A stretch of 64,000 nt of DNA, taken from positions 1 to 64,000 of the forward strand of contig JAIQEX010000020.1 in NCBI GenBank assembly GCA_020073615.1, read 5' to 3'. The notes below the pieces were generated by a model. That model searched no databases. It had not been told where the DNA came from and saw nothing but the letters and a program-made list of their open reading frames with translations. Positions 1-64,000 of this stretch are shown one piece after another; positions within the stretch are counted from its first letter, which is position 1, and each line of letters starts with the position of its first letter. This DNA comes from Terriglobia bacterium. GTDB taxonomy: Bacteria; Acidobacteriota; Terriglobia; Bryobacterales; Bryobacteraceae. The translations under genes and the position numbers were made by a program.

Positions 1-128
1 CTCCGCACTACCCTCCCGGAATTTCTCGCAACTCCCGCCAATCCCTCAATCCTCGTGAAATTCATCCGAGACAGGCTTGATCTGTCCAGAACCGAAGGAA
101 CCAGCTTGGCGGCATGAGTCGAAAACCT

Positions 129-544
129 TCACATATCGGTACTCTCAAGGTTGAACTTGATCAGCTCGATGCGTTGATATTCGAGATCGAGGAGAGCGCC
201 GTCGATGCCGCGCTCGGTGGGGCGAGGTGTCCGGCCTGTTTGACGAACTCCGGCGCCCGCGAGCGCGCATCGCCCGCGCCCCAATAGTTCCCCCAATCGA
301 CCCATGGAGTGGCGCGGAACTGGAGCGCGCCGTCACCGCCGCGGCACAGCGCGGTAAAGGGCTGGACCTTGCCGTTGAATCTCCGGTTGCGCGAAGTGGC
401 GATGGGGCGAAAGCCGCTGCGCAGCAATTCGTCGCAGCCCTTCAACGACGCCAACTCGGCTTTCGCCGCTTCGGGCGGCGTCCGGCTGCACGCGGCAAGG
501 AACAGCGCCGCGGTAAGCAACAGCCGCCACGATGTTCCCCTCAT
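129..544 (-). pseudogene. Putative lipoprotein gene with a single-base frameshift
   Basis: The minus-strand reading frame starts at an ATG preceded by a GGGAGGGG ribosome site and encodes a lipoprotein signal peptide (LLLTAALFLAAC, lipobox LAAC at about residues 16-19), so the product would be exported and anchored in a membrane. The track frame ends at 161 with a low-quality tail (SAASTALSSISNINASS). Reading one frame over from about position 225 gives a much more protein-like end, TERGIDGALLDLEYQRIELI, that continues to a TGA at 129-131. The switch falls in a run of four Cs (minus strand); one more C would restore a protein of about 138 aa. This is either a real one-base deletion or a sequencing error. 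No family is recognised. The longer TTG start at 562 in the track has no ribosome site and was not used. Confidence 0.55.
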
Positions 545-699
545 ACCCCTCCCAGACCCCAATAGCCGGTTCTATTCTCCATCAGGGGCCTATGGCGCGA
601 GTATGTCCGGCAACCCACGGCGGGCAAGCGTAGCTTGGCCCCTGCCGGCACTACTTAACGCCGACTCTGCGGCGGGCGGGTTCCTCCGTGGCGCCGATG

Positions 700-1164
700 C
701 TACGAAGCCGTCGTCTGCTCTACCTTCGCCGCTCCGGGCGTCATAGCCCTCTTCACCGCCGATCTCCTGACTGCCGCCTTCTTCTTCGGCTTCCCGGCCG
801 CTGACAGGGCGGCCGCCTTGGCGGCCCGGTAGGCTATCCATCGTTTCCTGGTGGCCGCAGCGATGCGCTCGCGGGCGGCGGCGCTCATGTGCCGTTTCTT
901 GGCCTTCTTGGCCGGCGCCCCTTTGGCCCGGTGGTACTCGGCCCACCGCTTTCTCTGCGCTGCCGCGATGCGGTTCTTGGCGGCCGCGCTCATCTTCCGC
1001 GGTTTCACGTTGGCAGCCGCCTGGCCGCCGGCACTCTGCGCCGGCACGCTCCCCCCGAGGCGGCTCTTGAGTTCCGCTATGTGACCGTTAATAGTTGTAA
1101 GCTGCGCCTGATACCCAATAAGTGCAGCTTCCAATAGGTCCTGATCGACTAGAGTTTTCGGCAT
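700..1164 (-). CDS. Basic protein with two tandem SAAA-RIAAA-KRW motifs, probable nucleic-acid binding
   Basis: This 154-aa protein begins at MPKTLVDQ; the longer upstream extension in the ORF track is low complexity and was trimmed. Residues 1-35 form a predicted amphipathic helix (LEAALIGYQAQLTTINGHIAEL) that could dimerise. Two nearly identical units follow, MSAAAKNRIAAAQRKRWAEY (about residue 58) and MSAAARERIAAATRKRWIAY (about residue 91), separated by a lysine-rich linker, with a Lys/Arg/Ala-rich tail. The units resemble the short helix-turn-helix-like repeats of NUMOD3 type and motifs I have seen in small acidobacterial and myxobacterial proteins. A role in binding DNA or RNA is inferred from composition and motif, not shown. 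There is no strong ribosome site before the chosen ATG. Confidence 0.65.
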   Translation of the reverse strand: MPKTLVDQDLLEAALIGYQAQLTTINGHIAELKSRLGGSVPAQSAGGQAAANVKPRKMSAAAKNRIAAAQRKRWAEYHRAKGAPAKKAKKRHMSAAARERIAAATRKRWIAYRAAKAAALSAAGKPKKKAAVRRSAVKRAMTPGAAKVEQTTAS

Positions 1165-1461
1165 ACACCGACAGTATCGCATGGAGTGAGCCAAAATTAG
1201 CAAGCAAAAAAAGGGGGCGCCGCCTTTTTTCCGCCTGATCGGCCATTCCGAGCCACGCGCCGATGGTTTCATGAGAGTGAGTGGCGCGGCTTTTTGTAGG
1301 GCTACTGCTCGCGTGAATCCGCGATTTTCTTGACCGGCGGGGCCGCCCGCGGCCGGTCTCAGACGCGCCGGTGACGTCGAGGGGCACACGGCCGATTAAT
1401 CGCAGGTATGAAATAGAGTATCCTGACATAGGTTTGTCTGGAGGCGGAGGGCGGAATAGGT

Positions 1462-2104
1462 ATGCGGAAGTCAGCGCCATGGTCTCTCGTTTCGCTCACC
1501 GTGACAGTTCCCGTGCTTCTTCTGGTGGGGCGTGCCCAGGGTCCTTCTGAGGCGCCCACAATTGCTTTCGCGAGTTTTGCTCCCCTCCGACTACCGCCCG
1601 TCATACTCGCCCGGCGGCGCCGGATTGTATTCACTTCGCATCAAGCCGGCTCGGCCCATATCTACCGGGGTGCACCACGATGGCTCCGGCTTCGAGCGTT
1701 TGACCGGCGATCCGGCATTTGAAGATCAAGGCGTGCTTTCTCCGATGGCAGGTCTCTTGCGTTTGTTTCTACGCGCGGGGGCCACACGAATATTTGGCTG
1801 TTAGAGACATCGCGAACCGCAAACTCGGAATGGCCCAGGTGAGACGTCGTTTCCACATTGGGTTACGCCGTGGCCGCCGCTGCAACCGTGGCCGCCGGTT
1901 GCCGGCCGGATCGCGTTCACCAGCGCTGGGACAGGCTTCAAGGATGGGGCGGTACTGCATGCCCATAACAGGCAGCCGGATGGCGAGATGCATGTGATGA
2001 AATCGGACGGCTCCGATATTCGGAGGTTGACCGGGAACCAGTTTGAAGAGGGAACTCCGGCCTGGAGGCCATCGACCGTGGCGGGGCGGCGTGCCCGTAA
2101 CTGA
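1462..2104 (+). pseudogene. Decayed secreted PD40/TolB-type beta-propeller protein
   Basis: Pieces of one PD40-type propeller protein occur in order but in different frames. Frame 1 has a signal peptide (SLVSLTVTVPVLLLVGRAQG) and IAFASFAP. Frame 2 has DYRPSYSPGG. Frame 1 returns with RRIVFTSHQAGSAHIYRG. Frame 2 then has HHDGSGFERLTGDPAFEDQG. Another frame gives SDGRSLAFVSTRGGHTNIW, then RDIANRKL. A last frame-2 stretch, MKSDGSDIRRLTGNQFEEGT, ends at a TGA. The SPDG.. and DGS..RLT signatures are those of TolB-like/PD40 repeats, which form periplasmic propellers. At least five frame changes, together with apparent loss of sequence around 1830-1930, make a dead gene far likelier than sequencing error. 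Its neighbours give no functional context. Confidence 0.8.
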
Positions 2105-2261
2105 AGCTGGTATGGTCGCCTTGTTCGCTGCGATCGAGACTTGGAAGAAAATCGTTGAATCCCCGCAGCCACTCGGCAACGGCGACGGCCACGCGGCAGG
2201 AAGTGCAATCGGCGATCGACGCCGTGCAGCACCTGCGGTTCAAGTAGGATCGACCGCCCCC

Positions 2262-3506
2262 CTACTCATACCTCAGCGCATCTATCGGATTAATCCGCGA
2301 CGCCTTCACCGCCGGGTACAATCCGAACACCACGCCCACCACCACCGACACCCCGAACGCGATCACCACTGAGGCCGTGGTCACGATCGTCTTCCACTCC
2401 GCCGTGCGCGCGATCAGCCACGCCAGGAAGTAGCCGAAGCCGATCCCCATCAACCCGCCCGTCACCGGGATCAGCACCGACTCCGTCAGGAACTGGCGCA
2501 CAATGTCGAAACGCCGCGCCCCGATCGAGCGCCGTATGCCGATCTCGCGCGTCCGCTCCAGCACCGTCGCCAGCACGATGTTCATGATGCCGATGCCGCC
2601 CACCAGCAGCGAGATCGCCGCAATCGCCACCATTACGTAGGTGAAGATCGTCTGCGTGCGCTGCTGCGCCAGCAGGGCCGCCGGGATCGTCACCGTGAAA
2701 TCCTGCGTGTTGTGGTGCGTCGAGTTCAATACCGCCGTCACCACCTTCGCCGTCTCGATGCTGTCCGCCTTGGCGCTCAGGCGGATGTCGATGCCGTCCA
2801 GGTCGTCCTTCATCCCCGCCGACTGGTCCCAGTAGCGGTACTGAAATGTGTTCAGCGGAATGTACACGATGTTGTTGATGTCCTGCATCGTCCCGCCCGA
2901 CGATTGCGCCCCCGCCATCAACTGCTCGGCCAGCACCCCCACCACTTCCAGCCACGTGTCGTTGGCCTTCACGAATTTGCCCACCGCCGACGCGTACCCC
3001 AGCAGGTTCACCTTGGCCGCTTCCCCCAGCACGCACACTGCCGCGCTCGCCGCGTCGTCCGATTCGTCGAAGAACTTGCCCTCCGCCAGCCGCAAGCTGT
3101 GGATCAGCGCGTACGACGGACGCACCCCGTACAACTCCGGCATGTCGCGCGAGGGCTTGGGCAGCACTCGAGACGGATGCAGCGCGCGCCGCGCCGACAT
3201 GCTTTCCAGCCCCTCGATGTTGGCTTGCAGAATGCGCACGTCGCGGTCCGAGAGGCCCGGCGACGAGCGCCGCCGCTGCTGCAGCGCCTCCTGGCTGGTG
3301 GCCGGACGCGAGTCCACCAGCACGTTGCGCACGCCCAGTTGCTCGATGAAGCGCAGCGACTCCTCCTTCGCCCCCGAGCCGATGGCCAGCATGCCGATCA
3401 CCGAGCCCACTCCGAAGACGATGCCCAGCGCCGTGAGCAGCGTCCGCGTCTTCTGCGCGCGCAGGTTGGAAACCGCCTGGCCGATGTCCGAAAGGTTGAA
3501 GATCAT
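2262..3506 (-). CDS. ABC transporter permease, MacB/FtsX type
   Basis: This 414-aa inner-membrane permease starts at MIFNLSDIGQ; the 865-aa ORF in the track is an out-of-frame extension into the upstream gene. It has the usual MacB_PCD layout: one membrane helix near residues 25-45 (TLLTALGIVFGVGSVIGML), a large periplasmic domain to about residue 280, then three helices carrying the family signature (GGIGIMNIVLATVLERTREI). Such permeases work with a LolD/MacB-type ATPase to move molecules across or out of the envelope. There is no ATP-binding domain in this protein and no ATPase gene next to it. Its ATG overlaps the stop of the adaptor gene 3503-4783 (ATGA), so it is the last gene of a four-gene operon. 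Confidence 0.92.
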   Translation of the reverse strand: MIFNLSDIGQAVSNLRAQKTRTLLTALGIVFGVGSVIGMLAIGSGAKEESLRFIEQLGVRNVLVDSRPATSQEALQQRRRSSPGLSDRDVRILQANIEGLESMSARRALHPSRVLPKPSRDMPELYGVRPSYALIHSLRLAEGKFFDESDDAASAAVCVLGEAAKVNLLGYASAVGKFVKANDTWLEVVGVLAEQLMAGAQSSGGTMQDINNIVYIPLNTFQYRYWDQSAGMKDDLDGIDIRLSAKADSIETAKVVTAVLNSTHHNTQDFTVTIPAALLAQQRTQTIFTYVMVAIAAISLLVGGIGIMNIVLATVLERTREIGIRRSIGARRFDIVRQFLTESVLIPVTGGLMGIGFGYFLAWLIARTAEWKTIVTTASVVIAFGVSVVVGVVFGLYPAVKASRINPIDALRYE

Positions 3507-4783
3507 TGCTGGAGCGCCTTCATGGCGCCTTGCTTCTGGTTGGCTGGTTTGTTCTGCTGGTCGGGATTGGACATGGCCACCAGCGCGCCTTCGGGAATGC
3601 CGGTCAGCACCGCCTGGCTCTCGCTGCGCCGCACCAGCGTCACGTCGTGCGGCATGAACCCGTTGGGCGTCTGCCGGTAGACGTAGGTGCGGCCGTCGCT
3701 TTCGAACAGCGCCTGCGAGGGCACCCAGGTCACGTTCTCCAGCGTCTCCACGGTGATCACCATGTTGGAGGTCATGCCCGGACGCAGTTCGGGCCCCGGC
3801 TTGTCGAGCGAGATGCGGCACTCGAAGTGGCGATCCCACGGCGACCCGGTCGTGCCCCCGAGGTTCTTCACGTGCCCCGCGAACGCTTTTCCGGCCAGTG
3901 CCACCACGGCCACGGTCACCGGCTGTCCCACCGAAAGATGCCCGCGGTCCAGCTCCCCGACGTTGGCGCTCACTTCCCAGTTCTTGAGGTCGGGGATCTG
4001 CGCCACCGCCATGCCGGCGCGCGCGTTGTCGCCAAGCTGGAACGGCATCAACTGCATGCCCCAGAACATCATGTTCATGTTGGTGTTCTGCTGCACGTTC
4101 ACATAGCCGCCGGTCTTGGCCTTCAAGGTCATGCTGTCGATGTTTTTCTGCGCCGTCTCGGCCGTGACCTTGGCTTTGTTCTCGGCCGCTTTCTGAATAG
4201 CCACCCCGGCGGACATAGTCGCTTTCTTGTTGGCCACGTCCTGTTGCGCCTGGTGCAGCCGGTTCTGCGCCTGCTCCAGCGCGATTTCGTTCTGGCGCGC
4301 TTTGATGGCCGGCACGGTGGGGTTCTTCTTGACTTCCAGTTCCGCCAGCTTCACGTCGCCGCCCGTGGACAGCAGGGTGTATTGCGTCTCCGCATCGGTG
4401 GCCTCGCTGGTGGCTTCGGCCTGGATCACCTGCTGTTCGGCTTCGGCCAAGTCGGCCTGGGCCTCGCGCAGATTGAACTCCTGGGTCGTGGTGTCGAACT
4501 GCACCACCATGTCGCCCGGCTCCACCACTTCTCCGGGTTCGCGCAGATAGGTGATGGCCATGTCGGTGCCGCCGATCATGGGCGCGGTCAGCATCTCCGA
4601 GTTGCCGCCCTGCAGCTCGCCGCGCGCCGCCACCGTGATGGTCACACTGCCGCGCTTGACGCGCGTCGCGGGAATCTCGGCGCGGGCTTCGGCCGTGGCC
4701 GTCTTCACCAGCCGCGACACGCCCCACGCGCCGGCCCCCAGAATCACGGCCGCGGACACCGCAATCAGAATGCGCTTCTTCAT
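3503..4783 (-). CDS. HlyD/MacA-like periplasmic adaptor (membrane fusion protein)
   Basis: The 426-aa protein has an N-terminal membrane anchor (ILIAVSAAVILGAGAWGVSRL, residues 4-24), a biotinyl-lipoyl-like half (ITVAARGELQGG; REPGEVVEPGDMVVQFD), a long alpha-helical hairpin rich in Ala, Glu and Gln at about residues 105-205, and a beta-barrel and membrane-proximal region (VGQPVTVAVVALAG; RPGMTSNMVITVETL). This order is standard for adaptors that bridge an inner-membrane transporter and an outer-membrane channel. Its start overlaps the upstream gene by ATGA and its stop overlaps the permease by ATGA, which indicates tight translational coupling. The substrate cannot be inferred from the sequence. 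Confidence 0.9.
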   Translation of the reverse strand: MKKRILIAVSAAVILGAGAWGVSRLVKTATAEARAEIPATRVKRGSVTITVAARGELQGGNSEMLTAPMIGGTDMAITYLREPGEVVEPGDMVVQFDTTTQEFNLREAQADLAEAEQQVIQAEATSEATDAETQYTLLSTGGDVKLAELEVKKNPTVPAIKARQNEIALEQAQNRLHQAQQDVANKKATMSAGVAIQKAAENKAKVTAETAQKNIDSMTLKAKTGGYVNVQQNTNMNMMFWGMQLMPFQLGDNARAGMAVAQIPDLKNWEVSANVGELDRGHLSVGQPVTVAVVALAGKAFAGHVKNLGGTTGSPWDRHFECRISLDKPGPELRPGMTSNMVITVETLENVTWVPSQALFESDGRTYVYRQTPNGFMPHDVTLVRRSESQAVLTGIPEGALVAMSNPDQQNKPANQKQGAMKALQQ

Positions 4784-6027
4784 TTCTTCTGGTCCTTCTT
4801 CTCCACGTCCACCAGCGCCACCAGCGCACCCGCGGGAACGCCCGTGACCGCCACTTCATCGGGATTGCGGGCCTGCACCTGGACTTCCACCGGCCGGTAA
4901 CGGTTCCCCTGGGAGAGGTACACCACCGGCTTTCCGGCGTGCGTGAACAGCGCCTTGGCGGGAATGCTGATGGCGTTCGGAATGCGGTTGATGATGATAT
5001 CGATGCCGCCGTTCATGCCCGGACGCAGGCGGCTGTCGGGCTTGGGGATGGCGGCATACGCGTGGAAGCTCTTGGTGGGCGGCCACTCGAAACTCAGCTC
5101 GGCCAGGAGCGAGATGTGGCCGATCTTGCCGGGCATGGTCAGCTCGGGCAGCGAGTCGATGCGCACGCGCACATCCTGGTCCATGCCGATGCGGCCGCGG
5201 TCGGTCTCCTCCACTTTGGCGTCCATCTCGAGGGTGGCCAGGTCGGGCATCTCCGCCAGCACGCCGCCCGGCCAGACGTTGTCGCCCACTTTGAACGGCT
5301 TGGCATTCATCCAGCCGTTGGAGTAATTGGGCTCGAAGATCAGAAACCCGGCCAGCGGCGCCTTGATCTCCATCTGCGCGATGCGCGATTTCATGAGGCT
5401 CACGTCGGACTGCGCCTGGTCGCGCACGCGCGTCAGCGAGGCAATCTTCGAGCGGTCGCTGGCCGCGTGGAGATCCACCGTAGCCTGCTCCACCTTCAGC
5501 TTCTGCTCGGCGATGCCCAGGTCCACCTTCGCCTCTTCGCCCTCGATTTTGCTCTTGATCTCGGAAAGCGAAACCTGCAGCTTCGCCTTCTCCAGGGCGA
5601 ACTGCGCGTCCGCCAGGTCGCTCTTATCCTGCTCGGCGGTGATGCGCGCTTGCGCCACCGCCTGGTCGAGTGTGGCCTGCGCCTGCCGCAGCGCCGCATC
5701 CTTCTGCTGTAGTTGCTGTTCCGAGGAGCTGGAATCGAACTTCACGATGGTTTCGCCCGCCTTGATGGCTTCGCCGGCCGCGGCCAGCCAGGCGATGCGC
5801 GGCTGGGGAACCATGGGCACGTAGATTTCCACCGAGCGGCTGGCGCGCAACTCGCCGCGGCAGCGGATGATCACCTGGAAGTCGCCCTTGCGCGCCGGGG
5901 CTACCGGAAACGTGACGCTGGCCTGCACCTTGCTCAGGCGATACACTCCCGCCGAGGCTCCGCCCAGCGCCACCAGCACTCCCAGCAGCGTGAACCAGAA
6001 CCGCACCCTACGCGCCCGTGCGCTCAT
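4780..6027 (-). CDS. HlyD-like periplasmic adaptor with long coiled coil
   Basis: This 415-aa adaptor is the second of three in the operon. It has an N-terminal anchor (FWFTLLGVLVALGGASAGVYRL), the lipoyl-like segment (AAGEAIKAGETIVKFDS), an extended coiled coil from about residue 100 to 220 (QQLQQKDAALRQAQATLDQ; LTRVRDQAQSDVSLMKSRI) and the C-terminal barrel (LRPGMNGGIDIIINRIPNAI; VTGVPAGALVALVDV). It resembles the downstream adaptor in layout but not closely in sequence, so the two are diverged paralogues. It overlaps both neighbours by 4 bases. Three adaptors for one permease suggest hetero-oligomeric adaptors or modular swapping. Confidence 0.9.
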   Translation of the reverse strand: MSARARRVRFWFTLLGVLVALGGASAGVYRLSKVQASVTFPVAPARKGDFQVIIRCRGELRASRSVEIYVPMVPQPRIAWLAAAGEAIKAGETIVKFDSSSSEQQLQQKDAALRQAQATLDQAVAQARITAEQDKSDLADAQFALEKAKLQVSLSEIKSKIEGEEAKVDLGIAEQKLKVEQATVDLHAASDRSKIASLTRVRDQAQSDVSLMKSRIAQMEIKAPLAGFLIFEPNYSNGWMNAKPFKVGDNVWPGGVLAEMPDLATLEMDAKVEETDRGRIGMDQDVRVRIDSLPELTMPGKIGHISLLAELSFEWPPTKSFHAYAAIPKPDSRLRPGMNGGIDIIINRIPNAISIPAKALFTHAGKPVVYLSQGNRYRPVEVQVQARNPDEVAVTGVPAGALVALVDVEKKDQKK

Positions 6028-7046
6028 TGCTTGCCTCCGGGAGATTCCACCACCACGGCGGCCGAAAGATCGGGCATCACGTGCGGGTCCGCCTTATCCA
6101 GCTTGAAGACCGCGGTGAACGTCTTGATGGGGCTGCCCAGGGCCGACGAGGCCACCGGGCTGGCAAACTCGAAATGCGCGGGCAGCACCAGGTCGGGATA
6201 GGCGTCCAGGTAGACGGTGGCGTGGGTGCCGGGGGTGAGGGCGGCGCCGTCCGGTTCGCCCACCATGCAGCGCACCAGCATTTCGGCGGGGTCGAAGATG
6301 GCCACGATGGGCTGCCCCCGCCAGAGCTGGTCGCCTTCCTGGGGGTGGCCCATGGAGCTGTTGCGAAACACGTTCTGGTGCGCCACCATGCCGGAAAGCG
6401 TGGCGTGGATCTCCAGCCGGCGCATGTTGGATTGCGCGCGCTCGAGGGCCACCCGCTGGCGGTCGCGCTGCAATTCCAGGATGCGCAGGGCGGCCGCATC
6501 GGCTTTGTCGTGCAGGGCGTTGGATTTGGTGAGGCTCTCCACGTGCTGGCGTGCAATTCCCGCCTTGACTTCGTCCTGCTGGCGCTCGATTTCGCTGAGC
6601 ACCGGTCCTTTCTTAAGCTCGATGAGCGCCTTGTCGCGGTCGGCTTCGGCCTGCTTGAGATCGGCGGTGCGCTTCTCGGCGTCGGCGCGGTTCTGGGCGC
6701 GTTTCTGGTCCACCTGGTGTCCCAGATCGTCGAACTTGGCCTGTGCGTCGCGGGCGTTGTCTACCTGCTGGGTATTGTCGAAGGTGGCGATGAGATCTCC
6801 TTCCTTGACGCGCGATCCGTTGGGAATCAGCTTGGTCAGGGTCATGGCGCCGCCCTGTCCCTGGATCTGCGGCACCGTCACCTTGAAGGAGTGGACCGCC
6901 TGCACCGTGCCGGTGACGCGCACTTCGCGCTTGGGGGGCGCCGTTTCCCGCGCCGGAGGCGGGGACGCGGCATGGGTGGTGGAAGGAGTCGAGCGGCTGC
7001 ACGAGACGAGAAGCAGCAGCGGCACCGCCGCCGCGAGTGGACGCAC
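6024..7046 (-). CDS. HlyD-like adaptor lipoprotein, first gene of the efflux operon
   Basis: The 340-aa product starts at a GTG that has a strong GGAGG six bases upstream. It carries a lipoprotein signal peptide (AAAVPLLLLVSC, Cys at about residue 16), unlike the two downstream adaptors that use an uncleaved helix. After a Pro-rich linker come the lipoyl-like part (VTGTVQAVHSFKVTVPQIQG; IPNGSRVKEGDLIATFDN), a coiled coil at about residues 95-210 (AQAKFDDLGHQVDQKRAQ) and a C-terminal barrel domain ending near YPDLVLPAHFEF. It lacks the long membrane-proximal extension of its neighbours. Lipid anchoring of one adaptor in a multi-adaptor set is common in RND and MacAB systems. It is divergent to asnB across a 226-bp regulatory region. 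Confidence 0.88.
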   Translation of the reverse strand: MRPLAAAVPLLLLVSCSRSTPSTTHAASPPPARETAPPKREVRVTGTVQAVHSFKVTVPQIQGQGGAMTLTKLIPNGSRVKEGDLIATFDNTQQVDNARDAQAKFDDLGHQVDQKRAQNRADAEKRTADLKQAEADRDKALIELKKGPVLSEIERQQDEVKAGIARQHVESLTKSNALHDKADAAALRILELQRDRQRVALERAQSNMRRLEIHATLSGMVAHQNVFRNSSMGHPQEGDQLWRGQPIVAIFDPAEMLVRCMVGEPDGAALTPGTHATVYLDAYPDLVLPAHFEFASPVASSALGSPIKTFTAVFKLDKADPHVMPDLSAAVVVESPGGKQ

Positions 7047-7165
7047 ACAACACCTCCGTTAGAGATCTCGCAGATTAGACGCCGCTCCCGGCGGAATGGT
7101 TGATAGGAATTGCAGGTGCAAGTGGCGGCGATAGTGCTAGTACTTCCGGCAGTGGAGCATCGGAG

Positions 7166-7181
7166 TTCCAAAATATTGGAA
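7166..7181. promoter_or_regulatory. Perfect dyad TTCCAA-AATA-TTGGAA, candidate operator
   Basis: TTCCAA (7166-7171) and TTGGAA (7176-7181) form a perfect 6-bp dyad in the region between the divergent efflux operon and asnB. It lies directly upstream of the -35 element proposed for asnB, where a repressor or activator could act on either direction. The regulator is unknown. Confidence 0.35.
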
Positions 7182-7189
7182 TTTGGCTC

Positions 7190-7217
7190 TTGGATTGGCC
7201 GGGAATTGTGATATATT
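7190..7217 (+). promoter_or_regulatory. Candidate sigma-70-like promoter for asnB
   Basis: TTGGAT (7190-7195) and TATATT (7212-7217) are separated by 16 bases, giving a leader of about 50 bases before the asnB start. The -10 box is one of very few AT-rich stretches in this high-GC window. Support is by eye only. Confidence 0.35.
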
Positions 7218-7272
7218 CAGCACAAATCCATCGCAGAACGGGTGGAGCCGGAAGTACGGGGATTGATCGGAA

Positions 7273-9189
7273 ATGTGTGGTATCGCGGGGTTTACACGCC
7301 TGAACGGGGCGGCTGACAGAGGCGTAGCGCATCGTATCGCCGGGAGCCTGTACCATCGCGGACCCGACCAGCAAGGGGTCTTCGAGGGCAGCGAAGCGAC
7401 GTTGTGCGCCGTGCGGCTGAAGATCATCGACCTCGAGGGCGGCGATCAGCCCATGTCGAGCGACGATGGCGATACCGTCATCGCCTTCAACGGCGAGGTT
7501 TACAATCACCGCGAAATCCGTGCGGAGTTGGAGGAAATGGGCCACCGTTTTCGGTCCAACTGCGACACGGAAACCGTGCTGCGGGCATTCCTCCAGTGGG
7601 ATACGGAATGCTTCTCGCGCATGCGGGGGATGTTCGCCGTGGCGCTGTGGACCGAGTCGCGCAAGCGGCTGGTGCTGGTGCGCGACCGCATGGGGATCAA
7701 GCCGCTGTATTACTGCCGGCGCGGCGGCGACGTCTGTTTTGGCTCGGAGCTGAAGGCCATTCTGGAGCATCCCGGCGTTTCGCGGCAGCTCGACCTGGAG
7801 GCCCTGGATACGTACCTTTCGGTGAACTACGTTCCGGGACCGCACACCCTGATCGAGGGCATCCGCAAAGTCCCGCCGGGGCACCTTCTGGAATGGCGGC
7901 ACGGCCGGCTCTGGATCGAGCGGTGGTGGAAACCGGCGGAGAAGACCGGGCGGCGGCACACCCTCGAATCGGCCAAGGAGGAGCTGGACTGGCTGCTGCG
8001 CGACTCGGTCCGCGAGCACCTGGCGGCCGACGTTCCGCTGGGTGTGTGGGCTTCCGGGGGCCTGGATTCCTCCACGATCCTGCACTACGCCGCCATGGCG
8101 GGCGCCGGGCGGCTGAAGACCTTCTCGGTTTCCTTTGCCGGGCGCAGCTTCGACGAAAGCCGGTACTTTCGCGAGATCGCGCGGTTGTACGGGACGGAGC
8201 ACCACGAGTTCGATCTGAACCCGGATGTGGAACTGCAGAGCGCGATCGAGGATTTCGCCTATTACTCGGATGAGCCAAGCGCCGATGCGGGCGCGCTGCC
8301 GGTGTGGTACCTCTCGCGCATGAGCCGCCGCCACGTCACGGTGGCGCTCTCCGGGGAAGGGGCGGACGAGCTTTTCGGCGGGTATGTCACCTATCTAGCC
8401 GACCGGCTGGCGCGGCCGTTCCGCCTGGTGCCGGGGGGGCTGCGGCGGCTGATGCGGGGCGCGCTAGACCGGTACCTGCCGGTTTCCGACGAGAAGATCA
8501 GCCTGGAGTACAAGCTGAAGCGCTGGATCGAAGGGAGCTGGCTACATCCCGACGAAGCGCACTTCTTCTGGAACGGGACGTTCTCCAATGCACAGCGGCA
8601 GCAGATCCGGCCCGGGGCGAACGGGAACGGGTTGCGCAGGCTGGTGGACCGCTTGGGGCTGGACGCGAGCGGCATCGTGGACCGGTATCTGCAAGTGGAT
8701 CAGAACTACTACCTGCCGGACGACATTCTGTACAAGACGGACCGCATGAGCATGGCGCATTCCCTCGAGGTGCGGCCGCCGTTTCTGGACCACCGCATCG
8801 TGGAGTTCGCCGCTTCCCTGCCCCAGAACCTGAAGATCCGGGGATTCCAGCAGAAGTTCGTCCTGAAGGAACTGATGCGCGGAAAGCTGCCGGAGGCGGT
8901 GCTCGATCGCCAGAAAGCCGGCTTCGATATTCCGACCCACGACTGGTTCCGCGGGACGCTGCGCGGTTTGTTGATGGACACGCTGACGCCGGAAGCGATC
9001 CGGGCGACGGGGATTTTCGACGCGGGCGCAATTCAATCGCTGGTACGCGATCATATGGAGAGGCGCATCAACGCCGGATATCACTTATGGGGCCTGCTGA
9101 CGCTTTTCCTGTGGATGAAGAGGTGGAAGGTGGAGATCGCGCCACCGGAAGCGGCGCGGGAAGCGGCTCGCGCGCTCGCTACCAGATAA
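7273..9189 (+). CDS. asnB: Asparagine synthase (glutamine-hydrolysing), AsnB family
   Basis: The 638-aa protein starts with MCGIAGF, so Cys2 becomes the N-terminal nucleophile of a class II glutamine amidotransferase. Residues 1 to about 190 form that domain (YHRGPDQQG; VIAFNGEVYNH; RDRMGIKPLYY). From about residue 215 follows the ATP-pyrophosphatase synthetase domain with the PP-loop ASGGLDSS near residue 260, SGEGADELFGGY and the closing MAHSLEVRPPFLD. It would transfer glutamine-derived ammonia to activated aspartate, or to a sugar or peptide carboxylate in some paralogues. The downstream glycosyltransferase gene overlaps its 3' end, and an O-antigen ligase lies beyond the phage cluster, so a role in surface-polysaccharide modification is also possible. 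Similar amidotransferases occur in exopolysaccharide loci. Confidence 0.9.
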   Translation: MCGIAGFTRLNGAADRGVAHRIAGSLYHRGPDQQGVFEGSEATLCAVRLKIIDLEGGDQPMSSDDGDTVIAFNGEVYNHREIRAELEEMGHRFRSNCDTETVLRAFLQWDTECFSRMRGMFAVALWTESRKRLVLVRDRMGIKPLYYCRRGGDVCFGSELKAILEHPGVSRQLDLEALDTYLSVNYVPGPHTLIEGIRKVPPGHLLEWRHGRLWIERWWKPAEKTGRRHTLESAKEELDWLLRDSVREHLAADVPLGVWASGGLDSSTILHYAAMAGAGRLKTFSVSFAGRSFDESRYFREIARLYGTEHHEFDLNPDVELQSAIEDFAYYSDEPSADAGALPVWYLSRMSRRHVTVALSGEGADELFGGYVTYLADRLARPFRLVPGGLRRLMRGALDRYLPVSDEKISLEYKLKRWIEGSWLHPDEAHFFWNGTFSNAQRQQIRPGANGNGLRRLVDRLGLDASGIVDRYLQVDQNYYLPDDILYKTDRMSMAHSLEVRPPFLDHRIVEFAASLPQNLKIRGFQQKFVLKELMRGKLPEAVLDRQKAGFDIPTHDWFRGTLRGLLMDTLTPEAIRATGIFDAGAIQSLVRDHMERRINAGYHLWGLLTLFLWMKRWKVEIAPPEAAREAARALATR

Positions 9190-10934
9190 TTGTCGTAGCC
9201 GTCGCAGCCCTGATTTTCCTGGGGTGCATCGTAAGTCCTCCGTCGCTGATGGACGACGTGGACGCGGTGCAGGCGCAGATTGCGCGCAACATGTTGCAAT
9301 CGGGCGACTGGGTGACGGCGCACCTGGACGGAATTCCCTACCTGGAAAAATCCCCGTTGAAGTACTGGATGATCGCGGTGTCCTTCATGATCTTCGGGGT
9401 GCACGACTGGGCGGCGCGGATTCCGATCGCGCTGGGGACGGTGCTGTTGTGCTGGACGACGGCGCGGTTCGGCGCGTGGGCGTTCGGGCGGCGGGCGGGC
9501 CTGTATTCGGGCATTGCGCTCGGGACCAGCGTGGGCGTGTTTCTGTTCACGCGGTTCTTGATTCCGGATGTGATTCTGACGCTAGCGATCACGGTGGCGC
9601 TATGGGGCCTGGTGCGCGCGCTGGATGAGGAGGAACGGCATCCGGGGCGGTGGGCGCTGGCGATGTGGGCGGCCATGGGGACGGGCCTGCTGCTGAAGGG
9701 GCTGATCGCCGCGGTGTTTCCCGTGGCGGCGGGGCTGTTGTACCTGTATTTCACACGGCAACTGTTCTTGCGGAAGACGTGGAAGCGGCTGAAACCAGTT
9801 ACCGGGGTGGCGCTGTTCCTGCTGATCGCGGCGCCGTGGCACGTGATGGCCACGCTGCACAATCCACCCTACCTGGATTTCACGATGCACAGCGAGAGGG
9901 GCGCGTATCACGGGTTCTTTTGGTTCTATTTCATCAACGAGCACTTACTGCGCTTTCTGAACCTGCGGTATCCGCGGGACTACAACACGGTTCCGCGGCT
10001 GTACTTCTGGCTGTTTCACCTGCTGTGGCTGTTTCCGTGGAGCGTTTATTTTCCGGCGGCAGTGCGGCTGAGCTACGGGAAGAAGGACCGGGCGTCGAGA
10101 GTGCGGCTGCTGGCGCTGTGCTGGAGCGGCTTCATCCTGGTGTTCTTCACGTTTTCGACGACGCAGGAGTACTATTCGATGCCGTGCTATCCGGCGCTGG
10201 CGCTGCTGCTGGGTGCGGCGATGGCGAGCGGGGACGGCGTGCTGCGCTGGGGCACCAAGGCGATCGCGGTAGTGGCGACGCTGGGGGCGGCAACGGTGGG
10301 AGCGATCCTGTGGATGGTGCGGGGGGTGGCGACGCCGGGGGATATCGCGTCGGCCTTGCGGCAGAATGCGGACGTGTATGCGGTATATACGCTGTCGCTG
10401 GGGCACATGTCGGACCTGACGCTGCGGTCGTTCGCGTATTTGCGGCTGCCGCTGGCGGTGGCGGGGGTGGCGCTGGCCATCGGGGCTATCGGGGCATGGC
10501 GGCACAGGGGGGTGCCGTTGGCCGCGGTGGCGGCGATGATGGTTTTGTTTTTCCATGCGGCGAGGCTGGCGCAAGGAGTGTTCGATCCGTATATGTCGTC
10601 GCGGCCGCTGGCGGAGGCGCTGCTGGAGGCGCCCGCGGGCAAACTGATTGTGGACGACCAGTACTACACGTTTTCGTCGATTTTCTTCTACACGAATCGG
10701 CGCGCGCTGTTACTGAACGGGCGGGTCAACAACCTGGAGTATGGGTCGTATGCGCCGGGCGCTCCGCAGGATGTGTTTATCGACGACCGCGAGCTCGCGC
10801 GATTGTGGGCGGGGCCGGAGCGCTACTACCTGGTAGCGGAAGGACCGAAGCTACTGCGTCTGGAGAAGCTAACCAACAAACCGTTTCACGTGAAACAATC
10901 GAGCGGCGGAAAATTCCTGGTCACCAATCAATAA
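9123..10934 (+). CDS. ArnT-like / PMT-family membrane glycosyltransferase
   Basis: I place the start at GTG 9123, inside the end of asnB; the 876-aa ORF in the track includes an antisense-like extension. The roughly 603-aa protein has a hydrophobic N-terminal helix (IIVVAVAALIFLGCIVS), the PMT/ArnT acidic motif in the first periplasmic loop (PSLMDDVDAVQAQIARNM), the loop motif GIPYLEKSPLKYW, about ten further membrane helices and a small C-terminal periplasmic domain from about residue 505. GT83/GT39 enzymes move a sugar from an undecaprenyl-phosphate donor onto lipid A, protein or another glycan. The overlap with asnB suggests co-translation. The exact start is uncertain because no ATG is available. 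Confidence 0.82.
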   Translation: MEGGDRATGSGAGSGSRARYQIIVVAVAALIFLGCIVSPPSLMDDVDAVQAQIARNMLQSGDWVTAHLDGIPYLEKSPLKYWMIAVSFMIFGVHDWAARIPIALGTVLLCWTTARFGAWAFGRRAGLYSGIALGTSVGVFLFTRFLIPDVILTLAITVALWGLVRALDEEERHPGRWALAMWAAMGTGLLLKGLIAAVFPVAAGLLYLYFTRQLFLRKTWKRLKPVTGVALFLLIAAPWHVMATLHNPPYLDFTMHSERGAYHGFFWFYFINEHLLRFLNLRYPRDYNTVPRLYFWLFHLLWLFPWSVYFPAAVRLSYGKKDRASRVRLLALCWSGFILVFFTFSTTQEYYSMPCYPALALLLGAAMASGDGVLRWGTKAIAVVATLGAATVGAILWMVRGVATPGDIASALRQNADVYAVYTLSLGHMSDLTLRSFAYLRLPLAVAGVALAIGAIGAWRHRGVPLAAVAAMMVLFFHAARLAQGVFDPYMSSRPLAEALLEAPAGKLIVDDQYYTFSSIFFYTNRRALLLNGRVNNLEYGSYAPGAPQDVFIDDRELARLWAGPERYYLVAEGPKLLRLEKLTNKPFHVKQSSGGKFLVTNQ

Positions 10935-11030
10935 AAAAGTTCTTGCCTCTGTTTTCAATCATTTGAGCAGATAAGTGGGGCATGGCGGGAGAGGGCGGAT
11001 GTTACTCTCAAGTCAGGAGAACAGTTGCGC

Positions 11031-11060
11031 GGCTTCGCGGATTTCGCGAGGCCTTTTTTT
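11031..11060 (+). terminator. Rho-independent terminator directly before the phage cluster
   Basis: GGCTTCGCG pairs with CGCGAGGCC (one G-T wobble) around a 5-base loop, followed by seven Ts ending at 11060. The first ATG of the phage cluster is the next base. It may end asnB/glycosyltransferase transcription, or act as an attenuator for the phage operon. Confidence 0.7.
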
Positions 11061-11408
11061 ATGGGCACAACGACACTGAAATCACAAGAGAAGTCCGAAG
11101 ATAAGGCTTCCAAGAAACCCCGGGAGAGGGCATCAAAACTGACGGCGAAGAAGGCTCCCAGACCTTGCCGGGAGTGCAGCCGCTGGAACGAGATCAAGCA
11201 GAGACTTCGTGTTACCGAAGTGCTAGAGGATTCCATCGAGAAGGTGAAGAAGAAGCTTACGTCGGAGGAGTTCAAGCCGACGGTAGCCGACTATTTGAAG
11301 CTCCTGCAGGTAGAGAAGGATCTGGAGCGCGAGTTCGAGGACGGGAGTCCGAAGGAGATCGAGGTCACATGGGTCGAACCGTTAGTGACGTCCGACCCAA
11401 GCGCGTAG
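11061..11408 (+). CDS. Small-terminase-like phage protein (tentative)
   Basis: The 115-aa product (MGTTTLKSQEKS) has a Lys/Arg-rich N-terminal third (KPRERASKLTAKKAPRP) followed by a helical acidic half (VTEVLEDSIEKVKKKLTSEE; DYLKLLQVEKDLEREFEDG). Position directly before the large terminase, size and charge pattern fit a small terminase subunit, but no signature confirms it. The track ORF begins at an upstream TTG (11025) whose codons lie inside the terminator stem, so I prefer ATG 11061, with GAGG about nine bases upstream. Its 3' end overlaps the terL start by 40 bases. Confidence 0.55.
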   Translation: MGTTTLKSQEKSEDKASKKPRERASKLTAKKAPRPCRECSRWNEIKQRLRVTEVLEDSIEKVKKKLTSEEFKPTVADYLKLLQVEKDLEREFEDGSPKEIEVTWVEPLVTSDPSA

Positions 11409-12676
11409 AGATAACTTACCGCCCGTTGCCTTCACAGAAGCGGTTTCATCAACTGGATGGCCGCTTCAAGGGCTTTTCAGGACCGATTGGAAGCGGCAAG
11501 AGCCAGGCGCTCTGCCAGGAGGCTATACGGCTAAGTTACCTGAATCCGGGACGGATGGGGCTGCTGGGCGCGCCAACGTACCCAATGCTGCGAGATGCCA
11601 CGCAAGCAACGCTGTTCGAGATTCTGGAGGGAAGCAGGATCGCGTACGACCACAGTAAGGCAGAGAACGTAGTAGTTATCAAAGACACCCGTTCACGAAT
11701 ACTGTTCAGGCCGGTGGATGAGTTTGAACGGCTGCGCGGGACTAACCTGGCATGGTTCGGGCTGGACGAGTTGACTTACACGCAGGAGGAGGCGTGGCTG
11801 CGGCTGGAGGGGCGGCTGCGCGATCCCAAAGCTACGCGGCTTTGCGGATTCGCGGTGTGGACGCCGAAGGGTTACGACTGGGTGTACCGGAGGTTCATCG
11901 CCGACAAGGTGGGGGGATACCAGACGGTGCTGGCGAGGCCGTTTGAGAACCGGTACCTGCTGGACCGCATACCGGATTTCTACGACCACCTGAAGGACAG
12001 TTACGACCAGAAGTTTTATGAGCAGGAAGCGCTGGGGTCGTATCTGAACATGACCGGCGGGACGGTGTACAGCACATTCTCGCGGGGCACACATATCACG
12101 GAGTTGAGCGTACTGCCGCATTTACCGCTGTTCTGGACGATGGATTTCAACGTGGATCCGATGAGCTCGCTGATTGTGCAGATGGCGTACGGGAAGGTGC
12201 GGGTGCTGGACGAGATCGTGCTGCGGAATGCCACCACGAACGAGGCGTGCGAGGAGTTTCTGAAGCGGTATCCGAAGCACGATGCGGGGGTGGTGGTATA
12301 CGGGGACGCTTCGGGATTCCACAACCAGACGACGGGGGCGTCGGATTACGAGATGGTGCGGGAATACTTTCAGATCCACTCGACGACGCCGGTGCAGTAC
12401 CGGGTACCGAAGTCGAATCCCAGCGTACGGGAGCGCATCAACCTGACCAATGCGAGGCTGCTTTCGGCGGCGGGGGAGGTTGGGCTGGCGGTGGACAAGA
12501 AGTGCAAGGAGCTGATCAAAGACTTCGAGCAGGTGGCCTATAAGGCCGAGACGAACCTGATCGACAAGGACCGGGACCGGCTGCGGACCCATCTGTCGGA
12601 TGCGCTGGGGTATCTGTTGTGGCAGGAGTGCCGGGCGCTTCCGGTGGTGGGGGAGAGGCCGCAGAGGTTGTTCTAG
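11369..12676 (+). CDS. Phage terminase large subunit
   Basis: The 435-aa protein starts at MGRTVSDVRP; the 503-aa track ORF is extended into the previous gene in the wrong frame. The N-terminal packaging ATPase has Walker A GPIGSGKS (about residue 34), the family's GAPTYPMLRDAT segment and Walker B WFGLDEL. The C-terminal nuclease has MDFNVDPM, VVYGDASG and HLSDALGYLLW, which supply the metal-binding aspartates of an RNase H-like fold. It would cut and pump DNA into proheads. All key motifs are present, so the enzyme looks functional. The ATG follows a GGAG. Confidence 0.92.
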   Translation: MGRTVSDVRPKRVEITYRPLPSQKRFHQLDGRFKGFSGPIGSGKSQALCQEAIRLSYLNPGRMGLLGAPTYPMLRDATQATLFEILEGSRIAYDHSKAENVVVIKDTRSRILFRPVDEFERLRGTNLAWFGLDELTYTQEEAWLRLEGRLRDPKATRLCGFAVWTPKGYDWVYRRFIADKVGGYQTVLARPFENRYLLDRIPDFYDHLKDSYDQKFYEQEALGSYLNMTGGTVYSTFSRGTHITELSVLPHLPLFWTMDFNVDPMSSLIVQMAYGKVRVLDEIVLRNATTNEACEEFLKRYPKHDAGVVVYGDASGFHNQTTGASDYEMVREYFQIHSTTPVQYRVPKSNPSVRERINLTNARLLSAAGEVGLAVDKKCKELIKDFEQVAYKAETNLIDKDRDRLRTHLSDALGYLLWQECRALPVVGERPQRLF

Positions 12677-12709
12677 GGAGCGACCGGGGGCGCGGAGGAG
12701 AAAACATTG

Positions 12710-12795
12710 TTCACCGCCGAGACGCAGAGACGCCGAGGAAAAGCAGGTAAGGCAAGTCACGCCCGTTCTCGGCGCCTCCGCCTCTCGGCGGTGAA
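12710..12795. repeat. Imperfect 28-bp inverted repeat, dispersed MITE/REP-like element
   Basis: A left arm starting TTCACCGCCGAGA (12710-12737) and a right arm ending TCTCGGCGGTGAA (12768-12795) match over 28 bp with three or four mismatches around a 30-bp spacer. The sequence style (CCGCCGAGACGCAGAGACGC) is that of short GAG/CAGAG-rich elements scattered between genes in many soil bacteria. Further GCAGAGGAAGCAGAG-like words follow to about 12830. It fills most of the 190-bp gap between terL and portal and has no coding potential. Confidence 0.7.
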
Positions 12796-12866
12796 TAAAG
12801 AACGCTGAGGGCGCAGAGGAAGCAGAGAAGGCGGGCGGGGGAGCGAAGGGGACGACGGAATTGAGT

Positions 12867-14243
12867 ATGGAAAACATCAACCGGGAGCATCCGGAGTATG
12901 TCGCGCGCAAGGCGATGTGGAGACAGTACAAAGACCTGTACGCGGGCGGCGAACAGTTGCGGGCGAGTGCCGCGGAATACCTGGTGCGGAGACATAAGGA
13001 GCCGGGGGAGGTGTACCAGGAACGGCTGAACCGGGTGTTCTACCAGAACTACATCGGCTCGATCATCGACTGGTATTCGGCGACACTGATGCGGCGCGAG
13101 CCGGTGCTGCTGTTTGAGGGGAGCGACGCGGCGGCGAAGGGGTTCTACAACGTGCTGGGGGAGGACTGCGACCTGAAAGGGACGAATCTCAGCGAGTTTT
13201 TCCGGCAGCGGTTCGTGGAGATGGCGGTGTGCGGGAGCAGTTACATCGTGGTGGACTTTCCGCGTGGGGGAGGCGGGGACAGGCCGGCGCCGCTGACACG
13301 GGCGGAAGAGGACGCCTCGGGCAGATCGCGGGCGTACCTGGTGGATTACGGGCCGGACGAGGTCATCAACTGGAGCTACGACCAGACGGGCGGGCTGGAA
13401 TGGGCGGTGATCCGGACGTCGTGCCTGCAGCAGTCGAAGGTGACGGACGCGAAGTGGGAGAAGGAGACGCGATGGATTTACTACGATCGCGAAAACTTCC
13501 AGGTATTCCGGAAGAGGCGCGAGGAGAGCGCGATCGAGCTGGTGGACGAAGGGCGGCACGGCCTGGCGGCGCTACGGCGGGTGCCGATGTTTCAGATGAA
13601 GGTGAGCGAGGGGCTGTGGCTGATGAACAAGTCGGCGCTGCTGCAGATGGAGCACTTCAACAAATCGAATGCGCTTTCGTGGGCGCTGACGATGGGGCTG
13701 TTCGCGACCCCGGTCGTATATTCGGACCGCGAATGGAACCAGATTGTGGGCGAATCCTATTACATCCAACTGGGGCCCAACGATAAGTTCGGGTGGACGG
13801 AGCCGGAGGGAAAGGTCTACCAGATCGCGGCGGACAACCTGGTGCAGCTCAAGGACGAGATTTACCGGGTTTGCTACCTGATGAACCAGGCGGGGAGCTC
13901 GAGCGGACTGAACCAGTCGGGGCTGAGCAAGCAGATGGATTTCGCGACGACGCAGGAGGTACTGCGGGCGTACGGCGATGCGGTGAAGGAGAGCCTGAAG
14001 CAGGTGTTGTGGGCGATCGCGGCGGCGCGGCAGGACGGGGTATCGATCGACGTACAGGGGCTGGACGAGTTCGACATCAACGCGCTGGGCGGGGAGTTGG
14101 ACGATGCCAAGAAGCTGCTGGATCTGGGGATCGGGTCGGAGACGCTGAAGAAGCAGGTGTTCAAGAAGCTGGCGTTCAAGTACCTGTGCGACGCACGGCA
14201 GGAGATTAAGAACAGGGTGGCGGAAGAGATCGACGGGGGGTGA
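12867..14243 (+). CDS. Phage portal protein (DUF4055-like)
   Basis: The 458-aa protein begins at MENINREHPEYV; a TTG six bases upstream is also possible. The N-terminal stretch YLVRRHKEPGEVYQERLNRV followed by DWYSATLMRREPVL resembles DUF4055-type portal proteins, and the order terL-portal-scaffold-capsid supports the call. The middle has mixed beta structure around a W- and Y-rich core (WSYDQTGGLEWAVIRT; WIYYDRENFQVF), and the end is helical (LSKQMDFATTQEVLRAYGDA). Portals form the dodecameric channel through which DNA enters. Length is normal and there are no stops or frameshifts. Confidence 0.82.
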   Translation: MENINREHPEYVARKAMWRQYKDLYAGGEQLRASAAEYLVRRHKEPGEVYQERLNRVFYQNYIGSIIDWYSATLMRREPVLLFEGSDAAAKGFYNVLGEDCDLKGTNLSEFFRQRFVEMAVCGSSYIVVDFPRGGGGDRPAPLTRAEEDASGRSRAYLVDYGPDEVINWSYDQTGGLEWAVIRTSCLQQSKVTDAKWEKETRWIYYDRENFQVFRKRREESAIELVDEGRHGLAALRRVPMFQMKVSEGLWLMNKSALLQMEHFNKSNALSWALTMGLFATPVVYSDREWNQIVGESYYIQLGPNDKFGWTEPEGKVYQIAADNLVQLKDEIYRVCYLMNQAGSSSGLNQSGLSKQMDFATTQEVLRAYGDAVKESLKQVLWAIAAARQDGVSIDVQGLDEFDINALGGELDDAKKLLDLGIGSETLKKQVFKKLAFKYLCDARQEIKNRVAEEIDGG

Positions 14244-14250
14244 GAAGACA

Positions 14251-14363
14251 GGGGCCGGGGGCCAGGGGCCAGGGGCTGGGGGCCAGGGGCCAGGGGCCGG
14301 GGGCCGGGGGCCGGGGGAAGGTGGCCTTCGGCTGCTTTTTTTGGGCTCGCTGCGCTCGCGGGG
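14251..14363. repeat. G-rich composite repeat, copy 1 (upstream of scaffold gene)
   Basis: Runs of GGGGCC and GGGGCCAG repeat about ten times (14251-14318), then a CTTCGG stem and T-run, then GGGCTCGCTGCGCTCGCGGG. The same three blocks in the same order and orientation recur at 15952-16042 after the capsid gene. The G-runs could form quadruplex structures. It lies in the 158-bp gap between portal and scaffold genes. Confidence 0.75.
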
Positions 14364-14401
14364 GGCCGGGTGGAATCAAGAGTAGGGAAGACAGGAGAGT
14401 T

Positions 14402-14953
14402 ATGGACGGAATCGACATTCAAGGGATCGTGCGGCAGGCGATCCAGGAGTTCGTGAACAACGAGCAGGCGAAGAATGAGCCGGCGCACAGGGCGGAACTG
14501 GTTGAAGAGCGCAAGCGGAGAGAGCAACTGGAGCGCCGGATGAACGAATTGGTGGCGGAGAACAAGCACAGCCGGCAGGTGGCGGCGGAAGCGGAACGAG
14601 GGTCGGCGGTGAGGGCGGAATTGCAGCGGCTGGGCGTGGCCAAGATCGACCTGGCGTTCAAGGCAGTACAGGACGGGATCGTGCGCACGGAGGATGGGCG
14701 GCTGGTGGCCAAGGGCGAGAGCGGGGAGATGCCGGTGAAGGAATATCTCACGGCGTTCGTCAACGAGAATCCGGAATTTTTGCCGGCGCGCATCGCGGGG
14801 GGGACCGGGATGACGGCGACCCTGAAGGCCCCGGCAACGGGACGGGAGACGGTGAGCATGGAACAGATCCGTCCGGGGATGAGCGCGGAAGAGATGCAGC
14901 GGGTACGAGAGGAAATCGTGCGCGTAGCGTCGCAGACCCTGAAGGGCCTGTAG
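14402..14953 (+). CDS. Putative capsid scaffolding protein
   Basis: The 183-aa protein starts at MDGIDIQGIVRQAI with a GGAG ribosome site. Residues 1-80 are strongly helical and charged (ERKRREQLERRMNELVAENK), the typical coiled coil of phage scaffolds. The middle (LGVAKIDLAFKAVQDG) and the C-terminal end (MSAEEMQRVREEIVRVASQT) are also helical. Position immediately before the capsid gene is decisive; no protease motif is visible, so it is probably not a protease-scaffold fusion. Scaffold proteins direct prohead assembly and then leave. Confidence 0.7.
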   Translation: MDGIDIQGIVRQAIQEFVNNEQAKNEPAHRAELVEERKRREQLERRMNELVAENKHSRQVAAEAERGSAVRAELQRLGVAKIDLAFKAVQDGIVRTEDGRLVAKGESGEMPVKEYLTAFVNENPEFLPARIAGGTGMTATLKAPATGRETVSMEQIRPGMSAEEMQRVREEIVRVASQTLKGL

Positions 14954-15040
14954 AGAAGTACCGGCGCTAAGAGGGAACCGGCGGAAGGGCCGCCGGCGCT
15001 AGTGGCGGCGGCAAGAACAACCAAGAAAGAAGGAGAAAAG

Positions 15041-15952
15041 ATGGCAGCAATAACCTCAACAAACGTCGCTAACGCGATCGTGAAGCTGGTGGCGGCGGAC
15101 GCATTGCCGGTGCTGGTAGGAAACCTGGTGATGGGGAACCTGGTGAATCGGGATTACGAGCCGGTGCTGGCGCAGGCCGGCGACACGATAAACGTGCCGA
15201 TTCCGCCCGTGATGGTGGCCAACAACATCCTGGAAGGCGGGACGGTGCAGACGCAGAATCCGAGTCTGGGGAACGCGCAGATCGTGCTGAACACGCACGC
15301 GGAGGCGACGTTCCAGATTCCGGACGTGACCAAGGTGCTGGCGGTTCCGGATCTGTTGAAGATCTACATGCAACCGGCGGTGGCGGCGATCGCGCAGAGA
15401 GTGGAGAGCGATCTACTGAGTCTGTACGCGGGATTCACGGCGAACGCCGCGGTGGGAACGCCGGGGACGCCGATCACGGAAGCGACGATCGACGCGGCGG
15501 AAACGGCGCTGTTTCTGTCGAAGATTCCGCCGAGCGAGCAGAAGTTCATGGTGGTGGATGCGGCGACGTATTCGACGTGGCGGCAGATCCCGCGGTTCAG
15601 CGAATTCCAGACCGCGGGGGACGCGGGGCTACGGGCGATCGTGGACGGGACGGTGGGGAAGGTGAAAGACTTCTTCGTGTTCCGTTCGCAATTCGTGCCG
15701 AAGACGGGGAGCACCCCGGTAACGACGCACAACATTGCGTTCGCGAAGGACGGTCTGGGGCTGGTGATCCGGCGGCTGCCGCAACCGCTGCCGGGGACGG
15801 GCGCCATTGCGGAGTATGCCGAGCTGGGCAACTTCGGGATGCGCGTGGTGATGAGCTACCAGCCGAACACACTGGCCCAACAGTTCACGGTGGATATTCT
15901 GTACGGCTGCGGCGTGCTGCGGAATGCGTCGGGCGTGCAGGTGAATACGTAG
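15041..15952 (+). CDS. Major capsid protein
   Basis: The 303-aa protein starts at MAAITSTNVANAI, preceded by AAGGAG seven bases upstream, one of the best ribosome sites in the cluster, as expected for the most abundant protein. Features are those of HK97-fold coats of the P22-gp5-like type: N-terminal helix, the early segment NRDYEPVLAQAGDTINVPIP, a long spine-like helix (VAAIAQRVESDLLSLYAGFT), ATIDAAETALFLSKIPPSEQ, and a beta-rich P-domain end (GMRVVMSYQPNTLAQQFTVD). A 7-bp perfect hairpin (CCGGCGG/CCGCCGG, 14978-14996) lies in the leader and may stabilise or attenuate the message. There is no sign of a cleaved delta domain. Confidence 0.82.
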   Translation: MAAITSTNVANAIVKLVAADALPVLVGNLVMGNLVNRDYEPVLAQAGDTINVPIPPVMVANNILEGGTVQTQNPSLGNAQIVLNTHAEATFQIPDVTKVLAVPDLLKIYMQPAVAAIAQRVESDLLSLYAGFTANAAVGTPGTPITEATIDAAETALFLSKIPPSEQKFMVVDAATYSTWRQIPRFSEFQTAGDAGLRAIVDGTVGKVKDFFVFRSQFVPKTGSTPVTTHNIAFAKDGLGLVIRRLPQPLPGTGAIAEYAELGNFGMRVVMSYQPNTLAQQFTVDILYGCGVLRNASGVQVNT

Positions 15953-16042
15953 GGGCCAGGGGCCAGGGGCCGGGGGCCGGGGGCCGGGGGAGTGTTGGGC
16001 CCTTCGGGCCCGGCTTCCTTTGGGCTCGCTGCGCTCGCGGGG
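15952..16042. repeat. G-rich composite repeat, copy 2 (downstream of capsid gene)
   Basis: This second copy repeats the GGGGCC/GGGGCCAG array (15952-15991), followed by the hairpin GGGCCCTTCGGGCCC and then GGGCTCGCTGCGCTCGCGGG. It begins at the last base of the capsid stop codon. Together with copy 1 it brackets the scaffold-capsid pair in direct orientation. Confidence 0.75.
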
Positions 16043-16091
16043 TTGGGGGCCGGGCTTCCGGCGCCAAGAGCTCGGACATTTATAGCAGGGG

Positions 16092-16187
16092 CAATTCGGG
16101 GACAGGCAACGAAATTCCGCGGCGCGGGCTTTTTTTGTTTTCTTTTGGATTTCGTGGCGCGGAATTTCGAAGCCAGTCCCCGAATTG
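16092..16187. repeat. REP/BIME-like long hairpin
   Basis: Arms starting CAATTCGGGGAC (16092) and ending GTCCCCGAATTG (16187) pair over about 35 bp with five mismatches around a T-rich loop. AATTCGGGGACAG-type palindromes are a recurrent intergenic element in many bacteria and are often linked to RAYT (REP-associated tyrosine) transposases. It lies just before the ribosome site of the next phage gene and could also shape the mRNA. Confidence 0.75.
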
Positions 16188-16205
16188 AGAAAGAGGAGGA
16201 CGAGG

Positions 16206-16532
16206 ATGGATTTGAAGCTGTATTACCAGAAGATTCGTGACGTGGAAGCGAAGATCGTGGAGGCGTTTCCGGTGGTGGTGAGCCGGGAGACGGGGGACGG
16301 CGGCAAGGAAGGAATGCTGACGGAGACGACGCGGGCGATCGCCGCGAAGATGATCGCGGATGGAGCGGCGCGGCTGGCGAAGCCGGAGGAAGTGAAGGCG
16401 TTTCAGGAAGGGCGGGCGGAGGCGGTGCGGCTGGTGGAAGAGGCGGCAGCCGCGGCGAAGGTGCAGTTCACCATGTTTCCGACGTCGGAACTGAGCAGGC
16501 TGAGAGGCGCATTGCGGCCAGCGAAGGATTAG
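16206..16532 (+). CDS. Small phage protein, probable head-completion or structural accessory
   Basis: The 108-aa product (MDLKLYYQKIRDVEAKI) is preceded by AGGAGG; the 115-aa track ORF starts too early. It is helical and Ala/Glu-rich (EGRAEAVRLVEEAAAAAKVQ) with a hydrophobic VEAFPVVVSRET strand. No family is recognised. Position between capsid and connector genes suggests a head-decoration or completion role, which is inference from synteny only. Confidence 0.6.
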   Translation: MDLKLYYQKIRDVEAKIVEAFPVVVSRETGDGGKEGMLTETTRAIAAKMIADGAARLAKPEEVKAFQEGRAEAVRLVEEAAAAAKVQFTMFPTSELSRLRGALRPAKD

Positions 16533-16540
16533 GCGGGGTC

Positions 16541-17302
16541 ATGGCTCTTTTCACAGACGGAGCGATATCGGGCATAGAAGATCTTACGGCGCAGGACTCG
16601 CAACTACTGAATGTGGCGAGCACGGAGGGGATCGACGTGACGCAGAAGCTGGCGGCGGCGCAAGAGGAGATCGGGCTGGAGATGCACACGCTGCTGACGA
16701 GGCTGAGCGGCATGGACCAACAGTTCTGGCTGGCCGCGCAACCGGACCTGGAGAGCGTGGTGGTGACGCCGGCACTGAGGCTGTGGCACACGTTCCGAGC
16801 TTTGGAGTTGGTGTACAGCGATGCGTACAACAGCCAGTTGAACGACCGGTACGCGGGGAAGCGGGACCAGTTCCACAAGATGGCGAAGTGGGCGTACGAG
16901 AAGCTGGTGGAGACGGGGATCGGGCTGGCATGGCTGCCGGTGGCGCGGGCGGCGACCCCGGTGGTGGCGGCGGCGCCGGGCAGCGTGCCGGACGGGACGT
17001 ACTACGTGAGCATGACGTGGACGAACCGCAACGGCGAAGAAGGGGCGGCGGCGATACCGGCGGCGATCACGGTTGCGGGGAGCACCTTCCTGGTGCAGCC
17101 CGGGGAAGCGCCGCGGAACGCGACCGGATGGAACGTGTACGTGGGCGAGGATCCGGGGGCGATGTCGCTGAAGAGCGAGGCGCCGATGGCACCGGAAGAG
17201 AGCTGGCAGGCGGGCGAATGGAAGACGGGAGGCCGGGCGCCAGGCTGCGGGCAATCGCCGAGCTACATGAAACCGGTGCCGCGGGTGATCCAGAGGGGCT
17301 GA
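16541..17302 (+). CDS. Head-tail connector-like protein with an Ig/FnIII-like C-terminal module
   Basis: In this 253-aa protein, residues 1 to about 140 are helical (IDVTQKLAAAQEEIGLEMHT; ALRLWHTFRALELVYSDAYN) and fit the place of a connector or adaptor. Residues from about 145 form a beta-rich module (VPDGTYYVSMTWTNRNGEEG; NATGWNVYVGEDPG) resembling one in the 1293-aa tail protein (LKSGETLYYAVSGSDGAGNE; FQVYRGTTP). Shared Ig-like modules in virion proteins often bind surfaces or sugars. Its TGA overlaps the ATG of the next gene. Confidence 0.62.
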   Translation: MALFTDGAISGIEDLTAQDSQLLNVASTEGIDVTQKLAAAQEEIGLEMHTLLTRLSGMDQQFWLAAQPDLESVVVTPALRLWHTFRALELVYSDAYNSQLNDRYAGKRDQFHKMAKWAYEKLVETGIGLAWLPVARAATPVVAAAPGSVPDGTYYVSMTWTNRNGEEGAAAIPAAITVAGSTFLVQPGEAPRNATGWNVYVGEDPGAMSLKSEAPMAPEESWQAGEWKTGGRAPGCGQSPSYMKPVPRVIQRG

Positions 17303-17799
17303 TGACGAAAAAGATCGGGAGCGCAATCACGGCCAAGGTCATTCAACGGATTACGGGTCCGGGGGGAGTGAACGCGGGACTGGGGGCACTGGAGCTGCCG
17401 GGGCAGGCGGCGGGCGGGCTGGATGCGGGCCAGGTGCGGTCGCAGAACGTGGCGGCGGACGTGGCGGAGCGCAGCGGGACGGCGCAGTATCCGGCGGCGA
17501 ACGTGTACTGCGAAAAGATCGTGAACAGCCTGGAGGAAAAGTTCCGCACGTTTTCGGGAAGCGTGCAAATGGCGATTGAGGTGCGGCATTCGCAGGACCG
17601 TCTGGAGGGCCTGGAAGACGCCGTGGAGCTATACGCGGACGCGGTGATGCAGGTGCTGAACGCGGGGCGGGGCGATTGGGGCGACGGCATGTTTTACGGC
17701 GGTGAATACCAGGTGTCGTTTGGGGCCGTGAAGCACGGGGGGAAGAACTTCATCCAGGCGGCCAAAATCACATTCGAGATTGGAGTGAGCAGGAACTAG
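17302..17799 (+). CDS. Putative tail completion / neck protein
   Basis: The 165-aa protein starts at MTKKIGSAITAKV, overlapping the previous stop (TGATG). The first 60 residues are Gly/Ala-rich with little predicted structure; the rest is amphipathic (VNSLEEKFRTFSGSVQMAIE; LEDAVELYADAVMQVLNAGR) and ends in a strand-rich segment (FYGGEYQVSFGAVKHGGKNF). Size and place between connector and tail-tube genes fit a tail-completion protein. No motif proves it. Confidence 0.6.
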   Translation: MTKKIGSAITAKVIQRITGPGGVNAGLGALELPGQAAGGLDAGQVRSQNVAADVAERSGTAQYPAANVYCEKIVNSLEEKFRTFSGSVQMAIEVRHSQDRLEGLEDAVELYADAVMQVLNAGRGDWGDGMFYGGEYQVSFGAVKHGGKNFIQAAKITFEIGVSRN

Positions 17800-17800
17800 T

Positions 17801-18973
17801 ATGTCCTCATATATTTCCTCAAACGCAAACCGGTTTTACACGGCGCTGGAGAGCGGGTACGGGAAGGTGCCGGCGATCGGATCGAGCGCAAGGATTCCGG
17901 CCGTGAAACTGACGGTGCGGCAGCAGCAGGAGGCCGCGGAGCGGAAAGACAAGACGGGCAGCCGGACGTTCGCGGGACGGCCGGCGGGAGGCCGGCGGCG
18001 GACGAACTTCGAGCTGAAGACGTACCTGACGACGTGGCAGAAGACGGCGGCGGGTCCGGGATACGGGCCGCTGTTTCAGGCGGCGCTGGGCGGGGCGCCA
18101 CAGTCCTTTGCGGGCGGGGCGGGATCGAGCACGGGCGCCGGGCGGGTCACCTTTGGAGCGGCGCACGGACTGAGCGCGGGACAGGCGGTGGCGTGCGGAG
18201 GGGAAGTGCGGTTTGTGGGAGCGATTGTGGACACGCACACGGTGCAGTTGAATGCGCCGTTTACGGCCGTGGGGAACGTGACCTTGGGGGCGGCGGTGAC
18301 GTACGCTCCGGCGACCGAGCTGGGGAGTGTGAGCGTATTCGACTACTGGAGCCCGGCGACGGCGGTGCAGCGGTTATTGTGCGGCGCGGCGGTGGACCAG
18401 ATGGAGATTGCGGTGAACGGGGACTACCACGAGTTTCAGTTCAGCGGCCTGGCACAGGATGTGCTGGACAGCAGCAGCTTCTCCGGCGGCCAGGCGGCGC
18501 AGCTTCAGAGCTTTCCATTGGAGCCGGCGGTGGACGCGTTCGATTATACGATCGTGCCGGGGAACATGGGGCAGGCGTGGCTGGGGACGTCGCCGACGCA
18601 GTTTTTCACGATCACCTCGGCGACCATCGCGCTGAAGAACGAACTGGACACGCGCTCGCGGGAGTTCGGATCGAACGTGCCGCGGGCGATATCGCCGGGG
18701 CAGCGGTCGGTTACGGCGGCCTTCGAACTGTTCAGCCTGGACGACGACGCGACGAAGGGACTGTACCAGGCGGCGCGGCAACAGTCGCCGATCAGCGTGA
18801 TGCTGCAGTTGTACGTGACGTGGGGGCTGCGGGGGGTTTCGGGGCTCCATGTGGACGGGGCTGAGGCGACGCCCGAGACGCTGGCCGAGGCGGGGCCGGA
18901 AGATCTGTTCCGGGAAGCGCTGGCGGCGGTGCGGGCGGAGACGGGGCTGAGCGGCGAAGAACGAAAAAACTGA
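17801..18973 (+). CDS. Tail tube (major tail) protein, with inserted domain
   Basis: This 390-aa protein starts one base after the previous stop. N-terminal and C-terminal parts (YGKVPAIGSSARIPAVKLTV; DYHEFQFSGLAQDVLDSSSF; SVTAAFELFSLDDDATKG) look like the beta-rich fold of tail-tube subunits. A short glycine/valine-rich insert at about residues 105-165 (GRVTFGAAHGLSAGQAVACG) looks like an added surface domain. The last ten codons form an acidic-basic tail (TGLSGEERKN). The final codons CGA AAA AAC TGA contain the heptamer AAAAAAC in the correct phase for a -1 shift into the ORF that follows, so a minor extended form of about 506 aa is predicted. Confidence 0.7.
   Translation: MSSYISSNANRFYTALESGYGKVPAIGSSARIPAVKLTVRQQQEAAERKDKTGSRTFAGRPAGGRRRTNFELKTYLTTWQKTAAGPGYGPLFQAALGGAPQSFAGGAGSSTGAGRVTFGAAHGLSAGQAVACGGEVRFVGAIVDTHTVQLNAPFTAVGNVTLGAAVTYAPATELGSVSVFDYWSPATAVQRLLCGAAVDQMEIAVNGDYHEFQFSGLAQDVLDSSSFSGGQAAQLQSFPLEPAVDAFDYTIVPGNMGQAWLGTSPTQFFTITSATIALKNELDTRSREFGSNVPRAISPGQRSVTAAFELFSLDDDATKGLYQAARQQSPISVMLQLYVTWGLRGVSGLHVDGAEATPETLAEAGPEDLFREALAAVRAETGLSGEERKN
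18964..18970 (+). other. Slippery heptamer A AAA AAC, candidate -1 programmed frameshift site
   Basis: The heptamer sits immediately before the tail-tube TGA, in the X XXY YYZ phase relative to the zero frame (CGA AAA AAC TGA). A -1 slip continues into CTG ATA GTC GCC, exactly the frame of the 116-codon ORF ending at 19320. A CCAACC/GGTTGG hairpin lies at 18998-19014, farther downstream than the usual stimulator distance. Confidence 0.7.
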
Positions 18974-19320
18974 TAGTCGCCTTCCACTTTCAATTTTCCA
19001 ACCAGGCCGGTTGGAAGTGCGACGTTTGCCGGAAGTCCGGTCTGGAGAAAAAGCGGCGCTGCGGGTGGCTGGCGGGGTTCGAGGATGGGGAGGGACCTCC
19101 GGTGTGGGCAAGGAAGCACGTCGCGCTGACGACTTGTCCGAAATCGTATATCACAGCGGAGAGCGAGTCGCTGGTGGAGGAGTTTTTCGTGAGGCGGCGG
19201 CTGGGTGGGTTCGATATCGAGGGGCTGAGCGCGCGGCAGGTGGAAGCATTCGTGATTCTGGAGAGGGCGCTGGCAGCAGAGAGGAACGATGGGCAGCACG
19301 ACACAAGACAAGCTCTTTGA
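18970..19320 (+). CDS. Tail-assembly-chaperone-like ORF without a start codon, read by -1 frameshift
   Basis: The ORF encodes about 116 residues with a Cys motif (WKCDVCRKSGLEKKRRCGW) and TTCPKSYITAES, giving four cysteines that could bind zinc, then a helical end (LVEEFFVRRRLGGFDIEGLS; QVEAFVILERALAAER). Between the previous in-frame stop (18862-18864) and GTG 19102 the frame has no ATG, GTG or TTG. GTG 19102 would cut off the first three cysteines. The simplest reading is production as a -1 fusion to the tail-tube protein, as with lambda gpG-GT. The place before the tape-measure candidate is where tail chaperones are encoded. The ORF overlaps the next gene by 32 bases. Confidence 0.65.
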   Translation: MIVAFHFQFSNQAGWKCDVCRKSGLEKKRRCGWLAGFEDGEGPPVWARKHVALTTCPKSYITAESESLVEEFFVRRRLGGFDIEGLSARQVEAFVILERALAAERNDGQHDTRQAL

Positions 19321-19942
19321 GAATTTCACGGAGGCCTCGGGCGGAGCGACGCAAGGGGCAGATTCGCTGGGCAGCCTGACCGACGAACTGGCAAGTGCGC
19401 TGACGGCGGCGACGCACGCGGCGAGCGCGGCACCGCAGGCCAGGCAGAGCACGAGCGGAACGGCGAGTACGAGCGGAACGGCGAGCACGAGCGGGAGCAG
19501 CGCGGGGAGCAAGGTATTGTCGATCGCGGAGACGGTGCTGGAGAGCGGCTTGGGGCTGGTGCCGCTGATTGGCGGGTTGTTGGGCCTGTTTGGCGGAGGG
19601 GGGCAGGCGGCGCCGCCTCCGCTGGTGAAGTACGCGATGCCGGAGAAGCAGTCCTTCGAGGGCGCGGATACGGGCAGCGGGATGAGCGACGCGGATTACG
19701 ACCAGATGGGGATGGCGCGGGCATACAGCGGCCCGCCGGATGGAGCGAGCGCGGCGCCGGCGAGCGCGGCCGTCTCCACGGGCGGCGGGGCGGCGGCGAG
19801 TGCCGGGGGGCCGCAGATCCACGTGAATGTGCAGACCATGGATGCGCAATCGTTTTTGGACCACAGCAACGAGATCGCGCAGGCGGTGCGGCAGGCGATG
19901 TTGAATTCCAGCTCGATCAACGACGTGGTGAACGACCTCTGA
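19289..19942 (+). CDS. Short tape-measure-like tail protein (tentative)
   Basis: The 217-aa protein starts at MGSTTQDKLFENF. It has a helical N-terminus, a repeated low-complexity stretch (STSGTASTSGTASTSGSS at about residues 55-72), one hydrophobic Gly/Leu-rich segment (GLGLVPLIGGLLGLFGGGG, about residues 87-105) and a helical C-terminus (LDHSNEIAQAVRQAMLNSSS). A hydrophobic segment in an Ala/Gly-rich protein after the chaperone-like ORF is what small tape-measure proteins look like. If so, it is very short and predicts a short tail. A minor virion protein delivered to the host membrane is the alternative. Confidence 0.5.
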   Translation: MGSTTQDKLFENFTEASGGATQGADSLGSLTDELASALTAATHAASAAPQARQSTSGTASTSGTASTSGSSAGSKVLSIAETVLESGLGLVPLIGGLLGLFGGGGQAAPPPLVKYAMPEKQSFEGADTGSGMSDADYDQMGMARAYSGPPDGASAAPASAAVSTGGGAAASAGGPQIHVNVQTMDAQSFLDHSNEIAQAVRQAMLNSSSINDVVNDL

Positions 19943-19943
19943 C

Positions 19944-20303
19944 ATGGCGACCTTTCCGAAGCTAAAGACGAGCGCGGTGGCGCAGTATCCGGCAACGAAG
20001 TCGGTGCGGTTTCAAAACCAGACCTTACGGTTCGTGGACGGCGCGGAGCAGCGCTACCGGGACTCGGCGGGACCGCTGCACCAATGGGAAATCCGGCTGG
20101 AGGAGCTGGACGAGAGCGAGATGGCGGCGATCGAGGAGTTCTTTGCGGCGAACCAAGGGCGGCTCGGGAGCTTCGCGTTCACCGATCCCTGGGACGGCCA
20201 TGCCTACGCAAATTGCAGCCTGGCGAGCGACGAACTGACGCTGCGCGCACTGGCGGAGATGCGGGGTAAGACGTCGCTGATTGTGAGCGAGAACCGGGGA
20301 TAG
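19944..20303 (+). CDS. Lambda gpM-like minor tail protein
   Basis: The 119-aa product contains the pattern of minor tail gpM-like proteins: FVDGAEQRYRDS, then WEIRLEELDESEMAAIEEFF and LGSFAFTDPWDGHAYANCS. In lambda, gpM joins the distal tail end before gpL. A second, related copy follows immediately (20307-21089), showing a tandem duplication. The start lies one base after the previous stop. Confidence 0.6.
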   Translation: MATFPKLKTSAVAQYPATKSVRFQNQTLRFVDGAEQRYRDSAGPLHQWEIRLEELDESEMAAIEEFFAANQGRLGSFAFTDPWDGHAYANCSLASDELTLRALAEMRGKTSLIVSENRG

Positions 20304-20306
20304 GAC

Positions 20307-21089
20307 ATGCTGGTATACCCACAACTAGCGACCGGGGCGTTGAGCCAGTTTCCGGTCGAGAAGCGGCGGCGCCTGCGCACGGTGGTGAACGCCGCGGCGG
20401 ACGGGAGGTCGATCAGACTGGCGGACCCGGCGGCGGAAGCGACGGAATGGCAGTTGCAATACGCGGGGCTGAGCGACGCGGAGCTAGCGGCATTGCAGCA
20501 GTTCTTCCTGGCCGCGGAGGGCTCGCTGAACGGCTTCACGTTTTTGGATCCGGCGGGCAACCTGTTCGCGTGGAGCGACCACCTGGACAACGCGGTGTGG
20601 GCGCGGGGGCCGTTCCTCGCGGTTTCGGGAGAGGTGGCGGACCCGATGGGCGGGAGCAACGCGTGGCACACGGTGAATTCCGGCGGGGGCGCGCAGAGCA
20701 TTACACAGACGCTGGGCGCGCCGGGTGGATACACGTATTGTCTCAGCGCATACGCCAGAGCGTCACAACCGGCGGTGGCGACTTTGCTGCGCGGCACGGA
20801 TCGCGCGGACCGGCAGGTGGGGACGGAGTGGAAGCGGATTGCGTTCGCGGGAACGGGCGATGCGAAGGCGGCATCGCTGGTGTTTGGCCTGGAGGCGCCG
20901 GCGGGGGCGGCACTCGATATTTTCGGACTGCAAGTAGAGCCGCAGGCCGGAGCATCCGGTTACAAAGCGGCGACCAGCGGCGGCGTGTACGAGAACGCGC
21001 GGTTTGGCGACGATACTTTTCGCTTTACCACGACAGCGCCGGATTGCCATTCGGCCACGGTGAATATTTTCCATGCAAGCCATCTCTGA
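20307..21089 (+). CDS. gpM-like minor tail protein fused to a jelly-roll (CBM-like) domain
   Basis: In this 260-aa protein, residues 1 to about 90 repeat the neighbouring gene's fold (EWQLQYAGLSDAELAALQQF; LNGFTFLDPAGNLF). Residues from about 95 form a beta-sandwich resembling carbohydrate-binding modules found in tail proteins (GGYTYCLSAYARASQP; GTEWKRIAFAGTGDAKAASL; LDIFGLQVEPQAGASGYKAA). This would place a possible sugar-binding domain at the tail tip. Its end overlaps the next gene by 17 bases. Confidence 0.6.
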   Translation: MLVYPQLATGALSQFPVEKRRRLRTVVNAAADGRSIRLADPAAEATEWQLQYAGLSDAELAALQQFFLAAEGSLNGFTFLDPAGNLFAWSDHLDNAVWARGPFLAVSGEVADPMGGSNAWHTVNSGGGAQSITQTLGAPGGYTYCLSAYARASQPAVATLLRGTDRADRQVGTEWKRIAFAGTGDAKAASLVFGLEAPAGAALDIFGLQVEPQAGASGYKAATSGGVYENARFGDDTFRFTTTAPDCHSATVNIFHASHL

Positions 21090-24000
21090 TCTGAAGGAAC
21101 AGGCGGTCACGGACACGCCGCTGCTGGTGTTCGATTGCCTGCTGCCGAACGGGCAGACGGAGCACTGGAGCACGCACCGGGTGACGGTGCCGGGGAAGAC
21201 GTACGAAGCCCGCGTGATGCAGCACAGCGCGTTCGACATACAGACGGCATCGGACCAGGGAATCGACGGGAGCCCGCGAATTTCGGTGGTGCTAGCCAAT
21301 GCGGACTCGCACTTTTCGGAAATCGCGCGAGAGATCGGATGGAAGGGCGCGCGGCTGACGGCGGGGTTCCTGTTTTACGATTTGCGGAACGACGTACCGC
21401 TGACGGATGTGGCGGTGGTATTTCAAGGGACCTGCAACCCGCCGGACGAGATCAAGGAATCGACGTTTCGCGTGACGGCGATCAACCGGATGAACCTGCA
21501 ACGGCTGCTGCTGCCGCAGGTACGGATTCAGCGGCGGTGCCCGTGGGAATTCCCCGCGACGGAAGATCAGAGGACGGAAGCGGTGGACGGCGGAGTGCAC
21601 GGGAAGTATTCGCGGTATTACCGCTGCGGATATTCGGCGGGGGTGAGCGGCGGCACGGGATTGCTGAATGGCGGCGGTCCGTTCACGTCGTGCGGGTACA
21701 CCAGAAGCGACTGCCAGGCGCGGGGGATGCTGAACCGGTTCGGCGGGCTGGAGTTCATTCCGCCGGCGATCGCGGTGCGCAGCTATGGAAAAGACTGGTC
21801 GACATCGGCCGTGGCGGTGAACCAGGCGAGGTACAACGACTTTGTTCCGATGGTGTACGGGACGGCGTGGTACGCGCCGACGGTGGTGTTCGCGCGCAAT
21901 GACGGCAACCTGACGCGGATGGAAGTGCTGCTGGGGATCGGCGAGATGCAGGGCGTGCTGACCGTGCTGGTGAACGACGTGGAGATTCCGATGGGGGTCT
22001 CGGGCACGAACATGACGGGCACGGGTTGGTACAACGTGATGACGCTGGGGACGCGCGACGGCAACTTCGACAACAACTTTCTGGACGCGAGCGGAAAGCC
22101 CGTGGGGGACCCCTACGGCAGCATGGCGTACCTGTCGGTAGTGGTTCCGAACCGGCTGAACAGCGGCACTTCGGCGCCCAGCGTGAAGGTGCTGGCACAG
22201 GGGCTGAAGGTGCCGGTTTACGCGGCGGACGGGACATACCTGGGCGAACAGTTCTCGAGCAATCCGGCGTGGATCCTGCAGGACGTGCTACGGCGGAGCG
22301 GGTGGGAATCGGCGGAGATCGATACCACCAGCTTCGCTGTGGCGGCGGCATACTGCGACGAAGCGATCCAGGCGAAGGACCTGAACGGAAACGCGATTGA
22401 GCTTTCGCGTTTTCAGTGCAACGTGGTGCTGCAAAGCCGGCGCAGCGCCGGGGACCTGGTGCGGGGGATCCGCAACACGGCGCGGCTATTCCTGACGTAC
22501 GGGCCGGGGGGGGCGCTGCAATTGGGCGTGGAGAACACGGCGGCGCTGGAACAGCCAAGCAAGGCGGCGGGGTCGAACAGCAAGGAATCCTTGGACGGGG
22601 GCTGGCCGAGCTACGAATTCGGCGATGGGAGCAACGGCTACTCGGGGATTCTACGGCGGCAGAATGGCGAGCCGAGCATCACGCTGACATCGCGCGGCAT
22701 CGCGGACACGCCGAACCGGCTGACGGTGGAGTTTCAAGATGCGCTGAACGGGTATCAGCAGGACAGTTACTCGATGGTGGACGCAGACGACGTGGCGCTG
22801 GCGGGCCAGGAAGTGTCCAAGACGCTCGCGGCGCTGGGGCTGCCGAACTACGACCAAGCCGCGCGGATTCTGAAATTCAACCTCGACAAAACAGTTCGCG
22901 GAAACACCTATATCGCGTTCGACACGAGCGTGAAAGCCTTTGGCATCCGGCCGGGCGACTTGATTACGGTGACGTACCTAAAGGAAGGCTTCAACCGGCA
23001 GCCGTTTCGCGTGCTGAAGATTTCGCCGGCAACGAACTACCGGACATCCACCATCACGGCGCAGATTCACGACGATGCGTGGTACGCGGACACGAACGGG
23101 CAGACGACGTCGGGCACGGGCGCGGCACAGCAAGGCGGCACCGGGATTGGCGTACCGAAGCCGCTGATGGGCAGCGTGGTGGACGACGACGGGGAGATTG
23201 AGTTCGGGGTGGAGGAGACCTCGGAGGCGAGCGGCGATGGAACGGCGGAAGCGAGCGTGTCGGTGAGTTTCATTCCGCCTGCGATGGCCACGGCGGCAGG
23301 GCCGGGAATCCCACTGATCAGCCTGATCACGAACGTGGGAGCGGGCGGCACGCTGAAGAGCGGCGAGACGCTGTACTACGCGGTGTCGGGGAGCGATGGG
23401 GCGGGGAACGAGAGCGGCCTCTCGTTCATCGTGAGGGCGGTGATTGCGAGCGATGGGAGCGCGGTGACGCTCTCGGGGCTGAGCTTTGCGGCGGGAACGA
23501 GCGCGTTTCAGGTGTATCGCGGGACGACGCCGGCGCAGTTGTTCCGCATTGCTTCGGACCAGGCGGTGGCCAGCGAGTTTACCGATACGGGCCTGGCGAA
23601 GCAGTTGATCGCCCCGCCGGATGCGAGTTTCGATCACGCGAATTTCTATTGGCGGATGGAATTGCAGCCGGAAAGCGGAGTGACGGCACACGCGGCGACA
23701 ATGGTGGGCAACGGGGCGCTGGAGATGACGGCCAACGAATACCGCGGAATGACGGTGCGGATTACACGCGGCAACGGCGCAGGGCAAGAGCGGACGATCG
23801 CGGCGAACGACGCAACGAGCCTGACGATTGCGCCGCCATGGGTGGTGGAGCCCGATGCGGGGAGCTCTTTTGCGGTGGCGGAATCGGGGTGGCACTTCGG
23901 GGCGCTGACGAAGAGCAGCCCGGTGCAGTTTGCGATTCCGAACCGGCCGGGAGAGGTAGTGCAGATTTCGGGCCGCGCGGCCAACGTGAACGACGTGGAA

Positions 24001-24954
24001 TGCTCGCCGGAGCTTTCGACGGTGACGCGGTGGCAGATTGGCGGGGCGGGCGGCGGGGATGCGGACGTTCCGGCGCAACCGTCATTCGGCCTGGGGGCGG
24101 GGCAGAGCGGCGGAACGGTCGAGTTGAGCGGCATCTCGTTTACGGACCTGACGAACACGCGATCGGTTACGTCGGCCACTTTGACGCTGCACTACTGGGA
24201 CGAACTACAGGGAACACCGGCGATCGGTCTGGCGAATGCGATGGGGGCGGGCGACCTATCGCTGAGCCTGAATGCGGCCGGGCCGGGAGCAGTTGGGAGC
24301 ATTCTCCAGATTGAACGCGAGATTCTGCGGGTGGAGGAAGTGACCGACAACGGCACCGGATACCGGGTAACGCGTGGCGTTCATGGCAGCCAGACGGCCG
24401 CGCACGCGGCACAGACGCCGGTCTATCATCTGGCGAGTAAGACGGTCATAACGCCCTTTCCCCAAGAGTTCTTTGGCAGCGCGTACAGCGGAAGTTGGGG
24501 TTATTCCATCCTTCTGCCGGATGTAAGAGTCGGCAGCGCCGAACTGTTCGTTACGAATTCGAAAGGGAACAGCACGGCGGGAAGCATCTTTCTGACACAC
24601 AACGACGACAGCGGGCTGCGGACGCTCTCGGGCGGGCAGTACTCGATCCAGGTGGACGGATATCTGGCGGTGGATCAATCGGTGGCGCCGGCTTTGGTGG
24701 TGGAATCGTCACACGCGGTGCGGGACGTGTTCGCCATTCTCGGGACGGCAGCGGATGCGCCGGTGCAACTAGAGCTGAAGGCCGATGGCGCGCCGTACTG
24801 CACGTTGAGCTTCGCGGCGGGGATGATTGTTTCAAACAGCGTGAGCGGCACGACGCTGGCGCCGCTCACATCGGGGGCGAAGGTGACTTTGTCGGTAGTG
24901 TCGGTGGGCCAGACCTATCCGGGCGCGGACCTCACCGTACTGATCCGACTGTGA
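21073..24954 (+). CDS. Large tail-tip protein: gpL-like Cys domain joined to a gpJ-like hub
   Basis: The 1293-aa protein begins at MQAISDLKEQAVTD. Residues to about 165 look like a DUF2163/gpL-like N-terminus (LLVFDCLLPNGQTEHWSTHR). A four-cysteine segment at about residues 155-220 (RCPWEF; YYRCGYSAG; TSCGYTRSDCQARG; NRFGGLEF) matches the Fe-S-binding C-terminal motif of lambda gpL. It is followed by a long hub region of gpJ type (YNDFVPMVYGTAWYAPTVVF; LLGIGEMQGVLTVLVNDVEI; DRLTVEF-like strands). After about residue 700 come repeated Ig/FnIII-like modules. Lambda encodes L and J separately, so this is a fusion or an independent architecture. It probably forms the baseplate hub and host-contact structure. 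Confidence 0.7.
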   Translation: MQAISDLKEQAVTDTPLLVFDCLLPNGQTEHWSTHRVTVPGKTYEARVMQHSAFDIQTASDQGIDGSPRISVVLANADSHFSEIAREIGWKGARLTAGFLFYDLRNDVPLTDVAVVFQGTCNPPDEIKESTFRVTAINRMNLQRLLLPQVRIQRRCPWEFPATEDQRTEAVDGGVHGKYSRYYRCGYSAGVSGGTGLLNGGGPFTSCGYTRSDCQARGMLNRFGGLEFIPPAIAVRSYGKDWSTSAVAVNQARYNDFVPMVYGTAWYAPTVVFARNDGNLTRMEVLLGIGEMQGVLTVLVNDVEIPMGVSGTNMTGTGWYNVMTLGTRDGNFDNNFLDASGKPVGDPYGSMAYLSVVVPNRLNSGTSAPSVKVLAQGLKVPVYAADGTYLGEQFSSNPAWILQDVLRRSGWESAEIDTTSFAVAAAYCDEAIQAKDLNGNAIELSRFQCNVVLQSRRSAGDLVRGIRNTARLFLTYGPGGALQLGVENTAALEQPSKAAGSNSKESLDGGWPSYEFGDGSNGYSGILRRQNGEPSITLTSRGIADTPNRLTVEFQDALNGYQQDSYSMVDADDVALAGQEVSKTLAALGLPNYDQAARILKFNLDKTVRGNTYIAFDTSVKAFGIRPGDLITVTYLKEGFNRQPFRVLKISPATNYRTSTITAQIHDDAWYADTNGQTTSGTGAAQQGGTGIGVPKPLMGSVVDDDGEIEFGVEETSEASGDGTAEASVSVSFIPPAMATAAGPGIPLISLITNVGAGGTLKSGETLYYAVSGSDGAGNESGLSFIVRAVIASDGSAVTLSGLSFAAGTSAFQVYRGTTPAQLFRIASDQAVASEFTDTGLAKQLIAPPDASFDHANFYWRMELQPESGVTAHAATMVGNGALEMTANEYRGMTVRITRGNGAGQERTIAANDATSLTIAPPWVVEPDAGSSFAVAESGWHFGALTKSSPVQFAIPNRPGEVVQISGRAANVNDVECSPELSTVTRWQIGGAGGGDADVPAQPSFGLGAGQSGGTVELSGISFTDLTNTRSVTSATLTLHYWDELQGTPAIGLANAMGAGDLSLSLNAAGPGAVGSILQIEREILRVEEVTDNGTGYRVTRGVHGSQTAAHAAQTPVYHLASKTVITPFPQEFFGSAYSGSWGYSILLPDVRVGSAELFVTNSKGNSTAGSIFLTHNDDSGLRTLSGGQYSIQVDGYLAVDQSVAPALVVESSHAVRDVFAILGTAADAPVQLELKADGAPYCTLSFAAGMIVSNSVSGTTLAPLTSGAKVTLSVVSVGQTYPGADLTVLIRL

Positions 24955-27650
24955 TGGAACAGCTTACTAAGTTGCGGCCGGACCGCGACCTGCAATGTTA
25001 CTTTCACCGGCCTTCGTCGGCAGCGGCTCTGAGCGAAGCCAGCGCGAGCGGCTTTACGGTGTCGGGATGCTGGCGCCAGCAGTTCGACTGGGCAGTAGTG
25101 GAGTGGAACCGGGACAATGTCTTCGAGCATCCCGCTCTGCGCAACCTGCCCGACGGCGACTTGAGCAGCCTGCATCTCACCTACGAGGAAGCGCGCAGCA
25201 ACTGCGTAGGTCTCGATTCCAATCTTTACCCGACAGTGGAATGGCCGTATCTCAGGATTTGGGCCGATTCGAACGGGGTCGAGGCGCTTTACGAAGTGCC
25301 GCTCAAGAATCACGCGACGGCGACGGGCGGCAGCTACACGGCAGCAACGGCGGAATTCGAACTGGAAGGCACGCCGGCGGCGGGGGATTACATCGAGCTG
25401 GCCTGGCTGGATCAACATTTCAATTACCGGGTCGGGGCGGGCGACACATTGGAAAGCGCTGCCGGCGCGCTGGCGGCCATTATCACGGCCAACCAGGCCG
25501 CCGGCGGAGTCAGCGCATCGGCGGACGGGGCGCGGATTGTGCTGACATACCTCGGGGCGCCGGGCTCGAATGGAAACCGGATCGGCGTGTATGGGACCGT
25601 ACATGGCGTGGCGACCGAGAACTGGGCACCCTGGTGGAACACTTTCAGCGGCGGAACATCGCCCGACCGATGGCGAGTGGATCTGGATTTCAGCAACCTG
25701 CGGGACGTGAATGGGACGCAGGTTCCGACCTCGAGCGTTCGGAAGATGCGATGGACCTGGGCCGCCGATTTACAGACGGGGGACTTCGCGCGTAGCGAGT
25801 TCGCGGTTGTGGTTACGAACTGGACGGTCACGGGGACGAACCTGCTGTACGAGGTGGCGGGTCCGGGCAGCAGGCGGATTGAAGACGATGCGCCGGATGT
25901 CTCGTATGCGGGAGCGTGGACGGAAGAGCGTGGCAATTATTCGGGCGGATCAATCCGCTGGACTGCGACGCCGGGGGCGCAATTGCGCTGCACCTACACG
26001 GCGGGAGCGGCGCATACTTTGTACCTGGGAACACGGCGCGCGGATGCGGGCGGGCGGATCACGGTGCAGGTGGATGCGAATCCGTCGGAGACGGTGGATT
26101 TGAAGCTGAGCGGCGAAGACGTACTGGTGCGAGTTCCATTGGGACAGTTGACGGCACAAAGCCATGCCGTCACGATCACGCACAGCGGCAGCCCGGGATC
26201 GTACTTTTACTTTGACTTCATCGAGGTTGCGATACCGACTAATGTTGTGCCGTCATTCGGCGCGGTGGCGACGACTACGCTGGCTACCGATTGGGACACG
26301 GACCACTCCATTGCGATCGCTCCGCAGAGGACGGCATGGCTGCTCCAGACACTCGGCTTTCATGGCCGAGCCAACCATTACGCGGGGGCGCTGTGGTTTT
26401 ACGAGCTGTGCCGGCCCGGCCAGCAATACGCGGCAGGAACGGTCACGTTCGCGGGTGCCCCGGAATTCGGGAAGACGACGCAGGTTGTCGTGGGGCAATC
26501 CCCAATGACCCATGTAAACCTGATCGGCGACACGGCAGAGAGCGTGGCGAAATGTTTCGAGTTGCTGATCAACGCCGGATCGACCGGCGTGTGGGCAAGA
26601 GTGGAGGGCGCGACGCTCACGATCACGGCGCGCGCCATGGGGACCGAGGGCAACGGCACTGGTCTTTCGGCGAGCACCGGCAGCACGGGGTTCAGCGCCA
26701 TGGCAAGCGGCCCCGTGCTTGCGGGCGGCGTGGACGGGCGGTGGCAGACAGATCTGACTGCCGTGCCGCGCATGAACCGCGCGGCGCGCGACTGGAGTCG
26801 CAGCTATTTTCGGGCGTTGAAGGGCTACGGAATCGGCGTGGCGGCGGGGTTCAGCATGGAATTGCAGCACGGGGACGACAGCGTGGCGGCGGGGATCGCC
26901 CAGAGGTATCCGAATGGCGACGCGGCATGGCTGAATACTCCGGCATTGCAGACGAATTTCGGACCGGCCACCACAGCGTTCTGGAAGCAGGCCTATGCGG
27001 ACATGGCGGGGGTGATGGCGGACGCGGCGGTGCCGCCGTATCTGCAATTCGGCGAGGTGCAGTGGTGGTACTTCGCGGCTGCGTCGGGGATGCCGTTTTA
27101 CGATGCGTACACGACGAGCTCGTTCCAAGCGGCATACGGGCGGCCGATGACGGTCATCACGAGCCAGAACGCGGATCCCGGTCCGCTGGCGCAGGAGTGC
27201 GCGTTGTTGCCGAAGCTCATCGGCGAATTCACGGATGCGATCGCGGATTTCGTGCGGCAGACGTATCCCGACGCACGTTTTGAGGTGCTGTATCCGCCGG
27301 ACGTGAACGACACGCCGCTCAACAAGATCATCAATTTTCCAGCATCCTATTGGACACCGGCGAACCTGGCTTGCCTGAAGACGGAGAACTTTACCTACAC
27401 GGGCGACCGGAACCTGGACAAAGCGCGCGAGTCCATTGTGTTGCCGATGCGTAACGGGTTTCCGCCCTCACAGGCGAGCCACCTGGTAGGGATTGGCGAA
27501 TACACTACGCCGTGGCAGAAGGAACAACGGCTGGCACTCGGCGCGGGAGTGGAATCGATCGTTTTGTTTGCACTGGACCAGTTTTGTTTGATCGGTTACG
27601 ACTTGCCGCTGGATCGCGGTGCCCGCCGGGCCCTATTCATGGGCCGGTAG
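24954..27650 (+). CDS. Tail fibre / tailspike-like protein with possible glycosidase-type C-terminal domain
   Basis: The 898-aa protein starts at MEQLTKLRPDRDLQC, its ATG overlapping the previous TGA; the 1051-aa track ORF is extended in the wrong frame. The N-terminus has a cysteine and Trp-rich stretch (GFTVSGCWRQQFDWAVVEWN). The middle has beta-sandwich modules (GGSIRWTATPGAQLRCTYTA), and two segments (residues about 125-210 and 480-560) resemble one another (AAGDYIELAWLDQ..; GKTTQVVVGQSPMTHVNLIG). The last 320 residues look like an alpha/beta barrel with aromatic acidic patches (FGEVQWWYFAAASGMPFYDA; TYPDARFEVLYPPDVNDTPL), reminiscent of GTA and phage glycoside-hydrolase-like ends. Catalysis is not proven. 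It is the last gene of the cluster and overlaps the convergent ligase gene by 18 bases. Confidence 0.65.
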   Translation: MEQLTKLRPDRDLQCYFHRPSSAAALSEASASGFTVSGCWRQQFDWAVVEWNRDNVFEHPALRNLPDGDLSSLHLTYEEARSNCVGLDSNLYPTVEWPYLRIWADSNGVEALYEVPLKNHATATGGSYTAATAEFELEGTPAAGDYIELAWLDQHFNYRVGAGDTLESAAGALAAIITANQAAGGVSASADGARIVLTYLGAPGSNGNRIGVYGTVHGVATENWAPWWNTFSGGTSPDRWRVDLDFSNLRDVNGTQVPTSSVRKMRWTWAADLQTGDFARSEFAVVVTNWTVTGTNLLYEVAGPGSRRIEDDAPDVSYAGAWTEERGNYSGGSIRWTATPGAQLRCTYTAGAAHTLYLGTRRADAGGRITVQVDANPSETVDLKLSGEDVLVRVPLGQLTAQSHAVTITHSGSPGSYFYFDFIEVAIPTNVVPSFGAVATTTLATDWDTDHSIAIAPQRTAWLLQTLGFHGRANHYAGALWFYELCRPGQQYAAGTVTFAGAPEFGKTTQVVVGQSPMTHVNLIGDTAESVAKCFELLINAGSTGVWARVEGATLTITARAMGTEGNGTGLSASTGSTGFSAMASGPVLAGGVDGRWQTDLTAVPRMNRAARDWSRSYFRALKGYGIGVAAGFSMELQHGDDSVAAGIAQRYPNGDAAWLNTPALQTNFGPATTAFWKQAYADMAGVMADAAVPPYLQFGEVQWWYFAAASGMPFYDAYTTSSFQAAYGRPMTVITSQNADPGPLAQECALLPKLIGEFTDAIADFVRQTYPDARFEVLYPPDVNDTPLNKIINFPASYWTPANLACLKTENFTYTGDRNLDKARESIVLPMRNGFPPSQASHLVGIGEYTTPWQKEQRLALGAGVESIVLFALDQFCLIGYDLPLDRGARRALFMGR

Positions 27651-28901
27651 AGCTCCGCGGGCGAAAAGATCCTTTTCCAAGGCCAGATAGCCACACGCCA
27701 CAACCACCAGGAACATGGTGAGCACCTCAGTATCGCCCAAATTGTATTCCACAACGCCTTCACCCATGGTCGCCAGGACAACGGCAATGCCGCCCTGGAG
27801 CAAGAACCGGCGGTCGCTCAGTCCGGGCGGCAGGGCGCGCAGACCTCGCCAGAAATCCACGAGTATCCGGATCAGCATCCACATCATGACCAGCATGGTC
27901 GGGATCCCGCGCTCGGCGGCGTACTGAATATAGATGTTGTGCATGTGTCCGTACCAGCCGCTGGGCAAAGGGCGCGGAATATCGGCGGGGATGTAATCGT
28001 CGAAATGCGGGTTGACCAGCCGGTTGACTTCTTCCGGCCCGAGGCCCAGGAGCGGGTGCTTCTCGATCATCCGAATTCCGGTGCGCCAGGACACAATGCG
28101 GAACCGATTGGAATCGACCTCACGCGGCTGAAGGATGGAGGTAAAGCGCTCACGAATGGCGGGAGGAGACACCACGAACGCCAGGACCACCACCACCGGC
28201 ACGAGGAGCACCAGCCGCCGCTTCCAAAACCAGACAAGATAAAGACCGGCCCCCGCCGTGCATAGCCAAATGGCGCGCGTCTCGCCCAGCAGCACCGCGA
28301 AAGACATGAGCACGGCGGAAAGAATCCAAACCCACGACCTCTTGCGCGCGCCGGGCGCGAAAAACAGAAATGCGCCGAGCATGATCAGGGCGAACATCTC
28401 CTCGGCGGAATAGGTATTCCAATGACTGGTGAAACCTGTTATGCGCTCGGATACGTAGTAGTTATAGAAGTCGCGGCCCAAGCCGTGGACGCCCGACTGA
28501 TGAGCCTGGTGAATTTTGGCGGCGAACTGCACGAACCCACGGACGGCGCTGATGCTGCCGATTCCGGCCCACGTGAGAAACAGCCACCGGACGACCATGA
28601 TGTCCCGCAGCGTGGAGAAGACAATCAGTAGTTCAGAGAAAACGAGAAACTTGCGTACCTGTGGATAGCCCACCATGAGGGGGGCCGGAGAGAACGCCCA
28701 GGAGAGCAGAGTCCCGAGTATGAACAGCGCGAGAGGCAGCTTGATGCGCGGCAGGCGCAGTGGGTCGCCGGAAAAAAAAAGGGCAGCGAGCGCGAGGCCC
28801 AACAGGATCTGGGAGACCGCGATGGAGAACATGATGGAAGCGGCGGAGCCGAACGTCAGCCAACGGGCGGCGCGCGACATCAAGGAATCCGGGGGGGACA
28901 T
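27633..28901 (-). CDS. O-antigen ligase / polymerase family membrane protein (Wzy_C)
   Basis: The 422-aa protein has about eleven predicted membrane helices and, in a large periplasmic loop, the Wzy_C signature: RFRIVSWRTGIRMIEKHPLL, GLGPEEV and MHNIYIQYAAERGIPTML. Family members join O-antigen to the lipid A core or polymerise surface glycans. asnB and the ArnT-like transferase on the other side of the phage cluster suggest a surface-polysaccharide neighbourhood that the phage cluster now splits. The chosen ATG (28901) has no clear ribosome site; ATG 28880 (MSRAARWL) is an alternative. Confidence 0.85.
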   Translation of the reverse strand: MSPPDSLMSRAARWLTFGSAASIMFSIAVSQILLGLALAALFFSGDPLRLPRIKLPLALFILGTLLSWAFSPAPLMVGYPQVRKFLVFSELLIVFSTLRDIMVVRWLFLTWAGIGSISAVRGFVQFAAKIHQAHQSGVHGLGRDFYNYYVSERITGFTSHWNTYSAEEMFALIMLGAFLFFAPGARKRSWVWILSAVLMSFAVLLGETRAIWLCTAGAGLYLVWFWKRRLVLLVPVVVVLAFVVSPPAIRERFTSILQPREVDSNRFRIVSWRTGIRMIEKHPLLGLGPEEVNRLVNPHFDDYIPADIPRPLPSGWYGHMHNIYIQYAAERGIPTMLVMMWMLIRILVDFWRGLRALPPGLSDRRFLLQGGIAVVLATMGEGVVEYNLGDTEVLTMFLVVVACGYLALEKDLFARGALPAHE

Positions 28902-28943
28902 GGAAATAGAACTTCAGTATGCCAGAGCCGGGAGGGGGCCGCG

Positions 28944-31277
28944 ATGAAGGGAAAAATTCTGGGAGCGGTAATCCTCGCGCTGATCGCGATGCCCGCTTTT
29001 GGCCAGGTGCGCGGGCGATTCGACGCGCGGGCCGCCGTGAACATGGACGCCGTGGCGAGGGATGCGGCAAGCCGGCCCCCAGCGGCGCGGGCACGGATGG
29101 AAGTGCACAAGCCGCAACGCGTCACGCGGCCGGCGAATCGAGTAGCCGCCACGGTTACTTCCCACGCGGCGGAAAGTCCCTCGGCGACCGCCGCCAGTGT
29201 GACGCCGAATGTGAGCGGTTTTCAGGGATTGGCGGACAATTTCACGGCCATTCCGCCGGATACCGATGGCGCCGTCAGCCCGCAGTATGTAGTGACGATG
29301 CTGAATACGCAGGTGCTGATTCAAGATCGCAGCGGCGCTACGAGAGAGAACTATCCGATCGACCTCAACAGTTTCTGGTCGGCGCTCGGGACGTTTACCG
29401 ACACCTTCGATCCCCGCATCTACTACGACGCGGCCAGCCAGCGTTGGATCGCATCGGCGGCGGTGAACGGCCAAAGCCAAGCATCGGCGTTACTGGTCGG
29501 CGTATCCCGGACCGACGATCCGGGGGGCAACTGGGACCAGTTCATGATCAACGTAAACGCGACCGGCACGCCTTCCACGTCGGCGGTTTGGGGAGATTAT
29601 CCGGTGTTGGGCTTTAACGGAAATTGGGTGGTGGTCTCGCTGAACCTGTTCCAGGTCCGAGGCCGTGGCGATTACCAGTCCACCAACCTATATGTTTTCG
29701 ATAAGTCCGCGCTCTACCAAGGCGGGCAGGATCCGTTCAAAGTGTTCCCCGACGATCAGGGCGAGTTCATTCCGGCCAGGGATTTCGATGGCCTGCCGAA
29801 CACGCTCTACCTGGTGCAGGCATTTGCGGGGGACGTAGGGTTCGCCGATGGAGCCGGCACCATCCGGATCAGCAAAATCACCGGTGCGGTGGGCGCGGAA
29901 TCGTTCAGCGGTGGCAACGGCGGCACAATCACGATCAACGATCCATGGTCCGACAGCGGCCCCACCGATTCGACCGGCGCTCCGCTTGATTTCGCACCGC
30001 AATTGGGCACGACGGCCAGGATCGACACCGGCGACAGCCGCTTGCAGAACTGTGTGTTGCGCGGCGGCACAATCTGGTGCAGCCACACGATTTTTCTTCC
30101 CCTGACAGGGCCCACGCGCGCGGCGGTGCAATGGTTTCAAATGAACCCGGCGACGGCCGGAATTCTCCAGCGGGGCCGCATCGACGATTCCAGCAGCACC
30201 AACTTTTACGCCTACCCCTCGATCGCCGTGAACAAGAACAACGACGTGCTGATCGGGTACAACCGCTTCAGCGCGAACGACTACCCGAGCGCCGAGTTTT
30301 CTTTCCGCCTGGCCTCCGATGCGCCGAACACGCTGGAGCCGGAGGTGATGGTCAAAGCCGGCGAGGCTCCCTATGTCGTGACCGGCCGGCAATCGGGGAG
30401 CAATCGCTGGGGCGACTATAGCACCACGATGGTCGACCCGGCGGACGATCTCACTTTCTGGACGATTCAGGAATACGCCGCCGCGCCGCCGCAGGGAAGG
30501 AACGGCAGGTTCGGCACGTGGTGGGCGGCGGTGACGGCTCCCTCCGCCGGGATCTCGCTTCCGCAGCCGTTGTTTCCGTCGCAGGGAATTCTCAATGCGG
30601 CCAGCTTCACGGGAGGCGGCGTAGCGCCGGGAGAAGTCATCACGATATTCGGAAGCAACCTGGGACCGATCGTGCTGCAACAGCCCACAGTGAGCGCGTC
30701 GGGCGTGGTCGGGCGGATTGCGGGCGGCACGAGCGTGCTGTTCGACGGTGTGGCGGCCCCAATGATCGGCGCCCTCGCCGGCCAGGTGAGCGCGGTGGTG
30801 CCCTTTGCGGTTCAGGGAAAAGCGAGCACACAGGTGCAGGTTTCGTTTCTGGGGACGGTCTCCAACCCGATCACCATTCCGGTGGTGGGAACGGCTCCCG
30901 GGATATTCACGCTGAATGAGCAGGGGAAGGGTCCGGGGGCGATTCTGAACCAGGACAGCACGGTGAATTCGGCGGCCAATCCGGCGGCACGCGGCTCGAC
31001 CATTCAGATCTTTGCAACTGGCGGGGGCGTGATACCGGGAGTCACGGAAGGGACGCTGGCTCCGCGGCTATCCGCCAGCCAGATCGCCGCCACGGCGCGA
31101 GTCGGCGGTCTGCCGGCGCCGGTGATATATGCCGGCGTGGCGCCGGGCCTGATCGTGGGCGCGCTACAGGTCAACGTCACGATACCCCAGGGCGTTACTC
31201 CGGGCAGTGCGGTATCGGTGGATATCACCATTGGCGGCGTGACCAGCGCTGCCGGCGTGACGGTAGCGGTGCGCTGA
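28944..31277 (+). CDS. Secreted beta-propeller-like protein with Solibacter C-terminal domain
   Basis: The 777-aa protein starts at MKGKILGAVILALIAMPAFG, a classical signal peptide cut after about residue 20. The large middle part (GLADNFTAIPPDTDGAVSPQ; FDPRIYYDAASQRWIASAAV; NRWGDYSTTMVDPADDLTFW) looks like a sialidase/BNR-type propeller seen in many secreted bacterial proteins. The last ~240 residues (ILNAASFTGGGVAPGEVITI; FGSNLGP; NPAARGSTIQIFATGGG; APVIYAGVAPGLIVGALQVN) fit the TIGR03437 domain that I know from Solibacter. The domain's role is unknown, and so is the substrate. GAGGGGG precedes the ATG. Confidence 0.85.
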   Translation: MKGKILGAVILALIAMPAFGQVRGRFDARAAVNMDAVARDAASRPPAARARMEVHKPQRVTRPANRVAATVTSHAAESPSATAASVTPNVSGFQGLADNFTAIPPDTDGAVSPQYVVTMLNTQVLIQDRSGATRENYPIDLNSFWSALGTFTDTFDPRIYYDAASQRWIASAAVNGQSQASALLVGVSRTDDPGGNWDQFMINVNATGTPSTSAVWGDYPVLGFNGNWVVVSLNLFQVRGRGDYQSTNLYVFDKSALYQGGQDPFKVFPDDQGEFIPARDFDGLPNTLYLVQAFAGDVGFADGAGTIRISKITGAVGAESFSGGNGGTITINDPWSDSGPTDSTGAPLDFAPQLGTTARIDTGDSRLQNCVLRGGTIWCSHTIFLPLTGPTRAAVQWFQMNPATAGILQRGRIDDSSSTNFYAYPSIAVNKNNDVLIGYNRFSANDYPSAEFSFRLASDAPNTLEPEVMVKAGEAPYVVTGRQSGSNRWGDYSTTMVDPADDLTFWTIQEYAAAPPQGRNGRFGTWWAAVTAPSAGISLPQPLFPSQGILNAASFTGGGVAPGEVITIFGSNLGPIVLQQPTVSASGVVGRIAGGTSVLFDGVAAPMIGALAGQVSAVVPFAVQGKASTQVQVSFLGTVSNPITIPVVGTAPGIFTLNEQGKGPGAILNQDSTVNSAANPAARGSTIQIFATGGGVIPGVTEGTLAPRLSASQIAATARVGGLPAPVIYAGVAPGLIVGALQVNVTIPQGVTPGSAVSVDITIGGVTSAAGVTVAVR

Positions 31278-31281
31278 TCGA

Positions 31282-32520
31282 TTATTCGTAGCGCAGGGCC
31301 ACGACGGGATCGAGGCGCGCGGCGCGGCCCGCGGGCCAGATACCGAAGAAGAGGCCCACGCACACGGACACCATGACTCCGGAAACGGCGGCCCACAGCG
31401 GTACGGCCGTCGGCAGATTGGGAAAAATCAAGCCGGCGGCGCGCGAGATGGACCATCCGAGCAGGAGGCCGATGATGCCGCCCAGCGCCGTCAGCACCAC
31501 GGCTTCAGTGAGGAACTGCAGGATGATATCGCCTTTACGTGCGCCCACGGCCTTGCGGATGCCGATTTCGCGGGTGCGTTCGGTGACGCTCATCAGCATG
31601 ATATTCATGACGCCGATGCCGCCCACCAGGAGGCCGATCGAGCTGAGGATCACCATCACCAGCGCCACCGTTGAAGTCACCTGGCGGAATCGTTCGATCA
31701 TCGACTCGGAAGTGGAGATGGAGAAGTTGTCGGGCGCATTAAACGGCACGCGGCGCTCGAGGCGCAACACGGCGCGGATCTCGTCCTGCGCCTGATCCAC
31801 CATGCCGGGGTAGGCGATGACCACCAGCATATGCTCCTTCAAGTTGGGATACAGTTTGCGCATGGTGAAGTACGGGACGAGCACGCGCAAATCCTTCTGG
31901 CCGGGCATGGAAGCGGCGGGGCGATCCATCACGCCGATCACCTCGAGAGAGTGACCGTCCACCTGGATCCACTTCCCGATGGGGTCGGCACTCTCCAGCA
32001 ACTGCCTCTGCACGTCCTCGCCGATGACCGCGACCGGCATGTGATGGGCGCTCTCGGAATCGGTGAAGAAGCGGCCGGCCTTCATGGTAGTGCCGCCGGC
32101 GGCGTAGCCCTCCTCGGTGCCGCCGAGATCGACGTTATAGAGGTCGTTTCCCTTGTAGCGCGCCTTGTGAATGTCGTAGACGGACATGACCATATTCAGG
32201 ATGTAGGGGCTGACATGCTGGACCGAAGGGCAGCGCTCCTGAACGGCGCGCGCATTTTCCAGCGTGAGCGCCTTGCGGCGCAGGATCTCGGGTGTCCAGT
32301 CCGCCATGACGGGCCCTTTCAAGACGATGATGGTGTTCGGGCCGAAGCTGCGCAGCATGCCGGTGATGGCGCCATCCAGGCCGGCGATAATGGAGCCGAC
32401 GCCGATTACCGCGCCGGTGCCGATAATTACTCCCAGCACGGTCAGGAACGAGCGCATCTTGTGCTCGCGCGTGGTGACGAGCGCCAGCCGGATACCGGCA
32501 TTCAACGAAGCTAAGGTCAT
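31282..32520 (-). CDS. ABC transporter permease, MacB/FtsX type
   Basis: The 412-aa permease starts at MTLASLNAGIRLAL. It shows an N-terminal helix (MRSFLTVLGVIIGTGAVIGV), a MacB-type periplasmic domain and three C-terminal helices with GGIGVMNIMLMSVTERTREI and VGARKGDIILQFLTEAVVLT. It is the second of two adjacent permeases and overlaps the first by ATGA, so both halves of a hetero-dimeric transporter (LolC/LolE-like) are probably made together. No ATPase gene is in or near the operon. Confidence 0.92.
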   Translation of the reverse strand: MTLASLNAGIRLALVTTREHKMRSFLTVLGVIIGTGAVIGVGSIIAGLDGAITGMLRSFGPNTIIVLKGPVMADWTPEILRRKALTLENARAVQERCPSVQHVSPYILNMVMSVYDIHKARYKGNDLYNVDLGGTEEGYAAGGTTMKAGRFFTDSESAHHMPVAVIGEDVQRQLLESADPIGKWIQVDGHSLEVIGVMDRPAASMPGQKDLRVLVPYFTMRKLYPNLKEHMLVVIAYPGMVDQAQDEIRAVLRLERRVPFNAPDNFSISTSESMIERFRQVTSTVALVMVILSSIGLLVGGIGVMNIMLMSVTERTREIGIRKAVGARKGDIILQFLTEAVVLTALGGIIGLLLGWSISRAAGLIFPNLPTAVPLWAAVSGVMVSVCVGLFFGIWPAGRAARLDPVVALRYE

Positions 32521-33758
32521 TTCTCCGCCCTCAGCGCTTCAATGGGGTCTAACCTCGCGGCGCGCTGTGCCGGGTAGATGCCGAAGAACAGGCCCACCAC
32601 GGCCGACAGCGACACCGCCACCACGACCGCGGCGATCGGGACGGAGGTCGGCACCGGCGTAAGGGTGCGAACCATAACCGCCACAAACCATGCCACGGTC
32701 ACGCCGATCAGCCCGCCAATGGCGGCGAGCAGCGAGGACTCCACCAAAAACTGGTTGAGGATGTCCCGATTGCGCGCACCCACGGACTTGCGAATCCCGA
32801 TTTCGTGGGTACGCTCGGTCACTACCGCGAGCATGATGTTCATGATGACGACGCCGCCCACGACCATGAACACCGATACCACCGCCACCGCCGTGGCCGC
32901 GATGGCGCCGGTCAACTGGTTCCAGAAATCCAGCAGCGAGCCGGAGGTCAGGATGGCGAAAGTGTCCTCGGCCTTGGGGCCCAGATGGCGGTAAACGCGC
33001 AGCAGCATGCGGGCCTCTTCCTGCGCTTGCGTGAGATGGTCGTGATCCACCGCCAGCGCCGCATAGCCCATGCCCCCGCGCGACCCCCAGATCTTGAAGT
33101 AGGTCTCGACGGGAATGATGACGAACTTATCCTGCGACTGCCCGAAGACCGAGCCTTTGGCCTTGGCCACGCCCACAATGTCGAAGGGAATGCCCTGCAC
33201 GCTGAGGGACTGTCCCACGGGGCTGGAGTTGGGAAAAAGCTGGTCCTTGATATCTTTGCCGATGAACGCGGCGTTCAGGCGGCGATCGTTCTCGGTGTCC
33301 GACAGGAAGCGCCCGTCGACGGCCTCGTAGTTATTGATCAAGGCGATATTCGGGGAGGCGCCCTGTAACTCGACGCTCTTGATGGTCTCCTTGCCGAAGT
33401 GCACGGAAACGCCGCGGCCGGTGGACATGCCGATTTCGCGAGTGAGCTTCGCTCGCGCACGCAGGAATGCGAACTCCTCCTTGTTCAACTGCGGATTGCG
33501 CCGCAGGGCCTCGAGGAGCTTCTTGACGTCGAACTCCGCCATGGGCTCGCGCTGCACCGCGTAGCCGTCGGCGCCCATATCCGACACCTTGTCGGCGATG
33601 TAGGAGTTCATGCCGGAGATCACGGACATCACGGCGATGAGGGTGGTGGTAGCGAGGATGATGCCCAGCAGGGTGAGGAAACTGCGCAGCTTACTGCCGC
33701 GAAGCGATTGGACGGCGCCGGTAATCGCTTCCCAGAACGACGCGTGCGAGGTGGTCAT
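32517..33758 (-). CDS. ABC transporter permease, MacB/FtsX type (partner)
   Basis: The 413-aa permease starts at MTTSHASFWEAITGAV, has the same plan as its neighbour (LRSFLTLLGIILATTTLIAV; GGVVIMNIMLAVVTERTHEI; RAARLDPIEALRAEK) and is a diverged paralogue. The upstream YheT-like gene ends with TAA directly followed by this ATG, so a three-gene operon yheT-permease-permease is likely. The periplasmic domain (residues about 50-280) is where such proteins contact adaptors or lipoproteins. Substrate unknown. Confidence 0.92.
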   Translation of the reverse strand: MTTSHASFWEAITGAVQSLRGSKLRSFLTLLGIILATTTLIAVMSVISGMNSYIADKVSDMGADGYAVQREPMAEFDVKKLLEALRRNPQLNKEEFAFLRARAKLTREIGMSTGRGVSVHFGKETIKSVELQGASPNIALINNYEAVDGRFLSDTENDRRLNAAFIGKDIKDQLFPNSSPVGQSLSVQGIPFDIVGVAKAKGSVFGQSQDKFVIIPVETYFKIWGSRGGMGYAALAVDHDHLTQAQEEARMLLRVYRHLGPKAEDTFAILTSGSLLDFWNQLTGAIAATAVAVVSVFMVVGGVVIMNIMLAVVTERTHEIGIRKSVGARNRDILNQFLVESSLLAAIGGLIGVTVAWFVAVMVRTLTPVPTSVPIAAVVVAVSLSAVVGLFFGIYPAQRAARLDPIEALRAEK

Positions 33759-34730
33759 TTAAGCCCCAGACGAACGAACTGTATCTTTCCCGCCATGGTG
33801 GACGATCCATTCCATTATCGCCTCATCCGCCCAGAAGCGGTGAGGCCGGCGGCCGATGAACCCCAGGTGGCCGCCGCAACGGGTCGCTAGCAGCTCGATC
33901 CGGGGATTCGCGCGCAGAGCCTCGGACCCGAAAATCGCGAAGGGCACGAAGGTATCGTCCTGCGCCTGAATCAGCAGCGCGGGCACGCGAATGCCGCCCA
34001 GGAACTGCAGGGCGGACTGCGTCCGGTAGTAGTTTTCGGCGTTGCCGAAGGCGAAGGACGGCGCGGTGAAGCGGTCGTCGATATCCATGACGGAGCGCAG
34101 GCCGGCGAAATCCCGCTTCGTGTAACGGCCGGTAGCGCACAAGCGCGCGCGCATGCGGCGCACGAAGCGGCGCTCGTAGAGGCGGTTGTCGGGCTGGGCG
34201 ATGCGGCGCGCGCAGGCGGCCAGGTCGAGCGGCGTGGAGACCCCACAGACGCCGCGGAACAGCGCGCGGGCCGATTCGCCCAGCTCTCCGGCGAGTTTGA
34301 GAACCACGTTGCCGCCCACCGAGAAGCCCACCAGAAACACCGGCGCGCGCCGCTCGCCGCGAAGCAGGCGCAGCACGGCGAGAAGGTCGCTGGTGAGTCC
34401 GGCATGGTAGAGCGTGGGGCACAGCCGCTCCGTGCCGCCGCAGGTGCGCATGTGAAAGCGGTGGGCGGCGAATCCCGCCCGCAGAGCGGCGCCGCTGAGG
34501 CCGCGCATGTAACTGGAATCGCCGGCGCCCTCCAGCCCGTGGACCATGACGATCTCGCCCGCAGCTTCGGCGGCGGGGCGCTGCGATTCCACCAGCACCT
34601 GGACATCGGCCTCGGTGCGGCAGAAGCGGCGCGCGATGGGGAACCGCGCTTCCTCGCCGTTGCGCTTCCAGAGATGGCCGGCGATGGTTTGCCAGTGCGG
34701 ATTGCGGAAGAGAGGGTCGAAGCCATCCAT
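33759..34730 (-). CDS. Alpha/beta hydrolase, YheT family
   Basis: The 323-aa hydrolase has the nucleophile elbow GFSVGG (Ser at about residue 145), the acid in LIQAQDDTFVPF and the histidine in ATRCGGHLGFIG, so the catalytic triad is complete. The N-terminal FRNPHWQTIAGHLWKR and MVHGLEGAGDSSYMRGL are typical of YheT/ABHD1-3-like esterases, which act on lipids or fatty esters. The protein is cytoplasmic. The start ATG has no strong ribosome site. The stop codon abuts the permease gene, suggesting co-transcription. A lipid substrate would suit neighbouring LolCE-like permeases, but that is inference. Confidence 0.88.
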   Translation of the reverse strand: MDGFDPLFRNPHWQTIAGHLWKRNGEEARFPIARRFCRTEADVQVLVESQRPAAEAAGEIVMVHGLEGAGDSSYMRGLSGAALRAGFAAHRFHMRTCGGTERLCPTLYHAGLTSDLLAVLRLLRGERRAPVFLVGFSVGGNVVLKLAGELGESARALFRGVCGVSTPLDLAACARRIAQPDNRLYERRFVRRMRARLCATGRYTKRDFAGLRSVMDIDDRFTAPSFAFGNAENYYRTQSALQFLGGIRVPALLIQAQDDTFVPFAIFGSEALRANPRIELLATRCGGHLGFIGRRPHRFWADEAIMEWIVHHGGKDTVRSSGA

Positions 34731-34766
34731 GAAAGCGGGCGGAACTTGTAGTATAGGGGTTTGAGT

Positions 34767-35324
34767 ATGCGGACCGCGGCAGTCGCCCTGTCTTCTATGA
34801 TGCTGGCGTCCACCATGGCCGCGGCCGAGCCGGACCGGCCTTCACCGGCGTTTTCCATTCTGCGCGTGGGCGCACCCACTCCGGCGCCGCTCGCACTCAG
34901 CCAGTATCGCGGCAAGATCGTGGCTCTGGTCTTCATCGACACCGGCTGCCCGCACTGCCAGGAGTTGACGGCAATCCTCAAGCCTATTGCGCAAGAATAT
35001 GCGCCGCGCGGGGTGCGGGTATTGGAATGCGCGTTCAACGATAATGCCGAGCGGCTGGTGCCGGAATTCATCGCGCGGTTTCAGCCGCCGTTCCCGGTGG
35101 GTTGGAACAATCGCCTGGCGGTGATGTCGTATTTGCAGCACTCGATCCTGGACCCGCGGCCTCTCTACGTGCCGCACATGGTGTTTCTGGACCGGCGCGG
35201 CGTCATCCGCGGGGATTTCCCGGGCGAGGACAGTTTCTTCAAGGATGCGAATGCCAATGTGCGCGCGGAGCTGGACAAGCTGCTGAAAGCGGGCGCGGAA
35301 AAGACGGCGGCCCGGAAGAAGTAG
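34767..35324 (+). CDS. Secreted thioredoxin-like (TlpA/AhpC-TSA type) protein
   Basis: The 185-aa product starts at MRTAAVALSSMMLASTMAAA, a signal peptide, so it acts outside the cytoplasm. The thioredoxin fold carries the active site TGCPHCQEL (CPHC) after IVALVFID; later motifs VPHMVFLDRRGVIRGDF correspond to the cis-Pro region. It would reduce or oxidise periplasmic cysteines, for example in cytochrome c or metal-protein maturation. TTG 34761 in the track is two codons upstream; ATG 34767 is preferred. It is divergent from the YheT-like gene with only 36 bp between. Confidence 0.85.
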   Translation: MRTAAVALSSMMLASTMAAAEPDRPSPAFSILRVGAPTPAPLALSQYRGKIVALVFIDTGCPHCQELTAILKPIAQEYAPRGVRVLECAFNDNAERLVPEFIARFQPPFPVGWNNRLAVMSYLQHSILDPRPLYVPHMVFLDRRGVIRGDFPGEDSFFKDANANVRAELDKLLKAGAEKTAARKK

Positions 35325-35512
35325 CGGGACGTGTGTCGAGTGCTCCACATCAGTGCCTGGTAAACACAGCCGCAGGGTCCGTCCCCGTTCAGTGGAGACG
35401 TGTTACGCCATGGCATGACGCGTGCCTGCGTGGTGTCCGACAGACCGCTTGCTGACGGAGCGGTGTTGGGTGCGGCGGGAACTGGAAGGCCGCTCATGGA
35501 GTCTACAATCAC

Positions 35513-37546
35513 ATGCCGCGCGCGATTGTTTGCCTGTTTGTTTTTCTGACGGCTGCGGCGCAGGCGCAGCCGGACCCGATGAGCGCCGCCATTCAGCGCT
35601 ACTGGCAGGCCCGCAACGACGGCCGCTTTTCGGAAGCCGCCGCCCGGCGGCAGGAGGCGCGCGATCTTTTGGAACGCGTGCCCGCCGCGGCGCCGCAGTT
35701 CGGCTTCTGGGCGCAACAGGTGGCGCAGTTCTATCAGAATGCGGGAATGACGGCGCAGGCGAGCGCCGTTGCCGAGGAGGCGCTGGCGCGCGCCGGCAGG
35801 CTGGGCGATGCGCATCCGGCGCGCCTCCTGCTGCTCAACACGCTGGCGGATTTCGCGCAGCAGGACCGGAACCTGCTGAAGGCCGTGGGTTACCTGGAGA
35901 AAGCCGCCGCGGCCGTGGAGACCGCGCCGCCGGCGGCCGCGGCGGCAGCGGGCAGCCAAGGGTCTGGCGCGCTACTTGTTGTGTTCAATGGCAGGCTGCC
36001 AACGCATATGCGCATGGGTCCAAACAATAGCTACGCGTATCAGCGGCTGGCCGATCTCTACCAGCAACTCGGGCGGCCGGAGGCCGCCGCAGCGGTCCGC
36101 GCGAAAATGCGCGCGCTGATCCAGGATGACGATGCGGCTCTCGCCGCGTTTTACGCCAACCAGGGGGAGATCGACCAGGCCATCGCGCTGTACCGGAAGC
36201 TGGCGGACCGGCCGGCCGCCGATCCGTTGCAAGCGACCGATCCCCTGCAGTCCCTGGCGGATCTCTATTGGAGGGAAGGACGATACGGTGAGGCGGTGGC
36301 GGCCCTGCAACAGGCAATCGCCATTTGGGAAGCGTCCGATGTATCCGGCGCCCGCGAGCAGACGGTCTGGCAGCGCCTGAACCTGGCCCGAATGCTGGCC
36401 CAGTCGGATCAGCCCCAGGCGGCCGACCAGGTTTATCGGACGCTGGTTGCCGAATCCGCGCATAGCGAGGAATGGAGCGCCAATCAGGTGCTCACGAGTT
36501 TTGCCAACCACCTTGTCACGACCAAACGAAGCGCGGAGGCGATCGGCATTCTGAAGGAATACCTGGCGAACCATCCGGACCTGGCGCCGGTGCTGGAATC
36601 CAATGTTCTGTTCACTCTCGCCAATGCGGCGCGCAACGCGGGAGATGCAGCGCAGGCCGACGAGTATCATCGCGCGGCAATGGAGAAGCAGCGAGCCGCA
36701 CTGGTGGTGCCACCAGAGCGGGTCTCGATCGGCAGCGACCTGGAAAGAGCGGACTCGGCAGCCAACGGACAAAAGGTCGATGAGGCCTTCAGCCTGGCCC
36801 TGGCGGCGCTGGACGCTGCTACTGGGGCGTTCGACCGGGAGCAGGTTGTGTGGCGCGTGCCGTCGATTGTGGCGGCCCTCTCCCGCGACAAGGCGCACGA
36901 TCAGGCCGAACAGCTCTATCAGCGATTGTTCGCCGTGGTCGAGGGCTGGGCGCCGGACAGCCCGCAGCTTCTGGCCACCGTGGCGCAGAGCTACGCGGGG
37001 ATGCTGATGTCGCAGCCGGACCGCCGGGACGCGGTGGCCCCGGCGATCCAGCGATTCCGCGATCTGCTGGTTGCCGCCCGCGGCGCGGACAGTGGGATGC
37101 TGGAGGACGCCCTTCGTATGAGCATCGAGTTCGAGCGCAGCCGCGGCTCGCGCGACGCTGCCATTCTGACGGCGCAGGAGCTGCTCGCTTTCGAAGAGGT
37201 GCACAATGGGAAGACCAGTGAGCCCTACCTCAGCGCGGCCGAGACGCTGGCCCAGGTTTACGAATCGGGCGGCGAGCCGGTGCGCGCGCTGCCCCTGTTC
37301 CGCGAGACGGTGGCCATTGCCGACCTGGTTTACCGCGCGAACGACCCGCGGCGGGTCTATACCCGAATGAGTGCGGCGTTTGCGCTGGCTCGTCAGCGGC
37401 AGTTTGAGGAAGCGGAACGCCTGGCCACCGAAGGCTTGGCCATCGGAGGTTCGCTACGGCCCCCGCAGGCCGAGCACTTTGCGGCGCAAGTGGAGGAGAT
37501 CCGCCGGATGAAAACGGCGGCACAAGCGTCCGCGGGAGTGGGGTAG
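35513..37546 (+). CDS. Secreted TPR-repeat protein
   Basis: The 677-aa protein begins with a signal peptide (AIVCLFVFLTAAAQAQ). The rest is almost wholly alpha-helical TPR-like repeats: for example NSYAYQRLADLYQQLGRPEA, NQGEIDQAIALYRKLADRPA, LADLYWREGRYGEAVAALQQ and LAQVYESGGEPVRALPLFRE. About fourteen helical pairs can be counted, with a small Ala-rich break at about residues 140-150. TPR arrays bind proteins, but the partner is unknown. No clear ribosome site precedes the ATG. Confidence 0.78.
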   Translation: MPRAIVCLFVFLTAAAQAQPDPMSAAIQRYWQARNDGRFSEAAARRQEARDLLERVPAAAPQFGFWAQQVAQFYQNAGMTAQASAVAEEALARAGRLGDAHPARLLLLNTLADFAQQDRNLLKAVGYLEKAAAAVETAPPAAAAAAGSQGSGALLVVFNGRLPTHMRMGPNNSYAYQRLADLYQQLGRPEAAAAVRAKMRALIQDDDAALAAFYANQGEIDQAIALYRKLADRPAADPLQATDPLQSLADLYWREGRYGEAVAALQQAIAIWEASDVSGAREQTVWQRLNLARMLAQSDQPQAADQVYRTLVAESAHSEEWSANQVLTSFANHLVTTKRSAEAIGILKEYLANHPDLAPVLESNVLFTLANAARNAGDAAQADEYHRAAMEKQRAALVVPPERVSIGSDLERADSAANGQKVDEAFSLALAALDAATGAFDREQVVWRVPSIVAALSRDKAHDQAEQLYQRLFAVVEGWAPDSPQLLATVAQSYAGMLMSQPDRRDAVAPAIQRFRDLLVAARGADSGMLEDALRMSIEFERSRGSRDAAILTAQELLAFEEVHNGKTSEPYLSAAETLAQVYESGGEPVRALPLFRETVAIADLVYRANDPRRVYTRMSAAFALARQRQFEEAERLATEGLAIGGSLRPPQAEHFAAQVEEIRRMKTAAQASAGVG

Positions 37547-37548
37547 AC

Positions 37549-37851
37549 CTACCGCTTGGCCACGACCCTCACGCCGGTGACGTAATACTTATCGCCGTTG
37601 ACGACGACGGACGCTTCGATGCTGTCGCCAACATGGAGCTTGGCGAATTCGCTGTCGGGCTTGACGGGATACTCCATGGTCATGGCGTCCATCCAGTCGC
37701 CGATTTTGCCGGCATCGATGGTGGCGGTCTTCGCGGCCGGGTCGAGCGCCAGGATCCGGCCCTGCATGTCGTAGCGTTTGCCCTGGTCTTTGGCCGCACA
37801 GGACACGAGGGCGAGCGCCAGCAGCAGTGACAGGCAGATGCGAGTAGTCAT
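37549..37851 (-). CDS. CusF-like copper-binding lipoprotein
   Basis: The 100-aa protein has a lipoprotein signal peptide (LSLLLALALVSC, Cys at residue 18) and a CusF-like OB-fold domain: GRILALDPAAKTATIDAGKI, DWMDAMTMEYPV and GDSIEASVVVNGDKYYVTGV. The W-M-x-x-M-T-M cluster matches the Met/Trp copper site of CusF, in which MTM is invariant. It would bind Cu(I) in the periplasm or on the membrane. Its ATG overlaps the stop of the upstream secreted Pro-rich protein gene (ATGA). Confidence 0.85.
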   Translation of the reverse strand: MTTRICLSLLLALALVSCAAKDQGKRYDMQGRILALDPAAKTATIDAGKIGDWMDAMTMEYPVKPDSEFAKLHVGDSIEASVVVNGDKYYVTGVRVVAKR

Positions 37852-38273
37852 CGCTTCACATCATCGCAGGAAGGGGCGGGCAGGCGTACTTCGGGCGTCG
37901 TACTGCGAGCGGAAGGAACGGCCGGAATCAGCATGCGATCGTGAGGGACCGAGCGCAGCACGTTCACCAGCGGGATGGCGCAGGGCTGTCCCGGAGCCAA
38001 GGCGCTTTTTTCCTGCACCGCGGCCTTGGCGGGCGGGAGAGCGAAATAGCGGTCCCAGCCCTTTTGCGAGTTCTTCAGAGCATTCTGCAGATTCGGAAAC
38101 CGCAGGTTCAACTCCGGCGGAAGCGGCGTTATCTCGGGTTGCTGCACGGCGTCCGCGGTGCCGGGCGGTGGCGGGGCGGCGGGCGTTTCCGGCTTCGGGG
38201 TCCGATCCGGCGGAGGCGGCGTCTGCGCAAACAGCGGGGCGCCGAGGAAGAGGGCAAGCACAAAAAAGCGCAT
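37848..38273 (-). CDS. Secreted proline-rich protein of unknown function
   Basis: The 141-aa product starts at MRFFVLALFLGAPLFA, a signal peptide, with AGGAGG four bases upstream; the 170-aa track ORF is too long. A Pro-rich linker (PPPPDRTPKPETPAAPPPP) follows, then a conserved-looking domain (LNLRFPNLQNALKNSQKGWD; APGQPCAIPLVNVLRSVPHD). Two Cys residues may form a disulfide. It is in one operon with the CusF-like lipoprotein, so it may serve in metal handling, although no metal motif is seen. Confidence 0.65.
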   Translation of the reverse strand: MRFFVLALFLGAPLFAQTPPPPDRTPKPETPAAPPPPGTADAVQQPEITPLPPELNLRFPNLQNALKNSQKGWDRYFALPPAKAAVQEKSALAPGQPCAIPLVNVLRSVPHDRMLIPAVPSARSTTPEVRLPAPSCDDVKR

Positions 38274-38556
38274 CATTCCTCCTGGAAGAATTCTACACCC
38301 CTGCTCCGCCGGGGAAAAGCCCGGGCGTCGCTTGGGAATTGCCGAGCCAATCCCAGGCACGCGGATGGCCGGTTCGTCCCGGTGCGAGTCGCGACTGACG
38401 TAGCAAGTCCCGCAAGGATCGCCGCCGCCGTGGGAAGCAACGTTGCCGGCTCGGGGACGGCACCGTCGGCCGCCGGTGTGATCGAGCCCTGCAAGCCCGT
38501 AACAACGGTGAAATACTGGAGAGGGCTAACGGACTCCCTCGAGGCGCTGGCGAACC

Positions 38557-38697
38557 CTGAGCGCGAGACCTCACCGATCTCGCCGGCTGCATGCGCTCGT
38601 CAAGTCGCTGCGCGAGATTCAGAAGTCGGTTCCACGCTGGTCCCGGCAGGGGGGCCGCAAAGGATACCTCGACTTCGTCCGCCAGTACCTGCCGTAG
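38557..38697 (+). pseudogene. Remnant of the 3' end of an unidentified gene
   Basis: A 46-codon open stretch ends at TAG with a protein-like helical sequence ([35 protein letters not shown]) but has no start codon; frames upstream ([14 protein letters not shown]) look like an earlier piece of the same gene. This would be a decayed gene. Otherwise the interval 38274-38830 holds no intact gene. Frame choice is by eye. Confidence 0.35.
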
Positions 38698-38830
38698 ACC
38701 TCCACCGGTAGTTGCGCAAAGTGGCCGCCCCGCTCCCCGTGTTAAAATTTGGGCTACGGACCTCTTAAGCGGCGAGCAACCTTGGGCTGCGCGGCGCTTC
38801 CCGGCAGCGCAATCCGATTGCACCGAACCC

Positions 38831-40627
38831 ATGAAAAGCAGCCATACCGGCATTCGCAATATCGCCATCATCGCCCATGTGGACCATGGCAAAACCACGC
38901 TGGTGGACGCCATGCTCAACCAGAGCGGCATCTTCGGCACGCACGAGGAGCACGTGGACCGCGTGATGGATTCCAACGCGCTGGAACGCGAGCGCGGCAT
39001 CACCATCCTGGCCAAGATCACGGGGGTGCGCTACCACGGCATCAAAATCAACATCGTGGACACGCCCGGCCACAGCGATTTCGGCGGCGAAGTGGAGCGC
39101 GCGCTCAAGATCGTCGATGGCGTCATGCTGCTGGTGGATGCCAGCGAGGGCCCGCTGCCGCAAACCCGCTACGTGCTTTCGAAAGCGCTGGAGGCCCATC
39201 TTCCGCCCATCGTGGTGATCAATAAGATCGACCGGCCGGATGCGCGCGTGCCGGAGGTTCTCGACGAGATCTACGACTTGTTCATCGATCTCGACGCCAC
39301 CGAGGACCAGCTCGATTTTCCGGTGCTCTACACGGTGTCGAAGACCGGCGTGGCCAAGCGCTCGCTCGACGATCCTTCGGGCGACCTGCGTCCGCTGTTC
39401 GACGCCATCCTGGAGCACATTCCCGCGCCGGTGGGCGATGCCGAGGGCGTGCTGCAGATGATCATCGCCAACCTGGATTACAGCGATTACCTGGGCCGCC
39501 TGGGGATCGGCCGGGTGTTCAACGGCACTTTGAAGTACGGCGACACGGTGGCCATCGCCAAGCGCGACGGCTCGATGCACAACACGCGCATCACCAAGCT
39601 CTATTCGTTCGAAGGCTTGAAGCGCGTGGATGAGACCATCGGCCGGCCGGGCGACATGCTGGCCATCGCGGGGGTGGAGGGCATCACCATCGGGGAGACG
39701 GTCACCAGCGCGGAGACGCCCCAGCCGCTGCCCATGATCCAGATCGACGAGCCCACCATCGCCATGGCGTTCACCATCAACACATCGCCATTCGCCGGCC
39801 GCGAGGGGCAGTGGGTAACGTCGCGCAACCTGCGCGAGCGGCTCGACAAGGAGCTGCTCACCAACGTATCGATTCGCGTCGAGGAGCTGGGCCACGACAC
39901 CTTCAAGGTGATGGGCCGCGGCGAGCTGCAACTGGCGATCCTGATCGAGATGATGCGCCGCGAGGGCTATGAGCTGATGGTCGGCAAACCCGAGATCCTC
40001 ACGCGCACCATCGACCACAAACTACACGAGCCGGTGGAGCATCTGACCATCGACTGCCCGGAGAGTTTTCTCGGCGTGGTGATCGAAAAACTGGGCCAGC
40101 GCAAGGGCAAGATGATCAAGATGGTCAACCACGGCTCGGGACGCGTGCGCCTGGAGTTCCACGTGCCGTCGCGCGGGCTGATCGGCCTGCGCAGCGAGAT
40201 CCTGACCGACACGCGCGGCACCGCCATCATGAACGCGCTGTTTCACGGCTATATCGAGTGGCAGGGCGAGATCGCCACGCGCCCCACCGGATCGCTGGTG
40301 GCGGACCGCGCCGGCCGCGTCACCGGCTACGCCACGTTCAACCTTCAGGAACGCGGCGAAATCTTCGTGGCCCCGGGCACCGAGGTCTACGGAGGCATGA
40401 TCGTCGGCGAGAACGCCCGCGACGCCGACCTGGACGTGAACATCGTCAAGGAGAAGAAGCTCACCAACATGCGCGCTTCCACCGCCGACGAAGCTATCCG
40501 CCTGGTGCCGCCGCGCCTTTTGAACCTGGAGCAGGCCATCGAATTCATCCGCGACGACGAATACGTGGAAGTGACGCCGCTCTCCATCCGCCTGCGCAAG
40601 AAGGTGCTCAAAGCGAATCAGCGGTGA
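38831..40627 (+). CDS. typA: Translational GTPase TypA/BipA
   Basis: The 598-aa protein starts at [14 protein letters not shown]; the 678-aa track ORF is extended upstream into non-coding sequence. GTPase motifs are complete: AHVDHGKTT (G1), GITI (G2), DTPGHSDF (G3), NKID (G4) and SKTG (G5). Beta-barrel, EF-G-like and BipA-specific C-terminal domains follow ([24 protein letters not shown]-like [40 protein letters not shown]). TypA acts on ribosomes under stress and helps 50S assembly. The gene stands alone, opposite in strand to korAB, which converges on it 10 bases away. No Shine-Dalgarno site is evident before the ATG. Confidence 0.95.
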
Positions 40628-40637
40628 CGGGCGAGGT

Positions 40638-41681
40638 TCAACGCAGCTCATCCATGGCTTCGTCGAGCGCCGCTTTGGGAGGCCGGACCTTGGATTCCGG
40701 AAGCGTGGCGATAGGCGCATCGCCCAGGTTGAGCAGCTCCAGAAAGGTAGGCTTGGAGGTGTTCACATAGAGCACGCCGGTCAGGACTTCCTCCTTCGCT
40801 TCCGCGTCTTCCAGCGCCGCCAGAGTCGCCAGCCGGTCCGTCGGATTGAAATCGCGGTGCAGTTTGCGGATGCGCAGGTGCGACCCGTCGTGCATCTGCA
40901 CGTCCAGCACCTCGCCCTCGGGAATCTCGACCGTGATGTCTTCGAAAGCCGGCACAAAATCCAGCTCCTGGAGGACCTCTTCGTGCTCCTTCATGTAGGC
41001 GTAACTCTTGGTGGAGCCCTCGTGGTCGTTGAAGGTGACGCAGGGCGAAATCACGTCGATGACCGAGAGACCGTGGTGCGCGATGGCCGCTTTGAGGATG
41101 GCTTGAAGCTGCCTCTTGTCGCCGCTGAAGGAGCGGGCCACGAAGGTGGCGCCCCATTTCAAAGCCAGCGCGCAGCAGTCGAACGGCGGCAGCTCGTTAT
41201 GCACCCCGGTCTTGAGCGTCGAGCCGACATCGGCGGTCGCCGAGAACTGGCCCTTCGTGAGGCCATAGACGCCATTGTTTTCGATGACGTAAATCATGGG
41301 CAGATTGCGGCGCACCAGGTGCATGAACTGGCCGATGCCGATGGAGGCCGTGTCGCCGTCGCCGGTGACGCCGATGCCCAGCAGCGTGGCGTTGGCCAGC
41401 AAAGCGCCGGTGGCAATGGACGGCATGCGGCCGTGCACGCTGTTGAACCCGTGCGACAGGCCCAGGAAGTAGGCGGGCGATTTCGACGAGCAGCCGATCC
41501 CCGAGAACTTGGCGACCGTATACGGATTCACGCCCAGCTCGTAGAAGCACTCGACAATGCGCTCGGAAACGGAATTGTGGCCGCAGCCGGCGCACAGCGT
41601 GGTCTTGCTTCCCTTGTATTGCAGCACCTCCAGCCCGAGGCGATTCATTTTCCGGGGTGGCGGCGTTACCGTGGAGCTCAT
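40638..41681 (-). CDS. korB: 2-oxoacid:ferredoxin oxidoreductase, beta subunit
   Basis: The 347-aa subunit has the TPP-binding motifs GVTGDGDTASIGIGQF and NNGVYGLTKGQFSATA, and an N-terminal CAGCGHNS motif. Family members oxidise 2-oxoglutarate or another 2-oxoacid with ferredoxin as acceptor, or carboxylate the acyl-CoA in the reverse direction. KorB-type sequences of this length (about 340) end without the ferredoxin domain, as here. It overlaps korA by ATGA and is translated after it. Confidence 0.92.
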   Translation of the reverse strand: MSSTVTPPPRKMNRLGLEVLQYKGSKTTLCAGCGHNSVSERIVECFYELGVNPYTVAKFSGIGCSSKSPAYFLGLSHGFNSVHGRMPSIATGALLANATLLGIGVTGDGDTASIGIGQFMHLVRRNLPMIYVIENNGVYGLTKGQFSATADVGSTLKTGVHNELPPFDCCALALKWGATFVARSFSGDKRQLQAILKAAIAHHGLSVIDVISPCVTFNDHEGSTKSYAYMKEHEEVLQELDFVPAFEDITVEIPEGEVLDVQMHDGSHLRIRKLHRDFNPTDRLATLAALEDAEAKEEVLTGVLYVNTSKPTFLELLNLGDAPIATLPESKVRPPKAALDEAMDELR

Positions 41682-43522
41682 TTGCCCTCCTGTTTGAGCA
41701 CTTCGTCGGTGACCGTGCGCGCATCGAGCGGCAGGCCGCCGTAGTACCGCAAGCTGCGCAGCCTCGCGATCAGGTCCGCGTCGAATTCCAGCCGCATCAG
41801 GCCCAGCAACTGGGCGTCGCGGTTCTGGTCCACCACGTACACCCGCTCGTGGCGGCGGATGAAGTCCTGTAAACGATCGGTGAAGGGATACGCCCGGAGG
41901 CGCAGGTAGCTGGCGTCGATATCGTACTCGCTCTTCAGTTGATCGCAGCTTTCGCGCACGGCGTAATCCGAAGTGCCGAGCGCCACGAAGCCGATCCGGG
42001 CCTTCTCCGCCATGCGCACCACCGGCTCGGGCACGTGACGGCGCATGGCTTCGAACTTGTGCGCCAGGCGGTCCATGTTGTGGATGTAATCGTCCTCGCG
42101 CTCGGTGTACTGCGCCTTCTCGTTGTGGCCGCTGCCGCGCGTGAAGTAAGAAGCGGCGGGGTGGTTGGTCCCCGGCAGCGTGCGGTAGCCGACGCCATCG
42201 CCGTCTACATCTTTATAGCGCGCAAAGCCGCCGATCTTGTCCAGGTCTTCGGCGGTCAGCACCTTGCCCCGCCGTATGGGCTTCTCCGGGTAGGGGAAGG
42301 GATCGGCCATCCAGTTGTTCATCCCCAGGTCGAGATCGGTCATCACGAAAACCGGGGTCTGGAAGCGCTCGGCGAAGTCGAAGGCGTCGATGGCCATGGA
42401 AAAACATTCTTCGCACGACGACGGAAAGAACATGGGGTGTTTGGTATCGCCGTGCGAGAGCAGCGCGGTGGAAAGCAGGTCGCCCTGCTGCGTCCTGGTG
42501 GGCAGCCCGGTGGAGGGCCCCACGCGCTCCACGTTGAAAATCACGGCGGGAATCTCCGCGTAGTAGCCCAGGCCCACAAACTCCGACATGAGCGAGATGC
42601 CCGGACCGGCCGTAGCGGTCATGGAGCGCGCGCCCGCCCAGCCGGCGCCCAGCGCCATGCCGATGGAGGCGAGCTCGTCCTCCGCCTGCACGATGGCGTA
42701 CGTGGCCTTGCCCGTTTCCGGATCGTGACGGAACCGCTTCATATAGCCGATGAGCGATTCCACCAGCGACGACGAGGGCGTGATGGGATACCACGTCACC
42801 ACCGTGACGCCCGCGAACATGGCCCCCAGCGCGCAGGCCGAATTGCCGTCGACGATGATCTTGCCCGCGGTTGCGTTCATGCGCGCCACGCGGTAGGGAT
42901 CGCTCTTGGTGAAGCTCCTGGCGGCATAGTCGAAACCCGCTTTGCAGGCGCCCCAGTTCAGTTCGGCCGCCTTCGCCTTGCGCTTGCCGAACTGCTTCAC
43001 CAGCGCCTTGTGGACCTCGTCCATCTCGACGGCGAGCAACTGCGCCACCACGCCGTCGTAGATCATGTTCCGCACCAGCTTGCGCAGCTTGGCCTCGGGA
43101 CACACCGGCGCCACCAGCTTGTCGAACGGGACGGGATAGAAATACACGTCGCTGCGCAGTTCGCTGAGCTTCAACGGCTCGTCATACACCACCGCGGCGC
43201 CGCTCTCCAGGTTCATGACGTCTTCGCGCGCCGTTTCCGGGTTCATGGCCACCAGGAAATCGATCTCCTTGCGGCGCCCGATGTATCCGTGCCGGCTGGC
43301 GCGGATGGTGAACCACGTCGGCAGCCCGGCGATATTCGAGGGGAACATGTTCTTCCCCGAGACCGGAACGCCCATCTGGAAAATGGCGCGCATCAGCACC
43401 GAATTGGCGGTCTGGCTGCCCGATCCGTTGACGGTGGCGACCTGAATGCTGAAATCGTTTACGACCGAATGACCCGATTGGCCGGACAAAGGCTCGTCCG
43501 GCGAGACCTCTAGTGTGGACAT
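41678..43522 (-). CDS. korA: 2-oxoacid:ferredoxin oxidoreductase, fused gamma-alpha subunit
   Basis: The 614-aa subunit has an N-terminal gamma domain (residues about 25-205: IQVATVNGSGSQTANSVLMR; KNMFPSNIAGLPTWFTIRAS) fused to the alpha/PYR domain (TWYPITPSSSLVESLIGYMK; AEDELASIGMALGAGWAGAR; TATAGPGISLMSEFVGLGYY; GLPTRTQQGDLL). YPITPSS is the classical KorA motif. With korB it forms the enzyme that links the TCA cycle to ferredoxin. A SD-like AAGGA precedes the ATG. Both genes are complete. Confidence 0.93.
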   Translation of the reverse strand: MSTLEVSPDEPLSGQSGHSVVNDFSIQVATVNGSGSQTANSVLMRAIFQMGVPVSGKNMFPSNIAGLPTWFTIRASRHGYIGRRKEIDFLVAMNPETAREDVMNLESGAAVVYDEPLKLSELRSDVYFYPVPFDKLVAPVCPEAKLRKLVRNMIYDGVVAQLLAVEMDEVHKALVKQFGKRKAKAAELNWGACKAGFDYAARSFTKSDPYRVARMNATAGKIIVDGNSACALGAMFAGVTVVTWYPITPSSSLVESLIGYMKRFRHDPETGKATYAIVQAEDELASIGMALGAGWAGARSMTATAGPGISLMSEFVGLGYYAEIPAVIFNVERVGPSTGLPTRTQQGDLLSTALLSHGDTKHPMFFPSSCEECFSMAIDAFDFAERFQTPVFVMTDLDLGMNNWMADPFPYPEKPIRRGKVLTAEDLDKIGGFARYKDVDGDGVGYRTLPGTNHPAASYFTRGSGHNEKAQYTEREDDYIHNMDRLAHKFEAMRRHVPEPVVRMAEKARIGFVALGTSDYAVRESCDQLKSEYDIDASYLRLRAYPFTDRLQDFIRRHERVYVVDQNRDAQLLGLMRLEFDADLIARLRSLRYYGGLPLDARTVTDEVLKQEGK

Positions 43523-43629
43523 CGATTAGGATTCCTTGTAGTGAGGAGTGCTGCCCAGTTCACGGTTCTATTTGATTATAGGCACAACGCGGCTCTTGTG
43601 CCGCGGGTCACCAGGAAGACGGACCGCCC

Positions 43630-44321
43630 CTACCCCTCCTTCTTCTCCAGCGCCAGCGCCTCCACTTCCGCCATTTCCTTCACGTAGTGGACCTGCATCT
43701 CGCCGATCTGTTCGCTCTTCAGATCCTCCCGCACGTTCACTTCGGTTTCGAACGGCAGAATCACCTCGCGCACCCCGCTGCGCTTCGCCGCCAGCACCTT
43801 TTCCTTGATGCCACCTACCGGCAACACCTGCCCGGTCAGCGTAATCTCGCCGGTCATGGCCAGGTTCTGCCGCACGCGGCGGTCGGTCAGCATGGAGAGC
43901 AGCGCCGCCGCCATGGTGATGCCCGCCGAGGGGCCGTCCTTGGGGATGGCGCCCGCCGGCACGTGGATATGGATATCGCTGCTGCCGCCCGGCATCCTGC
44001 CCGCCTCGATGAACAGCACGTCGCCCCCACCGGCGTCCACGCCAGGCGCACCGCCACCCCCGGCCGCCGCGTGCGCTCGGCCACTTCCGTGGCGGTGCGG
44101 AAGCGCGGCGCGTCCAGGTCCTTCTCCACCAGCTCCGCGGTCACCTCCGTCTTCTCGCGCGTGCCCTCGGCGATGCGCCGCGCCTGCTTGCGGCAGATGG
44201 TGCCGATCAACCGCTCCAGGTTGCGCATCCCCGCCTCGCGCGTGTAGCGCCGGATGATGAAGCGCACGGCCTCGTCGCTGAAGTGGATTGTCCGTTTCCG
44301 CTTCTTCCGAGAACCATTCAT
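43630..44321 (-). pseudogene. lon: 3' fragment of a lon protease gene, truncated and frameshifted
   Basis: Two frames together spell the C-terminal third of Lon. The first (upstream) frame gives [20 protein letters not shown] and the helical end of the AAA domain up to RLAWTPVG. The second gives [38 protein letters not shown] and [20 protein letters not shown], which carry the catalytic Ser (DGPSAG) and Lys (GIKEKV) of Lon. Frames meet at a run of five Gs; six Gs would restore the frame, so that change alone could be a sequencing error. Loss of the first two thirds of the gene is independent. The next bases upstream belong to a different gene fragment on the other strand. Confidence 0.88.
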
Positions 44322-44350
44322 TTGGTAACGTAGTCCATAGCACGACCCAA

Positions 44351-44779
44351 ATGCTCACGCACTTGCGCATCAAGAGCTTCAAATCGTGGCGCGACACAGG
44401 AGCAATCCGTTTAGCGCCCATTACCGTACTGTTCGGAAACAACAGCGCGGGCAAGAGCAGCATCATTTGATTCCTGCTGATGCTGAAGCAGACGGTCGAG
44501 TCGCCCGACCGGCGCCGCGTCCTCCATCCAGGCGACGAACATACGCCGGTTGACCTGGGGACATTTCGCGATCTCGTTCACGACCACGAAGAGACCCAAC
44601 CCGTGGCCTTCGAAGTGCAATGGACGCTGCCCGAATCCCTGTCGTTCCTGGGCCACAATATAATACTTGGATTCGGCGCATCCTGGCGTCCCGAGAGGCT
44701 GCCAAACGCTGTGTCGACAGGCTTGGGGTGCATGTTGCAGAGTTTCACCAATTCCCAACCATCGGTTAGGAATTCGTGA
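44351..44779 (+). pseudogene. 5' fragment of an AAA ATPase gene (DUF3696/OLD-like) with an in-frame stop
   Basis: The fragment begins [20 protein letters not shown] and contains the Walker [13 protein letters not shown], then TGA (44468-44470). The same frame continues as [40 protein letters not shown] and PVAFEVQWTLPESLSFL. After about codon 95 the similarity is lost. The layout is that of DUF3696/AAA-15-type ATPases, some of which are linked to phage defence. The stop replaces the codon that I expect to be Gln in SSLIQFLL. The missing rest of the gene is not seen in the window. Confidence 0.8.
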
Positions 44780-45036
44780 AAATGCCGTATTCGCCTCGGA
44801 ATGTTAGAATCGCCTGTAATCATGCGGGTCTGACGCATTATTGCGGTGTTTACTTCTTCCATGAATTTCTGCGAGCGCTGCATCTCCGCCATTTCCTGGC
44901 CACGCATCTGACCTACCCCAGGCGCAACAGCCGATATCACTTGTCCCAAATGGTATTGGCCCTGATGTACCCCATCGTCCTGGGGTTGGATACGGGCTTG
45001 CCGAGCTTTCCCGATCCACAGACTTTGTGCCGAAAC
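44776..45036 (+). mobile_element. IS1380-family transposase remnant with internal deletion
   Basis: The residues HAGLTHYCGVYFFHEFLRAL, HLTYPRRNSRYHLSQMVLAL and MYPIVLGLD match the N-terminal part of IS1380-type DDE transposases. TGLPSFPDPQTLCRN, which in intact members lies some 20 residues further on, follows directly, so about 20 codons are deleted. The DDE catalytic region is absent. Inverted ends were not recognised. It lies immediately after the ATPase fragment and may be what disrupted it. Confidence 0.72.
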
Positions 45037-45541
45037 GATGGCGTATACCATCGCCGCAACCGAGCTGGGGGCGTCCACCGCCGGGTCAGCACGCCGTGTT
45101 TTGGCTGCCGGGCCCGCAGGCTGGGGCATACATCGCCGTTTCAAAATACGTCGGCGGCCACGCTGCACATTTCCGTCTCCTTCGAAAGCACCGGGCCTCC
45201 TGCGCCGTTCATTTCACCCCCTCAGCCCTAAGGCGTCGCAGGCAATTGAAGTGTCCCTCGCAAATCTATGGAAAGGGCACGGAAACAGCTCCGGCGTTTT
45301 CGGCGCTGTCGTGCTCGCACACGATGGGCCCGATGGCTCTCTGAACGCCTCGGGCTGGATAGACCAGCCTGTTCGGCACCCAGGTGTACATCGGCCAGCG
45401 GGACGATTTACTGGCCAGCGGGCCGCACGCCGTTCTCGATCCGGCCGGGGAGCCTGTGGCCCTGGATCGGATCGAGCGGCGCCAGCAGGCGATCATGCAG
45501 CGTCATGGTTCGCCTCCGGTTCGGTGCCGCGCCGCGGCCTG
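45037..45541. other. 505-bp interval without a recognisable gene
   Basis: Track ORFs here are low-complexity or antisense (for example the 267-aa ORF at 45038, which runs through two unrelated pieces). One stretch (VYIGQRDDLLASGPHAVLDP, plus strand, 45384 onward) looks protein-like but has no family resemblance. The interval probably contains further decayed sequence, in keeping with the fragments on its left. Confidence 0.5.
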
Positions 45542-45802
45542 CTACTTCTTCTTCTCCAGGTTCCACAGTTCCCGCGACAGCACGCGGCCGCAGAAAGGGC
45601 AGTAGTGGAGGCCCACAAACTGGTGGCGTTCGGTTCCGAACACCAGGAAATATTCGGTGTCGATCTCGGTGATGATGGTTCCGTTGGTGAGTTGATACGG
45701 CTGCGCGTGGCGCGCCAGGCCGCGGTCTATCAGCCGCTCGAATTGCGGGCAGCAGCTCATCGGGGGGCCGCCGCGATCGACGCCGGGGGGTGCATAGGTC
45801 AT
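45542..45802 (-). CDS. Small zinc-ribbon protein
   Basis: The 86-aa protein has a C-terminal CPFCGR motif plus an N-terminal SCCPQFE, together a possible four-Cys zinc site. The core (DRGLARHAQPYQLTNGTIIT; YFLVFGTERHQFVGLHYCPF) is beta-rich. A second start (MSCCPQF, 45760) would remove a low-complexity N-terminus. Neither start has a good ribosome site. It is divergent from the YfgM-like gene; function unknown. Confidence 0.65.
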   Translation of the reverse strand: MTYAPPGVDRGGPPMSCCPQFERLIDRGLARHAQPYQLTNGTIITEIDTEYFLVFGTERHQFVGLHYCPFCGRVLSRELWNLEKKK

Positions 45803-45865
45803 CAGGATACCAGGAGCGGCGAGCGGCGTGATAGGATATGAGTTCCTGCATGATCTGAGGTTTTC

Positions 45866-46567
45866 GTGGCAAGAATCACCCGCAAAGAGCTAAAAGCAGA
45901 CAAGTTCGCCCAGGAAGTCGGACTGACCGTAACGTTTTTCGAAGAGCATCGCAAGGAGATCGTCCGCTACGGTTCGATCGCCCTGGTGGTCGCTCTGTTC
46001 ATCGTCGGCTATGTGATTTACCAGCGCCGCGAGCAGACCGCGCGGCAGGAGGTGCTGGCCGCGGCGATTCGCGTCCAGGAAACGCCGGTGGCGACCGTAT
46101 CCGCCACCGGGAGCCCCATTTTCCCCACGCAGCAGGCCAAGGACCAGGCGGCCATCAAAGCGTTCTCCGACCTCGCCGCCAAATACTCCGGCAGCAGCGA
46201 AGCGGCCATCGCACAGTACTACCTGGGGGCCATCCTGGCCGACGCGGGTAAGCTGGCAGAAGCCGAAAAGAACTTTTTCCAGGTGGCTGAGAAAGGCGAC
46301 GCGCGCTACGCCTCGCTGGCCAAGCTCTCGCTGGCGCAAATCTATTTCGCCGATGGCCGCGGGGCGCAGGGTGAGAAGGTGCTGCGCGATCTGATGGCCC
46401 ATCCTACGGTTTTCGTTTCCAAGGAGCAGGCCACGCTGGCCCTGGCGCGCTACTTTGTGACGGCGAACCCCGCCGAGGCGCGCAAGCTGCTCGATCCCAT
46501 CAAATTCCAGAGAGGCGCCACCGGGCAGGCCGCCCTCAGCATGTACGGCGAGCTGCCTCCGCAGTAA
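45866..46567 (+). CDS. YfgM-like membrane-anchored TPR protein
   Basis: The 233-aa protein starts at a GTG (MARITRKELKADKF). After a basic cytoplasmic stretch it has one membrane helix (YGSIALVVALFIVGYVIYQR, residues about 35-54) and a periplasmic TPR-like helical domain (SEAAIAQYYLGAILADAGKL; AKLSLAQIYFADGRGAQGEK). YfgM-type proteins sit in the inner membrane and interact with the Sec machinery and periplasmic chaperones. The gene is eleven bases upstream of dgt, so they are probably co-transcribed. Confidence 0.8.
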   Translation: MARITRKELKADKFAQEVGLTVTFFEEHRKEIVRYGSIALVVALFIVGYVIYQRREQTARQEVLAAAIRVQETPVATVSATGSPIFPTQQAKDQAAIKAFSDLAAKYSGSSEAAIAQYYLGAILADAGKLAEAEKNFFQVAEKGDARYASLAKLSLAQIYFADGRGAQGEKVLRDLMAHPTVFVSKEQATLALARYFVTANPAEARKLLDPIKFQRGATGQAALSMYGELPPQ

Positions 46568-46578
46568 GCCGGCTCGGC

Positions 46579-47721
46579 ATGTTGGCCCATCTGCGGTTTC
46601 CCGTGGAACGAAGCCGGGGCAGAACCTGGCCGGAGCCGGATCATCCCTACCGCAACGCCTTCCAGCGCGATCGCGACCGGGTGGTCCATTCCCGCGCCTT
46701 CCGGCGGCTGGAAGCCAAGACCCAGGTTTTCACGCCGGGGCTGTCGGACCATTTCCGGAACCGCCTTACCCATACGATTGAGGTGGCGCAAATCGCGCGC
46801 ACGATGGCCAGTGCGCTCGGTTTGGACGAGGATTTGACCGAAGCGCTGGCGCTGGCGCACGATATCGGACATCCGCCCTTCGCGCACGCGGGCGAGGAGG
46901 AATTGAACCGGCAGATGGCGCCTTTTGGCGAGGGGTTCGACCACAACGTGCACGCGCTGCGGATCGTGGAGAGCTTCGAGCAGCCGTATGCCCGTTTCCC
47001 GGGGCTGAACCTGAGCTTCGAAGTCCGCGAGGGCATGGTCAAGCATTCGCACGATTTCGCGGCCGGCGAGCGGCCCGAGCTGGATGCCTATCTGCCCGGC
47101 CTCCGGCCCCCGCTCGAAGCGCAATTGATCGATCTGGCCGACGAGATCGCCTACAACACGGCCGACCTGGACGATGCCTTTTCCGCGGGGTTGCTGGCGG
47201 CCGGGGATGTGGCCGCCTGCGTCCCGCAATACCGCGAGATCTACCAGGCCGTGGAAGCGCAGTTTCCGGCCGCCACCGCACGGCAGCGATTCCACGAGGC
47301 TCTCAGACAGTTGATCGATCGGCTGGTCTCGGGGCTGCTCGAAGGCACCGTCCGGCGCGCGCGCGAGACCGGCGCCGGCGATGCGGAGGAAGTACGCGCG
47401 GCGCCGTACCGCCTGGCTGCTTTCACTCCGGAGGCGGCCGAAACCAGCCGCGACCTGAAGCGCTTCCTGCATCGGACCGTGTATGCTTCCTCCGCTTTGG
47501 GCGAGGATCGCCATCGCTCCATGGCCCGGATCGGAGAGCTGTTTCACTTTTTCCTGGAACATTCCGATCGGCTGCCGCAGCCGTACCGCGAGCAGGCGGC
47601 CGCCGAGCCCGCCCATCGCGTGGTGTGCGATTACATCGCCGGCATGACCGATGCCTTCTTCCACCGCACCTATGAACAGACGGTCGGCCTAGCCGCTACC
47701 GGGCTGATCGCCGGTCGCTGA
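46579..47721 (+). CDS. dgt: Deoxyguanosinetriphosphate triphosphohydrolase (dGTPase-like)
   Basis: The 380-aa HD-domain enzyme carries the family's R..HSRAFRRLEAKTQVF, HTIEVAQIARTMASAL and AHDIGHPPFAHAGEE, and the C-terminal DLADEIAYNTADLDDAF. The two histidine-aspartate metal ligands are present. dGTPases split dNTPs into nucleoside and triphosphate, controlling dNTP pools; relatives defend against phage. Length is close to type 2/3 dGTPases (around 380-400). Start at ATG 46579 follows the previous stop by eleven bases. Confidence 0.92.
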   Translation: MLAHLRFPVERSRGRTWPEPDHPYRNAFQRDRDRVVHSRAFRRLEAKTQVFTPGLSDHFRNRLTHTIEVAQIARTMASALGLDEDLTEALALAHDIGHPPFAHAGEEELNRQMAPFGEGFDHNVHALRIVESFEQPYARFPGLNLSFEVREGMVKHSHDFAAGERPELDAYLPGLRPPLEAQLIDLADEIAYNTADLDDAFSAGLLAAGDVAACVPQYREIYQAVEAQFPAATARQRFHEALRQLIDRLVSGLLEGTVRRARETGAGDAEEVRAAPYRLAAFTPEAAETSRDLKRFLHRTVYASSALGEDRHRSMARIGELFHFFLEHSDRLPQPYREQAAAEPAHRVVCDYIAGMTDAFFHRTYEQTVGLAATGLIAGR

Positions 47722-47731
47722 CAGCTATACT

Positions 47732-48379
47732 ATGGGCATGGATTGCGCCATTTGCCATACCCGCCGCGCCCGGCGCTTCTGTCCGGGAGTGCGGGGCGAC
47801 ATCTGCAGCATCTGTTGCGGCACCGAACGCGAGGTCACGGTCAACTGCCCGCTGGACTGCGAATTCCTCCAGGCGGCGCGCAAGCAGCCCCAGGCGCGGC
47901 CGGAAGGCGAAATCCCCAATCGGGACATCCAAGTCACGGAAAACCTGCTGCAGAACAACCAGGATCTTCTCGTCTGCCTCGCCAGCATCCTCACCCGTTC
48001 CGCCCTGCAGGACTCCAGAGTCGTGGACAGCGACGTGCGCGAGGCGCTGGACGCGCTGATCCGCACCTATCGCACGCTCGAGAGCGGCATATATTATGAG
48101 AGCCGCCCCGACAACCTGCCGGCGGCGCGGCTGTACAGCGCCGTACAGGACGGTGTCGCCCGGTTCCGGCGGGAGGAGACCGAGCACCTGGGCATGTCCA
48201 AGACGCGCGACGCCGATGTTCTGGGGCTGCTGGCATTCGTGCGCCGCATCGAATTCGAGCGCAACAATCGGCGGCCGCTGGGACGCGCCTTCCTCGACGC
48301 TTTGCTCGGCCTCTACTCCGCCGGCCCGGCTTTGCCCGCGGCCCCGGCCCCCCCGGGCTCCTCGCTGCTGCTCCCGTGA
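47732..48379 (+). CDS. Cysteine-rich zinc-binding-like protein of unknown function
   Basis: The first 45 residues of this 215-aa protein contain eight cysteines in CAIC, FCPG, CSICCG and NCPLDCEF, consistent with a zinc-ribbon or SEC-C-like module. The rest is helical (LLVCLASILTRSALQDSRVV; RTYRTLESGIYYESRPDNLP). The end (LPAAPAPPGSSLLLP) is low complexity and overlaps the fliM gene on the other strand by 67 bases. The gene is ten bases after dgt. I know similar Cys-rich N-termini from acidobacterial hypothetical proteins but no function. Confidence 0.75.
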   Translation: MGMDCAICHTRRARRFCPGVRGDICSICCGTEREVTVNCPLDCEFLQAARKQPQARPEGEIPNRDIQVTENLLQNNQDLLVCLASILTRSALQDSRVVDSDVREALDALIRTYRTLESGIYYESRPDNLPAARLYSAVQDGVARFRREETEHLGMSKTRDADVLGLLAFVRRIEFERNNRRPLGRAFLDALLGLYSAGPALPAAPAPPGSSLLLP

Positions 48380-49326
48380 GCCGGGACCGGTCGGATTCTT
48401 TCGATCAGGCTGGCCCGCTTCTTCCCCGTGCTTACCACCTGCCCGGTGAATCTCGGGGAGCCGTTCACCAACAGCTCGATCGGCCGCTCCACCGGGTAAT
48501 CGAAGGTGAGCAGGTGGCCTTCCCTCAGTCCCAGCAGATCCCGGACCTTGAGCGATGGACCGTCCAGGCGCGCCTCAACGGTCAGCGTGGCTTCGCGCAA
48601 CCGCCGCAGTAAGCGCATCTGCTCGCCGGGGCTGGCATGGGTTTTGCGCACCGACCACTGCTGGTCGAACTTCTGGCGCATCATCTTAACCACGATCGAG
48701 GGCATGGCGATGTTCATCATGCCCACCGTCTCGCCCACGCGCAGTTCGACGGCGCTCGAGACCACGGCCTCGTTGGCCGCCAGCAGATGCAGCAGCTGCG
48801 GTTCCGTTTCCATCGATTCGATGGTGAAATCGACCGGCGTCACGCCCTTCCACGCTTCCCGCAAATCGTGCAGGATGATGCGGAACAGCCCGTCGAGCAG
48901 CTTCTGTTCGATTTCCGTGAGATCGCGCTTGATGGCCGCGGAGGATTTCCCGTTGCCGCCCAGCAGCATCTCCAGTATGGGGAAGGCCAGCGAAGGATTC
49001 AGCTCCAGCACGCCGCTGCCGTCATACGGGCTCAAGCCGAGCGAGACCATGCAGGTGGGAGAAGGCAAGCCATCCAGAAACTCGGCATAGGAAAGCTGCT
49101 CCACGCTCACCAGGTTGACCGTCAGGTAGGACCGCAGATAGGCCGACAGGCTGGACACCAGGTTGCGCACGAACGTGTCGTGCAGCAGGTGGATGGCCCG
49201 GACCTGCGACTTGGGGATCCGGTCCGGACGCCGAAAATCGAACTTCACGGCGGGGGACTCCCGCTTGCGGTCCTGCGTGTTTTCGAAGACTGCGTCGATT
49301 TCCGTCTGGGTCAGTTGTCGGCTCAA
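48313..49326 (-). CDS. fliM: Flagellar motor switch protein FliM
   Basis: The 337-aa protein begins MSRQLTQTEIDAVFE, corresponding to the conserved CheY-P-binding N-terminal helix (LSQ.EIDAL). The CheC-like middle domain holds the GGNG motif (LEMLLGGNGKSSAAIKRDLT), and the C-terminal SpoA/FliN-like domain runs from about residue 245 (VEARLDGPSLKVRDLLGLRE). FliM sits in the C-ring and switches rotation when CheY-P binds. Neighbouring cheY and cheX, on the other strand, complete the signalling set. The last 22 codons overlap the convergent Cys-rich gene. Confidence 0.95.
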   Translation of the reverse strand: MSRQLTQTEIDAVFENTQDRKRESPAVKFDFRRPDRIPKSQVRAIHLLHDTFVRNLVSSLSAYLRSYLTVNLVSVEQLSYAEFLDGLPSPTCMVSLGLSPYDGSGVLELNPSLAFPILEMLLGGNGKSSAAIKRDLTEIEQKLLDGLFRIILHDLREAWKGVTPVDFTIESMETEPQLLHLLAANEAVVSSAVELRVGETVGMMNIAMPSIVVKMMRQKFDQQWSVRKTHASPGEQMRLLRRLREATLTVEARLDGPSLKVRDLLGLREGHLLTFDYPVERPIELLVNGSPRFTGQVVSTGKKRASLIERIRPVPAHGSSSEEPGGAGAAGKAGPAE

Positions 49327-49500
49327 ATTTCCGGCTCCTGGTCTTCATATCGGTCTGCGGGAGGAGAACATTAGCCGTTGGCCCGAAAAATTTGGGGACC
49401 GCTCGCGCTCGCCGCTGGATCGAAAAAAAAACTGTTCGCGGCCGTTTCCCAGCTAATGGAACGCGGCCTTCGCTCCGATGAATAGGATGTAAGGAGTCTA

Positions 49501-49890
49501 ATGGGGTCGGACATATTGGTAGTCGATGATTCCGCTGCGATCCGGAAAATCCTGCAGCGCGTCTTGCGCCAGACTGGCGTGGTGATCGATAACATCCTGG
49601 AAGCGGGTGACGGGCAAGAGGCTCTGGAAGCGCTGAAGAGCCGGAAGATCGATTTGGTGCTCTCGGACATTAACATGCCCAAAATGGACGGCCTCCAGTT
49701 TCTGGCTGCCATGAAGGCCTCCGTTCAATGGCGCCATATCCCGGTGGTGATGATCACCACCGAAGGCGGCGAAACCAAGGTGGCCGAAGCGGTAAGACTG
49801 GGGGCCGCCGGCTACGTCCGCAAACCGTTCACCGCCGATCAAATTAAGGAGAAGCTAACCGGGCTGATCGAGCCCGCGCTGCCGTTATGA
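49501..49890 (+). CDS. cheY: Chemotaxis response regulator CheY
   Basis: The 129-aa receiver domain has the acidic pair at residues 9-10 (VVDDSAAIRK), the phosphorylation site Asp56 (VLSDINMPKMDG), Thr (MITTEGGET) and Lys (VRKPFTAD). There is no output domain, so it acts by binding targets such as FliM. AAGGAG precedes the ATG. The next gene, cheX, overlaps its stop by 4 bases (ATGA). Confidence 0.93.
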   Translation: MGSDILVVDDSAAIRKILQRVLRQTGVVIDNILEAGDGQEALEALKSRKIDLVLSDINMPKMDGLQFLAAMKASVQWRHIPVVMITTEGGETKVAEAVRLGAAGYVRKPFTADQIKEKLTGLIEPALPL

Positions 49891-50417
49891 ACATGCACGA
49901 TACCATTGTGAAGGCCCTCCGCGAAGCCACCATCAATGTTTTCTCCACCATGCTCGGCGTGGAAATCGATTGTGGCCCGGGGTGCGTGGAAACCAGCTCG
50001 CCGGAAACCAACGACGGCATAGTGTCATTCATCGGCGTGGCCGGTCCGTGGACCGGGACGGGAAGCTTGACCTGCTCCCCCCTCATGGCCTGCCGCATCT
50101 CTTCCCAGATGCTGATGTCCGAATTCGAGTCCGTCAACGAGGATGTCCTCGATGCCGTCGCCGAAGTGACCAATATGATCATCGGCAACGTCAAGACCGA
50201 TCTCGAACCACACCTCGGTGCACTGGGTCTGAGTATCCCCACCGTGGTCTACGGCCGGAATTTCAAAACCAGAAACGCCGGCAACATCGAGTGGATCGTC
50301 GTCAGGGCGACGTGGCAGGAGGAGGTCATGTCGGTCAAGATGCGCCTCGCTCCCGGCGACCGGGCGTCTCATGCCGCCTACCATCTGGCGGGTACCGCCT
50401 GCGCTCTGGAGGTTTGA
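49887..50417 (+). CDS. cheX: CheY-P phosphatase CheX-like
   Basis: The 176-aa protein carries the CheC/CheX signature near residues 90-110 (NEDVLDAVAEVTNMIIGNVK), with the conserved E..N pair needed to hydrolyse CheY-P. Only one such site is present, as in CheX. The start ATG overlaps the cheY stop, so the phosphatase is translated with its substrate. No transmembrane segments. Confidence 0.88.
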   Translation: MNMHDTIVKALREATINVFSTMLGVEIDCGPGCVETSSPETNDGIVSFIGVAGPWTGTGSLTCSPLMACRISSQMLMSEFESVNEDVLDAVAEVTNMIIGNVKTDLEPHLGALGLSIPTVVYGRNFKTRNAGNIEWIVVRATWQEEVMSVKMRLAPGDRASHAAYHLAGTACALEV

Positions 50418-50433
50418 ACCGGAGGCTGAATCC

Positions 50434-50904
50434 ATGAAGAATAACAACGGCTCCAGCAATAGGATTGCGGACATCTTACGGGTAATCGATGAAATCGGTT
50501 TTCAGACCAGCGTGCTGGCGCTGACCGCGGCCGTCGATGCCGCGCGGGCCATCGAAGCCGGCTTGGAAATCGCCGGCGGCGAGGCGTCGCAGCCAGCCTC
50601 CCATAGCGCCGCCGATGGAGACGATGGCGCCGCCGTCAAAGAGACGCTGGCCGCACACGCGCGCGACCTGTACGGCATAGTCGAGCGGATCCGCGCGATG
50701 GCCCTGGACCGGGGCCAGACTTTACCCGCCGCGGCTGCCGGCCAAAACACCGGCGCAATCGAGCACTCTCCCCCTTCCACCGCGGCCATCGCCGCCCTGG
50801 CCAATTCCCTGCAGTCCGCCGGCACAACTGCGCCGACGCCGGACCTGGTCCCCGTTTTGCTGAAATCTGCGCTGCCCGGCTCGTCCGGCCCGGCGCCAAG
50901 TTGA
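50434..50904 (+). CDS. Small soluble protein consisting of a chemoreceptor-tip-like segment
   Basis: The 156-aa protein starts at MKNNNGSSNRIADIL with GGAGG upstream. Residues about 9-45 (IADILRVIDEIGFQTSVLAL; TAAVDAARAIEAG) match the hairpin tip of methyl-accepting chemotaxis proteins (I..[25 protein letters not shown]). There is no membrane helix, HAMP domain or sensor domain. The rest is Ala-rich and less ordered, with one helical segment (VKETLAAHARDLYGIVERIR). It follows cheX after 16 bases. It may bind CheW/CheA as a decoy, or be a shortened receptor; this is inferred. Confidence 0.72.
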   Translation: MKNNNGSSNRIADILRVIDEIGFQTSVLALTAAVDAARAIEAGLEIAGGEASQPASHSAADGDDGAAVKETLAAHARDLYGIVERIRAMALDRGQTLPAAAAGQNTGAIEHSPPSTAAIAALANSLQSAGTTAPTPDLVPVLLKSALPGSSGPAPS

Positions 50905-50958
50905 CGGTCCGCCGCTCCGGCAGTTACAGTAGAATTGTTCATCTCCACCCGGCAGCAA

Positions 50959-51036
50959 GTCCCCATCGTCTAGCCCGGCCTAGGACATCGCCCTTTCACG
51001 GCGGTAACGGGGGTTCGAATCCCCCTGGGGACGCCA
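50959..51036 (+). tRNA. tRNA-Glu (anticodon TTC), CCA encoded
   Basis: GTCCCCA pairs with TGGGGAC in the acceptor stem. The anticodon loop reads CTTTCAC, so the anticodon is TTC. The T-arm GGGGG-TTCGAAT-CCCCC is perfect, and the gene ends with discriminator G and encoded CCA. All arms fold without mismatches. Confidence 0.95.
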
Positions 51037-51222
51037 TTCCTGGCACCCAAGGACGCCGCGTTGTCGGTCAGACGTCCGGCGCGGACACGATGACCCCGAG
51101 AACAACGGCAGTACTGTAGAACAATTCTACGGCTAGTACACTCGGGATTTTAAGGTCCTTGACTCGCATAACCAATTCGCGCAGAATGGGCGTGGGAGGT
51201 TAATACGACAAAAACACTCGGA

Positions 51223-51945
51223 TTGGCAATCAAAACCACGTTGCGCGTCGTGTGCTTGGGTGTGGCTTCGTTGGCTATTGCCTCTGCTACCGTGATTGAC
51301 GTCAGCACCTGCCTTAGCAACGCGCCCAATTGGCTCGTGACCGGTGCGGGAGCTATCAACGCACCCTCGATAGCGCTTAACAATGGCGGCATTGGCCTCA
51401 CCAACAACGCCGGCATTCTGGCAAACATGGTTTACGCTGCGGGCGGCACGGCCAACAGGTTTGATGGATTCTGGATGGCCAACCTTACCTTCTTTGTGCC
51501 GGCGGGCGCCACCAACGTCTCGTTAACCTTCAGCGGCTTGCATGCGGACGACCGCGCCGTCGTGGAGCTGAACGACCGGGTTCTGGCCGACTACATGTTG
51601 AATCCCGGACATCCCGGCAGTCAGGCTGGCCCTGGAACAATGGCTCTCTCGGATGGCTTCGGCGGCCCTAACGATCAACCTTGGACATTTGCAGGCAACA
51701 CGTCGGGCACCGTCACTACCGGCTTCCTGACGGGAGTAAATATACTGACGTTGATCGTGAACAATACCGGATTCGCGCTACTCAACTCCCCCACCGAATA
51801 CTTCGGCGGCAACGGGGATGTGACCGGCGTGATTATGAATGCCAGCGTGACGTTCCAAGACGTCCCCGAGCCGGCGTCCCTGTCCCTGCTCGCAATCGGC
51901 TTGGCGCCGCTTGCCTGGTGGCTGAAGCGCCGAACCTCGCGTTAG
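51223..51945 (+). CDS. PEP-CTERM secreted protein
   Basis: The protein has an N-terminal signal peptide (TLRVVCLGVASLAIASA) and a C-terminal sorting signal VPEPASLSLLAIGLAPLAWW followed by KRR, the PEP-CTERM pattern recognised by exosortases. The central region is beta-rich (LTFFVPAGATNVSLTFSGLH; RFDGFWMANL) with few charges, as in surface-anchored proteins. The track start is TTG 51223, but the ribosome site GGGAGG lies 23 bases upstream of it, with ACG 51205 (coding TKTLGLAIKTT) at the proper spacing; the ATG may have mutated to ACG. No exosortase gene is in the window. Confidence 0.82.
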   Translation: MAIKTTLRVVCLGVASLAIASATVIDVSTCLSNAPNWLVTGAGAINAPSIALNNGGIGLTNNAGILANMVYAAGGTANRFDGFWMANLTFFVPAGATNVSLTFSGLHADDRAVVELNDRVLADYMLNPGHPGSQAGPGTMALSDGFGGPNDQPWTFAGNTSGTVTTGFLTGVNILTLIVNNTGFALLNSPTEYFGGNGDVTGVIMNASVTFQDVPEPASLSLLAIGLAPLAWWLKRRTSR

Positions 51946-52175
51946 AGTCTCTTTCACAAACTGCTCGCGCGGGCATCCACGGGGCTCCAATCCTCGTGGG
52001 TGCCCTTCGTCTCTATAACAGCCGGAACTCCCTCCTGCCATCTGAACCAAGCGGTGCATGATCATACATCGCGAGCCTGCGCCCCCGTGCAAAACCAACC
52101 CCGTGTGCTTACCATAACGAGTGGAGAACCCACCGGCCGCGGTTGGTATACCGCTTGCTGCGTGGCGGGTGCGAG

Positions 52176-54329
52176 ATGCCACGAACTGTATTGCCGGGTA
52201 AACCCTACCCGCAAGGCGCCACTTGGGACGGTACTGGGGTAAATTTCTCGCTCTACTCGGAGAATGCCACCGGGGTGGAATTGTGTCTTTTCGACGAGGT
52301 CGACTCCTCCGAGACCGAAACCGTGCCCTTCCGGGAGTGTACCGGATATGTCTGGCACGGGTACCTGCCCGGAATCAAGCTGGGCCAACTGTACGGTTAC
52401 CGGGTCCATGGCCCCTACCAGCCGGAACAGGGCCACCGCTTCAATCCCGCCAAACTGCTGATTGATCCCTATGCCACGGCGCTGGCGGGCGCGTTGAACT
52501 GGGACGCGCCGGTTTTCGGATACCGCATGGGCGACCCCGCCGCGGACCTCTCCTGCGACGCCGGCGACGACGGTTGGGGCGTTCCCAAGAGCGTGGTCAC
52601 CACGTCCCATTTCGATTGGGAAAACGACCGGCCGCCGCTGACCCCGCTGCACGATTCCATCGTGTACGAACTGCACGTCAAGGGCTTCACCGCCACGCAT
52701 CCCGAGATTCCCCAGGAACTGCGCGGCACCTATGCCGGCCTGGCACACCCGGTAGCCATCGACTATCTGAAGAAGCTCGGCATCACCGCGGTCGAGCTGA
52801 TGCCGGTGCACGAATTCGTGGACGACAAGCATCTGCTCGATCTCGGCCTGCGGAATTATTGGGGCTACAACTCGATCAACTTCTTCTCGCCGGAGGCGCG
52901 CTACTGCGCGGCGGGCGAAGGCGGAGAGCAGATTGGCGAATTCAAAGCCATGGTCAAGGCGCTGCATCGCGCCGGTATCGAGGTGATCCTCGACGTGGTC
53001 TACAATCACACCGCCGAAGGCAACCAGTTGGGCCCCACGCTGAGCTTCCGCGGCATCGACAACGCCACCTATTACCGCCTGGTCAAGGAACAGCCGCGCT
53101 ACTACCAGGATTACACCGGCACCGGCAACACGCTCAACGTGCGCCATCCGCAAATGCTCAAGCTGCTTATGGACAGCCTCCGCTACTGGGTGCAGCAGAT
53201 GCACGTGGACGGGTTCCGGTTCGACCTGGCGGCGGCGCTGGCGCGCGAGTTGCACGACGTGGACCGCCTTTCCGCGTTCTTCGACATCATCAATCAGGAC
53301 CCGGTGATTTCGCAGGTCAAGCTGATCGCCGAACCATGGGACGTGGGCGAAGGGGGCTACCAGGTGGGCAAATTCCCGCCGTTGTGGGCGGAGTGGAACG
53401 GCCGCTACCGCGACGTGGTGCGGCGCTACTGGAAGGGCGACGACGGGCAACTGGCGGAGCTCGGCTACCGCCTGACCGGATCGAGCGACCTGTACCAGCG
53501 CGACGGCCGCCACCCCACCGCCAGCATCAATTTCGTAACTTCGCACGACGGCTTCACGCTGGACGACATGGTGAGCTATAACGGGAAGCACAACGAGGCC
53601 AACGGCGAAGAGAGCCGCGACGGAACCAACGACAATCACTCGTACAATTACGGCGCCGAAGGGCCCACCGGAGACCCGGAGATCGTAGGCGTGCGCGAGC
53701 GCCAGAAGCGAAACTTCCTGGCGACCCTGCTGTTTTCGCAAGGCGTCCCCATGATCTGCGGCGGCGACGAAATCGGCCGCACGCAGCAGGGCAACAACAA
53801 TGCGTATGCGCAGGACAGCGAGGTCAGTTGGTACGACTGGAACCTGGACGAGCGCCGCCAGTCGCTGCTGGAGTTCACACGGCGGCTGGTGGAACTGCGG
53901 CGGCGACACCCCAACCTGCACCGCCGGAAGTTTTTTCAGGACCGCAGCATTGGCCCGGGCACGCCGCAACGCGAGGTCGACGGCCGGAGCGAGCAGGATA
54001 TTACGTGGCTGCGGCCCGATGGCGGCGAAATGACCCCGGAGGAGTGGAATGCCGGCTGGGTGCGATGCATCGGCTTGCAATTGAACGGCCGCACCCTCGA
54101 CGACCTGAATGGCGTGGGCGAGCCGATTACCGACGAGACCTTCATGATTCTCTTCAATCCGCATCACGAGCCGATCCAGTTCTTCATGCCTCCGGTCCCA
54201 GGCACGGCGTGGGAGTTGCTGCTCGATTCCGGATTCCCCGACAAACAGGACAAGCCCGTGATCGCGTCCGGGGAGCCCTATGAGTTGATCGCACGCAGCA
54301 CGGCCCTGCTGCGGGAACTGACCGATTAG
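52176..54329 (+). CDS. glgX: Glycogen debranching enzyme GlgX (GH13 isoamylase-type)
   Basis: The 717-aa protein starts at [16 protein letters not shown] (ATG 52176). It has an N-terminal CBM48 beta-sandwich, then a GH13 barrel with [25 protein letters not shown] (nucleophile Asp), [14 protein letters not shown] (acid Glu) and [10 protein letters not shown] (third Asp). It hydrolyses alpha-1,6 branches of glycogen or its limit dextrins. It leads an operon-like run with treZ and a GH133 debranching enzyme, separated by one base or overlapping. A short extension from TTG 52143 is possible. Confidence 0.93.
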
Positions 54330-54330
54330 T

Positions 54331-56187
54331 TTGCGGCGATATCCCATCGGCGCCGAAATCATGCCCGCGGGCGGCGTGCATTTTCGCGTGTGGGCGCCAC
54401 GGCGCAAGAAGGTGGAGGTGACGCTCGATTCGGGCGCCGCGATCGCGCTCGAACGCGACGCCGAAGGCTATTTCGCCGGCCTTGCTCCCCAGGCCGGCGA
54501 CGGCTCGCGCTACCGTTTTCGCCTGGATGGCGGCGATGCGTTTCCCGATCCGGCCTCGCGATTCCAGCCGGATGGCCCGCACGGGCCCTCGCAGGTGGTG
54601 GACCCCGCGCGCTTCCCTTGGACCGATTTCGCGTGGCGAGGCGTGGCCCTCGAGGGCCAGGTAATTTATGAAATGCACATCGGCACCTTCACTCGCGAAG
54701 GGACCTGGGCGGCCGCAGCGCGGGAAGTGGCGGAGCTGGCCGCGGCCGGCATCACCGCCGTCGAGGTCATGCCCGTGGCCGATTTTCCGGGCCGCTTCGG
54801 TTGGGGCTACGACGGCGTGGGCCTGTTCGCTCCGGTGGCCATCTACGGCGAGCCGGACGATTTCCGCCGCTTTGTCGATGAGGCGCACCGCGCCGGGCTG
54901 GGCGTGATCCTGGACGTGGTCTACAACCACATCGGCCCCGACGGCAATTATCTCAAGCAGTTTTCCGAGGACTACTTCACCAGCCGCTACGAAAACGAAT
55001 GGGGCGAAGCCATCAACTACGACGGCGAAAACTCGGCGCCGGTGCGCGAATGGGTCGCCTCGAACGCGGCCTACTGGGCGCACGAGTATCATCTCGACGG
55101 CCTGCGCCTGGATGCCACGCAGCAGATCTGCGACGCCTCGGCGGAACACATCATGGCCGCGCTTACCAGGAGCATGCGCGCAGCCGCCCGCGGGCGCGGC
55201 GTCATTGTGGTGGCGGAAAACGAGCGGCAGGAGACCGTGCTGGCGCGGCCGGTGGAGCGGGGCGGCTACGGCCTCGACGCCCTGTGGAACGACGATTTCC
55301 ATCACAGCACCCGCGCGGCGCTGACCGGCCGTCACGAGGCGTACTACAGCGACTACCGGGGCAAGCCACAGGAGTTCATTTCGGCCGTAAAGTACGGCTA
55401 TCTCTACCAGGGCCAGAGTTACTCGTGGCAGAAGCAGCGGCGCGGCACGCCAGCCTGGGGTCTGCGGCCGGCCCAGTTCGTCGCCTATATCCAGAACCAC
55501 GATCAAATCTCCAACTCGGGGCGCGGCGAGCGCCTGCACCAGATCGCCAGCCCGGGCCGCTACCGCGCCATGACCGCACTGCTGCTGCTCGGGCCCGCCA
55601 CGCCGATGCTGTTTCAAGGGCAGGAATTCGCCGCCTCCAGCCCTTTTCACTTCTTCGCCGACCATCGCTCCGAGCTCGCAGAGCTGGTGCGCCAGGGGAG
55701 GGCGCAGTTTCTCTCCCAGTTTCCCAGCCTGGCGCAGCCGGAGATGCGCGCGTATCTGTTCGATCCCAGCGACATCGCCACCTTCGAGCGGGCCAAGCTG
55801 GATTTCGAGGAGCGCAAGAGCCACGCACCCATATACGAGATGCACAAGGACCTGTTGCGGCTGCGGCGCGAGGAGCCCGTCTTTCGCGCGCAGCGGCCGG
55901 GCGGGCTCGATGGCGCGGTGCTCTCGGACGAAGCTTTCGTGCTGCGCTTTTTCGGCGAAGACGGCGACGATCGTCTTCTGCTGGTCAACCTGGGAGGCGA
56001 CCTGCACTGCAATCCGGCCCCGGAACCGCTGCTGGCGCCGCCCGAGAACCGGCTCTGGGAGTTGCTCTGGTCGAGCGAAGATCCGCGCTACGGAGGCAGC
56101 GGCACCCCACCGGTGGACGGAGAGGAAAACTGGCGCTTGCCCGGTTTCGCGGCCGTGGCGATGCGTCCTCGGGAGCGGCATGACTGA
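54331..56187 (+). CDS. treZ: Malto-oligosyltrehalose trehalohydrolase TreZ
   Basis: The 618-aa protein starts at a TTG one base after the glgX stop. It has the CBM48-type N-terminus (GGVHFRVWAPRRKKVEVTLD) and the GH13 TreZ barrel ([50 protein letters not shown], nucleophile; VIVVAENERQE, acid; AYIQNHDQISNSGRG). It releases trehalose from maltooligosyl-trehalose. Its usual partner treY, which makes that substrate, is not in the window. The last bases overlap the next start. Confidence 0.94.
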   Translation: MRRYPIGAEIMPAGGVHFRVWAPRRKKVEVTLDSGAAIALERDAEGYFAGLAPQAGDGSRYRFRLDGGDAFPDPASRFQPDGPHGPSQVVDPARFPWTDFAWRGVALEGQVIYEMHIGTFTREGTWAAAAREVAELAAAGITAVEVMPVADFPGRFGWGYDGVGLFAPVAIYGEPDDFRRFVDEAHRAGLGVILDVVYNHIGPDGNYLKQFSEDYFTSRYENEWGEAINYDGENSAPVREWVASNAAYWAHEYHLDGLRLDATQQICDASAEHIMAALTRSMRAAARGRGVIVVAENERQETVLARPVERGGYGLDALWNDDFHHSTRAALTGRHEAYYSDYRGKPQEFISAVKYGYLYQGQSYSWQKQRRGTPAWGLRPAQFVAYIQNHDQISNSGRGERLHQIASPGRYRAMTALLLLGPATPMLFQGQEFAASSPFHFFADHRSELAELVRQGRAQFLSQFPSLAQPEMRAYLFDPSDIATFERAKLDFEERKSHAPIYEMHKDLLRLRREEPVFRAQRPGGLDGAVLSDEAFVLRFFGEDGDDRLLLVNLGGDLHCNPAPEPLLAPPENRLWELLWSSEDPRYGGSGTPPVDGEENWRLPGFAAVAMRPRERHD

Positions 56188-58213
56188 CCTGGTGCGCATT
56201 CTGCCGCGGCGAGAGCTGCTTGACCCGGAAGCGGACCCGCACCTCGGGGAAGAGTGGCTGGTCACCAACGGGCTGGGCGGTTACGCCTCGGGCACCGTGT
56301 CGGGCGCCATCACCAGGCGCTATCACGGGCTGCTCATCGCCGCGCTGCCCAATCCGCTGGGCCGCATGATGATGTTGAACGGCCTTTCCGAGCGCCTGCG
56401 CCTGCCGGACCGGCGCGTGGTCTACACCGGCGCCGAGGAACTGGCCGACGTCACGCCCGAGAACACCCTGCCGGCCGCCGAGTTTCGTCTCGAAGCCGGC
56501 CTGCCCGTGTGGCGCTATGAGCTGGAGGGCTTCGTGCTCGAGAAACGGCTGCTGCTGCCCTACCGGCAGAACACCGTGCATCTCACCTATCATCTGCTCT
56601 CCGGCGAAGGACGATTGCGGCTCGGGCTGCGCCCCGCTATCCACTTCCGGGCGCACGAAGCGGCGGTCTCTTCCGGGGAGCCGCGCAAGTACGTTTTGAC
56701 GGCCAGCGACGACCAGTTCGAAATCACCTCCGGGCAAGAACTGCCCACCCTGCGGCTGCTGATTCACGGCCCATCGGCGGCGTTCACATTCGACCGCAAG
56801 GAGACCGGCGCCATACCCTATCGCACGGAGCGCAGCCGCGGCTACGAGTGGCGCGGCTCGCTGTGGAGTCCCGGCTATTTTCGCTCCGACCTGGCCGAAG
56901 GAGACCGCACCACGCTCATCGCGTCCACCGAATCGTGGGAGACGGTGCGCGTGCTTTCAACCGACCAGGCCTTCCGGGTGGAGCTGGACCGGCGCCGGCT
57001 GCTGCTCTCCGCCGCGCCCGCGGCGGCGCACACCGGGCCGGCCGCCGAGTTCGCCCTGGCCGCCAACCAGTTCCTGATCACCCCGGTGGGCCGCACCGAG
57101 GATGCCGCGCGGGCGCGCGCCGTGGGCGACGAGGTCCGCACCGTCATCGCCGGCTACCACTGGTTCACCGACTGGGGCCGCGACACCATGATCGGCCTGG
57201 AGGGCCTGACCCTCGCCACCGGGCGCCACATGGAAGCGGGATGGATACTGCGCACGTTCGCCTTCTATGTGCGCGACGGGCTCATCCCCAACCTTTTTCC
57301 GGAAGGCGAGAAGGAGGGCCTCTACCATACCGCCGACGCCACGCTATGGTTCTTCCATGCCATTCACCGCTACGTCGAGCTGACCGGGGACCGCACCACG
57401 CTCAACCTGATCCTTCCCAAGCTGCGGGAGATCGTCGACCGCCACATCGCGGGCACGCGCTTCGGCATCGCTATGGACCCGGAGGATGCGCTGCTGCGCC
57501 AGGGCCAGCAAGGCTACGCGCTCACCTGGATGGACGCCAAGGTGGACGATTGGGTGGTGACGCCGCGGCGCGGCAAGTGCGTGGAGATTAATGCGCTGTG
57601 GTACAACGCCCTGTGCCTCATGGAAGGATGGCTTAGCGAGATTCACGACGATGCGCTTGCGCGGCGGGTGGGCGAAATCCGCGCGCGCGTCCGCGAATCG
57701 TTCAACCGCCGCTTCTGGTACGAGGAGGGCGGCTATCTGTACGACATCGTGGACGCCGAGAGCGGCGGCAACGACGACGCCTGCCGGCCCAACCAGGTGC
57801 TGGCCATCTCGCTCGATCATCCGGTGCTCGAGGAAGCGCGCTGGCGCCCGGTGATGGACGTGGTGACGGAACGGCTGCTGACCCCGGCCGGCCTGCGTTC
57901 GCTCGCGCCCGGCCACCCCGATTACAAGCCGAAATATTACGGCGATCTGCGGGCGCGCGACGCCGCCTATCACCAGGGCACGGTGTGGGCCTGGCTGATC
58001 GGCCCTTACATAGACGCCTGGCTGAAGCTCCATCCCGGCGCCCGCGGCGAGGCGCGCCGCTTCCTGATGGGGTTCGTGCCGCACCTGGACCAGGCCTGCA
58101 TCGGCTCCATCAGCGAAGTGTTCGACGCCGAACCGCCCTACACTCCGCGCGGCTGCATTGCCCAGGCCTGGAGCGTGGCGGAGGTGCTGCGCTCGTGGAT
58201 CAACACGGCGTAG
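56180..58213 (+). CDS. Amylo-alpha-1,6-glucosidase (GH133 glycogen debranching enzyme)
   Basis: The 677-aa protein starts at MTDLVRILPRREL, overlapping treZ by 8 bases (ATGACTGA); the 767-aa track ORF is extended in the treZ region. The N-terminal domain has NGLGGYASGTVSGAITRRYH, typical of archaeal-type GDE. The C-terminal (alpha/alpha)6 domain has WFTDWGRDTMIGLEGLTL, EGLYHTADATLWFFHAIHRY and GYALTWMDAKVDDWVVTPR, with the expected acid/base candidates. A second debranching enzyme beside glgX suggests full turnover of glycogen into trehalose and glucose. Confidence 0.92.
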   Translation: MTDLVRILPRRELLDPEADPHLGEEWLVTNGLGGYASGTVSGAITRRYHGLLIAALPNPLGRMMMLNGLSERLRLPDRRVVYTGAEELADVTPENTLPAAEFRLEAGLPVWRYELEGFVLEKRLLLPYRQNTVHLTYHLLSGEGRLRLGLRPAIHFRAHEAAVSSGEPRKYVLTASDDQFEITSGQELPTLRLLIHGPSAAFTFDRKETGAIPYRTERSRGYEWRGSLWSPGYFRSDLAEGDRTTLIASTESWETVRVLSTDQAFRVELDRRRLLLSAAPAAAHTGPAAEFALAANQFLITPVGRTEDAARARAVGDEVRTVIAGYHWFTDWGRDTMIGLEGLTLATGRHMEAGWILRTFAFYVRDGLIPNLFPEGEKEGLYHTADATLWFFHAIHRYVELTGDRTTLNLILPKLREIVDRHIAGTRFGIAMDPEDALLRQGQQGYALTWMDAKVDDWVVTPRRGKCVEINALWYNALCLMEGWLSEIHDDALARRVGEIRARVRESFNRRFWYEEGGYLYDIVDAESGGNDDACRPNQVLAISLDHPVLEEARWRPVMDVVTERLLTPAGLRSLAPGHPDYKPKYYGDLRARDAAYHQGTVWAWLIGPYIDAWLKLHPGARGEARRFLMGFVPHLDQACIGSISEVFDAEPPYTPRGCIAQAWSVAEVLRSWINTA

Positions 58214-58282
58214 CCCGGCCTGACTCGACCGCAAGATGCGGATTGCTCCCGCGGCGCAACGCTGAAATAATAGCTGCATACC

Positions 58283-60043
58283 GTGTCCCAGGCGAAGCAG
58301 GCTCCCATCTCCCACTCCGCAGTCCGCCGGCAACTGGAAAAGATTCTGGCGCACCAGCTCTTCGTGCGCTCGGCGCGCATGGAGCGCTTTCTGCGGCTGG
58401 CCGTGGAGCACACGCTCGAAGGAAAGGCCGATGAGCTGAAGGAGTACCTGATCGGGGTGGACGTATTCGACCGGCCGCCGTTGTACGATCCGCGTGTCGA
58501 CCCCATCGTGCGCGTGGAGGCGCGGCGCCTGCGGCAAAAGCTGAAGGCATACTACGAGGGCGACGGCCGCGCCGACGCCATCGCCATCGAATTCACGGCG
58601 GGCAGTTATGCGCCGCGGATTGGCGCGAGGGGGAATGCGCCCATCCCCGCCGCGGCGCCCGAGCCCGCCATCAACACCATCGCCGTGCTCCCCCTGGCAA
58701 ACCTCAGCGCCGGCAAGGAGAGCGAATATTTCAGCGACGGATTGACCGAGGAGCTAATCCACGCGCTCACCAAGGGCATGCGCGTGGTGGCGTGGAACTC
58801 GGCCGAGCAGTTGCGCGGGCGGCAGCAGGACCTCGCCGCCATTCGGCAACAGTTGAACGTGGGCACGGCGCTCACCGGCAGCGTGCGCATGGCGGGGCCG
58901 GAGCTGCGCGTGCGCGCCCAGCTCATCGATACCGAGAGCGGCGTCTACCTGTGGTCGGAAACCTTCGACCGCCGGGTGGAGGACGTATTCGCGATCGAGG
59001 AAGAGATCGCGCGGGCCATCGTCCGCACTTTGCGTGTGCGCCTGACCGGAGGAAGGGAAGATGCCCCCGTGGGCCGCGGCCGCTCCACCATCAGCTCCTA
59101 CGATTGGTATCTCAAGGGACGCCATCACTGGCGCCGCCGCACCCCGGAGGACCTGAAGCGCAGCGTGGGCTGTTTTGAAAGCGCGGTGGACGCCGATGAA
59201 AGCTCCGCGCTGGCGCACTCCGGGCTCGCCGATGCCTACACCCTGCTGGTGGACTACGGCCTGATGAGCCCCGCCGATGGCATGCCCAAGGCCAAGGCCG
59301 CGGCCTCCCGCGCCATTGCGCTCGACCCGCAACTGGGCGAGGCCCATGCGTCGCTGGCGCTCATCCGCGGCCTCTACGACTGGGAGTGGGAGGACGCCGA
59401 GCTCCTTTACCAGAGCGCCATTGCGCTCAACCCGGGCTACGCCACGGTGCACCAGTGGCTGGCGGTCGATCATTATGCCATGCTCGGCCGCTTTGACGAG
59501 GCGCGCGTGGAAGTCGATCTCTCCCTGCAACTGGACCCGCTCTCCGGCATTCTCCGCGAAGGGCGCGCGTATCTCCTGATGCTCGAACGGCGGTATGAAG
59601 AGGCCGCCCTCCGGCTCCGCGAGTTGATCGGCGACGATCCCTCGTTCTACAAGGCGTACACATCCCTGGGCAGGGTCTATGCGCAGACGGGCCAATATCG
59701 GGAGGCCCTGGCCATGCTGCAAAAGGGGCGCTCGCTGGCGGGCGACGTCCCCAATATTCTGGCCGCCATGGGGCAGGTCCATGGTCTGGCCGGCGATGCG
59801 CCGCGCGCTCGTGGACTGCTGGCGGAATTGGAGGCCATGGCGAAGCGAATCTATGTTCCGTCCACCTGCTTCGCCGTTGTGCACCTCGGATTGCAGGACC
59901 ACGGCCGCGCCCTGGAGTGGCTGGAGACGGGTTGCCGGCAGAGGGATCTGCCCCTGGCCGGCCTGAAGGTCCACCCGCTATACGATCCGCTACGCGCGGA
60001 ACCGAGGTTCCAGGCACTCCTCGGACGGCTGCGCTTCGCTTGA
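58283..60043 (+). CDS. TolB-like / TPR regulator-type protein
   Basis: The 586-aa protein starts at a GTG (MSQAKQAPISHSAV). Residues about 10-115 form a helical DNA-binding-like domain common in acidobacterial multi-domain proteins (QLEKILAHQLFVRSARMERF; EYLIGVDVFDRPPLYDPRVD; RVEARRLRQKLKAYY). Residues about 133-250 are the TolB-like N-terminal domain (IAVLPLANLSAGKESEYFSD; LTEELIHALTK; NVGTALTGSVRMAGPELRVR). From about residue 290 to the end are TPR repeats (ADESSALAHSGLADAYTLLV). Many such proteins pair with adenylate cyclase or CadC-type regulators. No membrane helix was found. The effector is unknown. Confidence 0.8.
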   Translation: MSQAKQAPISHSAVRRQLEKILAHQLFVRSARMERFLRLAVEHTLEGKADELKEYLIGVDVFDRPPLYDPRVDPIVRVEARRLRQKLKAYYEGDGRADAIAIEFTAGSYAPRIGARGNAPIPAAAPEPAINTIAVLPLANLSAGKESEYFSDGLTEELIHALTKGMRVVAWNSAEQLRGRQQDLAAIRQQLNVGTALTGSVRMAGPELRVRAQLIDTESGVYLWSETFDRRVEDVFAIEEEIARAIVRTLRVRLTGGREDAPVGRGRSTISSYDWYLKGRHHWRRRTPEDLKRSVGCFESAVDADESSALAHSGLADAYTLLVDYGLMSPADGMPKAKAAASRAIALDPQLGEAHASLALIRGLYDWEWEDAELLYQSAIALNPGYATVHQWLAVDHYAMLGRFDEARVEVDLSLQLDPLSGILREGRAYLLMLERRYEEAALRLRELIGDDPSFYKAYTSLGRVYAQTGQYREALAMLQKGRSLAGDVPNILAAMGQVHGLAGDAPRARGLLAELEAMAKRIYVPSTCFAVVHLGLQDHGRALEWLETGCRQRDLPLAGLKVHPLYDPLRAEPRFQALLGRLRFA

Positions 60044-60059
60044 GCTAAACTGGACGGCC

Positions 60060-60452
60060 ATGAGGGCTCTCTTCGTCGCGTTCCTGAGTGTGGCGCTGTG
60101 CGCCTCCGCGGCGTACCAGAAGGACCACAAGAAGCCGCCCGACGTGCAGATCTTGGAGGCGAAGGTGCGGCGTATAGAGCAAAAGATCACACTCGACGGG
60201 CGCCTGCGCGCCACGGGAGAGAAGCCGGTGCAGGGGCTGGTGATCTTCTTCGACTTCCTGTCGGCGGAAGGCCAGCCGCTCACCTCGCAAAGGACGGGAA
60301 TCGACGAAGAGGTTCTCGCCTCCGGCGAAGAAGCGGCATTTCACGCGGAGACGGCGGCTCCCCCGGGCGCCGTGAAATGCCGCATCCGTGCGTTCGACGA
60401 GCATGAGCGAGAGCTGCGCGTGGCCAATTCCGGACCCTTTATTATCGAATAG
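60060..60452 (+). CDS. Secreted small protein with FxLYD/beta-sandwich-like domain
   Basis: The 130-aa protein has a signal peptide (ALFVAFLSVALCASAAY). The mature part is beta-rich (VQILEAKVRRIEQKITLDGR; LVIFFDFLSAEGQPLTSQRT; VKCRIRAFDEHERELRVAN) and resembles FxLYD-type domains. It follows the TolB-like gene by 16 bases. Function unknown. Confidence 0.7.
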   Translation: MRALFVAFLSVALCASAAYQKDHKKPPDVQILEAKVRRIEQKITLDGRLRATGEKPVQGLVIFFDFLSAEGQPLTSQRTGIDEEVLASGEEAAFHAETAAPPGAVKCRIRAFDEHERELRVANSGPFIIE

Positions 60453-60471
60453 CAAGCCCCTTAAGCCGCTT

Positions 60472-60488
60472 TTTACAAACTATTTACA
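60472..60488 (+). promoter_or_regulatory. Direct repeat TTTACA-N5-TTTACA, candidate OmpR-type operator
   Basis: TTTACA occurs at 60472 and 60483, one helical turn (11 bp) apart, about 60 bases upstream of the gene for a stand-alone OmpR-type DNA-binding domain. Tandem 11-bp half-sites are typical of PhoB/OmpR-family boxes, so autoregulation is possible. The gap is in an AT-rich pocket, where a promoter would also lie. Confidence 0.4.
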
Positions 60489-60550
60489 CGTCCGCCATCA
60501 CCCCCGGGCGTTACACCCGTAGCATGGATTCAGGGGGAAAAGGAGGGCTA

Positions 60551-60937
60551 ATGGGGCCGAGCGCAGTGAGTAGTGACCGGGTGCTACCGTATCGGGACGA
60601 GCACCTGTCCATCGATTTCGACCAGCAGGTCGCGATCCTCGATGCCGAGCGTATGATCTTGACCCGCAAGGAGTACGATCTGCTGTCCTTGCTCGTACAA
60701 CATGCCGGAGAGATCATCCCGCGCGAGGCGTTGCTGATGCGCGTCTGGGGCTACGGGGCGGAAATCCGGACCCGGACGCTGGACGTCCACGTGCGGCGCC
60801 TGCGCAAGAAGCTGGGCAACTATGCGGACCAGTACATCGAGACCATCTTCGGCATCGGTTACCGGTTCCAACCGTTTCACGCGCCGCGTTTTTTTCAGCA
60901 CCCGTCAGGTAAGCCCGCAGAGGCACTTTGGGCGTAG
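60551..60937 (+). CDS. Stand-alone OmpR/PhoB-type winged-helix DNA-binding protein
   Basis: The 128-aa protein starts at MGPSAVSSDRV with GGAGG five bases upstream; the in-frame ATG at 60524 has no ribosome site. Residues about 35-115 are a Trans_reg_C winged helix (MILTRKEYDLLSLLVQHAGE; REALLMRVWGYGAEIRTRTL; DVHVRRLRKKLGNYADQYIE; TIFGIGYRFQ). No receiver domain precedes it, so it is not controlled by phosphotransfer in the usual way. It could be constitutive or use another partner. Confidence 0.88.
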   Translation: MGPSAVSSDRVLPYRDEHLSIDFDQQVAILDAERMILTRKEYDLLSLLVQHAGEIIPREALLMRVWGYGAEIRTRTLDVHVRRLRKKLGNYADQYIETIFGIGYRFQPFHAPRFFQHPSGKPAEALWA

Positions 60938-60953
60938 CGGTTTTTCGCTCGTC

Positions 60954-61032
60954 CGCTCCCTGACGGGAGCGCCCCCTTGGGGGCCGCCGGCATCTACCTG
61001 TCATGAAGCGTGACGGTAGCTGTGCGGCATCT
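60954..61032 (+). ncRNA. Structured RNA region with three hairpins, candidate small RNA or 3' UTR element
   Basis: After the regulator gene three stems occur in a row: CGCTCCC-TGA-GGGAGCG (60954-60971), CCCCC-TT-GGGGG (60972-60983) and CTACCTGTCA/TGACGGTAG (60994-61019, one bulge), the last enclosed by GCCGC/GCGGC (60983-60987, 61024-61028). A strong terminator follows at 61050. The series resembles an independent structured RNA; I recognise no known family. Part could simply be the regulator's trailer. Confidence 0.4.
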
Positions 61033-61049
61033 TCCTTTCTTCCCCAACC

Positions 61050-61078
61050 AGCCGGCCCACTTGCGGCCGGCTTTTTTT
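61050..61078 (+). terminator. Strong rho-independent terminator
   Basis: AGCCGGCC and GGCCGGCT form a perfect 8-bp stem with a 7-base loop, followed by seven Ts. It ends transcription of the regulator gene and the structured RNA. Confidence 0.9.
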
Positions 61079-61084
61079 CGTGTG

Positions 61085-61165
61085 GGTTTGCCGCAACGCT
61101 GGATCGGCAGGCATGACCGTTCAACCCCGGTTAAGAACCAATCGGGCGGCAGCCCTCGGCAAACC
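61085..61165 (+). promoter_or_regulatory. Long-range inverted repeat in the leader of the radical SAM gene
   Basis: GGTTTGCCG (61085-61093) and CGGCAAACC (61157-61165) are a perfect 9-bp inverted repeat enclosing 63 bases, with a smaller GGTT-AAGA-ACC stem inside. A closed multi-stem leader or a pair of operator half-sites are both possible. The start codon is 36 bases downstream. Known riboswitch signatures were not recognised. Confidence 0.35.
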
Positions 61166-61201
61166 ACCAGGATTATGCTGTAATAAAAGCACTTTAGCCG
61201 T

Positions 61202-62215
61202 ATGCTGGATTCTGTCAAGCGTCTCAGGAGGGCCCGGAAACGCCTGCTTCTCCGTCTGCGCGAGGTGCGCATGATCGCGCGCGGGCTGGCCTCCACCGGC
61301 CACCCCATACTGGCGCACATCATCCCCATGCGCCGGTGCAATCTCTCGTGCGCCTACTGCAACGAATACGACGATCACTCCAAGCCCGTGCCCCTGGCGG
61401 TGATGTACCAGCGGCTCGGGCACCTGGCCGCGCTGGGCACCACCATCGTCACCATTTCGGGCGGCGAGCCACTGCTGCATCCGGACCTGGACCCGATCGT
61501 GGCGCGCATACGAAAGCATGGCGCCATCGCCGGCATGATCTCCAACGGCTACCTGCTGACCGCCGAACGAATCCAACGGCTCAACCGGGCCGGGCTCGAT
61601 CACCTGCAGATCTCGATCGACAACGTGATGCCCGACGAGGTTTCGAAGAAGAGCCTGAAGGTGCTCGACCGCAAGCTGCAGTTGCTGGCGGAGCACGCGG
61701 ATTTCCACGTGAACATCAATTCGGTGGTGGGCGGCGGCATCCATACGCCGCAGGACGCACTGGCCATAGGGCGGCGCGCGTTGGAGCTGGGGTTCACTTC
61801 CACGGTGGGAATCATCCACGATGGCGGCGGCCAGTTGCAGCCCTTGCGCGACGAGGAGCGCGCGGTCTACACGGCCATGCGCGCCATGGAGAAGAGCAGC
61901 TACGCGCGCATCAACTATTTTCAGGACAACATCGCGCACGGCCGGGAAAATGACTGGCGATGCCGCGCCGGCTCGCGCTACCTGTACATCTGCGAGGATG
62001 GGCTGGTGCATTACTGCTCGCAGCAGCGCGGCTACCCGGCCAAGCCGCTGGAGGAGTACACGCGCGCGGACATCCGCCGCGAATACCGCACGGTGAAAAG
62101 CTGCGCGCCGCGCTGCACGGTAGCGTGCGTGCACCAGATCTCGTACCTGGATTTCTGGCGCGGCCCGCAGGACCTGGCGCCGGAACCTTCTGGAGAACTC
62201 GTGCAGCTTCAATAG
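61202..62215 (+). CDS. Radical SAM enzyme with C-terminal Cys-rich (SPASM-like) region
   Basis: The 337-aa protein has the radical SAM motif [16 protein letters not shown] (CxxxCxxC, about residues 45-52), then [16 protein letters not shown] (SAM binding), the beta-strand signatures [10 protein letters not shown] and LQISIDN, and a C-terminal cluster ([31 protein letters not shown]) that could bind an auxiliary Fe-S cluster. The enzyme would do radical chemistry on a peptide or small molecule; no precursor peptide gene is apparent nearby. Its stop overlaps the 3' end of the toxin gene on the other strand by 7 bases. Confidence 0.85.
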
Positions 62216-62667
62216 GGGTGTGGCCGCTTCGCTTCCACACCCTCCTCGAGCAGCAGGCAACGTGCACCGCGCGCGGCCAGCGCACGGTCGAAAGTGATCA
62301 GCGTTCCCTCGGCGGAGCGCGCGAAGGCCAGCAGCCAGGCATCGGCCCATAGTTTGGGCGAGGCCGTCCGCCCGGCCGCGTGTTGGCGGAAGTGCGTTTC
62401 CACCTGCGCCGGCTCAGTAACAAACTCCACCCGATCATCCTCATAGAACCGGTCATGCACGCGCCACGCCGCGGTCATCGTCAGGGGCTTACCGCCCATG
62501 GCCGCCGCCGTGGTCATCAGCCGCAGAAAGCCCACCTGCGAGATCCGGGAAAACGCGATACGGCCGGTTTCCCGCTCCCACCAGCGCCGCGCCAGGGCGG
62601 CATGGACGTGTTCCGGGGCGGCCAGAGCCAGCCAGACATTGACGTCAGGGAAGCTCAATGAGCTCAT
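62209..62667 (-). CDS. vapC: PIN-domain toxin, VapC type
   Basis: The 152-aa protein starts at [18 protein letters not shown] acidic residues are present: Asp in [10 protein letters not shown], a middle acid, ADAWLLAFA and [10 protein letters not shown]. It would be a ribonuclease that cuts tRNA or rRNA when free of antitoxin. It overlaps the antitoxin gene by 23 bases, in the usual antitoxin-first order. Confidence 0.85.
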
Positions 62668-62896
62668 AGATCTGTTCGTTGGTTAGGTCGATGCGGCGGC
62701 CGGCGGGCCGAATCAGAGGCCGATCGAGGCTGAGGCGCCGGCGCGGCCGGGCCGGTTCGGTCTGTTCGACGGCACGCTCGATGCTGGCGAGGACGAGTTG
62801 ACGCGCGGAGCAGCCCTTGCGGGCCGCGGCCTCGCGCAGGCGGCGGTGCAGATCCCGCGGCAGATCGATCGACGTGCGGACGGACCCAGCCTTCAT
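62645..62896 (-). CDS. vapB: Ribbon-helix-helix antitoxin, VapB-like
   Basis: The 83-aa protein starts at MKAGSVRTSIDLPRDL; the TTG-started 95-aa version in the track reads through the proposed operator. Residues 5-45 form a ribbon-helix-helix DNA-binding domain (SVRTSIDLPRDLHRRLREAA; GCSARQLVLASIERAVE), and the C-terminal tail ([16 protein letters not shown]) is the part expected to cap the toxin. It should repress its own operon. Confidence 0.8.
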   Translation of the reverse strand: MKAGSVRTSIDLPRDLHRRLREAAARKGCSARQLVLASIERAVEQTEPARPRRRLSLDRPLIRPAGRRIDLTNEQIYELIELP

Positions 62897-62916
62897 AGAG
62901 ATATTTTCCGCCCTGC

Positions 62917-62930
62917 GACTTAAATAAGTC
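62917..62930. promoter_or_regulatory. Inverted repeat GACTTA-AA-TAAGTC, candidate VapB operator
   Basis: Perfect 6-bp arms (62917-62922 and 62925-62930) lie about 20 bases upstream of the vapB ATG on the minus strand, in an AT-rich pocket that probably also holds the promoter. Toxin-antitoxin operons are normally autoregulated at such palindromes. Confidence 0.5.
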
Positions 62931-63016
62931 AACCGGCCCTCAGAGGCCGAGAGCCTGGCGGTAAGTGCGCGGCCGCGCAGTAGTGGCGCATGCCCCTTGT
63001 GCTACCGTGAAATTTC

Positions 63017-64000
63017 ATGCCCATCGAGAACGCCGCGGAGGTGTCGTCCTGGAGCCCCGATTCCTGGCGCCGCCGCCCCGCTTTGCAGCAGCCCGAGTAT
63101 CCCGACCGGGCGGCGCTCGAGGGCGTGTTGGCGGAATTGCGCCAACTGCCTCCGCTGGTGACCAGTTGGGAGATCGTGCTGCTGCGGCAGCAGCTCGCCG
63201 AAGCGGCCGGCGGGGCGCGATTTGTGCTCCAGGCGGGCGACTGCGCCGAGCGCTTCGTCGATTGCCGGTCCGCGCGCATCGCCAACATGCTCAAGGTCCT
63301 GCTGCAAATGAGCCTGGTGCTGGTGGCGGGCGCGCAGAAGCCGGTGATCCGCATCGGCCGGTTCGCGGGGCAATACGCCAAGCCGCGCTCCGCCGGGGAG
63401 GAGACGCGGGACGGGCTGGAGCTGCCCTCGTATCGCGGTGACATCATCAACCGGCCGGAGTTCACCGCCGCGGCGCGCGCCGCCGATCCGCAGCTTCTGC
63501 TGCGCGGCTATGAGCGCTCTGCTCTCACCCTGAATTTCATCCGTGCGCTGGTCAAAGGCGGGTTCGCCGACCTGCACCATCCCGAGTATTTCGACCTCGA
63601 CTGGGTGGAGCATTCGCCGCTGGCCGACGAATATCACCGCATGGCCGCGAGCATCGGCGAATCGCTGCGTTTCATGGAGCACGTGCTCGGCGTGCGCGCC
63701 GGAGAGACCGACCGCATCGATTTTTTCACCACCCACGAGGCCCTGCATCTGGCTTACGAAGAGGCGCAGACCCGCCGCGTGCCGCGCCGTCCCGGCTGGT
63801 TCAATCTGACCACGCATTTTCCGTGGGTGGGCCTGCGCACCAACGACGCCGCGGGCGCGCACATCGAGTACCTGCGCGGCATCGAGAATCCGGTGGGCGT
63901 GAAGGTGGGTCCCGGCTTCACGGCGGAACAGGTGGCGCGGTGGATGGAGGCGCTCGACCCGGAACGCCAGCCGGGCAGGCTGACGCTGATCCACCGCTTC
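63017..64000 (+). CDS. Class II DAHP synthase (3-deoxy-7-phosphoheptulonate synthase), partial
   Basis: The open frame starts at MPIENAAEVSSWSPDSWRRR and runs to the window edge (328 codons), so it is not in the ORF track. It matches class II DAHP synthases: WEIVLLRQQLAEAAGGARFV, LQAGDCAERFVDC, RIGRFAGQYAKPRS, LPSYRGDIIN, NLTTHFPWVGLRT and NPVGVKVGPG. It would condense PEP and erythrose-4-phosphate, the first step of the shikimate pathway. The C-terminal roughly one quarter is missing because the window ends. Confidence 0.92.
   Translation, partial: MPIENAAEVSSWSPDSWRRRPALQQPEYPDRAALEGVLAELRQLPPLVTSWEIVLLRQQLAEAAGGARFVLQAGDCAERFVDCRSARIANMLKVLLQMSLVLVAGAQKPVIRIGRFAGQYAKPRSAGEETRDGLELPSYRGDIINRPEFTAAARAADPQLLLRGYERSALTLNFIRALVKGGFADLHHPEYFDLDWVEHSPLADEYHRMAASIGESLRFMEHVLGVRAGETDRIDFFTTHEALHLAYEEAQTRRVPRRPGWFNLTTHFPWVGLRTNDAAGAHIEYLRGIENPVGVKVGPGFTAEQVARWMEALDPERQPGRLTLIHRF

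Follow-up and report, generated by a model that had tools for sequence, protein, structure and literature searches.

The closest described counterpart of the locus analyzed here is the G/GT gene pair of phage lambda, whose tail-assembly chaperone frameshift was reportedly described by Xu, Hendrix and Duda in 2004. In lambda, the G portion mediates binding of both products to the tape measure, and the tube subunit is bound by the T part (PMC5009743). The slippery heptamer A_AAA_AAC has been reported for the chaperone frameshift of the g-t genes of the haloarchaeal virus HCTV-2, and in E. coli it is much less shifty than A_AAA_AAG (PMC5009743). In a 64,000-nucleotide stretch of a draft genome of the Bryobacteraceae (contig JAIQEX010000020.1, positions 1 to 64,000; hereafter the window), we find a locus that we read, with a probability of about 0.92 and from comparison of sequences, as a programmed −1 frameshift of a lambda G/GT-type tail-assembly chaperone, carried in this one genome by a gene that a deletion has fused to the tail-tube gene. 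The likeness to lambda lies in a small ORF between the tube and tape-measure genes, a −1 heptamer at its 3′ end, an overlapping extension without a start codon, and one gene with two products, the last predicted here from the sequence. Unlike lambda's, the chaperone has no Pfam or PHROGs chaperone match, the site is A_AAA_AAC, and the signal is joined by a covarying H-type pseudoknot and a Cys4 T domain. HCTV-2, an archaeal tailed virus, shares both the heptamer and the kind of chaperone frameshift, a likeness that implies no relation to the virion-gene cassette described below.

The ORF at issue occupies 17801-18973 of the forward strand, encodes 390 residues, and ends in GAA CGA AAA AAC TGA. 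Direct reading confirms the initial annotation in placing the slippery heptamer A AAA AAC at 18964-18970 in X XXY YYZ phase ahead of TGA. The alignment defines a 5-nt spacer (18971-18975) that contains this zero-frame stop (18971-18973). In the −1 frame, the stop at 18862-18864 is followed by an open stretch that runs from 18865 to 19320 and contains no ATG, GTG, or TTG upstream of GTG 19102. The T-like extension of 116 codons (18970-19320, forward strand), read only after a −1 shift, carries invariant cysteines at its positions 17, 20, 31, and 56; as had been noted, a start at GTG 19102 would remove three of them (Cys 17, 20, and 31) and retain Cys 56. One candidate start had gone unmentioned: CTG at 18970-18972 overlaps the stop as CTGA and could serve as a rare start codon.

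Heptamer and phase are conserved among relatives while the preceding codon varies. Among 83 genome loci (window included), 81 carry an in-phase heptamer (80 AAAAAAC and one AAAAAAT), as do 80 of 80 loci on viral contigs (79 AAAAAAC and one AAAAAAT); in the viral contigs, for which the distant search was a single-sequence search, the site was located with the pattern AAAAAA[CT], and zero loci were left unmatched. The codon that precedes AAA AAC may be CGA, AGA, GCA, ATA, or GAA, and arginine at the site is encoded by CGA or AGA, which together account for 13% of the Arg codons in these genes, in which AAA makes up 20% of the Lys codons. Given an R-K-N ending and the codon usage of these genes, NNA-AAA-AAC would arise by chance in ~2% of cases per locus; the observed figures are 80/83 genome loci and 79/80 viral contigs. 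The two exceptions among the genome loci are L029, which has GAGAAAC and keeps T, and L013, which has neither the heptamer nor a detectable T. L029 (G017, around 3041) is the sole locus with T but without the heptamer, and a sequencing error or another shift site is possible there. Loci use TGA, TAA, or TAG as the zero-frame stop, and some place it many codons downstream; in four loci (L072, L073, L077, and L089) the zero-frame chaperone ORF continues 22-65 codons beyond AAC, and a stop adjoining the heptamer is therefore dispensable.

This variation also bears on how T is translated. The first −1 codon encodes leucine in all intact loci, as CTG (48 loci), CTA (22), CTC (8), CTT (3), or TTA (1), and since it varies in this way no start codon is conserved in the −1 frame; homologues with a proper start and no conserved heptamer, the pattern that would have spoken against frameshifting, are not what the relatives display. 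We accordingly rejected CTG as the start of T. An independent T gene, translationally coupled through a rare CTG start that overlaps the stop, would resemble common ATGA coupling and has the codon it needs in 48/83 loci, but the other loci have CTA, CTC, CTT, or TTA there, the stop changes identity and at times lies far downstream, and coupling accounts for neither the invariant, fixed-phase A run nor the pseudoknot; we regard this explanation as highly improbable.

The −1 frame itself behaves as coding sequence. When 12 pairs were compared past codon 28, mean pN/pS came to 0.36 in the −1 frame, with 1.14 and 1.71 for the other two; these values indicate purifying selection for protein past the slip region, and the four cysteines are invariant in 80/80 extensions. 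A distant T-like Cys protein from another class of the phylum (L103 in G288, 1393-1713) lies downstream of an in-phase GCA AAA AAC, an arrangement that suggests a frameshift signal older than the cassette of the Bryobacterales. A second candidate from another class, L104, matched T weakly and was set aside as unconvincing, and a tblastn search of phage records with T returned no match.

Downstream of the heptamer, the alignment of 117 dereplicated loci (A3) supports a feature absent from the initial annotation: a predicted H-type pseudoknot, backed by covariation, that begins 5 nt 3′ of the heptamer. Consensus folding of the downstream 60-120 nt gave a stem far above column-shuffled controls, and alifold on the upstream sequence found no structure. 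In window coordinates (forward strand), stem 1 would pair 18976-18986 with 19012-19023 in 11 bp, with U19018 bulged, and stem 2 would pair 19002-19010 with 19037-19045 in 9 bp. Taken together, the two stems are paired in 91.8% of cells, compared with 32-43% after sliding the partners by 1-3 columns, and contain 63 double-change cells against 15.4±3.4 in shuffles that ignore relatedness (0/500 reached by chance). Each stem is also significant alone, stem 1 with 96.7% of cells paired and 27 double-change cells (5.2 shuffled), stem 2 with 85.8% and 36 (10.8 shuffled). Because the shuffles ignore relatedness, changes were also counted on a tree, which gave 26 double changes that keep the pair, eight of which fall at a single pair (columns 27-102); breaks occur too, and the outermost pair of stem 2 is weak, being unpaired in 40/117 loci. 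Synonymous constraint likewise tracks the paired bases: valine at a paired position is encoded by GTC in 90/90 cases, whereas CAT and CAC are nearly balanced at an unpaired position (53/43). The pseudoknot rests on comparison because nested folding of the window RNA alone favors a different pairing, and Rfam contains no family that matches it.

The same features bear on the possibility that RNA polymerase, rather than the ribosome, slips on the A6 run. Nearly all loci do have the homopolymeric A6 that such slippage would need, but six A residues are short for efficient transcript slippage, and ribosomal slippage accords with the codon phase, the trailing C, the adjoining stop, and the 5-nt spacing of a covarying pseudoknot; we give the polymerase scarcely any weight. 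Four lines of comparative evidence, namely the kept heptamer and phase, the lack of a conserved start, purifying selection on the −1 frame, and pseudoknot covariation, give us very high confidence that the programmed −1 frameshift first proposed for this locus, with a start-less Cys-rich ORF as its target, is real. The signal has been naturally replicated in more than 100 divergent homologues, whose covariation allows the heptamer, the spacer, and both stems to be recognized.

The identity of the zero-frame gene, in contrast to the frameshift, had to be revised. The initial annotation took the partner to be a 390-aa tail-tube protein and set aside a lambda-like chaperone arrangement, which in fact is the general state among relatives. 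Of 151 related genomes searched, 85 (72/113 genera) had tube or chaperone matches, with tubes 29-87% identical, and the window ORF splits onto two of their genes: its residues 1 to ~340 correspond to a tube ORF of ~390 aa, and its residues ~336-390 to a separate ORF of 120-160 aa just 3′ of it, between the tube and tape-measure genes. The tube part (17801-18811, forward strand; residues 1 to ~337) has a phrog_290 match over residues 2-334 (E 2e-10) and lacks the last ~50 codons of its homologues. The final ~49-54 codons of the ORF (18812-18973, forward strand; profile A2), ending in ERKN-stop, belong to the 3′ part of the lambda G-like chaperone gene, fused in frame. The chaperone of relatives is ~120 aa long, with the consensus M.YES...SFGRR.EL.RRVRELA...WGL...GL.IDG...GPE.L.RE.L..V....GLSE.ERKN.

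Alignment with L003, with L064 (of the same genus), and with L033 leaves a single clean gap in the window, where 362 bp are missing relative to L003 and 508 bp relative to L064, which holds an extra GC-rich repeat within its tube-chaperone gap; this gap, deleted in the window, may be a deletion hot spot. The junction lies at about 18809-18811, where tube and chaperone sequences overlap by 2 nt (TG). The deletion took the last ~50 residues of the tube and the first ~72 of the chaperone and joined the rest in frame. The lost segments are found nowhere else in the window genome, which contains one copy of the tube DNA, and the fusion is absent from every relative examined, whether from a genome or a viral contig; the two genes are separate even in G001, of the same genus. 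Because the ORF splits onto two genes across a clean gap, with the segments lost and no relative fused, we conclude from the comparison that the window gene is most probably a tube-chaperone chimera produced by deletion, as seen in one draft assembly. Viral contigs contain long zero-frame ORFs that had seemed candidates for a natural fusion; these were rejected as out-of-frame readings of the tube, and neither the junction pattern nor its DNA had a match in those contigs.

Two other views of the fusion have to be weighed. An assembly or amplification chimera, with two genes in the real genome, would leave the frameshift reading unaffected; the case for it is that the fusion comes from a single draft genome of 252 contigs with an intact relative in the same genus, but an assembler could not make the join on a 2-nt overlap unless reads spanned the junction, and the lost segments occur nowhere else in an assembly that is 98% complete. 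We consider such an artefact unlikely and a deletion the better account of the fusion's origin. Alternatively, the tube gene could itself be the functional zero-frame partner, with a fraction of tube subunits receiving a Cys4 extension, which had been put forward as a new design. The window ORF is indeed open and in frame from the tube start to AAAAAAC, and the slippery site is preserved along with the bases of the pseudoknot; the chimera should therefore frameshift if expressed. Against this, no examined relative is fused, the long ORFs of the viral contigs are out of frame and lack the junction DNA, and the fusion has lost the conserved C-terminus of the tube together with 72 residues of the chaperone, of which there is no second copy; we judge a working fusion to be very improbable, and the chimera is most likely a recent lesion that would abolish function. 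The case illustrates how a local deletion, read from a single genome, can pass for a new design.

The chaperone and T families have no match in Pfam or PHROGs. AlphaFold gave confident models of the chaperone (pLDDT 90) and of T (pLDDT 89); Foldseek with the former retrieved phage proteins, some of them annotated as tail assembly chaperones, with mostly weak scores except for one unnamed phage protein (E 1.7e-9), and the T model had no match in the PDB at E<=0.001, nor did solved structures offer a credible match for these proteins. The putative Cys4 module of T is probably metal-binding. In the mechanism that we propose, a G-like chaperone of ~120 aa would normally be made in large amount, and the pseudoknot beyond the heptamer would slow ribosomes, a minority of which would slip −1 on A AAA AAC and append the T-like extension of ~110 aa with its Cys4 module. 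If the lambda roles carry over, the short tape measure would be coated by G, and T would bring in the tube subunit. In the window genome, the signal would now extend the chimera from 390 residues to about 506. The rate of frameshifting may be low because A_AAA_AAC is so much less shifty than A_AAA_AAG in E. coli, and its reported weakness there makes tRNA usage and pseudoknot strength testable.

The genomic setting may matter more. The locus lies in a virion-gene cassette of ~16.6 kb (11025-27650, forward strand) that comprises terminase, portal, scaffold, P22-like coat, neck, tube, chaperone/T, a short tape measure, two DUF2460 genes, hub, and a TIM-barrel tail protein. The tape-measure-like gene (19289-19942, forward strand; 217 aa) was assigned by its position and a match to phrog_3779 (tape measure, E 0.002). 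Gene order is identical in the genera examined, and flanking host genes are common to the window genome, G001, G060, and G073, which represent three genera. T occurs in 195/257 genomes of the Bryobacterales, nearly always as one copy, and is rare in the rest of the phylum sample. The tube tree shares 20/54 splits with the rpoB tree, where label shuffles gave an expectation of about 0.2 (earlier run); 11/13 supported tube splits are recovered in the rpoB tree with zero supported conflicts, and tube and rpoB distances have a rank correlation of 0.50, compared with a maximum of 0.34 in 500 permutations. The genes called in the cassette are virion genes, lysis and replication genes having been searched for less than exhaustively, and no integrase was found on contig C170. 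Because it is near single copy, order-wide, concordant with rpoB, and without an integrase on the contig, the cassette fits a domesticated, possibly gene-transfer-agent (GTA)-like element.

A cluster of this kind is known in the RcGTA of Rhodobacter capsulatus, whose DUF2460-type and hub genes stand in an order similar to that of the cassette. RcGTA also shares a chromosomal cluster of virion genes and a short tape measure of similar length (PMC7296036); unlike RcGTA, the cassette, known here from its genes alone, has a P22-like coat. Among the RcGTA models, only NF048004 (megatron) gave a hit in the cassette (E 0.0012; 16.6 bits against a cut-off of 800), a negligible similarity that places the cassette outside the RcGTA family by sequence. 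Judged by host order, IMG/VR entries, and gene order, which the two share, the cassette probably corresponds to the "group (i)" proviruses of the Bryobacterales, which include Ca. Solibacter usitatus and Paludibaculum and are called proviruses in their description (PMC11924767); the terms "frameshift", "gene transfer", "GTA", and "domesticat" are absent from the text of that paper. We regard as possible, at somewhat under even odds, the fuller picture of an undescribed order-wide GTA or other domesticated virion in which a pseudoknot-stimulated −1 frameshift adds a zinc-binding T domain and the window records a fresh inactivating deletion. That a phage-derived cassette concordant with the host tree has retained the signal across an abundant soil order argues that the cassette still assembles particles, and the GTA hypothesis becomes directly testable for the Acidobacteriota.

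Two minor observations concern the cassette itself. A GC-rich repeat, GGCCAGGGGCC, recurs between its genes (14235-14380 and 15950-16060) in five exact copies, compared with 0.09 expected, and the GC-rich repeat of L064 in the tube-chaperone gap is one of this kind. At the cassette's end, the 898-aa tail protein (24954-27647) contains a non-contractile tail sheath TIM-barrel domain (PF23845, E 9e-17).
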